Shown piece by piece: positions 1 to 64,000 of a stretch of DNA of 64,000 nucleotides. The notes under the pieces are model-generated. The model made no database searches, was not told the DNA's origin, and was given only the letters and a program-made list of their open reading frames with translations. The stretch lies in assembly GCF_012489685.1 (NCBI RefSeq), contig NC_080042.1, positions 27,595,158 through 27,659,157 on the forward strand, given 5' to 3'. A program made the translations under genes and the position numbers. Position 1 is the first letter of the stretch. Every line of letters begins with the position of its first letter. This DNA is from Lotus japonicus. Taxonomy: Eukaryota; Streptophyta; Magnoliopsida; Fabales; Fabaceae.

Positions 1-345
1 ACCAGATGTTCCAGCGGAACGGTCCAGAAGTAGAAGACTCAAGTACTGAAGACCTGAAAGAAGTTGGCATCTGAAGACCAAAGCTATTCTAGCTCTGACG
101 TTCAGAAGTTCTGAGGAACTTGTTCAGAAGCAGAAGTTGCAAGGTCAGAGGATCCAAGCTTCCGTCTGACTATGATCAGAAGCTTCACCAACGTTCATCT
201 GAAGCACTCCAGATCTCAAGTCAGCTGGTGAAAGGACAGGTCACTATCATAGTACAAATCGTACAAGCATCAGTCTGTCCGCCACCTACCTCGTGCAGCC
301 TAGTAGTCTGATTTTACAAGATTGCCACTCCAACGGACAAAACCC
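1..345 (+). repeat. SIRE 5' LTR, 3' part
   Basis: The first 194 bases match the 3' LTR at 15345-15538. Bases 195 to about 345 would be the LTR stretch missing from the interrupted 3' copy. There is no recognisable PBS before the gag zinc knuckle starts near 358, so the LTR end, leader and most of gag appear deleted. The exact junction cannot be placed. The stretch is rich in TCAGAAG/TTCTGA words. Confidence 0.75.
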
Positions 346-357
346 TAGCAACGTGGT

Positions 358-1218
358 CAGAAGAAATCATCATCTGGAAAGGAAGTAACTTGCTTCGAGT
401 GCAAGGAATCTGGGCACTACAAGAGTGACTGTCCCAAGCTAAAGAAGGACAAGAGACCAAGAAAAGTCTTCAAGAAGAAAGCTCTCGTGACCTTCGATGT
501 AACTGACTCTGATGAAGCTGAGTCAGAAGAAGATGAAGCTGGGGAGGCTCTGATGGCTACCACCAGCAGAGGTGCTGAAGCTTCAGAAGATGACTCAGAC
601 TCTAAGAATGACGATGAGACATCTTATGCAGCTCAGTTAAGACACCTGTCATGGTACCTGGACAGTGGATGCTCGCGACACATGACGGGCATAAAGTCTA
701 TATTCCAAAAGCTAGTACCGCTTAAGTCAGGAGGAGACGTTGGCTTTGGAGGAAACCAGAAGGGAAAAATCATTGGAAAAGGTTCCATAGGAGATGGAAA
801 AACTCCAGTTATCAATGATGTACTTCTGGTGGAAGGATTATTGCATAACTTGCTCTCCATAAGCCAAATTGCTGACAAAGGTTATGATGTGATCTTCAAT
901 CAAACCTGCTGCAAAGCTGTCAGTCAAACAGATGGATCTGTTCTGTTTTCTGGGAAGAGAAGAAATGATATTTACAAAATCAAATCCTCTGAACTGCTAT
1001 CTCAGAAGGTCAAGTGTCTCATGTCAGTTAATGATGAGCAATGGATCTGGAACAGACCCCTAGGGCATGCCAGCCTCAGGAAGATCTCTCAACTCAGCAA
1101 GCTAAATCTCGTCAGAGGATTGCCTCGTCTGAAGTATTCATCAGAGGCTCTATGTGAAACTTGTCAGAAGGGAAAATTTACCAAGAAGCCCTTCAAAGCA
1201 AAGAATGTGGACCAGTGA
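358..1218 (+). pseudogene. SIRE gag C-terminus, protease and integrase N-terminus
   Basis: Reading from about 358, a CCHC zinc knuckle (C-x2-C-x4-H-x4-C, 391-432) is followed by a basic stretch and an acidic Ser/Glu/Asp-rich linker. Next comes the aspartic protease motif WYLDSGCSRHM (catalytic DSG at 661-669) and the GAG-pre-integrase region (LGHASLRKISQL). The integrase zinc-finger end is CETCQKGKFTKKPF. The frame stops at 1216-1218, where about 15 codons usual in the family are missing and the frame shifts into the next ORF. The expected HRRLGHAS appears here as NRPLGHAS, so a zinc-ligand His also looks lost. Most of gag, which should lie upstream, is absent. Confidence 0.85.
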
Positions 1219-2249
1219 AAACTGAATCCATTGGAGGAAAGAAGTATGGGTTAGTCATTGTAGATGACTACAGCAGGTGGACATGGGTAAAGTTCCTAAG
1301 GCACAAAGATGAAACACACACTATGTTTACTAACTTCATCACTCAAGTTCAGAAGGAGTTCCAAACTTCAGTGATTACTGTCAGAAGTGCTCATGGTGGA
1401 GAATTCGAGAACAAAGATTTTGAAGAATTGTTCAACTCCCAAGGAATCTCTCACAACTTCTCCTGTCCTCGCACTCCCCAACAAAATGGAGTTGTTGAAA
1501 GAAAGAACAGAACTCTTCAGGAGATGGCTCGCACCATGATGCAAGAATCAAGTATGGCCAAGCACTTCTGGGCAGAAGCAATTAACACTGCATGCTATAT
1601 CCAGAACAGAATCTCCATCAGACCAATTCTGGAGAAGACTCCTTATGAGCTATGCAAAGGAAGAAAACCTGATATCTCTTACTTCCATCCATTTGGAAGT
1701 ACTTGCTACATGATCAACACTAAGGAGCAATTGGGTAAATTCAATTCTAAAGCTTTAAAATGCTACTTTCTTGGTTATTCTGAAAGATCCAAAGGTTTTA
1801 GAATTTATAATATTATTCATCAAACTGTTGAGGAATCTATCCAAATTAGATTTGATGATAAGCTTGGCTCAGAAAAGTCAAAGCTGTTTGAAAGATTTGC
1901 AGATTTAAGCATTGATTATTCAGAAGTAAATCAACCAAAGAGCAGCCCAGAGGATGTTGCTCCAGAGGCAGAAGCATCTGAAGATGCCCCAACAACCTCT
2001 GATCAACTTCAAAAGAAGAAAAGAATAGCTGCCTCTCATCCAGAAGAATTGATTATTGGCAACAAAGATGCTCCCGTCAGAACCAGGTCTATGCTCAAAC
2101 CTTCAGAAGAGACTCTTCTGAGTCTGAAGGGACTTGTATCTCTCATTGAGCCCAAATCAGTTGATGAAGCTCTTGAAGACAAATGCTGGATTCTGGCAAT
2201 GCAAGAAGAGCTAGATCACCAAGAATTATGTATGGACCTTAATGCCTAA
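1219..2249 (+). pseudogene. SIRE integrase core and RT N-terminal part
   Basis: The integrase core is clear: VDDYSRWTWVKFL holds the first catalytic Asp, and QQNGVVERKNRTLQ holds the catalytic Glu. At 1389-1391 the codon is GCT (Ala) in VRSAHGGEF, where copia integrases have Asp, so the second catalytic residue is lost. The chain then runs through the usual linker (acidic, SSPEDVAPEAEASED) to the RT entry AMQEEL and ends at a stop at 2247-2249. The family motif continues in another frame (VWTLMPKPKGFHVIGTKWVF-like), so there is a frameshift near 2215. Confidence 0.85.
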
Positions 2250-2632
2250 ACCCAAAGGTTTCCATGTCATAGGAACCAAGTGGGTATTCAGAAACAAGCT
2301 GAATGAAAAAGGAGAAGTAACAAGAAACAAGACAAGGCTACAGTCAACAAGAGGGGATTGATTACACTGAGACCTTTGCTCCTATAGCAAGGCTTGAAGC
2401 TATAAGGCTACTGATCTCATTCTCAGTGAATCACAACATCATTCTCCATCAAATGGATGTCAAGAGTGCCTTCCTAAATGGCTACATTTCTGAAGAAGTG
2501 TATGTCTACAAGCTCAAGAAGTCACTCTATGGACTGAAACAAGCTCCCAGAGCGTGGTACGAAAGGCTTAGCTCCTTTCTTCTACAGAATGAGTTTGTAA
2601 GGGGTAAAGGTGACAATACTCTTTTCTGCTAA
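2250..2632 (+). pseudogene. SIRE RT fragments with internal deletions
   Basis: RT motifs are present in pieces: GTKWVFRNKL, then after a frameshift GIDYTETFAPIARLEA, then QMDVKSAFLNGYISEEVYV, SLYGLKQAPRAWYERLSSFL. Around 2339 the usual VAQGY segment is missing, consistent with a 14-base deletion between repeated GGCTA words. After EEVYV about 15 codons are missing in frame. At about 2630 the chain jumps from TLFC to the SANPSLCKEF region, so the YVDD active-site segment is gone. This RT cannot be active. Confidence 0.85.
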
Positions 2633-3530
2633 TCCTTCTCTGTGCAAGGAATTTTCCAAGTTGATGCAGGCTGAATTCGAAATGAGCATGATGGGAGAAC
2701 TCAAATACTTCTTGGGAATTCAAATAGATCAACGACCAGGAGTCACCTATATCCATCAGAAGAAGTACACCTTGGAACTTCTGAAGAAGTTCAACATGAG
2801 TGACTGCAACATCTCTAAGACTCTAATGCATCCAACATGCATTCTTGAGAAAGAGGAAGTTTCCTCTAAGGTTTGTCAGAAGCTCTATCGTGGAATGATA
2901 GGCTCTCTTCTTTACTTAACTGCCTCCAGACCTGATATATTGTTTAGTGTGCATCTCTGTGCTAGATTCCAATCAGATCCTAGAGAGACTCACTTAACTG
3001 CTGTTAAGAGGATCCTCAAATATCTGAAAGGAACCACTAACCTTGGCTTGATGTATAGAAAAACATCGGAGTATACTCTTTCAGGTTTTTGTGATGCTGA
3101 CTTTGCTGGAGACAGAGTGGAAAGAAAAAGCACCTCTGGAAGCTGCCATTTCCTTGGAGCAAACCTTGTCACTTGGTCAAGCAAGAGACAGAACACAATT
3201 GCTCTATCAACTGCTGAAGCAGAGTATGTCTCAGCTGCCACGTGTTGTACACAAACCATATGGATGAAGAATCATCTGGAGGACTATGGTTTGTCTCTGA
3301 AGAAGGTTCCTATTTACTGTGACAACACAGCTGCTATTTCACTCAGCAAGAATCTCATTCTACACTCAAGAGCAAAGCATATAGAGGTAAAGTATCATTA
3401 TATTCGTGATCATGTTCAGAAGGGCACTCTATCATTAGAGTATGTTGATACGTTAGTGGGCAGATATTTTCACTAAGCCCTTAGCAGAAGATAGGTTTTT
3501 ATTTATTCTTGAAAACCTGAACATGGACTT
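2633..3530 (+). pseudogene. SIRE RT C-terminus and RNase H
   Basis: Reading resumes with NPSLCKEFSKLMQAEF and MGELKYFLGIQI. The RNase H domain follows: SGFCDADFAGDRVERKSTSG (Asp), NTIALSTAEAEYVSA (Glu) and IYCDNTAAISLSKN (Asp), all in place. Just before the end a frameshift near 3455 separates EYVDT from the conserved ADIFTKPLAEDRF tail, which reads in the next frame to a stop at about 3530. RNase H is thus nearly whole but not linked to a working RT. Confidence 0.85.
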
Positions 3531-3975
3531 TTGTCCAGAGTAAGGTTTTCATCAGAACTTCTGACCTTGGTACCTCTGAAGTCATCAGATGTTACCCCTT
3601 TCAGAAGGTATTCGATCAGAAGCACTTAACCCACTGGTTAAACTTCTGTGGTAGGCAACAATACACGTGTCACTTCATTTGTGACATAGTTCCTTGAGTC
3701 GCGTGGTGTATCTGCTATAATGATGATGTCTACTCTCCTCCACTATGCTATTTTCAGACTATCTATTTTAGAACCGTTGATTTTGCTTTTACTCCTTTTA
3801 CTTCTTAAAATCTTGACGGTTACCATCGAACCCACTATACGCACTCTTCACACACGATCTCCCACACACTTACACAGACGGTTTTCAAACTCTTTGTGTG
3901 CATTGCATTCATTCACACTCCTCTCTCCAATATTCCTCTCTTTCTCTGAACCCTAAATCTCACTACTTGAGAACC
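3531..3975 (+). other. SIRE spacer between pol and env-like ORF
   Basis: This is noncoding. It contains several TCAGAAG words like those in the LTR, then a T/C-rich stretch of about 240 bases leading to the ATG at 3976. I see no splice or frameshift signal that I would claim. Confidence 0.5.
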
Positions 3976-4161
3976 ATGGGTAAATCAAGGAAATCAAGAG
4001 CATGTGCTACTACTTCTTCCAAACCAACCGCCGAAGACCAAGAAACTCAGAAATTTGAAGCAGCACAACAAATTCTGAACACACCCAATGTGGTTACCTG
4101 CGTCAAGAAAGCTGAAGAACTGGTTGTATGCAACGAAGCAAGAGTGGACTTCGACAACCTG
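3976..4161 (+). pseudogene. SIRE env-like ORF, first part
   Basis: The ATG at 3976 follows a purine at -3 (GAACCATGG), a good plant start context. The product begins MGKSRKSRACATTSSKP, basic and Ser/Thr-rich, like the start of the long ORF found after pol in sireviruses. The family A solo LTR interrupts it after 4161. Codon phase is kept across the insertion: when the LTR and one ACCTG copy are ignored, the frame at 4161 is the frame that continues at 7769. No signal peptide or membrane segment is visible here. In this family the role of the ORF is uncertain; env-like is a historical label. Confidence 0.7.
4157..4161. repeat. TSD of solo LTR (left), ACCTG
   Basis: ACCTG lies directly before TGTAAGACC and again directly after GGTGTTACA at 7764-7768. 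A 5-base duplication is standard for Ty3/gypsy insertion. Confidence 0.9.
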
Positions 4162-4852
4162 TGTAAGACCTGGATTTACAGAGCAAGTTAATTTCCGACT
4201 CACGCGTAGAATCTGTGTAAGCGTGACGGGAGTTTGATGTTTGAGGAAGATTAATGAAGAAGAAAGTTCAGGAATTTCTTGAGGAATGTTGCGTAGTCGC
4301 TTTAGGAACTAGTGCGAGTCGTCTGCACACCTGCCTTATGGTGAGCGTGTCCAGTATAGGCTAATTCGCTTTTAGAGCAACGTATTAAGTGAGATTTCGA
4401 ATCCTTGAAAAATTTAAAGATTCTCTTTATTTTTCCTTCCACCAGCGTTTCATTTCGGAACTCTGGACTGTACGCACGATAGGTTTTACTTTTCGGAAGT
4501 TCGACGACGCTAATTTCTTTGCTTCGAAACCCTAGTTTCAAGCGATGGATGAAGACTTTTTCTATTCGGGACTTCTAACGAAGTTTCCGTCCGCTATGCC
4601 AGACTTGTTTCGACATTTCCAATCTTTCTTCAGAAGGAAGTTTTGTCATCTGACGATCACGGCAAAACGTAGTTTTTCGGGTTAGATTAACTTACACCGC
4701 TTTTGGGATTTTAGATATCGTTTTTCCCTAATGTTAGAGATTTGTTTTGAGTTCTGGAATTCTAACGCTAGAATCTTTCTTAGAATTCTTCGGTGAACGT
4801 GCTGCAAAAATCGGAATCGCGAAATTTTCATTTTCCCGCGATTTCACCCGCC

Positions 4853-4860
4853 TATAAATA
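4853..4860 (+). promoter_or_regulatory. TATA box of family A solo LTR
   Basis: TATAAATA lies inside CGCC-TATAAATA-GGCG, downstream of a GC-rich AAATTTTCATTTTCCCGCG stretch conserved in all A and B LTRs. Transcription would start about 30 bases on, leaving about 2.9 kb of LTR downstream as R/U5. Confidence 0.7.
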
Positions 4861-6300
4861 GGCGAAAAAGCAAAATATCTCTTCATTTTCTTCCTTAGAG
4901 GCCGCGAGCAAGGAGAGAGGAGGAGAGGAAAGATTTTGGCGAAAACATGGCCGATCTTCGTGCAGTTCGTCCCTACTTCGAGGTACTGAGGTAACTAGCA
5001 TGATTCTTACCTCTGATTACTGTTTCTACTGCGTTTCTGTAGTCGTTTCTGTGCTCACAGTTTTGAACTTTTTGTAAAACTGTCTGTTTTCTCTGATTTC
5101 TTGCTTGGGTTATCTTCCCTACGTTCCCAAGAGTCTAAAACCTCTGTCAGTAATCGCCGATTGTGATCGAGCTCTCCAAGATCTGAAAAACTGTTTCAAA
5201 ACCCTTTTTGTGCACATTTCCTTACTGTCGAAAAGTCGTAATCTGACTTCGTGCCTTTAGGATTTGTTGTCATGGATGTCGTTAGGATCATTGTTGTCAA
5301 ATTTGTTTTCCGAACTGATAACTTTGAGGTTTTGAGCTGTTATTTTGGACCAAAATGCCCCTGAACGGCCGTATTTTGATCGGATTGTCCGAAAATTGTT
5401 CCGACAGTTTCTTTGCCTTAGTTTTACCCTAAAACTACCTTGTGAACTGATTTGATCGAAGAAAAAGAGCCGAAGCCCTTTTTCCTTTCTGGTCGTGGGC
5501 TATATCAATGGAGGGGAAGTTTTTCGTTTTCGAAAACTTGTCTTTTCGCATTCGAATGTTGTATTCTGAAGCTTTGATGCTTTGTCTATCGTTTATGAGT
5601 TGTATTGTGATCGAACTAATCGATATTGTTTGGATTCTGCTTTTTTTTCTTCGAGGTTCAGTTGAAGGAACTTTGGAAGTTTCAAAGCATTTATGTGAAG
5701 GAGATTTTGTTTGCGAGGCTGGAGCAGCTCGACGTTAGGGCAACTTACATATTAGCTATGATTGCATGATAGGCGTCGATAAATTCGACTTATGTTTTAT
5801 CTGATGTTGATTATGATGATGAGTTGATGTTATGATGCTTTTCCATAACTTGTGATGTTGTGATATTGTTGGATTGTGCGTTTTGACGCGATTTCGGAGT
5901 GGGGAACCTCTGAACTGGTTAAAGTTGGTGTTTCGGGTTGGATGAACAACCCTAGGCAAGTCCAAATGTGGGGTTTGAGACTTAGCCATATGTTGGAATT
6001 CTTAGTCTTTCCCCGGGAAATGTATTTTGGGTGGTTGATCTTTGAAAACTTAGAATGATAGAGCTTTGAAAAACTAAAGACTTGGGAAACTTAGACTTTG
6101 AGAAATAAACTCATAACCTGACTAATGTGAATTGAAATCATTTTTATTAACGTTTAAGCATAGGGAAACTGAAGGGGAAAATATTTACGAGAGATGGGGA
6201 AAAGTCGACCTTTGTTGTGGGTTTTGGTATTGGGGAAAGCCACTGAGGTGAGCTACGATGATGATGGAAAGTCACCGAGTACCTTGTGTACTCTTGTTGT

Positions 6301-6505
6301 TGGAGTTGTGTTTTATTTACCGACACTAATCCCTTGGGTTCTCTTGTTGTTGGAGCTGTGTTGTATTGACCGACACTTAGTGCTCTTGTTGTTTGGGCTG
6401 TGTTGTATTGACCGACACTAGACCCTTGTGTACCCTTGTTGGTGGAGTTGTGTTGTATTGACCGACACTTATTCCGAGTTGTGTTGTATTGACCGACACT
6501 AACTC
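6301..6505 (+). other. Stem-loop array H1 (5 units), family A
   Basis: Five units share the inner stem GTGTTG/CGACAC around loop TATTGAC; the first is degenerate. Each has its own outer stem: GAGC/GCTC, GGG/CCC, GGAGT/ATTCC and GAGTT/AACTC. Because the outer arms change in step, base pairing rather than primary sequence seems to be kept. Direction is that of the LTR transcript. Function is unknown. Confidence 0.75.
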
Positions 6506-6589
6506 TTGAGTTGTTGTGAGTTTGGGTTTGAGCTAAACACTTGTGTGGGAGGACGATTCGATGTTTGGCTAACCATATTGCATCAATCG

Positions 6590-6818
6590 GGTGAATAACG
6601 GGAATGGTTCGCCTGTGCATCTCATGGTGAATAACGGGAATGGTTCACCACTGCATTAATGATGAATAACGGGAATGGTTCATCATACGGTGAATAACGG
6701 GAATGGTTCACCAAGAATGAATAACGGGAATGGTTCATCCAGGATGAATAACGGGAATGGTTCATCCATAGTGAAGAACGGGAATGCTTCACTTGTGGCA
6801 AACGGGAACGCGTCACAA
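6590..6818 (+). other. Stem-loop array H2 (8 units), family A
   Basis: Eight units each have a 10-base loop AACGGGAATG (AACGGGAACG in the last) between complementary arms. The arms include GGTGAAT/GTTCGCC, TGGTGAAT/GTTCACCA, ATGATGAAT/GTTCATCAT, GGATGAAT/GTTCATCC, AGTGAAG/CTTCACT and TTGTGGC/GTCACAA. The closing pair at the loop is T-G in some and G-C in others. Units are 25-40 bases apart. The array follows the conserved GGACGATTCGATGTTT motif. Confidence 0.85.
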
Positions 6819-6984
6819 TCGGGATCATATTGATTGCATTTCACGCATACATTCATTCTGACTGGGATTGTGTGCTGTTTGATTTATTGAAGCATTGTTA
6901 GAGCCATAACATGCTAGGATTACCTATAAGTTTATATAATAACATATATATATCTATACCCTATATCACATGTTGAGTGTATAT

Positions 6985-7371
6985 CTACTTATTTCCGTGA
7001 GTTGACCCTGGCACCTGGGCTTTGGTTTCATGTTTGTGTTTGGGCGGTCGGCCTGCTGCCAGATGTCGACGGTGGATTGGGTCTCGACGGTCTCTCCCTC
7101 GAGGGGGATCAGGTTTGAGTTGGTGGATCGACATGCCCCCACCGCTTGGGTGATCGATGTTGTGGGTCATCGAGCGACGTATCGGGGAAGGGTCATGGAG
7201 GACCGGACTGACGAGCGTGGACATCTGACGAAAGGAGTTCTACGACGCATGGAGCTGAGCTTCAAGTTGCCAACTTCAGTTCGCTGTGGACTTGGTACTG
7301 GAAGGGTAGGTTTAGGCAGGCGTCATATTTTGTGTAGAGCTCTGATTCGTCTTACTTTTGGGACAGGGTAG
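6985..7371 (+). other. LTR block shared by families A and B, with a 113-codon ORF
   Basis: From about 6995 the sequence CCGTGAGTTGACCC...GGCTTTG...TGTTTGGGCGGTCGGCC is almost the same as in family B (about 18802-18867), though most other LTR sequence differs. In family A it opens a reading frame at 7030-7371 (MFVFGRSACCQM...) that recurs in the LTR at 34802-35143 and, shorter, in the reverse copies at 36646-36918, 45480-45752 and 57047-57385. Coding is unproven. The conserved DNA block may matter for RNA processing or termination instead. Confidence 0.4.
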
Positions 7372-7763
7372 GTTTCCGATGCATGGCTTTTCGTGTGGTT
7401 CTCTTATTGAGGGATCACAGTGAGTCAGTCGGACTGTAGGGGTCTTTGCTTAGGCCATTTTGAGGCCGACTTTCTCCTAGTGGGTTGTAATTATAAACTT
7501 TCTTACTCACACTTCTGGATCTGTAAATATTTGCCTACGGGCACACTACTTTGGAGTCACTGCGAGTGCGCGTGACGTGGAAGTGCAGCTGAGGCTGTAC
7601 ATGCTTATATTTGATGTATATTGGTTAGTTTAGTGGTTGGGCTATGTCTTTATTTTCTATTGCTTGATTTAAAAGGAATCAAACGAAAAAAAATTACCTG
7701 TTTTTCCGCGTAAAGTATATTTTTGGTTACTAAAGTGACACCTGGAATTCGGGGTGTTACAAC

Positions 7764-8582
7764 CTGGCTGATCATGGGTTTGATATCAGGGATCAAGTCA
7801 ACTTGCAAGGGTGGTCTGGTTACTTTGATAGGCTCTGTGGTCCGATTTACAACAAACTGGTTGTAGAATTCTGGAAAAATGCAGTTTGCAACGACTACTA
7901 TGTCGTCTGTCATGTGCTGGACAAGAAAATTATGATTTCAGAAGAGTCCATTGCAAAACTGCTGGGTATGAAGTTCCTGCAAGGAAAAAGGATAAAAAAT
8001 GTTGATGCTAATGTTCCTGGAATGAGGAACTTAGTCAATAAGGAGATCTATGACAATTGGTCACTGGAGAGGACCAAGTTCCAGAATCCTCTACTGAAAG
8101 GACTCCAGAAGAGTCATCTGAGGAATATCAATCTGAGAGCTCTATGGATTCTTCTTCTGGAACCCAAGAAGAAGAAGTTCCCGCGAAAGAATGTCAAAAG
8201 GAAAGCAATTATTGAAGAATCATCTGATGAGGAAACCGAAGATGATGTTCCTCTGGTAAAAAGGCAAAGAATTCAAACAACTCAAGTTGAAAAAGAAGTT
8301 GAGCAGGATGACTGTGAGATCATCGAAAATGTGCTCCAAGTCATAAGGGAATCAGCAGAAGCGGAAGATTCCACTGATTTAGATGTCGAGCCCATAGGCA
8401 AGAGGCTGAAACTGCCTCTGAAGGGTCCACTTCAGAAGAAGGAATCAGGACTAAAACAAACATCTGAAAAGATCTCAGAAGTACAAAGAGAAAGGAGATC
8501 AAAGACAGCTTCAGATCCTGCAAGGACTGCTAGACCCACCAGATCCATCTCTATCAGAGAATCAGAGAATCAAGTAAAGTAA
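7764..8582 (+). pseudogene. SIRE env-like ORF, second part
   Basis: This continues in the same codon phase as the part ending at 4161. The N-terminal section (GWSGYFDRLCGPIYNKLV, then HVLDKKIMISEESIAKLLGM) resembles the folded N-terminal region of the sirevirus long ORF. A charged, low-complexity section rich in Lys/Glu/Ser follows (EESSDEETEDDVP), with nuclear-localisation-like basic clusters. A stop at 8580-8582 ends the frame, and similar sequence goes on in another frame, so a frameshift lies near 8570. The right TSD copy is 7764-7768. No transmembrane segment is seen. Confidence 0.7.
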
Positions 8583-9977
8583 TTACTGAAAGCATTAACT
8601 CTGATTCTGCTTTAGTAGTTATTCCTCAACAACCCATGCCTATATCTACTTCCATGCCAACATCAACCCAAACAGCTCCCACTCAAACACAAGCCCCCCA
8701 ATCAAATATCCAAACAGTTACCACTGCCATTTCATCCATCCCAATTCAAACCACTTCCACATCCACCACAACTGAACCTTTGCCTCCTTTCAATTCTTTC
8801 ATTCAAGGTATCGTTCAAAGTGAGGCTACCCTGAGAAATTTGGTTCAACATTTCACTCCCAAGCCTCCATCTACCTCAAAAACCCTCCTAATAACTCAAA
8901 CGGGTGAGATCCCTGCTGAGGAAGAAGGAAGAAAAAGAGGATGATGATGTTCAGATCCTTGAACCTCCGTTCAATGTGAAGCATCTTCAATAAGTGGCTT
9001 CCATCCTTGAAGATCAACTCTAAGATGTTGCTGAAACTTCCTATGTATCCTTGTCCAACTATTCTGCAGTAAACTCACGAGATCTGAGTTTTACCTCACC
9101 TGAGAAGACTGCTACCTCCAGGCAAAGGCAAGTGACGATCTCTGATGCTGAGCACATGGATGAATCTGACCATTCAGGAATTGAGAAGATCCATGAGATT
9201 GATTCTACTCCTTCAGGACAACCCAGAACTGATAGCTCCAATGCTTCAAGCTCAAATGCAACCAGAACTCCTCAGCCTGTCCTGACCTTGACAACCTCCA
9301 TCCGACCCCAAAATCTTATTCAACTCATTCAGGAGTTCTCTGAAGAGGAAACCAGAAGATTGCAATGGTTATATCAGGTAACTGATAATCAGTTTGATGC
9401 TTCTTTTGTTGATGGTCTATGGTCTGCCTTCGGAAGATGGTCAGAAAGCAGAGCTTATGAATTTCAGAAGCAGCTTAGCAGTGAGAAACGTCTGAGAGTT
9501 CATAACGCGTCTGAAAGAGCTTATGAGCAAAGGCAGAGAGTGCTGCACAGAGTTTGTGAACCTTTGAGAAGAGCTATGGCTGAAAGAAATTATGTTGTCT
9601 CTGAATGTACCTCAGAAGATGCTGAGATGGTTTCGGCAGAGGTTGCAGAAGACAGCTCTGAAGGAATAGTTATTTTGGAAGATGCAGATGTTGAAGTTGA
9701 GAAGCAAGTACCAATTCAAGTGAATGCTGAAATTCCACCAGAGGCAGAAGTCCCTATCCCTGTCCAAGCTCCAAAACCTTCTCCTCATCCAGAAGTTGCT
9801 ACTCTTGCTGCCAGGATTGACAGAATTCAAGATGATCAGCAGAGATTGTTTCAGATGGTTGAGCAACAAGGACTTGTTCAGATTGAGCAAAGTAAGCAGA
9901 TTCAGGAATCCTCTAGCGGAATGGAAGCTATGATGAAGTACCTGATCGAGAATCTTCCCTCATCATCAAAGCCTTGA
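8583..9977 (+). pseudogene. SIRE env-like ORF, Pro/Thr-rich middle and coiled-coil C-terminus
   Basis: From 8600 to 8944 the product is Pro/Ser/Thr/Gln-rich (MPISTSMPTSTQTAPTQ), as in the central part of sirevirus env-like proteins. After a second frameshift between 8945 and 9050 the frame of 7764-8582 is regained and stays open to TGA at 9975-9977. That section starts acidic and Ser-rich, has an aromatic/charged helical stretch (IQEFSEEETRRLQWLYQVT), and ends with a likely coiled coil (ARIDRIQDDQQRLFQMVEQQ). No membrane anchor is visible, so an envelope role is not supported by this copy. Confidence 0.65.
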
Positions 9978-10229
9978 ACCCCTCTCATCTATCCTGCATG
10001 CATTTATTTGTTTTGTGTGAATTTATTTCATGTTGACTGTGTTAATTTCTAATTCTCTTATTCAATGCACCGTCCACTTAGTAACTCATATGCGTTTATG
10101 ATTTGATGAGTTTTATGCATGTTTTTCTGTTAATTTTCTTCTTTATAATCTTCTGCGTACATTCTTCTTCATCACACCTCAATCTCACTCAACTCAATTC
10201 ATCTCAATTCTCCTCTCTTCTACATCAAA

Positions 10230-10646
10230 ATGACTATTGTCGAATTGATCTCTGAACTCAAGACTATGGTATTTGACCAAGTCTTTCCTTGGAGTGTAAA
10301 TTTATCTACCTCTCAGATTTCTCAAGTTCTTATGAAGATTGAGAATCTTCTGAATTACTGGCTGACATCCCATCAGACTCACTGTCTTCAGAATCTTCAA
10401 GAAGTTCTGAACGACCTCCTTCGTCTGGCCTCTCGCCAGAAGGACCTTGAAGCTCAATTCGAGGGCATTTGTATGCTCCCTGAATATGAAGCAGATCAAG
10501 ACGAAGCCGATCAGGATGCTATCCAGGAGAATGAGGCTCAGAAGGAAGAACTGGCTACCCAGTTAGCCTCCATTGATCAGGACGTGCGTCCCCTACATCT
10601 TCAGCTTCTCTCCATGAAGAACTCCCGTGCTTTCCTATGTATCTAG
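10230..10646 (+). CDS. Small ORF downstream of SIRE env-like ORF (138 aa)
   Basis: The ATG at 10230 (CAAAATGACT) follows a C/T-rich leader, and the ORF ends at TAG 10644-10646. The product begins MTIVELISELKTMVFDQVFP and is mostly helical, with Leu/Gln/Glu-rich heptads (LQEVLNDLLRLASRQKDLEA) that suggest a coiled coil, and an acidic centre (EADQDEADQDAIQENEAQ). It lies inside the element, between the env-like ORF and the PPT, on the element's strand. I do not recognise a domain. It could be an extra retroelement ORF or a captured host fragment. The open frame in an otherwise damaged copy is notable. Confidence 0.5.
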   Translation: MTIVELISELKTMVFDQVFPWSVNLSTSQISQVLMKIENLLNYWLTSHQTHCLQNLQEVLNDLLRLASRQKDLEAQFEGICMLPEYEADQDEADQDAIQENEAQKEELATQLASIDQDVRPLHLQLLSMKNSRAFLCI

Positions 10647-11127
10647 GACTAGTTTTCATCATTCCTCTCTATCCTCTGTACTCTTTCTTCGTTAAGTAAT
10701 AATAACAGTGTCTTTTTGCATAATTTACGTGATTGTTATTGTTATTGGCTTTGTTTTTCACTCTTTTTGCTTATGACAAAAAAGGGGAGTACATAAAATG
10801 GTTTTGATAAACTTTTTCTTATCTTATATAAACCCAGTAGAGGATAATAAGTATCAAATACTTATAGCATATAGATATTGTCAAGCGTCTTCAATAAGGA
10901 ATACATTTTGTTCATATTCTGAACTTATTTGCTTCTAACGCCTTATTCCAATTTTACCTGGACAATATTCTATGTTCTCATGTGATCTACGCAAGTTCTG
11001 AACCATCACTTCGGATGAGTACACATTCCTCTAAGCGTATATTCTGATCACATAACTAGACTCCGAATCTAGACTCTTCATCACTTCATCAAGTCATAGA
11101 TTCAGGGGGAATCAGGGGGAGACCCCA
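10647..11127 (+). other. SIRE 3' untranslated region, first part
   Basis: This is AT-rich and noncoding. It has a PPT-like AAAAAAGGGGAG at about 10777-10788 and AGGGGGAATCAGGGGGAGA just before the solo LTR at 11128. These resemble extra purine tracts seen upstream of the true PPT in sireviruses. Confidence 0.5.
11123..11127. repeat. TSD of reverse solo LTR (left), CCCCA
   Basis: The same five bases follow the LTR at 14891-14895. Confidence 0.85.
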
Positions 11128-14100
11128 TGTAACACCCCGATTTCGGTGGCGTCACTTTAGTAACCAAAAATAAACTTAATGCGGAAAAACGTGAATTTTT
11201 TTTTTTGATAATAACTAAGACAAGACTGAATTAAATAAAACCCAACAATAACAATAATCAGAACTAATATACAATATATAAACAGCTCCCGCTGTAGTAG
11301 TAACCTCGTCACGAGTAAACCTCCAGTGACGGAAAGAAAAGTGTAACGCCCGAAGGCAAAAGGTACAATCCACAAGAAAGGTCAAGTGTCCGCAACACCA
11401 TCCCTCAAAACTGAGAATAAGCTGGCCCATCGGCCTGAAGCAAGACCTCCTAAGTCCAACCAACTCTCTGTGATTCCCGTAAAGAAACCACACAAAAAGC
11501 TATAGGTGGGAAACTACCCTGTCCCCAAAGAAAACAAATGATGTTCAGAGCTAAGACTCTACTCCTACACTAATCCCATCTCGAGGAGCTCACACCAGCA
11601 CTAAAACCTACATGCTAGCATGATCGTCGCCCGAATCTGAATTCAGAACGACCTAGTCTAAGTACACCATCCGTCCTCCTCTCGCTACCGCGATGCGCTT
11701 CTGTTCCAGCATCTCAACTCTAGTTCCCCCCGAAGGGTGAACCATCATGATCTAGACCGTCGTGGACATCTGACAAAGGGCGTTTGTCCGCCAAAGCACA
11801 CACAGAAGACGCGAGGGTCAACTCCAAAGAATTATGTAAATAATAACATCGATAGATACAGATAATAGAATAGCCACTTAGGCTTATAGCTAGGGATATT
11901 ATTCCTAGGGTTGCATGTTCCATAATAACATAAACGCAATAATAGCAGATAGCATGTTCCAAATAGGTTTAACAATTACCAATCACACTCAACAACTAAA
12001 TTAGTATGCATGGTGCATGATATGTATGCAGGTTAACCCAGTCAACCAATATGCAATCCGGAACGGATGGACATCAACGGATCAGCCCTAGCACCAGCCA
12101 CGGTGGGACCATTTCGCCCCGCGTGCCTCTTACTCCAACGACAGCGGTAGTCAGATCAGCCGTAACCCGTAGGTCTGCCATTTCGGTCTGCTACAAGAGA
12201 CGTCTACAGACGCTCTTTCACGGAAATCCGGGTCTTATGACCATTTTGGAATCCGACGAGGTCCAGAGTACGTCCTGTGTTAATACCTCATTAATGTTGC
12301 ATGAATGCAGGATGATTAGACAAACAACGTCTCCGAATCTCACTCGACACGTCGCCACGTGTTCTAGGTAAATTAAAGTCTCTAAAAGCTTACCCTAAGG
12401 TAAAGTCGATTCTGCGACAAAAGACACTTCTTCACGACAACACATAATCCACGATGATCTCCAAATCATCCGACTCATCTCAATCCGATGGTCACCACTG
12501 CTCAACGAGCACAGAGTATCACACTCTCGGAAAACTAACGGTTTCCCGGACTTATCCCCAGGATAGCCCAACAACATAGCTGCTCCAACAGCACAACAAC
12601 AACCGCTGCTCCAACAGCACAACAACAACACATACTCAACGCCTCTCAATTTTCTCAACACTCGGATCCGACGACACTTCTCGTTTTCCAAAACTAAGAT
12701 TTGCAACCGAAGCTTCCTTTCGAGTTTGTTATCATTACTTAAAGATTTAGAGGTTGTTTAATGTCTTATGAGTTTTCTTTACAAAATAGTATCCTTTTAG
12801 TCTTATCGCAAATCCTATCAGTTCTCGGGATCTCCTAATCCCCAAATGACTCCAGAGAATGTCTCGATCCATACACATCATAACAAGGCCCGAATCTCAT
12901 TCGTCCTATCAAACTTTCTCAAAACTCTCAAAATAAAATCGGCATGACCTGCCCGCAATCCTCACTAATCAGAATCTCAGATTTCATTACAAAAGCATGA
13001 TTAACTCATCACAGTCAACAACATGTCATATAACAATACATCTCAGAATAAACACATAGCACTTAGCATATAAAGCATGCACCACACATCCTAAATTACC
13101 CAATTAGCACTTAGCATGAAGATTCAATCTCAAAAGCATTCAGTAGATTCATCATCTACATTGTCAGCCGAAGCCTCAGAAAACATTTTCCAATCACACA
13201 CAATCCAGTGCATAAACAGTAAACAATGTCGAAAGCATCGACCCTAAGTATTAACTAGAGATTCAGTGAGAAGCCCTCACCTGTAGATTCTCCAGGGTGA
13301 ACTTCAAACTCTTCCTCACAAGCAAAGCGTTGCTCCTCAGGAAATTCCTCAAAAGTTCCTTTAAAGCTAAACCACAGAAATACTATCAGAATCTATCGAA
13401 AACTAAACTATCAATACTTACTAAGGTTACTCAAAGTAATCTATACCCTAAGGTACGATAAACTAGCGCGAAAGACAAGTTTTCGGAAAAGGAAATTTTC
13501 CTCCTCCCCCCTAATAGGGCTCGGCCACTTTGTGCAATTATGGGGCTCGATTTTTCTTCGATCAAACTTGGTTCCTATGCTTTCATAAGCCGTAACTAAG
13601 GGTATTCTGAACTCGGAAAAATTATCGGATCAAAAACTGTCGCAGGGGTATTTTGGTCATGATTTTTAACTTAGGATTTTCAAAACTGAAATCCCAAAAA
13701 TAAAATTTTGCAGGGACGTCACCAACGACGTTTATGACAACTAATCCTACTAGCACTAAGCTAAGGCGATAGTTTTCAGCCTAAAGGTTGAAGCTTAACA
13801 CCAAAAACTCCAAAAATGGGTATTTTAGGTTCAAATTGATTCCGGCGGAATTCCGGCGACATAACGGAAAATCTAACCCGGCAGAAGTGATCTTGGGCGC
13901 ATAAGGAAGAGGTTTAGAATCAGAAATGAAAGATTCAGGATAGTTTTGCAAAAACCCATAAACTATCCGCTCAGAAAACTCTACAGAAAAGCTATGGAAA
14001 AAGCGATCGGAGGTAAGGATTAGCGACTATACCTCGAAGCCTTGAAGAAGCAACTAACGGATCAACGATCAAGCAAGCGATGAACAAAATTCTTCTTCCT

Positions 14101-14890
14101 TCTTCCTTGTTCTTGGCCGCGGGTTTGAGGAGAGAAAATGGAGGAAAATTTGAGTTTTTCTTCCTTTCTTTGCTATATATAAAGGTTGGAAATTCGCGGG
14201 AAAATGAAAGTTTCGCGAATCTGATTTTTCCGGCGTCATTCTCCGTGAATTAATAGATATGTTTTGGCGAAAGAATTCCAAAACTACAATGAGGTCTCTT
14301 TGTATTTTTGGCAACTAAAGCATAGTCAGTATAAAACTATTTTACCCGATAAGTTGCTTTTTGCATCGAATGTCGGAATAGAAAACTTCCTTCTGAAGAA
14401 AGATTGAAATCATCAAGAGAAATGGGTGTATGCGTGTAGAATATTCATTTGAAGCTCTGGATAGAAAAAGTCTTCATTGTCGAGAAATTCTAGGGTTTTG
14501 AAAAACCAGGGTTTCGTTCTCGGCAAACTTCCGATGATTGGAATCGGACGTTCGTAGATCCTAGAGTTTCGCCTCGAAATGATGGTGATATATGGAAAAA
14601 GAGAAGTTCTAACATTTCTCTGAAGATTTTTGGAATTAACTGCCAGCGTGCCTAAAAGTGAAAATTAGCCATATACTAGGGTTTCTGACCTAGGTTTAAG
14701 CGTGTAACGATCGTGCTATAACTTTTATCGATCATAATGCAATCCTTGAACTTTTCCTGAACTTTCTCCTTCATAAATATATTTCATTTAATAAACTTTC
14801 GTTCAGGTTTCCCTTCACATTACATCAACCCTAATCGTGAATAAGAAGTTTATTCACTTAGCATAAGCTTAAAAAAACTTAGGCCTTACA
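11128..14890 (-). repeat. Solo LTR, family B-related, reverse orientation, 3763 bp
   Basis: On the + strand it begins TGTAACACCCCG and ends GGCCTTACA, flanked on both sides by CCCCA (11123-11127 and 14891-14895). Read on the minus strand it starts TGTAAGGCC and ends CGGGGTGTTACA, like family B LTRs, but the body is clearly diverged. A TATA-like TATATATAAA lies at about 14174-14183. No PBS or internal region is attached, so it is a solo LTR. The region matching the array position (12050-12370) holds hairpin-prone words such as AAGAG-A-CGTCTACAGACG-CTCTT, but I could not define a regular array. Confidence 0.85.
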
Positions 14891-15054
14891 CCCCAACTCA
14901 GAATCAGGTGTTATCCCAGATTCAGAAAGAGCAATACAAATTGTTACACAAGGATAAGTTTAATCTCTGATCTCTTCCCTCTTGTGTATTCAGTTTATTG
15001 GTTAAGAATTGATCATCAAAATACTTGTTTTGTCATCATCAAAAAGGGGGAGAT
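14891..15054 (+). other. SIRE 3' region and polypurine tract
   Basis: SIRE sequence resumes after the solo LTR with the second CCCCA. The PPT AAAAAGGGGGAGA lies at 15041-15053, one base before the 3' LTR. It would prime plus-strand DNA synthesis. Confidence 0.8.
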
Positions 15055-15539
15055 TGTAAGATCAAGGTTTGATCAGTGGTTGCATCTCTATATTTTGATG
15101 ATTACAATTAAGGTTTGTGATGATGAACAATTGTGGTACCCTAACGTTTGTCTCTTTTAGTTGTGACAAACAGGTTCTGTATCTGACCCAAGCCTAATTA
15201 TTCAGAAGAAGAAGAACCAAGGGATACTAAAAAGAGAGCTCTAAAGCTTATCATGTTCGTTCAGAACAGTGGCAAATCCTTCAAAAGTTCTGAAGATGGA
15301 AGCTCTCAAGAGGTACTGAAGAACCAGAGTCAGAAGTTCTGAAGACCAGATGTTCCAGCGGAACGGTCCAGAAGTAGAAGACTCAAGTTCTGAAGACCTG
15401 AAAGAAGTTGGCATCTGAAGACCAAAGCTATTCTAGCTCTGACGTTCAGAAGTTCTGAGGAACTTGTTCAGAAGCAGAAGTTGCAAGGTCAGAGGATCCA
15501 AGCTTCCGTCCGACTATGATCAGAAGCTTCACCAACGTT
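15055..15539 (+). repeat. SIRE 3' LTR, 5' part
   Basis: It starts TGTAAGATCAAGG right after the PPT. Bases 15345-15538 match window bases 1-194. It is cut at 15539, where the family B element begins; the expected left TSD would be ACGTT (15535-15539), but the matching right copy has been lost with the truncated end of that element. The region is dense in AGAAGTTCTGA-type words. Confidence 0.85.
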
Positions 15540-16247
15540 TGTGAGACCCAAGTTTTTAAGTTTGGAATAAACCGAATAAAATTCCTTTTTCACGATTAAT
15601 TCGAGGTAACGTGGAGGAAAACCTGAACAAGTGTTTATTGAATGGGATAGATTTGTGAAGGAGAAAGTTCAGGAAAAAGCTAAGGATTGTATCAAAGTCG
15701 ATAGAAGTTATAACACGATTAGTATTCGCTTAAACCTAGGTCAAGAACGCTAGTAAATAGCTAATTTACTCTTTAAGGTACGATGGAAACTAATTCCAAA
15801 AATCTTCAGAGAAATGTTAGAATCTCTCTTATTCGTCTATAAACGAGCGTTTCGATACGAAACTCTGGAATGTACGAACGACAAATTCCAATACTCGGAA
15901 GTTTGCCGAAACCGAAACCCTGATAGTTCATAAACCCTAAAATCAACGGACGATGAAGACTTTTTCCATTCGGAGCTTCAAATAAAGATTTCATCCGCGT
16001 ATGCCCACTCTAATCGACGTTCCAAATCTTTCTTCAGAAGGAAGTTTCTGCATCCGAGGTCAAAACCATAAAGTACATTTTTAAGCCGGTAAACATTAAA
16101 AACAAGCCTCGAAAACCAAAAATCATACTGATATTTCTTTGAAGAATTAGAAGATTCAGCGAGAAGATTATCGTGTCTAAAATACGTTGGAATCAGTAGG
16201 AAAAATCGGAATCGCGAAATTTTCATTTTTCCGCATTTTCCATTTCC

Positions 16248-16255
16248 TATATATA
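16248..16255 (+). promoter_or_regulatory. TATA box of family B 5' LTR
   Basis: TATATATA lies after the same CGAAATTTTCATTTT stretch that precedes the TATA in family A. The equivalent in the 3' LTR is 24167-24174. Confidence 0.65.
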
Positions 16256-18155
16256 GTTTGAAAAATGAAAAAAAAACAAAAAAATCACAAACCCACACTC
16301 ACGGCCGAGAGCTTATTGAAGGAAAGGAGGAGAAAAGTGATTTTTCCAATTCTTGACCGATCGACGTTCCGTTCGTTGCTACGCGTAGACCTCGAGGTAC
16401 TGATGCTTTTCCCTACCTCTGATCGTAAATTCTATCGCTTTTCTCTATGTCTTTCTGTGCTCAAAGTTTTGAGCTTTTTGTAAAACTGTCCAAATAAGTT
16501 GATTTCAGTGTCTAAACTTATTGCCTACGTGCTCTAGAGCATGAATATCCGGTTGTTTTCTGTTGAATCACACCGAATTGCCGCCGAGTTTCAATTCTGC
16601 TCAAAAACCCGTTTTTATGCTGAGGTTCCGCTTTTTGGATCAAAAACTCTCGACTGAGCTTAGCTTTAGTAGAATTAGTTGTTATAAATGTCGTTAGGAT
16701 CGACCCCATCTAATTTTTTTTTCGAAATTCTGATTTTGAGTTTCCGAGCTAAAAATATTGACTAAAATACCCCTGCGATAGTTTTCGACCCGATAATTTT
16801 TCTGAGAGTTTCCCTGGCCTAGATATCGCCTAAGAATACCTAGGAATTGATTTAGATCGAAGAAAAAGTTCGAAAACCCTATTTTCCATAGTAGCCGAAA
16901 CCTATTTGCTTGGGTACCGTGTCCAAAAATAATTTTTGGGTCTCTACGACCTGAGCCATTGCGTAGCTCTTTCAATTGTCGAAATTTTGGCACCGGTTTC
17001 GTGTCATTCCGAGTTCTGTAGCTCGAGTTATGCACGTTTTAGCGAATAAAGTGTTTTTGTACAAAACTTGAATCGAGTCAAAACTCATCCATTCGGGGAA
17101 AACCCTTCCATTCGTGCCTAAATGTTGTACTCTGAAGCTTCTTGAGCTTTGTCGAACGTTAGTTAGGATTGTTTCGACTGTATCGACTTAATTTGATTGA
17201 TTTTTGCTTTGTTTGCTCTAAGGTTCGTTTGTGGAAACCTTAGGCTTGACTAAGCAAGCTTGTGAGCGAGACCTGCACCGCGAGACCAGAACAACTCGAG
17301 GTTAGGGCAACTTACTTACTAGCTATTGATTTATAGGCGTCGATAAATTCGACTTGAATATTGCTTGATATTGAATATTGCTTGTTATTGAATATTGCTT
17401 GGGTATTGTTTATCGTTTGAAATTGGAAAATGTTTTCTGAGAGGCTTCGGCCGTTTACTGGTTTCTGTCTTATGATTTCCGCACCGTATTATTGTTGCAT
17501 CGCTCTTTAGAGCTGAATGTTGTTGAATTGATATCGAATTGTGCGTGTTGACGCGATTGCGGAGTGTAGGACATTTGAGTTGATTTTGTTGATCTTTCGG
17601 GTTGAGAGGAAACCCTAGGCAGGTCCTGACCAGAGGTCTGAGATCTAGCCCTCTTTGGAATACTTAGACTTTTCCCGGGGATTTTATTTGGGAGGTTTGG
17701 GAAACTTTGAATAGTTGGAATTTGGAACTTGAAGAAATTATGGAACTTGGATTTCGATAATAAACCTCATAATTTAATTAACTCAACTTGAAATGCTTTG
17801 ATTAATTAACGAGACCTTTGGGAAAATTTAAGAATTGGAAATGATTGTCAAAAACGGGAAATAGTCGAAAAGCCTTGAACTTGAGATGATTTGATGGTTG
17901 TCACGGGGATGAACCATAGTGACCATGGAAATGTCACTGAGTGCAATATGTACTCCGGCTTTTCATAGCCTAGTCGCAAGACGACTTTGATCTTCGGGTC
18001 CTTTTAAATTGAGATTTGTGGTTAAACTCGTACGTGTGAGGACGATTCGATGTTTTGTTAACCATATTGCATTATGCATATGTTTGGGGTTTGGGACGGT
18101 CAGAAGACTTGGCCTTCACGAAGAATACCAAGAGTGTAACTTCGACTTTGCGGCG

Positions 18156-18558
18156 CGAATCCGTATGTTCAAACCCGACGGGTTGGGCCGATTCGGCAAT
18201 AATTGTTGACACGCGCGGATCCGTATATTCAATCCAATGGATTGGATCGATTCGGCGGTAGTCACTCAGGCTCGCGTGAATCCGTATGTTCAATCCGATG
18301 GATTGGATCGATTCAGCGATTGCCATTTTAACTCGCGTGAATCCGTATGTTCAATCCGAGGGATTGGATCGATTCAGCGATAATCTTTCGACTCGCGCGG
18401 ATCCGTATGTTCAATCCGATGGATTGGATCGATTCGGCGATAGTCTTTGGACACGCGCAGCGTCCGTATGTTCGACTCTTTTGAGTGAACCGACTTGGCG
18501 TTGTCACTTGTTGCGTGTGCGAGTCCGTATGTTCAACCCGATGGGTTGGATCGACTCG
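18156..18558 (+). other. Stem-loop array H3 (7 units), family B
   Basis: There are seven units about 60 bases apart. Each has an outer stem (CGAATC/GATTCG, TGAATC/GATTCA, CGGATC/GATTCG or CGAGTC/GACTCG), a conserved CGTATGTT strand and an inner hairpin (TTCAATCC/GGATTGGA or TTCAACCC/GGGTTGGA, loop GAT). Both stems show paired changes between units. Unit 6 is divergent (ACTC/GAGT around TTTT). Confidence 0.8.
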
Positions 18559-19486
18559 ACATGCCTAATTGTTGGGATAATCTTCTGAGTTGACATTGCA
18601 TGCATACATGCACCCCTACTGATTTATTGAGCCATTGTTTATTGAACTGTTGAGATAGCAGATATCGAATTGTTTATTAGAGCCTTGATAACATGTTATG
18701 TATATACCTAAGGGTAGGCAATACATAAATTACATGTATATATACAACATATATATATACCCCCTTATTCTTCACATGTTGTTTGTATTATCTATTTTAT
18801 TCCGTGAGTTAACCCTAGCGCCTTGGCTTTGTTTGTATGTTTGTGTTTGGGCGGTCGGCCTGCTGCCAGGCGTCCGTCAGTCGATTCGTGATGACTCGTC
18901 ACTCGATGAGGACCAGGAGCGTAATGACCATTACTGAAGTTTCGACGAGGACCCGGACCGAATGCATGACCAGATGAGGGTCGATGATGGAAGTATAGAG
19001 TATGGGTGTTTTAGAGCCTACTAAGGTTGGGTGTTAATGTCATAGCTCTGATTTTCATTTGTACTTTTGGGACAGGGTAGTTTCCGATAGGTTGCTTTCG
19101 GTGTGGTTCTCCGTAGATGGGAATCGCATGGAGTAGTCGGACGTAAGAAGTCCTTTTGGAAGCCGTTTTGGGCTGACTTACTTTTCGGAGGACTGTATTT
19201 ATAAAACTTATGACTCTATTTATGAGTCGCACTTGTTTGCCGTTGGGCAATACTTTTAGTTACTTGATGTTACTTTCCGTCACTTGAGGACACTCGTGAT
19301 GATGTTTTTAGTTACAGCAAGGGTGTGCTTGTATTTTATATTAATCGCTGTTAATCGCGATTGGGATGAGTCTTTATATCGACAAGTCTTTTTATTTAAA
19401 CAAAACAAAAAAAAATACCTGCTTTTCCGCTTTATTTTATTCTTGAGTTACTAAAGTGACGCCACCGACATTGGGGTGTTACATTG

Positions 19487-19499
19487 TGGTATCAGAGCC
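19487..19499 (+). promoter_or_regulatory. Primer binding site, family B
   Basis: TGGTATCAGAGCC lies three bases after the LTR end. It matches the 3' end of initiator tRNA-Met, the usual primer of these elements. Confidence 0.9.
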
Positions 19500-19695
19500 T
19501 GGTTGAGTCTTTCGGGAGTCTTTCGGGAATAGGTCTTCTGTGCTAGGTTGTGTGACTCTGCAATGAGTAAAAATTGATTGTCTGCAAGCGATTTTTCGCT
19601 TAGAATTGATTGAAGTTAGTACTTAATCATATTGTATAGTTATGTTAGATGCTATCTTATGATGAGTACTAACTGTTTGTTTAACTAAACAGAAC

Positions 19696-20886
19696 ATGGT
19701 GAACATGAACCAACTCGCTGGGGCAATGACTGCTATGGCCCAAGCAATGACAAATCAAACTGCGGAGAACGCTCAGTGGCGTGCTGACAAGGCTGAACGT
19801 GAGCGACATAAGCGTGAGAGGGAGGTAGCCCTAGACCAGAATAGGGGGCTGACTGATTTCAAGCGACAGGATCCGCCCAAGTTTACGGGTGGGACTGACC
19901 CAGACAGAGCGGATCTATGGATCCAAGAGATTGAGAAGATTTTTGGGGTACTGCATACCGCCGAAGGAGCTAAGGTGGGCCTTGCCACCTACCTACTACT
20001 AGGAGATGCTGAGTACTGGTGGAAAGGCGCCAGAGGGATTATGGAGGCCAATCACGAGGAAGTGAATTGGAACTCGTTTCGAGCTGCGTTCCTAGACAAG
20101 TACTTTCCGACTAGTGCCCGAGATGAGAGGGAAGCGCAATTTCTGACTCTTTGTCAAGGGAGCATGACCGTACCTGAGTATGCTTCCAAACTGGAATCAT
20201 TGGTAAAGCACTTCCAATTTTTCAATGACCATGTGGACGAGCGCTATATGTGCAAGAGGTTTATTAACGGACTACGAGCTGACATCGAAGATTCGGTGAG
20301 GCCGCTAGGGATTGTGCGATTTCAACCTTTGGTTGAGAAGGCAACAGAAGTTGAACTTATAAAGAACAAGAGGATTAATAGAAAAGGCACTGGGGGACCA
20401 ATGAGGTCGAACTTTCAAAATAAACAAGGGAACGAGAGATTCCGACAGGAGAAGCCGTATCAACGTCCTTTAGAGGAAGGTTTTACCTCGGGGCAGTATA
20501 AGCCCATAAATGCTACCGGAGGAACAGGAAACAAGACTTCGGGTCAAGGAGTGACGTGTTACAGGTGCAAGAAGGTGGGGCACTACACTAACAAGTGTCC
20601 AGAAAGGAGACCTCTATGTTTCAACTGCAACCGCCCGGGGCATCAAGCCAAGGATTGCAATGTAACCAAGGTTGAGCCATCTGTGCATACGGTAAGGGGA
20701 AGAAGTCCTACTGCACGGGGAAGAGTCTATGTCTTGTGCGGCGAGGGAGCTGATGGAATAGTCAGAGGAGAGCGCAAGAACGATGGTAATTTTCTAACTA
20801 TTCTTTCTCATTCTAGTATAGTATACTCTTCGTTACCCCGTAGCATGTGCAACACGCCTGAACTTACTTTTACCTCTAAGCTTTGA
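19696..20886 (+). CDS. gag: Gag polyprotein of family B (396 aa)
   Basis: This is the capsid/nucleocapsid protein that packages element RNA in virus-like particles. The ATG at 19696 is the first after the PBS leader. A charged N-terminal helix (RADKAERERHKREREVALDQ) precedes the Retrotrans_gag core, about residues 55-200 (KFTGGTDPDRADLWIQEIEK, GDAEYWWKGAR, EYASKLESLVKHF). Two CCHC knuckles follow: CYRCKKVGHYTNKC from residue 288 and CFNCNRPGHQAKDC from residue 308. The frame ends soon after GRSPTARGRVYVL, where the protease should begin; the last ~40 residues are unlike the family and come from the replaced segment. Gag is otherwise unbroken, which suggests it functioned recently. Confidence 0.85.
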   Translation: MVNMNQLAGAMTAMAQAMTNQTAENAQWRADKAERERHKREREVALDQNRGLTDFKRQDPPKFTGGTDPDRADLWIQEIEKIFGVLHTAEGAKVGLATYLLLGDAEYWWKGARGIMEANHEEVNWNSFRAAFLDKYFPTSARDEREAQFLTLCQGSMTVPEYASKLESLVKHFQFFNDHVDERYMCKRFINGLRADIEDSVRPLGIVRFQPLVEKATEVELIKNKRINRKGTGGPMRSNFQNKQGNERFRQEKPYQRPLEEGFTSGQYKPINATGGTGNKTSGQGVTCYRCKKVGHYTNKCPERRPLCFNCNRPGHQAKDCNVTKVEPSVHTVRGRSPTARGRVYVLCGEGADGIVRGERKNDGNFLTILSHSSIVYSSLPRSMCNTPELTFTSKL

Positions 20887-23019
20887 CCTTATAGTTATTA
20901 CACCTACTAAGAATTTATTTGACTGCTGCTCGTGTTTAAAACTATAGAAGTTACACGAGGTTTAGAATAACACACTAAGTCTAGAAAGTAGTCTTCCACC
21001 GATGCGATTATGAGGAAGCTAGTAGCTGAAAAACGAATCTTAGCGAGATTCCGTATGGGTAGTATACGTGTTATGTTGAGGGTGTGTAGTTCCGTAGCGG
21101 AATCATTAAAGGATTTAGTATCAGGATATTTGTGACTACTGGAGGATAGGAACTCATTGACTGTTCTAGTGGGTTTTTCTAAATTTCCACCTTCGATGTA
21201 TTAGGCCTGATCAACTTAATATTGAGGGGGTGATATTCGGAATCACAGCTGGTAATGGACCTTGATAGAAGGATGTGTAAGATGAATTTGAATTGATTGG
21301 GGATTAGTCGGATTTGGGAGGAAAGTTCGTGTTAAGCACTTGATTTTAAAAGATTAAGATTTAAATCTTTGGAAGTCGATGAGTGTCGTATAGACATTAA
21401 TTGGTTAGTTCGTGTGATTACTCCAAGTAGAGGTAGACTAAGTCAAGAGATTTAATGTTGGAAAAATATTAAGTATTTTCTCGGAATTATGAAGTCATAG
21501 GTTATGTGATTTCGGAGTGGAATTGTTAGAGACTAAATAGGTTGCATTTAATATCAGGTTATAGATGATCACTTGATGATGACAAGATTGAGAAGAATTA
21601 ACTCTGAGCTAGATTGTTGTAGTCGGGTTCGAGGAAGAAGTTTTGCTAAGCGCTTGATTTATTTGTGGAGACATTATAGTCTTAAGAGATGAATTTTCAC
21701 TTGAAAAGTGTTGAATTAATGATTAAGTTAGAAAAAGAAAGTTTTAGTATAAGTTGAATACTTGAGATTGTTGATATGGATTTCAGAGAAACATGCTAAG
21801 GTTACTAAGTGAGATTTACTAAGATAGATTGAAATCTTAGGGTTAAGATTGAACTTGAGAGTTGAGAATCACGTACAAGTAGGAGATCTTATGGTTGTAG
21901 GTGCGACAATAGGATTTGAATCTTAGAAGATTGGAGATCTGAAAATGAGTTTCGGGTAAAGACCATTGAGGTATAGTATAAGAGAGATCTTGAAGTAAAG
22001 GAATTCTGAGTTGTGTAGAGTGTTAAGGTTGGTTATAAGTTGGGGATCGATTAATGTTGATTATGGGGTTGCTGACATGATGAGCCATGTTATAAGATTC
22101 GAATGATGTTAGCATAATAAGTTATGATTGTGAATATCAGGATCAAGATGTGAATGTGAAAGCATGACGACACTGGTCAGGTCGTTTATGTAAGCAAAGG
22201 AGTTATAGTTTTAAGAAATGGACATTCATTTAAGAAGTATTGAAGAATTAAAGGCCATTAGAGGTCTAAACTCGGTGAAGGTTTAGGTTTTAAGTCTATG
22301 AATTCTTGTCTAAAGTGCGTAGAGCTCGAAGTTTGTCAGAATTTGATTGGGAGATTAAGAAGTTGATTGACGAGATGGTGATCAAGTTACAGAAAGGGAA
22401 GTGTTAGTATTAAGATGAAAACTTGAGATATCATATTTGGACAAGTTCTTAGAGTCCAAGAGTGAATGGAATTTTGTTTTGGATTTTGATGACGCATACT
22501 AGGGTTAACAAATGAATTTTACTAAGTTGAATAAGAATCCTAGGGCTAAGGTTGACCTAGTGAGCTGAGATTCATGTACACTTAAGAGATTTAGTGGTGT
22601 TAGCGGTTACGATAACAATTAAATCTCAGAATGTTGAAGGATCAGATGATAAAATGGCTAGTTAAGTCCCTTGAGGTATAGTTATGATTTAATCTTCTAG
22701 AGGATAAGTCTCGATTTGTGCGAAGTGTTAGGGATTTCAGTAAGTATAAATAGGTTTGAGTGAGGGAAGTTTTGAGGAAGAAGACGATAATAATGGATTG
22801 TTAGATATTAAGATGATGATTAGCTTATCAGTTGTTTGTGAGTTGATGTTAAAGGGAATAAGTTTAGTGATGCGCAAAGTATTTAGACTCAAGTCGAGTT
22901 TTAATTTGAATGGAGACTAAGTAGAAAATTGATTTCATGGTGCGAATGAGGATAGTTACGAAGTTAGAGGTAGTGATTAATGGACTAGTGGATTCCAAGG
23001 GATAGTTTGTCTAGGAGTT
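20887..23019 (+). other. Noncoding segment replacing pol in family B
   Basis: There is no ORF of note and no pol motif. The segment is AT-rich and full of GAGATT/TTAAG words. It contains a diverged direct repeat about 660-700 bases apart. For example, 21721-21780 (AAGTTAGAAAAAGAAAG...ACTTGAGAT) resembles 22381-22440, 21841-21930 resembles 22541-22630, and GGTATAGT at 21972 recurs at 22675. Protease, RT, RNase H and most of integrase are missing. Confidence 0.6.
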
Positions 23020-23424
23020 TTGAAAGGTCGAGTTGAGTTTTGGATCATGAGTGAACATCACGAGGACAAGTTGAGCATTCACTCCAGAACATGGAGATGT
23101 ACCGAGTTTCTAATCAGAATTTTGGACAAAACAAAAGCAAAGGAGCAAGTGGTTAAGGTTGTGCGATTGCACGGAATGCCAACAAATATTATTTCCAACG
23201 TAGACTAAATGTAAGTGGTCAAGCTGGACAACATAGAACTGAAAGATGATCTGTCTTTCGAGACGCCGCCAATTAGCATTGGTGACACAAGGATAAAACA
23301 GTTGAGAGAAAAAGAGATTGTGTTGGTAAAAGTCAATTGGAGCAAGTACACTGGTGATGCAACGTGGGGGCTTAAGGAAAAGATCAAGGAAACGTATTCG
23401 GAACTTTTTACTGAACCTTAAGTT
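23020..23424 (+). pseudogene. Family B integrase remnant with chromodomain
   Basis: The stretch KEQVVKVVRLHGMPTNIIS matches the integrase [19 protein letters not shown] region and then stops at 23206-23208. The C-terminal section (DNIELKDDLSFETPPISIGD, VLVKVNWSKYTGDATWGL, TYSELF) matches the chromodomain end of the pol at 48.6-49.0 kb and ends at TAA 23419-23421. The DDE core between them is deleted. Confidence 0.75.
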
Positions 23425-23437
23425 TCGAGGACAAAAC

Positions 23438-23458
23438 TTTCTTTTTGGAGGGTAGTAA
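23438..23458 (+). promoter_or_regulatory. Polypurine tract, family B
   Basis: TTTTTGGAGGGTAGTAA directly precedes the 3' LTR at 23459. It is the same arrangement as in family A (reverse, 48558-48580). Confidence 0.75.
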
Positions 23459-24999
23459 TGTGAGACCCAAGTTTTTAAGTTTGGAATAAACCGAATAAAA
23501 TTCCTTTTTCACGATTAATTCGAGGTAATGTGGAGGAAAACCTGAACAAGTGTTTATTGAATGGGATAGATTTGTGAAGGAGAAAGTTCAGGAAAAAGCT
23601 AAGGATTGTATCAAAGTCGATAGAAGTTATAACACGATTAGTATTCGCTTAAACCTAGGTCAAGAACGCTAGTAAATAGCTAATTTACTCTTTAAGGTAC
23701 GATGGAAACTAATTCCAAAAATCTTCAGAGAAATGTTAGAATCTCTCTTATTCGTCGATAAACGAGCGTTTCGATACGAAACTCTGGAATGTACGAACGA
23801 CAAATTCCAATACTCGGAAGTTTGCCTAAACCGAAACCTTGATAGTTCATAAACCCTAAAATCAACGGACGATGAAGACTTTTTCCATTCGGAGCTTCAA
23901 ATAAAGATTTCATCCGCGCAAGCCCACTCTAATCGACGTTCCAAATCTTTCTTCAGAAGGAAGTTTCTGCATCCGAGGTCAAAACCATAAAGTACATTTT
24001 TAAGCCGGTAAACATTAAAAACAAGCCTCGAAAACCAAAAATCATACTGATATTTCTTTGAAGAAATAGAGGATTCAGCGGGAAGATTATCATGTCTAAA
24101 ATACGTTGGAATCAGTAGGAAAAATCGGAATCGCGAAATTTTCATTTTTCCGCATTTTCCATTTCCTATATATAGTTTGAAAAATGGAAAAAAAAAACAA
24201 AAAAATCACAAACCCACACACACGGCCGAGAGCTTCTTTGAGGAAAGGAGGAGAAAAGTGATTTTTCCAATTCTTGACCGATCGTCGTTCCGTTCGTTGC
24301 TACGCGTAGACCTCGAGGTACTGATGCTTTTCCCTACCTCTGATCGTAAATTCTATCGCCTTTCTCTATGTCTTTCTGTGCTCAAAGTTTTGAGCTTTTT
24401 GTAAAACTGTCCAAATAAGTTGATTTCAGTGTCTAAACTTATTGTCTACGTGCTCTAGAGCATGAATATCCGGTTGTTTTCTGTTGAATATCACCGAATT
24501 GCCGCCGAGTTTCAATTCTGCTCAAAAACCCGTTTTTATGCTGAGGTTCCGCTTTTTGGATCAAAAACTCTCGACTGAGCTTAGCTTTAGTAGAATTAGT
24601 TGTTATAAATGTCGTTAGGATCGACCCCATCTAATTTGTTTTTCGAAATTCTGATTTTGAGTTTCCGAGCTAAAAATATTGACCAAAATACCCCTGCGAC
24701 AGTTTTCGACCCGATAATTTTTCTGAGAGTTTCCCTGGCCTAGATATCGCCTAAGAATACCTAGGAATTGATTTAGATCGAAGAAAAAGTTCGAAAACCC
24801 TATTTTCCATAGTGGCGAAACCTATTTGCTTGGGTACCGTGTCCAAAAATAATTTTTGGGTCTCTATGACCTGAGCCATTGTGTAGCTCTTTCAATTGTC
24901 GAAATTTTGGCACCGGTTTCGTGTCATTCTGAGTTCTGTAGCTCGAGTTATGCACGTTTTAGCGAATAAAGTGTTTTTGTACAAAACTTGAATCGAGTC

Positions 25000-25620
25000 A
25001 AAACTCATCCATTCGGGGAAAGCCCTTCCATTCGTGCCTAAATGTTGTACTCTGAAGCTTCTCGAGCTTTGTCGACCATTAGTTAGGATTGTTTCGACTG
25101 TATCGACTTGTGTTGATTCATTATTGCTTTGTTTGCTCAAAGGTTCAATTGTGGAAACCTTGGGATTGACTGAGCAAGCTTGTGAGTGAGAACTGCACCG
25201 CGAGACTAGAACAACTCGAGGTTAGGGCAACTTACTTACTAGCTATTTGTATTGTAGGCGTCGATAACTTCGACTTGAGTATTGCTTGATATTGAATATT
25301 ACTTGAGTCAAAACTCATCCATTCGGGGAAAACCCTTCCATTCGTGCCTAAATGTTGTACTCTGAAGCTTCTTGAGCTTTGTCGAACGTTAGTTAGGATT
25401 GTTTCGACTGTATCGACTTAATTTGATTGATATTTGCTTTGTTTGCTCTAAGGTTCGTTTGTGGAAACCTTGGGCTTGACTGAGCAAGCTTGTGAGCGAG
25501 ACCTGCACCGCGAGACCAGAACAACTCGAGGTTAGGGCAACTTACTTACTAGCTATTGATTTATAGGCGTCGATAAATTCGACTTGAATATTGCTTGATA
25601 TTGAATATTGCTTGTTATTG
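25000..25620 (+). repeat. Diverged ~310-bp tandem duplication in 3' LTR
   Basis: The word CAAAACTCATCCATTCGGGG begins each copy, near 24998 and 25312. The second copy matches the single copy in the 5' LTR (from about 17079). The first differs at many sites (for example GTGTTGATTCATTATTGC), so it is not a simple recent duplication. Confidence 0.75.
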
Positions 25621-26385
25621 AATACTGCTTGGGTATTGTTTATCGTTTGAAATTGGAAAATGTTTTCTGAGAGGCTTCGGCCGTTTACTGGTTTCTGTCT
25701 TATGATTTCCGCACCGTATTATTGTTGCATCGCTCTTTAGAGCTGAATGTTGTTGAATTGATATCGAATTGTGCGTGTTGACGCGATTGCGGAGTGTAGG
25801 ACATTTGAGTTGATTTTGTTGATCTTTCGGCTTGAGAGGAAACCCTAGGCAGGTCCTGACCTGAGGTCTGAGATCTAGCCCTCTTTGGAATACTTAGACT
25901 TTTCCCGGGGATTTTATTTGGGAGGTTTGGGAAACTTTGAATAGTTGGAATTTGGAACTTGAAGAAATTATGGAACTTGGATTTCGATAATAAACCTCAT
26001 AATTTAATTAACTCAACTTGAAATGCTTTGATTAATTAACGAGACCTTTGGGAAAATTTAAGAGTTGGAAATGATTGTGAAAAACAGGAAATAGTCGAAA
26101 AGCCTTGAACTTGAGATGATTTGATGGTTGTCACGGGGATGAACCATAGTGACCATGGAAATGTCACTGAGTGCAATATGTACTCCGGCTTTTCACAGCC
26201 TAGTCGCAAGACGACTTTGATCTTCGGGTCCTTTTAAATTGAGATTTGTGGTTAAACTCGTACGTGTGAGGACGATTCGATGTTTTGTTAACCATATTGC
26301 ATTATGCATATGTTTGGGGTTTGGGACGGTCAGAAGACTGGGCCTTCACGAAGAACACCAAGAGTGTAACTTCGACTTTGCGGCG

Positions 26386-26727
26386 TGAATCCGTATGTTC
26401 AAACCCGACGGGTTGGGCCGATTCGGCAATAATTGTTGACACGCGCGGATCCGTATATTCAATCCGATGGATTGGATCGTTTCGACGGTAGTCACTCAGG
26501 CTCGCGTGAATCCGTATGTTCAATCCGATGGATTGGATCGATTCAGCGATAATCTTTCGACTCGCGCGGATCCGTATGTTCAATCCGATGGATTGGATCG
26601 ATTCGGCGATAGTCTTTGGACACGTGCAACGTCCGTATGTTCGACTCTTTTGAGTGAACCGACTTGGCGTTGTCACTTGTTGCGTGTGCGAGTCCGTATA
26701 TTCAACCCGATGGGTTGGATCGACTCG
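26386..26727 (+). other. Stem-loop array H3 (6 units) in family B 3' LTR
   Basis: Same units as at 18156-18558 but one fewer: the unit with inner loop GAG is missing. Unit 1 pairs TGAATC with GATTCG. Confidence 0.8.
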
Positions 26728-27083
26728 ACATGCCTAATTGTTGGGATAATCTTCTGAGTTGACATTGCATGCATACATGCACCCCTACTGATTTATTGAG
26801 CCATTGTTTATTGAACTGTTGAGATAGCAGATATCGAATTGTTTATTAGATCCTTGATAACATGTTATGTATATACCTTAGGGTAGGCAATACATAAATT
26901 ACATGTATATATACAACATATATATATACCCCCTTATTCTTCACATGTTGTTTGTATTATCTATTTTATTCCGTGAGTTGACCCTAGCGCCTTGGCTTTG
27001 TTTGTATGTTTGTGTTTGGGCGGTCGGCCTGCTGCCAGGCGTCCGTCAGTCGATTCGTGATGACTCGTCACTCGAGGAGGACC

Positions 27084-27088
27084 AGGAG
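27084..27088. repeat. TSD of element C (left), AGGAG
   Basis: AGGAG recurs at 30632-30636 directly after the C LTR. The flanks join to the sequence seen uninterrupted at 18907-18920. Confidence 0.9.
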
Positions 27089-27126
27089 TGTAAGGCCCTA
27101 AGTTCAATTTGGAACAATTTTATGGA
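27089..27126 (+). repeat. 38-bp remnant of family C 5' LTR
   Basis: It starts TGTAAGGCCCTAAG and is identical to the first 38 bases of the LTR at 27837, then jumps into integrase. Confidence 0.9.
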
Positions 27127-27799
27127 AGCATTGATCGAATTCACTTACAACAATAGTTTCCATGCGAGCATCGGCATGGCACCTTACGAAGCTTTGTACG
27201 GTCGGAGGTGTCGTACGCCCTTATGCTGGCATCAAGATGGAGAAAATTTGGAGATTGGCCCGGAATTGGTGCAACAGACCACCGAGGAAGTCATGAGAAT
27301 TCAGGAAAAGATGAGAACCGCGCAGAGTCGCCAAAAGAGTTACGCCGACAACCGACGAAAGGAGTTGGAATTTCAGGCCGGAGACCATGTCTTCTTGCGG
27401 GTTACCTCGATGACAGGTGTCGGAAGGGCAATCAAGTCCAAGAAGCTTACTCCGAAGTTTATTGGGCCGTACTAGATCACGGAGCGAGTTGGACCGGTGG
27501 CGTACAGGATCGCCCTACCACCGTTTCTATCCAACATCCATGACGTTCTTCATGTGTCGCAGTTGCGAAAGTACATGGCAGATGATTCGCATGTGATTAC
27601 GCCAGACGATTTACAGCTGAGAGATGATCTGACAATGGAGGTGCCACCCATCAAGATCGTCGATCGAAGTGTAAAGCGCTTAAGAAACAAGGAGGTACCT
27701 TTAGTGAAGATCGTGTGGAACCAAGAAACCGGTGACGCGACCTGGGAGTTAGAGGATAAGATGCGGGAGTCACACCCCGATTTATTTGTAAACCCTTAA
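27127..27799 (+). pseudogene. Family C integrase C-terminus with chromodomain
   Basis: It opens at [20 protein letters not shown], just after the catalytic Glu region of integrase, and runs through the GPY/F-type module ([17 protein letters not shown]) to the chromodomain (VPLVKIVWNQETGDATWELE, SHPDLF), ending at 27797-27799. One in-frame TAG follows FIGPY at about 27473, where relatives have Gln, so a single C-to-T change could explain it. The catalytic core is absent. It is closely related to the pol at 48.6-49.3 kb. Confidence 0.85.
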
Positions 27800-27817
27800 G
27801 TTTCGAGGGCGAAACTA

Positions 27818-27836
27818 TTTTTAAGGGGGGTGGTAT
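27818..27836 (+). promoter_or_regulatory. Polypurine tract, family C
   Basis: TTTTTAAGGGGGGTGGTAT lies directly before the LTR start TGTAAGGCCC. Confidence 0.75.
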
Positions 27837-30631
27837 TGTAAGGCCCTAAGTTCAATTTGGAACAATTTTATGGATGTTTGAATAAAATTGAAGTTTTAGC
27901 TAATGTTTGATAACTGGCAGATTAGAACTGTCAACTTGTGCGAATTTTTAGAGGGTCTTAACGACTTCATTTGGGAAAACTTCCTTCATGAGAGTTGTAG
28001 CCCTTTAAGTTAAGAAAATTCTCGATGTGGGTTCGTGTAAATCCGATATCTGTAGCTCCAGATATCCCTGTTTTAATGAGAAAAGGTCGGGCTGTACAGT
28101 ACCTACGAAATTTTTATTAAAAGTTGGGTTTGTGTTTTGGGCTTAAACCTTTTTAATTTGGGTTAAGTGGTGGATTAAACTCATAATCAGAAGGTTCTTA
28201 GGCTGAATGGAGCATTATGGGCCAAGGAAGGCTGATCCAAGGAAAGAAGCAAGGGTTTTGAAAACCCTAAGGCTTGGTGAGCCGCCGGCTGCCCAAGGAA
28301 AAGGAAGGGGGCTGCAGCTGGTTTTTCCTCTGAATTATGAGCTTTAATGGGCCATTAATACTCTTTTCTTGGGCTGTATCAGATCTGAAACCAGAACCCT
28401 AGCCCACACAAGCCCTGGCCGCCACCTATAGGCAAGGATTAGAGTGAAATCCTTATTTTCTTACATGCAAAACAGCACCAGAAAATATTTCACGTAAACA
28501 CCAACCAAACAAGCAAACCAGCACCCTTCCCCTTGCTCCTAAGAGGCCTCCACTCGTCACCCTTGCACCACCAGCAGCCACCGCCCACCAAGGAGGAGGA
28601 GGAGACACGAGAAAGAGAGAAAAACCGCAAGGAAGGAGAGGAAACGCGAGAAGGAGAGGAAGCACGTGGAGGAAGGAGAATTTTGGACAGCAGAGGAAGC
28701 TCTTTCTATTCTTCACTTCTCTCCATCAAAATCCTGCTTCTTTTCATCTAAATTCATTCAAAACCCGAGGTAAGGGCTGGTTCTAGGAATGGGTAGGTTC
28801 TTTAGGGAATATGCCATGAATTGCCATGAGAAACAACTTGAGTTTTGGACTGTTTTTGCATGATTTCCTGTACATGCTTGCTTGCTGGAATTTTTCTCTT
28901 GAAAAGCCATGAATATGATCCTCAAACGTTGTTTATGATCTGAATCTATGATTTTATGCGAGTTGCCATGGTATTTGTTAAGTTTTGTGCTATTTTGCAC
29001 TTGTTATAACATGATCCTTGCTAAATGTTTGGTTCTGAAATTTTGAGTGGATATTTGGGTTGTTGGGGCTGTACCAAGATTGCCATGATCAAAGGGGAAG
29101 GAAGGAAAATTATTTTTGAAAACCATAGAGCCATGGGAGTTTCGCTGCCAGTTTCCTGTACTGGACAGCGGACTTCAGAGCCCCTTTTTACCTGTTTATG
29201 GTCATCAAATGAAAAAGTGATTAAAATGAAAGTTGTAGATTTTCGAAATATCTTTCCAGATATATAAAAATCATAATTTTTGGTTTAGTAATGTGATCTG
29301 GGGGTCGTGTTTATTAACTAACACACCTGTTGTTTTTCCTGTTCCGGACAGTTAGCTTTAAGGCCTAATATCACCTAATTATGGGACTCAAATGAACAAG
29401 TGTGTAACTAGAGAGTTGTAGATATTTAAAATAGCTTTCTAGAAAGGTATCATACGTGATTTTTGGTTGAAAGATGCATTCTGTGGCTCTATTTTTGTGA
29501 AAGTTGTTTCTGCTGTCAATATGTTGAAGTTGCGATGATATATTATGCATGAGTGAATGTTCTTGCGTTCCTTTACGTGGATTATATTTATTTTCTCAAT
29601 TAATGGTTCAAGGGTCGCTGACCTAGCCGTAATTCCCTTGTAACCCGTGAATGTTGTGTTGTGAAGGTTGTTTTATAAAGAGTATGATAAGACTCTAGGA
29701 TTGACTTTAGAGACTTAACAAAGAGAAAAGTGTAATAAACTCGCTTGCAAGTAAATGTGAATAATTTGGACATAGGTCAGGTAGACTATGGTCCATGAGA
29801 ACGATGGTACCTTGCACGCGAGGGAGTTATTTGGGTTGACTGCGGTCTCCCGTGAACCTTGTGGGCCGGTGTGGCTTCACATGATTTGGTTGACTGCGGT
29901 CACCGTGAACTTTTGTGGATCATTGCGGCTCCACGTGATTTGGTTGACTGCGGTCACCGTGATAACCGTGCCTCTGCGGAAGCACGAAGATGGCCATGGA
30001 AGTTTTGGTGGGTTGTGTGAAGTGAGATTCCGTTAGTAACTGACTCTTTCCCATAAAAGACATAATGTACTTATATTATATATGTTGTTGTTGATTTTGT
30101 CATTATCATTCTTTTTGTTGGACCTGACCCTGCTTGTTTGCTATGTGTTTATTTGGGGGGGGGGGTAGATGGTCGTGAAGATAATGGCGACGACTCATTC
30201 TTGGGAGTTGATGCTACGTGACGAGCCACTACCGGATGACGACTACACTTCTGATGAAGAGGAAGAAGTTAAAGAGGAAGGGGCCAAGGATATGGTTTGG
30301 TTGTGAGACATCCATTTTTCTTTTGGGTTGAGAGTACCGAGTTTTGGAAGTATTGAACCATTACTTTATTTTAGTTGAGATAGTTTAACTTGATGTAATT
30401 TACTTTGAAGTTTTCTTCCGGATATTTATTTCATACTCTTTTCAATGATTAATAAAGTTTGAGGTTTAGGTTGATGTTTATTTCCGCAAGTTTGAAATGG
30501 TTAAGTTTCGAGAATTTTGTAAAATTGAACTTTTATCATTAATTCAAGATTAATAAGTGAATCGACGAAAACTCTTTATGAAAATTGGTTAATTAGTTAC
30601 TGTGTAACACTCGAGAAATCGGGGCGTTACA
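27837..30631 (+). repeat. Family C 3' LTR, 2795 bp
   Basis: It starts TGTAAGGCCC and ends CGGGGCGTTACA. It contains hairpin array H4 (29788-29985), then an 11-G run near 30155 that also occurs (as C runs) in the related reverse LTRs at about 39104 and 59574. There is no long ORF. Confidence 0.85.
29788..29985 (+). other. Stem-loop array H4, family C
   Basis: The core TTTGG-GTTGACTGCGGT recurs three times within changing arms: GGGAG/CTCCC, TTCAC/GTGAA and CACG/CGTG. A further GTGGA/TCCAC hairpin and CGTGC/GCACG hairpin lie between and after. The core itself can pair as TGAC/GTCA. Confidence 0.65.
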
Positions 30632-30864
30632 AGGAGCGTAATGACCATTACTGAAGTTTCGACGAGGACCCGGACCGAATGCATGACCAGATGAGGGTCG
30701 ATGATGGAAGTATAGAGTATGGGTGTTTTAGAGCCTACTAAGGTTTGGTGTTAATGTCATAGCTCTGATTTTCATTTGTACTTTTGGGACAGGGTAGTTT
30801 CCGACAGGTTGCTTTCGGTGTGGTTCTCCGTAGATGGGAATCGCATGGAGTAGTCGGACGTAAC

Positions 30865-31282
30865 AGAGAAGAAAAGAAACCAAAACAAAACTAACAGAAC
30901 TTAACAGAGAAAAGGACACAAGAAGAAAATAAAAAAAATTTAAGAACAACAGAAATGAATAGAAAAGAAAGGAAGAATGAAAACTGGAATTCTAGCAACA
31001 ATATCACTTTGAGACAATTTGATTTTGGCTAATTAAACAAGAACCATTCACCCATCATATTTTTTTGTATTTATTTTTTGAATTTTCGTCCTTCTTTTTT
31101 TTTTGCATTTTTTTTCTTCTGTTTTCTTCTGTTTTTTTTTTTCTAAACAAGGCTTAACATTTGCAATGGTTCAACCAAAGGAAAAACAAGAACTAATAAC
31201 AAGACAAATTTAAAAGTTTCTAACCAAAATTCCAGAGAAGAAAAGAATGAAGAATCCTAGAGCCGGAGCTCTGAATACCAAA
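30865..31282 (-). mobile_element. Internal leader of an unassigned LTR element, reverse
   Basis: AT-rich noncoding DNA with long A and T runs, starting where the family B LTR breaks off. Near its right end GAGCTCTGAATACCA (31267-31280) is the reverse complement of a TGGTATCAGAGC primer site with one inserted base. Two bases later an LTR-like end begins. No gag or pol was found, so the lineage stays open. Confidence 0.5.
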
Positions 31283-31853
31283 TGATATGACCCAAGATGG
31301 AGCAAGGGCTTGATGGATCGTCTAGGATGATTTTAGGACTTGAGAAATCAGAGTTGGAAGGGAAAAATAAGGAAGAATTTCGTGCAAGGAAAAGTTGGAT
31401 AGAATTGGAATGGAACTTTGTGAATACGGAAGTGTAGACGTCACACAAAGGCGGTGGCAAACCTTTGATAAGTCAAGGTCTTGAATCACTCTCAAACAAT
31501 CTGAACTAACTCAGAAAAATTACTCAAATTCATTCATGATCTTCCAATTACAATGAAGGAGTTTCCTTATAAAGAAGAAGAAAATTCAGCCTAGTTACAA
31601 AAATGATGAGGTGTAATTTCTCTAGGAGAATCCTAGGCTAGGAGTTACAAATTAAAAGAGGAAGTTAGTGTTTTGCTTCAGCGCTGGGCTTGTATTTGGT
31701 GGCTGATTGCTTCATGTAAATCCCTTTCTTGATTGTTATTCATGACCAGGGAACATATAATTCAATGCTCTTTATGCACTTAATTTCCTTGTCTTTGTAA
31801 CTCCATTCTTGGCTTTGAAAGCTCTTCAATCCTTTGACTTGGCTGATGTAACT
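31283..31853 (-). repeat. LTR of the unassigned element (first part)
   Basis: It begins TGATATGACCC next to the reverse PBS. A minus-strand TATA-like CTTTATAAGG lies at about 31567-31576. It is interrupted at 31853 by the family A solo LTR and goes on after 35539. Its far end was not identified. Confidence 0.5.
31849..31853. repeat. TSD of solo LTR (left), TAACT
   Basis: TAACT recurs at 35535-35539 directly after the LTR. Confidence 0.9.
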
Positions 31854-32545
31854 TGTAAGACCTGGATTTTCAGAACAAGCTAATTTCCGACTCACGCGTA
31901 GAATCAGTGTAAGCGTGACAGGAGATTGATATTTGAGGAAGATTAATGAAGAAGAAAGTTCAGGAATTGCTTGAGGAATGTTGTGTAGTCGTTTTCGGAG
32001 TTAGTGCGAGTCGTCTGCACACTTGCCTTAGGGCGAGCGTGTCCAGAATAGGCTATTTCGCTCTTAAAGCAACGTTTTGAGTGAGATTTCGAACTCTCGG
32101 AAAATTTAAAGATTCTCTTTATTTTTCCATCGACCAGCGTTTCATTTCGGAACTCTGGACTGTACGCACGATAGGTTTCACTTTCCGGAAGCTCGACGAC
32201 TCTAATTTCTTTGCTTCGAAACCTTAGTTTTGAGCGATGGATGAACACTTTTTCTATTCGGGACTTCTAACGAAGATTCCGTCCGCGTTGCCAGACTTGT
32301 TTCGACGTTTCCAATCTTTCTTCAGTAGGAAGTTTTGTCGTTTGAGCATCACAGCAAAAAAGTAGTTTTTCGGGACAGACTAACTTACACCGCTTTTGGC
32401 GTTTTGGATATCGTTTTTCCCAAATCCTAGATATTTGTTTTGAGTTCTGGAATTCTGACGCCAGAATCTCTCTTAGAATTTCTCGGTGAACGTGCTGCAA
32501 AAATCGGAATCGCGAAATTTTCATTTTCCCGCGATTTCACCCGCC

Positions 32546-32553
32546 TATAAATA
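32546..32553 (+). promoter_or_regulatory. TATA box of family A solo LTR
   Basis: TATAAATA in the same CCCGC-rich context as 4853-4860. Confidence 0.7.
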
Positions 32554-34033
32554 GCGCGAAAAAGCAAAAATCCTCTCATTTTGCTCCTTTGAGGCCGCGA
32601 GTTCTAGGGGGAGAGGAGGAGGAGAGATTTTCGCGAAACCTTGACCAATCTTCGTGCAGTTCGTCCCTACTTCTAGGTATCGAGGTAACTAACACGAATC
32701 CTACCTCTGATTACTGTTTCTGCTGAGTTTCTGAAGTCGTTTCTGTGCTCACAGTTTTGAGCTTTTTCTAAAATTGTCTGATTTCTTCGATTTCTTGCTT
32801 GTGTTATGTTCTCTAGGTTCCCAAGAGCCTAAAACCTCTGTCAGTAAACTCTGATTGTGATCCAGTTGACAGGGATCTGAAAAACTGATTCAAAATCCTT
32901 TTTGTCTCACATTTCGAAACTTTATTGTCGAAAAGCTATAATCTGACTTCGTGCCTTTAGGATTTGTTGTCACGGATGTCATGAGGATCGTTGCTGTCAA
33001 ATTTGTTTTCAGAATTGATAACTTTGAAGTTTTGAGCCTTTATTTTGGACCAAAATGCCCCTGGATAGCCGTATTTCGACCCGAATGTCCGAAAATTGTT
33101 CTGACAGTTTCTTTGCCTGAGTTTTACCCTAAAACTACCTTGGAAACAGATTTGATCGAAGAAAAAGAGCCGAAGCCCTTTTTCCTTTGAGGCCGTGGGC
33201 TATTTCCTTTAGGGGGGGAGTTTTTCGTTTTCGAAAACTTGTCTTTTCGTACCCGGATGTCGTATTCTGAAGCTTTAATGCTTTGTCTATCGTTTATGTA
33301 TTGTATTGCGATCGAAATAATCGATTTTGTGTGGATTCTGCTTTGTTTTTCCTCCGAGGTTCAGTTGAAGGAACTTTGGAAGTTTCAAGGCATTCCTGTG
33401 AAGGAGATTTGATTTGCGAAGCTGGATCAGCTCGAGGTTAGGGCAACTTACTATACTAGCTATGATTGCATGATAGGCGTCGATCAATTCGACTTATGCT
33501 TTACTATGATATTGATTATGATGATGGTTTATTGTTATGAATGTTTTTATAACTTATGATGTTGATGTTGTGATGAATTGAGCGTTTTGACGCAACTTCG
33601 GAGTGGAGATTCATTGATCTGGTGATCTTTGATATTTCGGGTTGGATGAACAACCCTAGGCAAGTTCAAACGAGGGGTTTGAGACTTAGCCATTTGTTGG
33701 GATCCGTTGGTTTACTTAGACTTTCCCCGGGAAACTTCTTTTGGGTGGTTGGTTTTTGGAAAACCTAGAATGAATAGAATTTTGAAAACTAGAGACTTTG
33801 GGAGACTTAGACTTTGAGAAATAAACTCATAACCTGACTAATTCAATTCGAAACGTTTTTACTAAATGAATAATCATAGGAGAACTAAAGGGGAAAATAT
33901 TTACGAAAGACGGGGAAAAGTCGACCTTTGTTGTGGGTTTGGAGAGTTATCGGAATTGGGAAAAGCCACTAAGGTGAGCTATGGTGATGATTGAAAGTCA
34001 CCGAGTACTCTAGTACTCTTGGGAGGGTTGTTC

Positions 34034-34245
34034 GAGTCGTGTTGTATTGACCGACACTGACTCTGGCTTTGATTTTGGGTTATCTTGTTGTTGGAGCCGT
34101 GTTGTATTGACCGACACTTAGTGCTCTTGTTGTTTGGGCTGTGTTGTATTGACCGACACTTGACCCTTGTGTATTCTGTGGGTGGAGTTGTGTTGTATTG
34201 ACCGACACTTACTCCGAGTTGTGTTGTATTGACCGACACTAACTC
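34034..34245 (+). other. Stem-loop array H1 (5 units), family A
   Basis: The inner stem GTGTTG/CGACAC around TATTGAC is constant. Outer arms are GAGTC/GACTC, GAGC/GCTC, GGG/CCC, GGAGT/ACTCC and GAGTT/AACTC. The first and last differ by a C-G for T-A exchange in the same stem position. Confidence 0.8.
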
Positions 34246-34332
34246 ATGGGTTTGTTGTGAGCTTGAGTTGTGAGCTAAACACTTTCGTGGTAAGGACGAT
34301 TCGTTGTTTGGCTAACCATATTGCATCAATCG

Positions 34333-34560
34333 GGTGAATAACGGGAATGGTTCACCTGTGCATATCATGGTGAATAACGGGAATGGTTCACCTTGCATAA
34401 ATGATGAATAACGGGAATGGTTCATCATATGGTGAATAACGGGAATGGTTCACCAAGGATGAATAACGGGAATGGTTCATCCAGGATGGATAACGGGAAT
34501 GGTCCATCCATAGTGAAGAACGGGAATGCTTCACTTGTGGCGAACGGGAACGCGTCACAA
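34333..34560 (+). other. Stem-loop array H2 (8 units), family A
   Basis: Same design as 6590-6818. At 34484-34509 arms GGATGGAT/GTCCATCC flank the constant loop, whereas the equivalent unit in the other solo LTR has GGATGAAT/GTTCATCC: an A-T pair replaced by G-C. The last unit has TTGTGGCG/CGTCACAA, fully paired with one G-T, where the other copy has a mismatch. Confidence 0.85.
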
Positions 34561-34661
34561 ATCCGGATCATATTGTGCATTTCACGCATACATTCATTCT
34601 GACTTGAATTGTGTGCTGTTTGTTTATTGAAGCATTGTTAGAGCCATAACATGCTAGGATT

Positions 34662-34664
<3 letters not shown>

Positions 34665-34715
<51 letters not shown>
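34665..34715. repeat. TA dinucleotide microsatellite
   Basis: About 25 TA units lie between the hairpin array and the shared LTR block. Confidence 0.95.
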
Positions 34716-34717
<2 letters not shown>

Positions 34718-35539
34718 ACATATATCTATACCCCCTATCACATGTTGAGTGTATATCTACTTATTTCCGTGAGTTGACCCTAGCGCCTTGGCTTTGTTTG
34801 TATGTTTGTGTTTGGGCGGTCTGCCTGTTGCCAGATGTCGATGGCCGACTGGTGTTCGATGGTCTCTCCCTCGGGGGGGATCAGGTATGAGCTTGTGGAC
34901 CGTGCTGCCCCCACCGCTTGGGTGATCGATGTTGTGGGTCATCGGGCGACGTACCGGGGAAGGGTCATGGAGGACCGGACTGACGAGCGTGGACATCTGA
35001 CGAAAGGAGTTCTACGACGCATGGAGCTGAGCTTCAACTTGCCGACTTCAGTTCGCTGGGGACTCGGTACTGGAAGGGTAGGTTTAGGCAGGCGTCATAT
35101 TTTGTGTAGAGCTCTGATTCGTTTTGCTTTTGGGACAGGGTAGGTTCCCGACGCATGACTTGTCGTGTGGTGCTCTTGCTGAGGGATCACAGTGAGTTAG
35201 TCGGACCATAGGGGTCTTTGCTTAGGCCATTTTGAGGCCGACTTTCTACTAATGGATTGTAATTACAACTTTCTTACTCACACTTATGGATCTGTATATA
35301 TTTGCCTACGGGCACACTACTTTGGAGTCACTGCGAGTGTGCGGGACGTGGAAGTGCAGCTGAGGCTGTACAAGTTTATATTTGATGTATATTGGTTAGT
35401 TTAGTGGTTGGGTTATGTCTTTATTTTCTATCGCTTTATTTAAAAGGAATCAAACGAAAAAAAAAAATTACCTGTTTTCCGCGTAAAGTTTATTTTTGGT
35501 TACTAAGGTGGAACCTGGAAATCGGGGTGTTACATAACT

Positions 35540-35796
35540 CCTCCATTCAGAACTTATTCAAATTCAAACACATTCAAAGAGTTTTAAGAAAGGAATGGGT
35601 CCCTCCCTTTAAGCCCTTCATGCGCCACATGCACACACACACACCACTTGAAGTGGTTTAAACACACTAAAATAAAATTCAGCAACATAATGCATTTGGA
35701 CCCAGCTTATTCAATTGGTCATATGCATATTTATTGAAATAAAATAAACTAAGAATAAAAGACCCTTTTGCTTCTCATCTCTTTGGTTCTCCTCAG
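35540..35796. other. Remainder of unassigned LTR and probable FRS intron
   Basis: Noncoding DNA between the TAACT repeat and the FRS exon. It includes an ACACAC run at about 35632 and ends CTCTTTGGTTCTCCTCAG, a good 3' splice site. The boundary between LTR and intron was not found. Confidence 0.4.
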
Positions 35797-36113
35797 GAAC
35801 AATCTGCCGAAAATGGAGAGGAAGAAGTCCATGTCAGTTTAGGTAACAATGTGCCTGATTCGCCTGAAAATAGTGCACATTATGAGGAAATGGGTGGTTC
35901 CACTGGAGTTGAGGAAGAGGACGATGATGGTGATGTGTATGAGAAGAACATTTTAGATTTGAAAAAAAATAATATAATGGGGATGGAATTCGATTCTGAA
36001 GAGGATGCAATTATGATCTATGAAAGATATGGTCAGTGTTATGGTTTTGGTGTAAGGAAAGACAATGTCTATCGTGGTTCGCAAGGTTGCATTGTTACTC
36101 GTCAACTGGTCTG
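35797..36113 (+). pseudogene. FAR1-related (FRS) gene fragment, N-terminal part
   Basis: FRS proteins are transcription factors derived from Mutator-like transposases. After the splice acceptor at 35795-35796 the frame is open to 36113. An acidic linker (STGVEEEDDDGDVYEKN) precedes the start of the FAR1 DNA-binding domain: GMEFDSEEDAIMIYERYGQC, then YGFGVRKDN and IVTRQLVC, which includes the first Cys of the zinc-binding set. The retroelement block at 36114 cuts it there. The rest of the domain, the MULE core and the SWIM finger are not in the window. It could be a host FRS gene or a MULE remnant; I favour a disrupted FRS gene. Confidence 0.7.
36109..36113. repeat. Candidate left TSD, GTCTG
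   Basis: The five bases before the TG of block A. The partner should lie beyond the window. Confidence 0.35.
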
Positions 36114-37128
36114 TGTAACACCCTGATTTCCGGGTGTCACTTTAGTAACCAAAAATAAACTTTACGCGGAAAAGAGGTAATTTTTTTCCGATTGATTCCT
36201 TTTTAAATTAAAGCGATAGAAAATAAAGACATAACCCAACAACTAAAGTAACCGATGTACACCCAAATATAAACATGTACAGCCTCAGCTGCACTCCCAC
36301 GTCACACGCATTCGCAGTGACTCCAAAGTAGTGTGCCCGTAGGCAAATATATACAGATCCAGAAGTGTGAGTGAGAAAATTATAAGTACAATCCACGAGA
36401 AGAAAGTCGGCCTCAAAATGGCCTAAGCAAAGACCCCTATGGTTCGACTGACTCACTGTGATTCCTCAGTAAGAGAACCACACAAAAAGTCATGCGTTGG
36501 GAACCTACCCTGTCCCAAAAGCAAAACAAATCAGAGCTCTACACAAAATATGACGCCTGCCTAAACCTACCCTTCCAGTACCGCTCAAAGCTCCTCCTCC
36601 TCATCCTCGTCACTCGGCGAGTAGCTGTCAACGTCGGTGTCGGAGTCAGAGTCCAAGTCCACAGCGAACTGAAGTCAGCAAGTTGAAGCTCAGCTTCATG
36701 CGTTGTAGCACTCCTTTCGTCAGACGTCCACGCTCGTCAGTCCGGTCCTCCATGACCCTTCCCCGGTACGTCGCCCGATGACCCACAAGATAGATCACCC
36801 AAGCGGTGGGGGCATGTCGATCAACCAGCTCAAACCTGATCCCCGCCGAGGAAGAGACCATCGAAACCCAATCCACCGTCAACATCTGGCAGCAGGCCGA
36901 CCGCCCAAACACAAACAAGAAACCAAAGCCAAGGCGCTAGGGTCAACTCACGGAATAAAGTAGATATACACTCAACATGTGACATGGGGTATAGATATAT
37001 ATGTTGATATATACATATAAATAATCCTAGCATGTTATTGGCTCTAACAATGCTTCAAAAAATCAAACAACACACAATTCCAGTAAGAGTGAATGTATGC
37101 GTGAAATGCAATCAATATGATCCGGATT

Positions 37129-37302
37129 GTGAAGCATTCTCGTTCTTCACTAGTGAAGCATTCCCGTTCTTCACTCTTGGTGAACCATTCCCGTTATTCA
37201 CCGCATGATGAAGCATTCCCGTTCTTCATCAAAAGATACATTGGTGAACCATTCCCGTTATTCACCAAATGATGCAATGGTGAACCATTCCCGTTATTCA
37301 CC
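37129..37302 (-). other. Stem-loop array H2 (6 units), reverse
   Basis: Read on the minus strand the loop is AACGGGAATG (one AACGAGAATG), with arms GTGAAG/CTTCAC, GATGAAG/CTTCATC and GGTGAAT/GTTCACC. Block B has eight units. Confidence 0.8.
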
Positions 37303-37392
37303 AAATGATGCATGATGCAATATGGTTAGCCAAACATCGAATCGTCCTCACAACACAAGTGTTTAGCTGAAAACCCAATATCAAAAACCCAA

Positions 37393-37615
37393 GAGTTAGT
37401 GTCGGTCAATACAACACAACTCGGAGTTAGTGTCGGTCAATACAACACAACTCCCACAACCAAAACCTAGAGTTAGTGTCGGTCAATACAACACAACTCG
37501 AATAACCAAACCCAAAGTCAAAACCCAGAGTTAGTGTCGGTCAATACAACACAACTCGAATAACAAAACCCAAAGTCAAAACCCAGAGTTAGAGTCGGTC
37601 AATACAACACAACTC
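37393..37615 (-). other. Stem-loop array H1 (5 units), reverse
   Basis: Minus-strand units GAGTT-GTGTTG-TATTGAC-CGACAC-T-AACTC, more uniform than in the solo LTRs. Confidence 0.8.
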
Positions 37616-37821
37616 GAATAATAAGAGTACTAGAGTACTCGGTGACTTTCAATCATCACCGTAGCTCACCTCAGTGGCTTTCCCCAATTCCCAGTAACTT
37701 CAAGACTTGACGACTTTTCCCCGTCTTTCGCAATCATTTTCCCCTTTAGGTTCCCTATGGTTCATTCAATAATGGTAACGTTTTAATTTGAATTAGTCAG
37801 GTTATGAGTTCATTCAATAAT

Positions 37822-37990
37822 GACAACTCCAAGTCGTGCGTAGGGTAATCCTTCTCATGGATCTTCAACTGTCGCGAAGCATAAGCTATCACTCTTTTCC
37901 CTTGCATCATCACGTAGCCCTAGTCTCTTCGCGCACTTCTCAGATATAAACGAATGTGTAGCACCCGAATCAAATAACACAATCACTCAA
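37822..37990 (-). pseudogene. Protease fused to RNase H remnant
   Basis: On the minus strand VLFDSGATHSFISEKCAKRL (aspartic protease active site) runs straight into [20 protein letters not shown] (RNase H), so the whole RT is deleted. The partner copy is at 58292-58455. Confidence 0.85.
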
Positions 37991-38180
37991 TTTTAAGTAT
38001 CACGACAATGATACCAATCACAAACAATCAGCTAACAACTTAGCACACAAGTTCTACCCAAATCTCACCGCGGAAACATAGAAATCACTTCTACCCAAAA
38101 CAAAACACAACCGAGTTCACAAAACTCGCGTGTCCCAAACCCTAGTGCTCTAGTTCTCAACCGGAGCTCTTATACTACAA
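37991..38180 (-). other. Leader and altered primer site of C-related element
   Basis: Noncoding leader with a reverse PBS at 38166-38177. Block B reads GCTCTGATACTA (primer-site TAGTATCAGAGC), one change from the usual site; block A has a further change. Confidence 0.65.
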
Positions 38181-40872
38181 TGTAACGCCCCGATTCCTCG
38201 AGTGTCACACAGTAACCCAAACGTCACAAGTTCCATAAAGAATTTTCGTCGATTCAATTATTAATCTTTAATTAATGACAAACGTTCAATTTTACGAAAC
38301 TCTTGAAACTTAACCTTTTCAAAAACATGCAGAAGTAATCAACATCGCAAAACCTTTTAAATAACCAACTGAAATAAGTATGAAACATACGTCTAAAACC
38401 AAAGTAAATTACATCAAAATTTGATTATCCAAAATGAAAACAAAGTAAATTGTTCAATGCCCCAATCTCGGTAACTCTCAACCCAAAAAGAAAATAAATG
38501 TCTCTCAACCCAAACCCTATTCCTTGATCTCTTCCTCTTCCTCTTCTTCCCCTTCCTCAGAAGTGTAGTCGTCATCCGGTAATGGCTCGATGGTGAACTA
38601 CCTCAGCAAACGGTTCCTCAGACTTCGATAAATTTCGCACTTCTGCTGGAAGTATTGATTGACTAACAATCTAAAGAAACTCTGGGCCTTCAGCTCGTCT
38701 TCACTTAGGTTCTCCAAGATCCAAGGCTCCCCTTGCAGCGGTGAAAGCTCCTCCTCTTTCATCTCAGTCTTCGGCAGGTCCTCTGGTTCCACCGATGGTT
38801 CACTCTTCTCTACCAACATATCCTCAAACGGATCTGACTCCGACTCTGCCTCTAAGTTGGAAGATTGCTCTGATTCCAAGTCCGAAGGTGTTTGGAAGCG
38901 ATAGGGTGTGAACGGTAGTTCCACCCTTCCAGTGTGCAGTCGAGATTCAATCCATTCTCCCTTTTCGTGGGTGCACCGAAGAGTAGCATTTTCGACGTAG
39001 ATCCGGCGGACCTAGTGCGCGTCGGTCACCCAAGTCTCATCCGTGTGCTCGTCACGGAGTGTTAGTTCCCAAGAATGCACCGCATTCCTTGTCAGAGTCA
39101 TCTGCCCCCCCCCCCCACCAAAACAAACAAATAACAGATAATAGAGGGTCAGTTCCCATGCATAAGTCACAAATAAAACAGTTCATGATACTCATACAAT
39201 GAAAAATCGGTCTAATATTCTCACATCTAGAGTTAGCAACCCTAAAGTTCAGTAGTCAATCCACAAGTTCTCAAGGAGATCAACACAATCAATCCTTATC
39301 CCATGACTAAATCATGGTTATGACGTGGAGACCAACACAGTCGATCCACAAATTCTCCCTCGTGTGCAAGCAATCGTTTGTCTCTAACGGCACCATCGTT
39401 CTCATGGTCCATAGCCTGTACCCTAGCACAATAGCCATATCATTCACTACTTGCAAGCGAAGTTCGCATCTCTATGTTTGGCTACCAACATTATAATTTA
39501 GAAGTAAACCAATAACCATCATGCATAGCATATCAATGAGAGAGTAGGGTTTACCCCCATCCTTGCCAAAATAGAAAATTTGTCAAAAATCCCCCATCAC
39601 ATAAACAAGGTCAAACGCCTAACCTTAGGGAGCATTAGGGTTCGGCCAAATATCATCAATTTATCAAACTATCATGTCATCATACTTCTGTACAAATCAT
39701 GTATAAAAATCCAACAACTATCATCAACTCATATGCATAGACAAGAGACAAAAATATCCACGCACGCCTAGCCCTAAACAAATTTAGGGTTTCGGCCATA
39801 CCATATCTAGAGCATCATTAAGACTTGTTATCATGCCTCATCATACAACTCATAAAAAATCCAGCAAGCTTTCCATCAAATTCATCACACATAACTAATC
39901 TTTAACGCGTGGTATAAACTATCAACATAGATTCGAGGGTAAGCATCAAGTTTGGCATGATTTCGCCTAAAATTTTTCATAGATCATGGCATCAAACCTT
40001 TAGAGAAGGTAAAAACAGAAACTTGGCCCTAAAGCATGTTCAAGAAAAGCTCCACTCATCTTACAAAGGTTTTACATGTTAAAGAGACAACATATCATCA
40101 ATCATACAAGGTTTTGCACTAATGGTTGAAGAAGATGATACAGTCTCCTCCCTTGCCTTGCTTTTCAAGAACCTCCTTCTTCTTCCTTGCTTCATCTTAC
40201 TCGCGCGTCCCTCTCTCTTTCTCTCTCTCTCGGCGGCTCTCTCTCTTTCTCTCTTTCTCTCTCAAAAACCCTTTTTCTTTTCTTGTAGAAGACTTATGTG
40301 AATGGGTGTGTGTGTGTTGTGCCTTTCTATTTCAGCTCTTTCACTTGAAAAAGTAAAGAAAAATACTTCCCCCTCTGAACTTCAAAACCGGCGGCCAACC
40401 AAGCCCAACAACTAGGGTTTTCCAAACTTTTTTTATCCTATCTCACCAATATTTGAAAATAAAAATAAATCCTCACCTTTTTCGAATAAAAAACTGAATT
40501 ATAAAATAAATAATAAAAGAATAACTCCCCTTCTATAAATAAAACCCCAATCTTTGCATTTAAACCAGATTTTCCCCTCAAATTAAGCAAAACAAATCAA
40601 ATGAGATCTTCCCATATCTCTTTCTTTCAAGAACTCAGCCAACACTCCCCTTGGCACCCAAGAATTCGCCAATCATCAACTTGAGGTCAAAACCTCACAC
40701 ACTAATTTGCTTTCACACACTCAAATATTATTATTTCAAAAATAATAATATTTTCACACATTTCCTGCAAAATTCCACACGCATATCCCTCAAGAAATTC
40801 ATTAATCACTGAAAATTCACACTTATTATTTATTCAAAGTAAATAATAATATCATAAAAATAGGGTCTTACA
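38181..40872 (-). repeat. C-related LTR, reverse, 2692 bp
   Basis: It begins TGTAACGCCCCG and ends GGGTCTTACA. Read on the minus strand it starts TGTAAGACCC and ends CGGGGCGTTACA, like family C. It has a C run at about 39104-39115 and a hairpin array at 39273-39420. Its small C/T-rich repeats (40200-40265) are low complexity. Confidence 0.8.
39273..39420 (-). other. Stem-loop array H4-like, C-related LTR
   Basis: Two minus-strand units: GTGGA/TCCAC around a 15-base loop (39325-39349) and AAGGA/TCCTT around a related loop (39273-39297). Inside, GAC/GTC becomes GAT/ATC around the constant TGTGTTG. Two stem levels thus change in pairs. Near 39395-39415 a CCAT/ATGG hairpin with loop GAGAACG matches one in family C. 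Confidence 0.7.
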
Positions 40873-41739
40873 TAAGGAATGAGAGATTGTAACGCACAAC
40901 ATACCTGCAGTGTAGAACATGTCACATGCAGATTACAATTGTAATAAATAGCATATCTGAGTTATATTTCATTTTTTCACGAAATTATGTTTTTCAAATT
41001 GGTATCAATTTATTGTATTCGCAATGCATATTACAACTATAATAAATAACATACATGTTATCAGTTTCAATGTCTTTTTTCTTGTTTACAATGCATGTTT
41101 GCTTTCTTCTATACTGCGGGTAGCCAAGTAGCCTTCTTCGTGAATAGTGGTGGTGTAAACCGTATGACATAGTATTCACTAACCAAACAAAAGTCCTGCA
41201 AATTAAAACAAAAAAGTACAATTATATCTGAGCCAATACAAAAGAGATAGGACAATTTCATAAAAAAATAGGTAAGATTAAACCTTCCCCATATCGTGTA
41301 GAACAACAAAGTTTAGTGAAGCTATGGATCAAAAGATACATAATTGCAGGGAAAAGATTAAATCAATAGTATGGAAGAATTTTTTTTGTGCTGGAACTGT
41401 TATGAAGTTGATGTGTTTTATGACACAAAGTGTATGAAAAAGACGCAATTTTTGAAAATTTTAATTGTTTTTAAAAGATAAAATGGCAGATTAATCTTTA
41501 AAAGTCTTATTTTGAAAGACTATAAATTTTGATTATAGCTCTGATATTAAGTAAATATATCCATTCTAAATATAGTACTACATTCGCTCCTTATTAACTG
41601 TTCACATTGATGAAAACAAAAATTGTTGCTATATATTTGTCCACTTGGAGTTTCAAGATAGCATTAAATGGTGTTTTTCCAAGAAATGTCATTAGAGGAA
41701 CAATAAATGAGAAAATATAAAATACATTCTAAAGTGTTC
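40873..41739. other. Unassigned AT-rich DNA
   Basis: No ORF, LTR end or RNA gene that I can support. The same sequence is at 61383-62260. Confidence 0.4.
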
Positions 41740-42469
41740 CATCCAAGAACATAGAGATGAGGTATGGTACCTTGAATGAAAGGATCGTGATGCGAGAATC
41801 TAGAGAGAATTTAGAGCGTAACCGCTTAGAGATAGAGAGTAACCGAATTTCAAGCTTTTATTTCTCAAATGAGCTAAGAGTCCCCTTACAATTGGTAACC
41901 ACCCCCTATTTATAGGCGTGGGGTTGGGCCTAGCGCCCCTAACCGCCCTTAGTGGGCCAGCTGGGCCTCTAGAGGAGGCTCAAACTCTCTGGCTCACTCA
42001 CTGCCCTGGGTCAGGCGCACCTGGGCGAGGGCCCCTGGGTCTCGCCCAGTCCACAATACACCGAGCTCGAAGCATGAGAGGTAAGAGTGTCTTAATAATC
42101 AAAACTAACCAATGCCAAAGCCTAGTGATCAAGAATGATTGCCAACATGGCATAGTAAGTAAAGCTAAAGCTAATTTCTGATTCCCTTCACGAGCCTTTC
42201 CGAGTCCACGAGTCCACAGGTAGACTTGTGGCGACGATGCTTGGTTCCCTTGCCCGACTCCAGCTGCAATCGCTGTAATGATTTTTATTTAATGCACCAC
42301 TCCTACTTCCCGAAATACGCGTCTTTCCCCAACAATCATTTCATCCTACCATCTTAGGTCACAACTCCTTACTTAACTACGAACCACCTCCTTCCTTCTC
42401 TATTGCCCCATTCCTCACTGCCTACTACCCTCATACTCCTCCCGGCTCTCACATCAGCTTCTCCTGACA
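41740..42469 (-). repeat. Promoter-bearing LTR-like segment, possibly Tat-type
   Basis: Read on the minus strand it starts TGTCAGGAGAAGC, has CTATAAATAGG (TATA at 41907-41914) and then AATAAAAGC. The right end CTGACA (42469) is followed by ACCCCG and LTR D. It may be the 5' (U3) end of the LTR of the Tat-type element whose internal DNA is at 55003-56519. The left edge is uncertain. Confidence 0.45.
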
Positions 42470-43506
42470 ACCCCGTGTAAGACCTGGTTTTATGGCATAT
42501 TATTTTAATCATAATATTAAATAATATTATGTGAATTTCTTGTGCTATATGTGATATTATGCCTTTTAAAGAGGGTAATTAATTTTTAGAAGCAATATTA
42601 AGTCTTAGAAACCTCTAGACTTTGATGTGCGCGATGATACGAGCATTTTGAATTTAATATTGCTAGGGTTTTTGATGGCGAGTTTTAGGTCAAAATCGGC
42701 CCGACAAGAGCGATGAGTTGGCGAATCGAGTCACGAGGATGATTTCGTGGGCCACACCTTATGGGGAGGTTCTGGGCATGATTGTAAGAATATTCTATGA
42801 GGGAATATTCCTTACTTTAGTTTTTGAAGGTTTTATTTAAATAAAATGAGTTTTTATTTAAATAAAATGCATTTAAATAATTTTAACCTATGGTTTAATA
42901 TCAAAATTAATTCTGAAAATATTTTTGAGGTATTATGGAGCTGATGCACGAATTTTTGGAGCCAAGATTATTGATAAGGATTTTTTATTTTAAATTTGAA
43001 GTTTTGATGCATTTAGGAGGGAAATGGTGCATTTAATGCATTAATTATTTTGGGTTTTTTATTTAAATTATTATTCTAAATATTTTTTGGAGAAAATCTG
43101 AGCATGGAGAGTGTGTTGGGCGGCCAAGGCTTGAGGAGGAAGGAAAATGATACTTTTGCAAGTAATTTCCTTTTCTGGCTAGGTTTTATGAAAGAGAAAT
43201 TTTAGGGATTTTGATTCCTTGACTTTCAATTAATGAGAGATCAATATTTGAGTTTTTAAAACCTTCAAGGATCTTTTTATATCTGATTTAAAACCTTTTT
43301 GATTCAGCTTTAATTATTTAAAAAGTTAAGGATTTAAATGATAGTTTTAAAAGGGATTTAATTAGGAAATAAGCCAAATTTTGAGGACCGAATCAAGGAA
43401 GGTTGGAAGAGTCTAGAAACACTAAAATGGGTTTGGAAATTTCGTGGGTTTGGGCTTCTTCTTGGGGAGAAAGAAAAGCATTTAATGCTTGGCTCTCACC
43501 CCTCAC

Positions 43507-43514
43507 TATAAATA
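43507..43514 (+). promoter_or_regulatory. TATA box of LTR D
   Basis: TATAAATA in CTCAC-TATAAATA-GAGCC, with a pyrimidine-rich stretch about 50 bases on. Confidence 0.65.
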
Positions 43515-44383
43515 GAGCCTTTCCCCCTCTCATTTCTTCACACCAAGAGTTCTCCTCTCCTCTGCATTTGTGTGAGCTCTCTCTCCCTCTCTTGTCTTTA
43601 TTTTCTTTTTCTTTTTCTTAGGTTAGTTTAGTTTCTAAGCCTCTAGCAAGGTCATTCTCAATATGCTCTGTGGTTGCAGCCTAAGCTGATCTGCCAAATC
43701 CATAAGAGAATGATTTTAATCAAGTTGCTTAAAGATGTTTATCAATTTGAGGGTTTTCTTAAAGAAGTTCTTGATGTTCTTATGAGCTTCAAACAAAGGA
43801 TTTTATAAAGGAGGTTTTGATCTTGGGAGGATTGAATCTATGCGAAAATTACGTTTTTCTTCGAAAGTTCTTCAAGTGTTCTTATGATCTTCAAGCAATA
43901 TGTTTTAGAAAAGAATGTTTGATCTTATGAAAGAAATGATTTTGGATTTTCAAGGTTTTTGGGGGGAATTTAGTCATCAACAAGGGGATGGGCTTATGAT
44001 CGATTCGATTGTCCAATTAGTAACGTTACTCTGTCCGTTCGTTGGTAGGAAATTTCCAAGTGTAGATCTAGCTTCAAGGAGCAACCCGAGACTTCTAGGA
44101 AAGCGTACCTTTGAGGTAAGGGCACTTCAGCTATGATTGATTGTGATTGTTAGAAAGCACGATACTTGGACTATCAATGATATATGTGCTAGATATGTTA
44201 TATGATGATAATGCAATAAATGTTAGCTAGTATTATTATGAACATGCCTATATGCCTAGGGTGCTAGCTACATTTATTGATATGCATGCAAGTTACTATG
44301 TTATGATATTTGGTTCATATGAGATGAACGTGATAGGCTTAGGGCCTAGTGATGATGACTAACTTGCAAGGCATGCATTGTGG

Positions 44384-44619
44384 ACCAAGTGACTTGGACT
44401 GGGCTTGGTTGGCCACGGCTAGTGACCTGGACTGGGCTAGTCGATGGAGACATTCAGGGGAGGCCCTGAATAAGGACGAATGTCAAACGGCAGTGCGTTG
44501 GAGAGGTCCAACCCCGATCATCAAGCTGTTGGGCAGCGGTGCGTTGGAGAGGTCCAGCCCCAATCGTGGAGTCGTGTTCGTCCAGCCTTTCCAAGAGGGA
44601 TTGGCTTATGGATAGCCAA
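44384..44619 (+). other. Stem-loop array H5, LTR D
   Basis: Two units have the 14-base loop TGAC(T/C)TGGACTGGG in arms ACCAAG/CTTGGT (44384-44409) and GCTAG/CTAGT (44418-44441). Three have loop GAGG in arms TTCAGGG/CCCTGAA (44453-44470), GTTGGA/TCCAAC (44497-44512) and GTTGGA/TCCAGC (44543-44558). A last hairpin TTGGCT/AGCCAA is at 44601-44619. Confidence 0.7.
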
Positions 44620-44776
44620 AGCGTCTGCATGCATGTGCACAAGCATTGACTAACAATAAACTATGAGATAGTTCCCTCTACTTGTGAAACTTAGAACTTA
44701 AAATAGTTCCCCTATTTGTGAATGTTAGCTTAGGGAAGAACTTGTGATTGATAGGGTAGTATACCCTACTTATAAA

Positions 44777-44959
44777 AAGTCCTAATCATACGATAGCACC
44801 AAAACTATTCCATATGATTAAGTAACAATGCAATCAATTAGAACGAAAAATCGTTCTGCAGACAATCAATTTTTACTCCTTGCAGAGTCACACAACCTAG
44901 CACAGAAGACCTATTCCCCAAAGACTCCCAAAAGACTCGACTAAGCTCTGATACCACAA
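44777..44959 (-). other. Extra leader with primer site beside left LTR
   Basis: It is nearly identical to 51714-51900, with the reverse PBS GCTCTGATACCA at 44945-44956. Both leader copies break at the same word, ATAAAAAGTCC. Confidence 0.8.
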
Positions 44960-45966
44960 TGTAACACCCCGATTTCCAGGTGTCACTTTAGTAACTAAAA
45001 ATAATTTTAAGCGGAAAACAGGTAATTTTTTTTCGTTTGATTCCTTTTAATAAAGCGATAGAAAATAAAGACATAACCCAACAACTAAACTAACCGATAT
45101 ACCAATATATACACATGTACAGCCTCAGCTGCACTCCCATGTCACGCGCATTCGCAGTGACTCCAAAGTAGTGTGCCCGCAGGCAAATATATACAGAACC
45201 AGAACTGTAAGTAAAAGTATCAAATATACAGTGATCCAAAAGAAAGTCGGCACCCAAAATGGCATGAACAAAAGACCCTTATACTCCGACAGACTCTCTG
45301 TGATTCCTCATCAAAAGAACCACACAAAAAGCCACACATCGGGAACCTACCCTGTCCCAAAAGTAAGACGAATCAGAGCTCTACACAAAATATAGTGCCC
45401 ACTTAGTCTACCCTCCAGAACTGCTCGCAAATCCTCCTCCTCGTCGCTCCCGACGTAGTAGTCGACATCAGTGTCAGAGTCAGAGTCCAAGTCCACAGCG
45501 AACTGAAGACAGTAGGTTGAAGCTCAGCTCCATGCGTCGTAAAAGTCCTTTCGTCAGACGTCCACGCTCGTCAGTCCGGTCCTCCATGACCCTTCCCCGG
45601 TACGTCGCTCGCTGACCGACAAGATAGATCACCCAAGCGGTGGGGGCATGACGGTCCACCAACTCATACCTGATCCCCCCCGAGGGAGAGACCATCGAAA
45701 ACCAGTCCGCCATCGACATCTGGCAGCAGGCCGACCACCCAAACACAAACATGAAACCAAAGCCAAAGAGCTAGGGTCAACTCACGGAAATAAGTAATTA
45801 TACACTCAACATGTGGCGGGGGTATAGATATATATATGTTGATATATACATATACATAGTCCTAGCATGTTATCGGCTCTAACAATGCTTCAATAAATCA
45901 AATAGCACACAATTCCAGTAAGAGTGAATGTATGCGTGAAATGAAATCAATATGATCCGGATAATT

Positions 45967-46166
45967 GTGACGCGTTCCCGTTCGCCACTAGTGAAGCATT
46001 CCCGTTCTTCACTATGGATGAAGCATTCCCGTTCTTCATCCTTGACGAAGCATTCCCGTTCTTCGTCGAATGATGCATTGGTGAAGCATTCCCGTTCTTC
46101 ACCATCGATGAAGCATTCCCGTTCCTCATTGAATTATGCATTGGTGAAGCATTCCCGTTCTTCACC
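45967..46166 (-). other. Stem-loop array H2 (7 units), reverse
   Basis: Minus-strand loop AACGGGAATG. Arms include GGTGAAG/CTTCACC, GACGAAG/CTTCGTC, GGATGAAG/CTTCATCC, AGTGAAG/CTTCACT and GTGGCG/CGTCAC. Confidence 0.85.
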
Positions 46167-46254
46167 AAATGATGCATGATGCAATATGGTTAGCCAAACA
46201 TCGAATCGTCCTCACAACGCAGGCATTTAGCTTAAAACCCAAACCCAAAACCCA

Positions 46255-46434
46255 AGAGTTTAGTGTCGGTCAATACAACACAACTCAGAGTTAGTGTCGG
46301 TCAATACAACACAACTCCAACAAACAAGAGTACTAAAGTACTCGGGAGATTAGTGTCGGTCAATACAACACAACTCCAACAATAAAACCCAATGTCAAAA
46401 CCCAGAGTTAGTGTCGGTCAATACAACACAACTC
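46255..46434 (-). other. Stem-loop array H1 (4 units), reverse
   Basis: Units of GTGTTG/CGACAC with loop TATTGAC, in outer GAGTT/AACTC or related arms. Confidence 0.75.
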
Positions 46435-47857
46435 GAATAACAAGAGTACTAGAGTACTCGGCGACTTTCAATCATCACCGTAGCTAACCTCAGTGGCTCT
46501 CCCCAATTCCCAGTAACTTCAAGACTTGACGACTTTTCCCCGTCTTTCGCAATCATTTTCCACTTTAAGTTCCCTATGGTTCATTCAATAATGAAAATGT
46601 TTTAAATTGAATTAGTCAGGTTATGAGTTTAATCCTTTGAAAACTAAGTTCTCTAAGGTCTTTAGTTTTCGAAATTCTATTCATTCTAAGTTTTTCAAAA
46701 ACCCACCAAAAGAAATTCCCGGGGAAAGTCTAAGTAGACCAACAAAGGGCTAAGTCTCAAACCTTTTGGTTGGACTTGCCTAGGGTTGATCACCCAACCC
46801 GAAATATCAAATAACACCAGTTCAATGGATCCCCACTCTGAAGTCACGTCAAAACGCACAATTCAATAACATCTCAACATCATTAGTTATGGAAAACATC
46901 ATAACATCAGTTCATCAACATAATCAACATCAAAGTAAAGCATAAGTCGAATTTATCGACGCCTATCATGTAGTCATAGCTAATAGTAAGTTGCCCTAAC
47001 CTCGAGCTGCTCCAGTCTCTTGGTCAAGGTTCTCTTCCCACAAATGCTCTGCAAAACCCAAAGTTCCTTCAACTAAACCTCGGAGAAAACTAAGCAGAAA
47101 TCCAACCAAAATCGATTAGCTCGATCACAATACAACTAATTAACGATAGACAAAGCATTAAAGCTTTAGAATACAACAATCGAAAACGAAAAACTCCCCC
47201 CCCCATGAAATAGCTCTCGACCATAAGGAGAAAAGAGCTCCGGCTCTTTTTCTTCGATCAAATCTATTTACAAGGTAGTTTTAGGGTAAAACTAAGGCAA
47301 AGAAACTGTCGGAAAAATTTTCGGACGATCGGATCGAAATACGGCTGTTCAGGGGCGTTTTGGTCCAAAATAAAAGCTCAAAACCTCAAAGTTATCACTT
47401 CGGAAAACAAATTTGACAGCAATGATCCTAACGACATTCGTAACAACTAATCCTAAAGGCACGAAGTCAGATTACTACTTTTCGACATAAAAGTTTCGAA
47501 ATGTGCGACAAAAAGGGTTTTGAATCAGTTTTTCAGATCCTTGACAACTCGGTCCAAATCGGCGAATACCGACGAAGGTTCTAGGCTCTTGGGCATGTAG
47601 AGAAGATACCCCAACAGAGAAATCAAGAAAAACGGACAGTTTTACGAAAAGCTCGAAACTTTGAGCACAGAAACAGCTAAAGAAACGCAGTAGAAACAGT
47701 GATCAGTGGTAAGAATCAAGCTAGTTACCTCGATACCTTGAAGTAGGAACGAACTGCGCGAAGATCGGTCAAGTTTCGGTGAAAATCTCTTCTCCCTCTC
47801 CTCTCCTCAATCCGCAGCCTCTATGTGAAGAAAATGAAGATATTTTGATTTTTTTAC

Positions 47858-47865
47858 TATTTATA
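47858..47865 (-). promoter_or_regulatory. TATA box of family A LTR (reverse)
   Basis: Minus-strand TATAAATAG. The counterpart in the other LTR is 54290-54297. Confidence 0.65.
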
Positions 47866-48557
47866 GGAAGATGAAATCGCGGGAAAATGAAAATTTCGCG
47901 ATTCCGATTTTTGCAGCACATTCACCGATGAATTCTAAGAGAGATTCTGGCGACAAAATTCCAGAACTCAAAACAAATCTCTAACATTTGGGAAAAACGA
48001 TATCTAAAATCCCAAAAGCGGTGTAAGTTAATCTGTCCCGAAATACTACTTTTTGCTGTGATGGTCAGACGACAAAACTTTGTTCTGGAGAAAGATTGTG
48101 AACATCGAAACAAATCTGGCAACGCGGACGGAAACTTCGTTAAAAGTCCCGAATAGAAAAAGTCTTCATCTAGCGCTTGAATTTAGGGTTTCGAAGCAAA
48201 GAAATTAGCGTCGTCGGACTTCCGAAAAGTGAATACTATCGTGTGTACAGTCCAGGGTTCCGAAATGAAACACTGGTCGATGGAAAAATAAAGAGAACTT
48301 TATATTTTCCCAAGGATTTGAAATCTCACTTAATACGTTGCTCTAAAAGCGAAATTAGCCTATTCTGGACATTCTCGCCATAAGGCAGGTGTGCAGACGA
48401 CTCGCACTAATTCCTAAAACAACTATGCAACATTCCTCAAGCAATTCCTGAACTTTATTCTTCATTAATCTTTCTCAAACATCAAACTCCTGTCACGCTT
48501 ACACTGATTCTACGCGTGAGTCGGAAATTAACTTGCTCTGTAAATCCAGGTCTTACA

Positions 48558-48580
48558 ATACTCCCCTCCAAAAAGAAAGT
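48558..48580 (-). promoter_or_regulatory. Polypurine tract, family A
   Basis: On the minus strand CTTTCTTTTTGGAGGGGAG ends two bases before the LTR start TGTAAGACC. Confidence 0.8.
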
Positions 48581-48593
48581 TTCGTCCTCGAAA

Positions 48594-51500
48594 CTCAGAG
48601 TTCTGCGAAAAGTCCAGGATACAGTTCCTTGATCTTGTCTTCCAATTCCCATGTAGCGTCTCCTGTATCGTTGTTCAATATCACTTTCACTAACGCAATC
48701 TGCTTCCCCCTCAGCTGTTTCACCCTTCTATCCCCAATACTCACTGGCGGTGCCTCAAAGGTCAAATCATCCTTCAGTTCAACGTTGTCTGGCTCGATTA
48801 CATGAGTCCGGTCTAGAATGTACTTCCTTAACTGCGACACATGAAATACATCATGAATGTTGGAAAGAAATGGTGGTAGTGCAATCTGATACGCAACTGG
48901 TCCAACACGTCGAGTGATTTGATAAGGCCCAAATAAACTTTGGTGTGAGCTTCCTTGATTTAATAGCTCGCCCAACCCCCGTAGTCTGAGTTACTCGTAG
49001 AAACACATGGTCGCCCTCTTCAAACTCTAGGGTTCTGCGTCTCCGATCAGCATAACTCTTCTGTCTGCTCTGTGAAACTCTCCTCTTTTCTCTGATCTGC
49101 TTAACCTTCTCAGTCGTCTGTTGCAGCAATTCTGGCCCAATCAACAAACTCTCCCCATCTTGATACCAACACAACGGTGTCCTACATTTTCGACCATACA
49201 AAGCTTCATACGGTGCCATCCCAATGCTCGCATGAAAACTATTGTTGTATGTAAATTCGATCAATGGCAGAAGATCATCCCAGCTTCCTCTGTTATGTAA
49301 CACACAAGCCCGTAGTAGATCCTCTAACGACTGAATAGTTCTCTCTGTTTGCCCATCAGTTTGTGCATGATACGCCGAACTCAATCTCAGCTTGGTTCCT
49401 AACGCATCATGAAGAGCTCCCCAAAAGTGCGAAGTAAACTTTGGATCCCGATCAGATACAATACTCGTCGGAACTCCCTGTAGTCTCACAATCTCCGCCA
49501 CATAAATCTCAGCCAACTTTTCCACATTATAGGTAGTTCTCACTGGTAGAAAATGCGCTGACTTAGTTAAACGATCCACAATCACCCAAATCGAATCGTG
49601 TCGCTTCTGTGTTCTTGGCAAAGCTACCACAAAATCCATGGATATACTATCCCATTTCCATTCTGGCACATCTAAACTCTGTAGCATACCAGCAGGTCTT
49701 TGATGCTCTACCTTAGCCTTCTGACAAGTCAAACATGCAGCTACATACTCGGCCACTTGTTTCTTCATTCCCGGCCACCAAAAATTCAGTTTCAAATCTT
49801 GATACATCTTTGTCATTCCCGGATGAATGCTCCATTTGCTCTTGTGTCCTTCATCCATGATTAGCCTTCTCAGTTCTGGATTGTTAGGTACACAAACTCC
49901 GTCTTTGCATCTTAAGATATCGTCAGTTCCGATCTTGAATTCCGGGTATTTCCCTTGAATTACTAGGTTCCTCTTCTCCAGCAGAAACGCATCTTGCAAT
50001 TGTTGCTCTCTAACCTCTTCCATCAGTCCACTGGCGATTCTGATCATTCCGAATTTCAACTTTCCCTCAGACGGTGTCACACCTAAACTCATATCTCGAA
50101 ATTGTTCTAGTAACTCTAGCTCCTTAACCATCATTGACGAGACATGCATCTTCCTACTCAAAGCATCAGCCACTACATTTTCCTTCCCAGGGTGATATTG
50201 CAATGTAAACTCGTCGTCCTTGATAAACTCCATCCATCTTCGTTGCCTCATGTTCAGCTCCTTCTGATCAAACAAGTATTTAAGACTCTTGTGATCGCTA
50301 AATATCGTGAAAGTACAACCATAGAGATAATGCCTCCAGATTTTCAGCGAAAACACAATAGCAGCTAACTCCAAATCGTGAGTCGGGTAGTTCTTCTCGT
50401 GAGTCTTCAACTGTCTTGACGCGTAAGCCACCACTTTTCGATGTTGCATCAACACATATCCCAAGCCTTGATACGAAGCGTCACAGTAGACCTCATAAGG
50501 TTACTCCGGTTGTGGCAAAATAAGCACAGGTGACGTCGTCAAACGTTCCTTCAGTGTCTGGAAACTTGATTCACACGCCTCAGTCCATGCAAAAGGTTGA
50601 TCCTTCCTCGTCAATTGAGTCAAAGGTCCAACAATCTTGGCAAATCCCTCAATGAAGCGTCTATAATATCTGGCTAAACCCACAAAACTTCTGATTTCTG
50701 TCACTGTCTGCGGTTGCTCCCAAGCCAAAAAAGTCTCCATTTTCGCTGGGTCCACAACTATGCCTTCCTTTGAGATAACATGACCTAAGAAATTGACTTC
50801 CTCCAGCCAGAATTCACACTTGGAAGGGTTTGCATATGGCTTTTTCTCTCTCAACACTTGTAAAACTTGGCGCAAATGTCCTTCATGTTCCTTCGCGTCC
50901 TTCGAATATATCAGTATGTCATCAATAAAAACCACCACAAACCGATCTAAGAACTCATGAAAGATGCGGTTCATGTAATCCATGAAAACAGCAGGTGCAT
51001 TTGTCACTCCAAACGGCATCACTAGGTACTCGTAGTGTCCGTTCTGAATGCAGTCTTCGGTATATCCTCAGTCTTCACCCTGATCTGATGATAGCCTGAC
51101 TTCAAGTCTATCTTGGAAAATACAGCAGCCCCTCGTAATTGATCCATCAATCATCTATCCTCGACAACGGGTATCTGTTCTTGATCGTCGCCTTGTTCAG
51201 TTGTCGATAATCCACACACAATCTCGACCTTCCGTCTTTCTTCTTAACTAAAAGCACTGGCGCTCCCCACGGTGAAACACTTCGTCGAATGAATCCTTTT
51301 GCCGAAAGATCCTCCACTGAGATTTCAACTCTACTAACTCCGCAGGTGCCATACGGTAAGGTGCAATCGAAATCGGTCCGGTTCCAGGTACAATGTCGAT
51401 CACAAACTCTACATCACGTACAGGCGGTAATCCAGGTACATCTCCAGGAAAAACATCCGCAAAATCTCGAACCACCGAAATACCATGAACATCTGAATCC

Positions 51501-51713
51501 TTCTTCCCCTCCAGACTTAGCAATGAAAAGTACTTCTGAGTGCCCTCGCTCCACGATGCACTAATGTGGTTAATAGAAAGATACTCGAAAAGATCCGAGT
51601 CTGGGAACACCACTTTCTTTCGACTACAGTCCAAAAGACAATGGTAGTGGGATAACCAATCCATCCCTAGGATTACATCTAGGTTTTTAAGGGGTAGACA
51701 TACTAGATTGGCA
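48594..51713 (-). pseudogene. pol: Family A pol: protease end, RT, RNase H, integrase, chromodomain
   Basis: Minus-strand order: protease C-terminus (LKNLDVILGMDWLSHYH), RT with CVDYRQLN and [15 protein letters not shown] (catalytic DD near 50930), RNase H ([24 protein letters not shown]), integrase HHCC (CLTCQKAK) and DDE ([23 protein letters not shown]), GPY-like module, and chromodomain (IALVKVILNN, GDATWELEDK). Gypsy order plus chromodomain gives Tekay/Del. Lesions: frameshift near 51310, stop and frameshift near 51150, TAA at about 50503 where relatives have Gln, and a frameshift near 48925. The largest open part is 48851-50464. The protease DSG lies in the deleted region. Confidence 0.9.
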
Positions 51714-51900
51714 TAAAAAGTCCTAATTATACGATAGCACCAAAACTATTTCATATGATTAAGTAACAATGCAATCAATTAGAACGAAAAATCGTTCTGC
51801 AGACAATCAATTTTCACTCCTTGCAGAGTCACACAACCTAGCACAGAAGACCTATTCCCCAAAGACTCCCAAAAGACTCGACTAAGCTCTGATACCACAA
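51714..51900 (-). other. Leader and primer site, family A 5' side
   Basis: The reverse PBS GCTCTGATACCA is at 51886-51897, three bases from the LTR. The leader joins directly to protease at 51713, so gag was deleted. The leader resembles that of family B (19484-19690). Confidence 0.85.
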
Positions 51901-54900
51901 TGTAACACCCCGATTTCCAGGTGTCACTTTAGTAACTAAAAATAAACTTTACGCGGAAAACAGGTAATTTTTTTTCGTTTGATTCCTTTTAATAAAGCAA
52001 TAGAAAATAAAGACATAACCCAACAACTAAACTAACCGATATACCAATATGTACACATGTACAGCCTCAGCTGCTCTCCCATGTCACGCGCATTCGCAGT
52101 GACTGCAAAGTAGTGTGCCCACAGACAAATATATACAGAACCAGAACTGTAAGTAAAAGTATCAAATATACAATCATCCAAAAGAAAGTCGGCACCCAAA
52201 ATGGCCTGAACAAAAGACCCCTATACTCCGACAGACTCTCTGTGATTCCTCATCAAAAGAACCACACAAAAAGCCACACATCGGGAACCTACCCTGTCCC
52301 AAAAGTAAGACGAATCAGAGCTCTACACAAAATATAGTGCCCACTTAGTCTACCCTCCAGAACTGCTCGCAAATCCTCCTCCTCGTCGCTACCGACGTAG
52401 TGAAGCATTCCCGTTCTTCACTATGGATGAAGCATTCCCGTTCTTCATCCTTGACGAAGCATTCCCGTTCTTCGTCGAATGATGCATTGGTGAAGCATTC
52501 CCGTTCTTCACCATCGATGAAGCATTCCCGTTCCTCATCGAATTATGCATTGGTGAAGCATTCCCGTTCTTCACCAAATGATGCATGATGCAATATGGTT
52601 AGCCAAACATCGAATCGTCCTCACAACGCAAGCATTTAGCTTAAAACCCAAACCCAAAACTCAAGAGTTTAGTGTCGGTCAATACAACACATCTCAGAGT
52701 TAGTGTCGGTCAATACAACACAACTCCAACAAACAAGAGTACTAAAGTACGCGGGAGATTAGTGTCGGTCAATACAACACAACTCCAACAATAAAACCCA
52801 ATGTCAAAACCCAGAGTTAGTGTCGGTCAATACAACACAACTCGAATAACAAGAGTACTAGAGTACTCGGCGACTTTCAATCATCACCGTAGCTAACCTC
52901 AGTGGCTTTCCCCAATTCCCAGTAACTTCAAGACTTGACGACTTTTCCCCGTCTTTCGCAATCATTTTCCCCTTTAAGTTCCCTATGGTTCATTCAATAA
53001 TGAAAATATTTTAAATTGAATTAGTCAGGTTATGAGTTTAATCCTTTGAAAACTAAGTTCTCTAAGGTCTTTAGTTTTCGAAATTCTATTCATTCTAAGT
53101 TTTCCAAAAACCCACCAAAAGAAATTCCCGGGGAAAGTCTAAGTAGACCAACAAAGGGCTAAGTCTCAAACCTTGTGGTTGGACTTGCCTAGGGTTGTTC
53201 GCCCAACCCGAAATATCAAATAACACCAGTTCAATGGATCCCCACTCTGAAGTCGCGTCAAAACGCACAATTCAATAACATCTCAACATCATTAGTTATG
53301 GAAAACATCATAACATCAGTTCATCAACATAATCAACATCAAAGTAAAGCATAAGTCGAATTTATCGACGCCTATCATGCAGTCATAGCTAATAGTAAGT
53401 TGCCCTAACCTCGAGCTGCTCCAGTCTCTTGGTCAAGGTTCTCTTCACACAAATGCTCTGCAAAACCCAAAGTTCCTTTAACTGAACCTCGGAGAAAACA
53501 AAGCAGAAATCCAACCAAAATCGATTAGCTCGATCACAATACAGCTAAATAACGATAGACAAAGCATTAAAGCTTCAGAATACAACAATCGGATACGAAA
53601 AGACAAGTTTTCAAAAACGAAAAACTCCCCCCCCCCCCATGAAATAGCTCTCGGCCATAAGGAGAAAAGAGCTCCGGCACTTTTTCTTCGATCAAATCTA
53701 TTTACAAGGTAGTTTTAGGGTAAAACTAAGGCAAAGAAACTGTCAAAAATTTTCGGACGATCGGATCGAAATACGGCTGTTCAGGGGCGTGTTGGTCCAA
53801 AATAAAAGCTCAAAACCTCAAAGTTATCACTTCGGAAAACAAATTTGACAGCAATGATCCTAACGACATTCGTAACAACTAATCCTAAAGGCATGAAGTC
53901 AGATTACGACTTTTCGACATAAAAGTTTCGAAATGTGCGACAAAAAGGGTTTTGAATCAGTTTTTCAGATTCTTGACAACTCGGTCCAAATCGGCGAATA
54001 CCGACGAAGGTTCTAGGCTCTTAGGCATGTAGAGAAGATACCCCAACACAGAAATCAGGAAAAACGGACAGTTTTATGAAAAGCTCGAAACTTTGAGCAC
54101 AGAAACAGCTAAAGAAACGCAGTAGAAACAGTGATCAGAGGTAAGAATCAAGCTAGTTACCTCGATACCTTGAAGTAGGAACGAACTGCGCGAAGATCGG
54201 TCAAGTTTCGGCGAAAATCTCTTCTCCCTCTCCTCTCCTCAATCCGCGGCCTCTATGTGAAGAAAATGAAGAAATTTTGATTTTTTTACTATTTATAGGA
54301 AGGTGAAATCGCGGGGAAAATGAAAATTTCGCGATTCCGATTTTTGCAGCACATTCACCGATAAATTCTAAGAGAGATTCTGGCGACAGAATTCCAGAAC
54401 TCAAAACAAATCTCTAAAATTTGGGAAAAACGATATCTAAAATCCCAAAAGCGGTGTAAGTTAATCTGTCCCGAAAAACTACTTTTTGTTGTGATGGTCA
54501 GACGACAAAACTTTGTTCTGGAGAAAGATTGGAAACATCGAAACAAATCTGGCAATGCGGACGGAAACTTCGTTAAAAGTCCCGAATAGAAAAAGTCTTC
54601 ATCTAGCCCTTGAATTTAGGGTTTCGAAGCAAAGAAATTAGCGTCGTCGGACTTCCGAAAAGTGAATACTATCGTGCGTATAGTCCTAGGTTCCGAAATG
54701 AAACACTGGTCGAAGGAAAAATAAAGAGAACTTTTTATTTTCCCAAGGATTTGAAATCTCACTTAATACGTTGCTCTAAAAGCGAAATTAGCCTATTCTG
54801 GACACTCTCGCCATAAGGCAGGTGTGCAGACGACTCGCACTAATTCCTAAAACAACTACGCAACATTCCTCAAGCAATTCCTGAACTTTCTTCTTCATTA

Positions 54901-54990
54901 ATCTTTCTCAAACATCAAACTCCTGTCACGCTTACACTGATTCTACGCGTGAGTCGGAAATTAACTTGCTCTGTAAATCCAGGTCTTACA
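51901..54990 (-). repeat. Family A LTR (5' copy) with internal deletion, 3090 bp
   Basis: Matches 44960-48557 except for one ~540-base gap. The sequence jumps at about 52398 from ACCGACGTAG to TGAAGCATTC; the other LTR has TAGT words at both edges (about 45448 and 45988). The lost part includes the shared block and the first hairpin. H2 is at about 52397-52575, H1 at 52664-52844, and TATA at 54290-54297. Confidence 0.9.
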
Positions 54991-55002
54991 TGTTACACCC
55001 CG
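54991..55002 (+). repeat. End of LTR D and its right TSD
   Basis: TGTTACA (54991-54997) would be the last seven bases of D, and CCCCG (54998-55002) matches the bases before D at 42471-42475. Confidence 0.55.
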
Positions 55003-55092
55003 CGAACTCCGAACTCTCCTGCTTCCTTCTTCACAGTTTCTCTTTGGTTAGTACTCTCATCCCTGTCTTTACTCTTTCCTTTTGTTTTCGCG

Positions 55093-56014
55093 ATGCCCCC
55101 GACAGGAACCCCTTCTTCCGTGGAGGAAATCAAAGCCCTTTGCTTGAAAACCTTCGCCACTCTCCCTTCCCCAATCTAGAATGCTCCTGATCAAGGAATT
55201 CTTGACCAGCCTTTGCAATTTGTTACCGGTGATTGTCTCTGAACTCGCCCGCCGGGTTGGGGGTTTTTGTAGCACCCCGTCGTTGGAAAACCTCCTTCGC
55301 ACCACCGGTTGTCAGGGCCAAGATCGCTTGTCGAAGCACCGCACACTTAAGAACCCTAAGTACTCCCATTTCTTTTTTATGTACGAATATCTGTTTCTTG
55401 ACCTTGGCATCAAACTCCCTTTCTCCCCATTCCTTAGCCAAGTGCTAAATGTCGTCAACGTTTCCCCTTGTCAACTTCACCCCCGTGCCTGGGCTTACTT
55501 GAGGTGTTTTGAAATTCTCTGTAGTAATGCCGACGTAGTTCCCTCAACTGCCCACTTCTTCTTTTTCTTCGAAGTGGATTCACGATCCCTAGGGTTCCTT
55601 GGCTAGGTCGAACTGGCGCCCTGCCTGGGCCGGGAACGACTCAGCCCTTACCAGGGTGACCCTGAACCCCTTCTGGCCCGCCGGTATTTCCGGGTCGTCG
55701 TCCATCCCGTCTATCCTTCGTCCTTTACGCTGAGAGACGGGAAAGCTCTTTTTCCGTTTTACTGGACCAAGTGCCCTAAACCCGTAGTCGATCCCCTTAA
55801 AACTCCCTTGTCCGCCAGAGAGAAATTCGGTCTCCTCGCCCGACTTCCCCGCCTTAGTTGTGCTGAATTACTCGGCGCCCCCGCGGGCTCCAAGCTACTC
55901 CCGCGATTAGGTTTTTCCTTAAAATTCTCTTCCCGGTACCCTCTTGACCTTTCCGCTGCTGACAATACCATTTTGGTTTTGCCTTTTAGGGAATATGAAG
56001 TTCTCCACCGCTGA
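55093..56014 (+). pseudogene. Antisense ORF of Tat-type element (gypsy-type putative transposase family)
   Basis: The ATG at 55093 starts MPPTGTPSSVEEIKAL; a TAG at 55177-55179 and several frameshifts follow. Recognisable pieces are LNSPAGLGVFVAPRRWKTSF, then FMYEYLFLDLGIKLPFSPFL with SPCQLHPRAWAYLRCFEILC, and later ARRYFRVVVHP and FPFYWTKCPKPVVDPLKTPL. The middle piece resembles the plant 'putative gypsy-type transposon' domain (I believe PF04195), which is common as an extra ORF in Tat-lineage elements. Its biochemical role is not known. It runs opposite to the primer site at 56501-56519. Confidence 0.55.
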
Positions 56015-56500
56015 GCTCCTAAAGGCTTTCACTTCTAGGAACACGAAGGCATTCTCCTCAGCCCAAGTCGGGGAAAAAATAAAATGCTCGTCGGTGCACG
56101 CCGAATCACCCAAGAGAAGAGACTTGGGTGAGCCAAACCCTCAGACTAACCCTTCGACCAGCACAGATGGAGAGCCTACCAGGTCTGAACCTTACACCGT
56201 GGATCCCCCACTGGTGTCCACTCAGCATGGTGAGGCGGGCGCTTCCCTGCCCCCAAACATTCCTCCTACCGTGGCCCTATTGGAGGGGTAAAAGTCACCT
56301 TTCTCCGATCGCCTGCCGTCTCCTACACCCGGCCCGACTTCCCTTGACCGGTCAACCCCACACCTTCCCGGGGCTGATGGTGAGGGGGAGAATCCTCCTC
56401 CTCCCAAGACCCCTTTGCCATCCTCCTTTCTCACCCTTACCTTGAGAAACTGAGGGAGGCCTCTAGCCAGGACCCGCAAGACGTTGCACAGGAAGCTCTG
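56015..56500. other. Rest of Tat-type leader
   Basis: Pro/Ser-rich open frames in several phases, C-rich, with no family that I recognise. Probably the eroded C-terminal part of the antisense ORF and the leader. Confidence 0.35.
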
Positions 56501-56519
56501 TCCCACAGACGGCGCCAAA
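56501..56519 (-). promoter_or_regulatory. Tat-type primer binding site
   Basis: Minus-strand TTTGGCGCCGTCTGTGGGA, abutting TGTTACACC at 56520 with no gap. Confidence 0.65.
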
Positions 56520-58279
56520 TGTTACACCCCGATTTCCGGGTGTCACTTTAGTAACCAAAAATAACCTTTACGCGGAAAACAGGTAATTTTTTTTCGTTTG
56601 ATTCCTTTTAATAAAGCGATAGGAAATAAAGACATAACCCAACAACTAAACTAACCGATATACAAATATATACACATGTACAGCCTCATCTGCACTCCCA
56701 TGTCACGCGCACTCGCAGTGACTCCAAAGTAGTGTGCCCGCAGGCAAAATATACAGATTCCAGAAGTGTGAGTGAGAAAATTATAATTACAACCCACTAG
56801 GAGAAAGTCGGCCTCAAAATGGCCTAAGCAAAGACCCATACAGTCCGACTGACTCACTGTGATCCCTCAGTAAAAGAACCACACGAAAAGCCATGCGTCG
56901 AGAACCTACCCTGTCCCAAAAGCAAAACGACTCAGAGCTCTACACAAAATTTGACGCCTGCCTAAACCAACCCTCCCAGTACCGCTCAAAGCTCCTCCTC
57001 CTCATCCTCGTCGCTCGGCGAGTAGCTGTCAACGTCGGTGTCGGAGTTAGAGTCCAAGTCCACAGCGAACTGAAGTCAGCAAGTTGAAGCTCAGCTTCAT
57101 GCGTCGTAGCACTCCTTTCGTCAGACGTCCACGCTCGTCAGTTCGGTCCTCCATGACCCTTCCCCGGTACGTCGCCCGATGACCCACAAGATAGATCACC
57201 CAAGCGGTGGGGGCATGTCGATCAACCAGCTCAAACCTGATCCCCCCGAGGAAGAGACCATCGAAACCCAATCCACCGTCAGCATCTGGCAGCAGGCCGA
57301 CCGCCCAAACACAAACATGAAACCAAAGCCAAGGCGCTAGGGTCAACTCACGGAATAAAGTAGATATACACTCAACATGTGACATAGGGTACAGATATAT
57401 ATGTTGTTACATATAAATAATCCTAGCATGTTATTGGCTCTAACAATGCTTCAATAAATCAAACAACACACAATTCCAGTCAGAGTGAATGTATGCCTGA
57501 AATGCAATCAATATGATCCGGATTGTGAAGCATTCCCGTTCTTCACTAGTGAAGCATTCCCGTTCTTCACTCTTGGTGAACCATTCCCGTTATTCACCGC
57601 ATGATGAAGCATTCCCGTTCTTCATCAAAAGATACATTGGTGAACCATTCCCGTTATTCACCAAATGATGCATTGGTGAACCATTCCCGTTATTCACCAA
57701 ATGATGCAATGGTGAACCATTCCCATTATTCACCAAATGATGCAATGGTGAAACCATTCCCGTTATTCACCAAATGATGCATGATGCAATATGGTTAGCT
57801 AAACATCGATTCGTCCTCACAACACAAGTGTTTAGCTCAAAACCCAATATCAAAAACCCAAGAGTTAGTGTTGGTCAATACAACACAACTCGGAGTTAGT
57901 GTCGGTCAATACAACACAACTCCCACAAGCAAAACCTAGAGTTAGTGTCGGTCAATACAACACAACTCGAATAACAAAACCCAAAGTCAAAACCCAGAGT
58001 TAGTGTCGGTCAATACAACACAACTCGAATAACAAAACCCAAAGTCAAAACCCAGAGTTAGTGTCGGTCAATACAACACAACTCGAATAATAAGAGTACT
58101 AGAGTACTCGTTGACTTTCAATCATCACCGTAGCTCACCTCAGTGGCTTTCCCCAATTCCCAGTAACTTCAAGACTTGACGACTTTTCCCCGTCTTTCGC
58201 AATCATTTTCCCCTTTAGGTTCCCTATGGTTCATTCAATAATGAAAACGTTTTAATTTGAATTAGTCAGGTTATGAGTT
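56520..58279 (-). repeat. Family A LTR, truncated, reverse (block B)
   Basis: Begins TGTTACACCCCG. H2 here has eight units (about 57526-57770), two more than block A; H1 has five (57862-58086). It ends at the same filler word (58278-58291). Confidence 0.85.
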
Positions 58280-58291
58280 CATTCAATAATG

Positions 58292-58455
58292 GCAACTCCA
58301 AGTCGTGCGTAGGGTAATCCTTCTCATGGATCTTCAACTGTCGCGAAGCATAAGCTATCACTCTTTTCCCTTGCATCATCACGTAGCCCTAGTCTCTTCG
58401 CGCACTTCTCAGATATAAACGAATGTGTAGCACCCGAATCAAATAACACAATCAC
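58292..58455 (-). pseudogene. Protease-RNase H remnant (block B)
   Basis: Same fusion as 37822-37990. Confidence 0.8.
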
Positions 58456-58649
58456 TCAATTTTAAGTATCACGGCAATGATACCAATCACAAACAATCAG
58501 CTAACAACTTAGCACACAAGTTCTACCCAAATCTCACCGCGGAATCATAGAAATCACTTCTACCCAAAACAAAACACAACCGAGTTCACAAAACTCGCGT
58601 GTCCCAAACCCTAGTGCTCTAGTTCTCAACCGGAGCTCTGATACTACAA

Positions 58650-61382
58650 TGTAACGCCCCGATTCCTCGAGTGTCACACAATAACCCAAACGTCACAAGT
58701 TCCATAAAGAATTTTCGTCGATTCAATTATTAATCTTTAATTAATGACAAACGTTCAATTTTACGAAACTCTTGAAACTTAACCTTTTCAAAAACATGCA
58801 GAAGTAATCAACATCGCAAAACCTTTTAAATAACCAACTGAAATAAGTATGAAACATACCTCTGAAACCAAAGTAAATTACATCAAAATTTGATTATCCA
58901 AAATGAAAACAAAGTAAATTGTTCAATGCCCCAATCTCGGTAACTCTCAACCCAAAAAGAAAATAAATGTCTCTCAACCCAAACCCTATTCCTTGATCTC
59001 TTCCTCTTCCTCTTTTTCCCCTTCCTCAGAAGTGTAGTTGTCATCCGGTAATGGCTCGTCGGTGAACTACCTCAGCAAACGGTTCCTCAGACTTCGATAA
59101 ATTTTGCACTTCTGCTGGAAGTATTGATTGACTAACAATCTGAAGAATCTCTGGGCCTTCAGCTCGTCTTCACTTACGTTCTCCAACATCCAAGGCTCCC
59201 CTTGCAGCGGTGGAAGCTCCTCCTCTTTCATCTCAGTCTTCGGCAGGTCCTCTGGTTCCACCGATGGTTCACTCTTCTCTACCGACATATCCTCAAACGG
59301 ATCTGACTCCGACTCAGCCTCTAAGTTGGAAGATTGCTCTGATTCCAAGTCCGAAGGTGTTTGGAAGCGATAGGGTGTGAACGGTAGTTCCACCCTTCTA
59401 GTGTGCAGTCGAGATTCGATCCATTCTCCCTTTTCGTTGGTGCACTGAAGAGTATCATTTCCGACGTAGATCCGGCGGACCTAGTGCGCGTCGGTCACCC
59501 AAGTCTCATCCTTGTGCTCGTCACGGAGTGTTAGTTCCCAAGAATGCACCGCATTCCTTGTCAGAGTCATCTGCCCCCCCCACCAAAACAAACAAATAAT
59601 AGATAATAGAGGGTCAGTTCCCATGCATAAGTCACAAATAATACAGTTCATGATACTCATACGATGAAATATCGGTCTCATATTCTCACATCTAGAGTTA
59701 GCAACCCTAAAGTTCAATAGTCAATCCACAAGTTCTCAAGGAGATCAACACAATCAATCCTTATCCCATGACTAAATCATGGTTATGACGTGGAGACCAA
59801 CACAGTCGATCCACAAATTCTCCCTCGCGTGCAAGCAACCGTTTGTCTCTAACGGCACCATCGTTCTCATGGTCCATAGCCTGTACCCTAGCACAATAGC
59901 CATATCATTCACTACTTGCAAGCGAAGTTCGCATCTCTATGTTTGGCTACCAACATTATAATTTAGAAGTAAACCAATAACCATCATGCATAGCATATCA
60001 ATGAGAGAGTAGGGTTTACCCCCATCCTTGCCAAAATAGAAAATTTGTCAAAAATCCCCCATCACATAAACAAGGTCAAACGCCTAACCTTAGGGAGCAT
60101 TAGGGTTCGGCCAAATATCATCAATTTATCAAACTATCATGTCATCATACTTCTGTACAAATCATGTATTAAAATCCAACAACTATCATCAACTCATATG
60201 CATAGACAAGAGACAAAAATATTCACGCACGCCTAGCCCTAAACAAATTTAGGGTTTCGGCCATACCATATCTAGAGCATCATTAAGACTTGTTATCATG
60301 CCTCATCATACATAACTAATCTTTAACGCGTGGTATAAACTATCAACATAGATTCGAGGGTAAGCATCAAGTTTGGCATGATTTCGCCTAAAATTTTTCA
60401 TAGATCATGGCATCAAACCTTTAGAGAAGGTAAAAACAGAAACTTGGCCCTAAAGCATGTTCAAGAGAAGCTCCACTCATCTTACAAAGGTTTTACATGT
60501 TAAAGAGACAACATATCATCAATCATACAAGGTTTTGCACTCATAGAGCAAGACTCATGTAGCACACAGCCTAGATTCTACCCAAGACCGGAAAAGCCCT
60601 CACCTTTGCCTAGAGATTAAAGAAGAAAAGATGGTTGAAGAAGATGATACAGTCTCCTCCCTTGCCTTGCTTTTCAAGAACCTCCTTCTTCTTCCTTGCT
60701 TCATCTCACTCGCACGTCCCTCTCTCTTTCTCTCTCTCGGCGGCTCTCTGTCTTTCTCTCTTTCTCTCTCAAAAACCCTTTTTTCTTTTCTTGTAGAAGA
60801 CTTATGTGAATGGGTGTGTGTGTGTGTTGTGCCTTTCTATTTCAGCTCTTTCACTTGAAAAAGTAAAGAAAAATACTTCCCCCCTTTGAACTTCAAAACC
60901 GGCGGCCAACCAAGCCCAACAACTAGGGTTTTCCAAATTTTTTTTATCCTATCTCACCAATATTTGAAAATAAAAATAAATCCTCACCTTTTTCGAATAA
61001 AAAACTGAATTATAAAATAAATAATAAAAGAATAACTCCCCTTCTATAAATAAAACCCCAATCTTTGCATTTAAACCAGATTTTCCCTCAAATTAAGCAA
61101 AACAAATCAAATGAGATCTTCCCATATCTCTTTCTTTCAAGAACTCAGCCAACACTCCCCTTGGCACCCAAGAATTCGCCAATCATCAACTTGAGGTCAA
61201 AACCTCACACACTAATTTGCTTTCACACACTCAAATATTATTATTTCAAAAATATTAATATTTTCACACATTTCCTTCAAAATTCCACACGCATATCCCT
61301 CAAGAAATTCATTAATCACTGAAAATTCACACTTATTATTTATTCAAAGTAAATAATAATATCATAAAAATAGGGTCTTACA
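58650..61382 (-). repeat. C-related LTR, reverse (block B), 2733 bp
   Basis: TGTAACGCCCC to GGGTCTTACA, with a primer site at 58635-58646 (one change from the usual). The H4-like array is at about 59738-59885. The ORFs at 59067-59393 (minus) and 38598-38924 (minus) are the same Glu/Ser-rich frame in both blocks. Confidence 0.8.
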
Positions 61383-62260
61383 TAAGGAATGAGAGATTGT
61401 AACGCACAACATACCTGCAGTGTAGAACATGTCACATGCAGATTACAATTGTAATAAATAGCATATCTGAGTTATATTTCATTTTTTCACCAAATTATGT
61501 TTTTCCAATAGGTATCAATTTATTGTATTCGCAATGCATATTACAACTATAATAAATAACATACATGTTATCATTTTCAATGTCTTTTTTCTTGATTACA
61601 ATGCATGTTTGCTTTCTTCTATACTGCGGGTAGCCAAGTAGCCTTCTTCGTGAATAGTGGTGGTGTAAACCGTATGACATAGTATTCACTAACCAAACAA
61701 AAGTCCTGCAAATTAAAACAAAAAAGTAAAATTATATCTGAGCCAATACAAAAGAGATAGGACAATTTCATAAAAAAATAGGTAAGATTAAACCTTCCCC
61801 ATATCGTGTAGAAAAACAAAGTTTTGTGAAGCTATGGATCAAAAGATACATAATTGCAGGGAAAAGATTAAATCAATAGTATGGAAGATTTTTTTTTGTG
61901 CTGGAACTGTTATGAAGTTGATGTGTTTTATGACACAAAGTGTATGAAAAAGACGCAATTTTTGAAAATTTTAATTGTTTTTAAAAGATAAAATGGCAGA
62001 TTAATTTTTAGAAGTCTTATTTTGAAAGACTATAAATTTGGATTATAGCTCTGATATTAAGTAAATATATCCATTCTAAATATAGTACTACATTCGCTCC
62101 TTATTAACTGTTCACTTTGATGAAAACAAAAATTGTTGCTATATATTTGTCCACTTGGAGTTTCAAGATAGCATTAAATGATGTTTTTCCAAGAAATGTC
62201 ATTACAGGAACAATAAATGAGAAAATATAAAATACATTCTAAAGTGTTCCATCCAAGAAC
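61383..62260. other. Unassigned AT-rich DNA (block B)
   Basis: Copy of 40873-41739, with no supported gene. Confidence 0.4.
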
Positions 62261-62986
62261 ATAGAGATGAGGTATGGTACCTTGAATGAAAGGATCGTGA
62301 TGCGAGAATCTAGAGAGAATTTAGAGCGTAACCGCTTAGAGATAGAGAGTTACCGAATTTCAAGCTTTTATTTCTCAAATGAGCTAAGAGTCCCCTTACA
62401 ATTGGTAACCACCCCCTATTTATAGGCGTGGGGTTGGGCCTAGCGCCCTAACCGCCCTTAGTGGGCCAGCTGGGCCTCTAGAGGAGGCTCAAACTCTCTG
62501 GCTCACTCACTGCCCTGGGTCAGGCGCCCCTGGGCGAGGGCCCCTGGGTCTCGCCCAGTCCACAAGTCCACAAGACACCGAGCTCGAAGCATGAGAGGTA
62601 AGAGTGTCTTAATAATCAAAACTAACCAATGCCAAAGCCTAGTGATCAAGAATGATTGCCAACATGGCATAGTAAGTAAAGCTAAAGCTAATTTCTGATT
62701 CCCTTCACGAGCCTTTCCAAGTCCACGAGTCCACAGGTAGACTGGTGGCGACGATGCTTGGTTCCCTTGCCCGACTCCAGCTGCAATCGCTGTAATGATT
62801 TTTATTGAATGCACCACTCCTACTTCCCGAAATACGCGTCTTTCCCCAACAATCATTTCATCCTACCATCTTAGGTCACAACTCCTTACTTAACTGCGAA
62901 CCACCTCCTACCTTCTCTATTGCCCCATTCCTCACTGCCTACTACCCTCACACTCCTCCCGGCTCTCACATCGGCTTCTCCTGACA
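62261..62986 (-). repeat. Promoter-bearing LTR-like segment (block B)
   Basis: Copy of 41740-42469, with minus-strand TATA at 62417-62424, ending CTGACA then ACCCCG. Confidence 0.45.
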
Positions 62987-62992
62987 ACCCCG

Positions 62993-64000
62993 TGTAAGAC
63001 CTGGTTTTATGGCATATTATTTTAATCATAATATTAAATAATATTATGTGAATTTCTTGTGCTATATGTGATATTATGCCTTTTAAAGAGGGTAATTGAT
63101 TTTTAGAAGCAATATTAAGTCTTAGAAACCTCTAGACTTTGATGTGCGCGATGATACGACCATTTTGACTGTAATATTGCTAGGGTTCTGCGACGGCGAG
63201 TTTTAGGTCAAAATCGGCCCGACAGGAGCAATGAGTTGGCGAATCGAGTCGACGAGGATGATTTCGTGGGCCACACCTTATGGGGAGGTTCTGGGCAAGA
63301 TTGTAAGAATATTCTATGAGGGAATATTCCCTACTTTGGTTTTTGAAGGTTTTATTTAAATAAAATGAGTTTTTATTTAAATAAAATGCATTTAAATAAT
63401 TTTAACCTATGGTTTAATATCAAAATTAATTCTGAAAATATTTTTGAGGTATTATGGAGCTGATGCACGAATTTTTGGAGCCAAGATTATTGATAAGGAT
63501 TTTTTATTTTAAATTTGAAGTTTTGATGCATTTAGGAGGGAAATGGTGCATTTAATGCATTAATTATTTTGGGTTTTTTATTTAAATTATTATTCTAAAT
63601 ATTTTTTGGAGAAAATCTGAGCATGGAGAGTGTGTTGGGCGGCCAAGGCTTGAGGAGGAAGGAAAATGATACTTTTGCAAGTAATTTCCTTTTCTGGCTA
63701 GGTTTTATGAAAGAGAAATTTTAGGGATTTTGATTCCTTGACTTTCAATTAATGAGAGATCAATATTTGAGTTTTTAAAACCTTCAAGGATCTTTTTATA
63801 TCTGATTTAAAACCTTTTTGATTCAGCTTTAATTATTTAAAAAGTTAAGGATTTAAATGATAGTTTTAAAAGGGATTTAATTAGGAAATAAGCCAAATTT
63901 TGAGGACCGAATCAAGGAAGGTTGGAAGAGTCTAGAAACACTAAAATGGGTTTGGAAATTTCGTGGGTTTGGGCTTCTTCTTGGGGAGAAAGAAAAGCAT
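62993..64000 (+). repeat. LTR D, 5' part (block B)
   Basis: Starts TGTAAGACCTGG after CCCCG, as at 42476. It is cut by the window end, before its TATA. Confidence 0.8.

Follow-up and report, generated by a model that had tools for sequence, protein, structure and literature searches.

Ty3-type LTR retrotransposons of Lotus japonicus carry rows of tandem stem-loops in which the loop sequence is constant and the two arms of the stem change jointly. We conclude that these rows probably belong to the sense RNA leader of the elements, where selection for the fold of the RNA would maintain them, with a multivalent docking site as their likely function. This behaviour is shared by three distinct hairpin sequences from two LTR families, namely those of the H2 and H1 arrays of family A and of the hairpin array of family B.

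Organization of the H2 array

The window, a stretch of 64,000 nucleotides of the L. japonicus genome, contains six H2 arrays (Table 1). In the array at 34332-34558 the loops begin at 34340, 34376, 34410, 34438, 34465, 34492, 34519 and 34543, and the stems are 6-9 pairs long. The initial annotation described eight units sharing one constant 10-base loop; the eight units are present, with AACGGGAATG as the loop of seven and AACGGGAACG as that of the eighth. All the arm pairs it quoted exist in the window, with GACGAAG/CTTCGTC located near 46051 and 52460 rather than in this array. The 6-bp stem type of unit 8 is common, occurring in 76 of the 103 arrays of our genome sample.

Loops with at most one mismatch number 43 in the window, against a mean of 3.97 and a maximum of 8 in shuffled sequence. 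Genome-wide, the exact H2 loop is found at 5627 + 5917 places (11544), compared with 611 + 605 for the reversed-reading pattern. The folding energy of the array as RNA lies below that of 200 out of 200 dinucleotide shuffles (z -3.22), and the centroid structure holds most of the hairpins. The complement strand also beats its shuffles (z -3.45); both strands thus fold well, and folding energy alone picks no strand.

A (TA)33 microsatellite lies just 3' of the array, at 34665-34730. Five loci (L005, L006, L007, L008 and L010) have a mini-unit, GGATGGATTTCATCC, without a loop between H2 units 5 and 6, and in three of them (L005, L006 and L010) the loop is also missing from unit 7. Kissing of the H2 loop with a complementary site in the plus-strand LTRs is unsupported, since the complement of the loop, with up to one mismatch allowed, is absent from both plus-strand family A LTRs.

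Table 1. Positions in the window of the hairpin arrays, selected units, host LTR and associated open frames
Feature	Position	Strand	Remarks
H2 array, main finding, eight hairpins	34332..34558	+	Loop AACGGGAATG in seven units, AACGGGAACG in one
H2 unit 1, GGGTGAAT-AACGGGAATG-GTTCACCT	34332..34357	+	
H2 unit 6, GGATGGAT-AACGGGAATG-GTCCATCC	34484..34509	+	Both-sides change relative to GGATGAAT/GTTCATCC in other copies
H2 unit 8, GTGGCG-AACGGGAACG-CGTCAC	34537..34558	+	One G.U pair
H2 array in second plus-strand family A LTR	6589..6818	+	LTR 4162-7761, ACCTG on each flank
H2 array W3, subfamily 2 copy	37127..37303	-	
H2 array W4, subfamily 3 copy	45965..46167	-	LTR 44960-48557
H2 array W5, subfamily 3 copy	52398..52576	-	LTR 51901-54990
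H2 array W6, subfamily 2 copy	57523..57772	-	
H1 array, five hairpins, core GTGTTG-TATTGAC-CGACAC	34033..34245	+	Variable outer arms (GAGTC/GACTC, GAGTT/AACTC, others)
Family A solo LTR holding the H2 array, TGTAAGACC...GTGTTACA	31854..35534	+	TAACT 5-bp target duplication on both flanks
TATA box CTATAAATAG	32545..32554	+	Some 690 bases inside the LTR
Family B hairpin array, constant CGTATGTT side	18155..18558	+	Paired changes in two helices
Family B hairpin array, second LTR copy	26385..26666	+	
Open frame with Gag domain and zinc knuckle	19666-20883		Downstream of family B LTR
Open frames between subfamily 3 LTRs	51251-51745, 50504-51067, 48854-50500	-	Domain scan

The host elements and the position of the arrays

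The LTR that holds the main array has both TG...CA ends and a short target duplication. Among 13 fetched loci with both LTR ends in order, eight consist of one LTR between identical 5-bp flanks (L003, L007-L012 and L020), and in two pairs the flanks are common across the element (ATAGA for L002/L001, TGTGT for L006/L005). The primer-binding site TTGTGGTATCAGAGC, which we take to fit initiator tRNA-Met, lies directly 3' of the LTR in L002, L006 and L013 and at window positions 51900 and 44959. Between the subfamily 3 LTRs the domains follow each other as protease, reverse transcriptase, RNase H and integrase. This order marks the Ty3 type, and family A is therefore Ty3-type; a gag domain is absent from all three frames scanned there.

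A TATA box was detected in 10 of the 12 family A copies examined, W3 and W6 being the exceptions. In these 10 copies H1 starts 1437-1532 bases and H2 1707-1929 bases past the TATA box (about 1.8 kb for the array at 34332-34558 in its own LTR), and the LTR ends 2.8-3.4 kb past it. The placement of the arrays 3' of the TATA box, as initially annotated, is thus borne out by the sequence of 10 copies, and the family A arrays sit between the TATA box and the primer-binding site. Given this position and the shared LTR plan, the arrays fall within the portion of the element for which transcription is expected. The same interval, from the TATA box to the LTR end (32545-35534 in the window), contains 40-69 ATG triplets across the 10 copies read, which makes it appear improbable that gag is reached by simple scanning.

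Two assignments were dropped. An AATAAA 1252-1275 bases past the TATA box in nine copies could have put the arrays in U5; it is absent in W4, and R and U5 were left unassigned. The W3 and W6 copies (37127 and 57523) had been considered as a separate very long LTR; they belong to long near-identical duplicates, 36114-43481 and 56520-64000, which are 95-98% identical in pieces and whose similarity continues outside the window, reaching position 65431 or farther. In these duplicates family A similarity starts only at about LTR position 1980, the array part being joined to other upstream sequence, and one LTR end is followed by TTTGGCGCCG, not by the family A primer-binding site. At the subfamily 3 LTR 44960-48557 (44700-45060, minus strand) another primer-binding site comes after the LTR, with about 200 bases of leader behind it, in what looks like an LTR-internal-LTR-internal arrangement. 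A Copia-type polyprotein remnant, with integrase preceding reverse transcriptase, occupies 349-3473.

Pairing states of the H2 stems across the genome

Our sample comprises 103 arrays and 741 H2 units from one genome, mostly from contig 1. Six arrays come from the window, and the first 20 loci are the first genome places of the exact-loop search, three of which (L017-L019), each with a single unrelated loop, were excluded before counting. A further 80 loci derive from two motif lists: 67 of the 87 new places of one (100 listed of 1395; the unit-8 motif has 704 + 691 places genome-wide) and 13 of the 15 of the other, those outside the window. Because the motif lists pick out an array by its last unit, one count of single changes omits last units from L021 on. 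The pairing counts, covariation score, nulls, common-versus-rare and pooled wobble tests include them, and the main wobble test was run both ways.

Arrays contain 1 to 9 H2 units. The loop is exact in 621 of the 741 units, and another 85 have the unit-8 form. Counted outward from the loop over all 741 units, the pairs are T.G 513, G-C 223 and A.C 3 at depth 1; A-T 637, C-G 82 and G.T 15 at depth 2; A-T 609, G.T 85 and G-C 45 at depth 3; G-C 731, A-T 5 and G.T 3 at depth 4; T-A 725, C-G 7, T.G 3 and C.A 3 at depth 5; G-C 483, A-T 246 and A.C 5 at depth 6; and G-C 546, A-T 81, T-A 78, A.A 19, A.C 7 and G.T 6 at depth 7. Depth 8 is mixed and often unpaired, and pairing is lost from depth 9 outward, so that the helix ends about where it had been placed at first reading.

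Changes on both sides of the stem can be followed within single units. Unit 6 is represented by GGATGAAT/GTTCATCC in one set of arrays and by GGATGGAT/GTCCATCC in another (44 units), and one subfamily 3 unit occurs as GACGAAG/CTTCGTC (W4, W5), GACAAAG/CTTTGTC (L022, L025) and CGACAAGG/CTTTGTCG (L023, L073). Among close copies, T.G and G-C replace each other at depth 1 in several of the unit positions. Hybrid units, apparently from recombination in the loop, are present in four loci (L009, L011, L031 and L046).

The H1 and family B arrays

The H1 array lies just upstream of H2. In the genome sample (475 units in 103 arrays) both core arms are exact in 423 units, and the sense T.G of the core is retained in 471, with T-A in 3 and C-G in none. 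The outer arms vary (GAGTT/AACTC, GAGTC/GACTC, GAGCG/CGCTC, GGGGTT/AACCC), and for some of them, for example GGAGCC with CTAGTGCTC, the simple scheme used here gives poor pairing. In the H1 unit flanked by ttcgagtc the core arms are GTGCTG/CGGCAC in seven loci, and the G.U intermediate GTGTTG/CGGCAC is found in L045, L066 and L067.

The family B LTR is distantly related to that of family A (72-73% over about 377 bases). The two patterns tried revealed no TATA box in it. Its array is oriented as the downstream Gag frame. The exact family B motif occurs at 315 + 229 places in the genome against 0 for the reversed-reading pattern. From 42 loci (40 fetched, 2 in the window) we recovered 378 units, of which 337 have the same length and 295 were used in the type tests; units of other length and the GAGTG unit, which has another register, were excluded from the type and pooled wobble tests. 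Among the 337 units, pair 4-36 is A-T in 167, G-C in 110, G.T in 59 and A.C in 1; pair 12-32 is G.T in 225, A-T in 66 and G-C in 44; and pair 14-30 is T.G in 287, T-A in 44 and C-G in 5.

Established stem types and the strand polarity of wobble pairs

We take a stem type shared by five or more arrays to represent a lineage that kept jumping, and a type confined to one or two arrays to reflect, for the most part, damage suffered after insertion. Non-pairs at depths 1-6 occur in 0 of the seven H2 types in the first class and in 17 of the 23 in the second (Fisher 0.0008). Family B gives a similar contrast, with a non-pair in 1 of 8 common against 20 of 31 rare types (Fisher 0.015); its common types contain 18 G.U cells, 0 A.C and one T.T mismatch, the latter in a single common type. 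Five H2 types are intermediate (3-4 arrays) and stand outside both classes. Two of these carry A.C: the hybrid unit and GTGGCA/CGTCAC (L044, L059 and W1).

A G.U pair in the sense RNA reads A.C on the opposite strand, and the two kinds of wobble therefore distinguish the strands. With H2, the H1 core and family B taken together, the distinct wobble states of the common types number 10 for G.U and 0 for A.C, whereas rare single-side changes comprise 20 G.U and 25 A.C (p = 0.001). Lowering the cut to 3 arrays, which brings in the intermediate types, gives 14 G.U and 2 A.C against 21 and 25 (p = 0.004); leaving out the last units selected by the search gives 10 and 0 against 20 and 26 (p = 0.001). 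The G.U to A.C ratios of common versus rare states are 3:0 versus 5:7 for H2, 2:0 versus 1:9 for H1 and 5:0 versus 14:9 for family B, and taken singly each array type rests on few states. In a second count, the distinct single changes in non-founder H2 variants are 11 to A.C, 10 to G.U and 8 to other mismatches. This near equality of A.C and G.U indicates that damage shows no strand preference. The two counts of rare changes differ in that the latter covers depths 1-7 relative to founder types and the former depths 1-6 relative to common types. The wobble bias is our main new argument beyond the first reading of the sequence, and it points to an RNA of sense polarity.

Template switching between the arms during replication can perfect quasi-palindromes without selection, a caution already raised in the initial annotation. 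The process would likewise yield paired changes, for which tandem quasi-palindromes are good substrates, and six rare changes on both sides with the pair kept are indeed present (3 in H2, 0 in H1 and 3 in family B). However, six is a small number, and template switching should also mend the inner T.G, yet this pair persists almost uncorrected in 513 of 741 H2 units (with T-A in 1 and C-G in 0) and in 471 of 475 H1 units. Nor does it give a reason for the excess of G.U over A.C in established states. We consider template switching an improbable explanation of the arrays.

A further alternative is that the palindromes function as DNA, either as cruciforms or as paired transcription factor sites, and repeated palindromes in the LTRs of other plant elements have been interpreted as cis-regulatory boxes in the accessible part of one study (PMC2829016). 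Three features of the arrays argue against this. In a cruciform, G.T in one strand corresponds to A.C in the opposite strand, so that no strand bias is predicted; the arrays lie 1.4-1.9 kb 3' of the TATA box in 10 copies, whereas a factor site is usually upstream; and the combination of variable arms with a constant centre is the reverse of a palindromic factor site. A function as DNA thus appears less probable still. The initial annotation had named selection on a folded RNA or a cruciform; the genome copies favour the RNA, and the cruciform is disfavoured by established wobbles that are mainly sense G.U.

Pairing relative to phylogenetic nulls

Across 181 distinct H2 units, 96.6% of the cells at depths 1-7 are paired. 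We compared this value with two phylogeny-based nulls of 500 simulations each, in which substitutions were re-thrown on the tree with uniform or matched column rates. The paired fraction averages 58% (uniform) and 69% (rate-matched) with maxima of 78% and 86%, and 0 of 500 simulations reach the observed value under either null. Sliding the register lowers H2 pairing to 30-52%. Changes on both sides occur at all 7 of the 7 depths, and the number of extra Watson-Crick types is 7, a value that the uniform and rate-matched nulls reach in 153 and 7 of 500 simulations.

A generic covariation score of the R-scape kind is 203 for depth 1 and 164 for depth 6, above the null 95% maximum of 125-131, and the other six of depths 1-8 fail; depth 7 ranks fourth among all column pairs. 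The covariation above a phylogenetic null that the first reading called for is therefore seen for the helix as a whole, while of the single pairs only 2 of 8 are significant. RNAalifold, which the same reading had proposed as a check, gives 57 pairs on the five window arrays used, 12 of them with a both-sides change.

Drift combined with conversion between the units of an array could copy whole hairpins and so spread paired arms without selection. The swaps of T.G and G-C at depth 1 among close copies look as if tracts spanning the loop had been copied, and the hybrid units show recombination in the loop. Conversion between units thus does take place; it spreads pair types but does not create them, and the both-sides changes at the seven depths each had to arise; all seven depths were reached in 28 of 500 uniform and 0 of 500 rate-matched simulations. 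We regard this explanation as very improbable. The least probable reading is that the hairpins are kept for interaction with a host small-RNA pathway, as proposed for the LTR palindromes of maize Sireviruses, where small RNAs are in excess over structured LTR regions. Small-RNA targeting has been argued, in the part of that work available, to favour loss of structure (PMC10760457). Stems of 7-9 pairs are, in addition, short for Dicer-type processing.

Taken together, these observations fit selection on a folded sense RNA and neither a DNA cruciform nor unselected template switching. Several results speak against this reading: the weak generic score for single pairs, the few states behind the wobble bias within each array type, the two A.C types in 3-4 arrays, the variable unit number, the A.A at depth 7 in 19 units, the T.T of a common family B type, the lack of a TATA box match in the family B LTRs and the good folding of the antisense strand. 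In our judgement it is nevertheless probable that selection acts on the structure of the sense RNA.

Comparison with known systems

Sirevirus LTRs of the Copia type also contain several short palindromes capable of forming hairpins in plant LTRs, as far as the accessible parts of two studies describe them (PMC2829016, PMC10760457). According to the same parts, their motifs precede the TATA box, and a CGG-CCG palindrome core is shared by every element except one. By contrast, the arrays described here lie downstream of the TATA box in Ty3-type elements, lack a CGG-CCG core and combine a constant loop, AACGGGAATG, with covarying arms. Such arrays were not found described in the literature that we covered, which consisted largely of openly available text.

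Other structured RNAs share single features with the arrays. The insertions in enod40 RNA are transposon-derived plant stem-loops related to tandem repeats; from what the available text reports, they differ in having monomers of 60-210 bases, with a single exception, in residing in a cellular non-coding RNA and in lacking a constant-loop array (PMC10578108). Retrozymes, in the portion of the source at hand, place a structured RNA motif, the hammerhead ribozyme, in plant retrotransposons (PMC4918200), whereas the 64,000 bases of the window gave 0 matches at the gathering score to the Rfam covariance models (4227 families).

The psi leaders of retroviruses are not known to be built as a tandem array of one repeated hairpin, and the interval from the TATA box to the LTR end is 2.8-3.4 kb in the elements studied here. 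In the way they work they would offer a parallel, as a structured sense RNA 5' of gag with several sites for many copies of one protein; the HIV-1 leader binds about two dozen copies of nucleocapsid, according to the accessible text (PMC7395439).

A proposed role in the RNA leader

We suggest that the most likely role of the arrays is that of a multivalent element for protein docking or packaging in the leader. The loop sequence would be retained as a recognition motif held open by the stem. The stem would be retained merely as a stem, its two arms drifting jointly via G.U intermediates. Many copies of the hairpin could then bind many copies of one protein, and the copy number would fit avidity. 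The transcription of the arrays, the protein partner and the step of the life cycle at which they would act are inferred here.

The binding of about two dozen nucleocapsids by the HIV-1 leader makes the element's own Gag the first candidate partner, which may act in packaging or dimerisation of the genomic RNA. We put forward Gag only tentatively, on this analogy, at somewhat below even chances. A host RNA-binding protein with a part in translation or export would be the second choice.

A more speculative reading, which we hold doubtful as a whole, is that a family-specific constant loop on drifting stems serves as an address label by which Gag may single out the RNA of its own element from thousands of related transcripts. 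There would then be two such labels in family A (UAUUGAC and AACGGGAAUG) and a different one in family B. If true, the arrays would represent a class of cis-acting element new to plant retrotransposons, based on family-specific multivalent recognition.

To our knowledge, little is known of the cis-acting RNA signals of plant LTR retrotransposons. The thousands of natural variants of these hairpins (11544 exact loops) allow selection on RNA structure to be read from the copies, and make it possible to tell apart, ahead of experiment, the recognition motif (the loop), the free part (the stem sequence) and the strand (sense). If the partner is Gag, the arrays would offer a direct test of how an element selects its own RNA.
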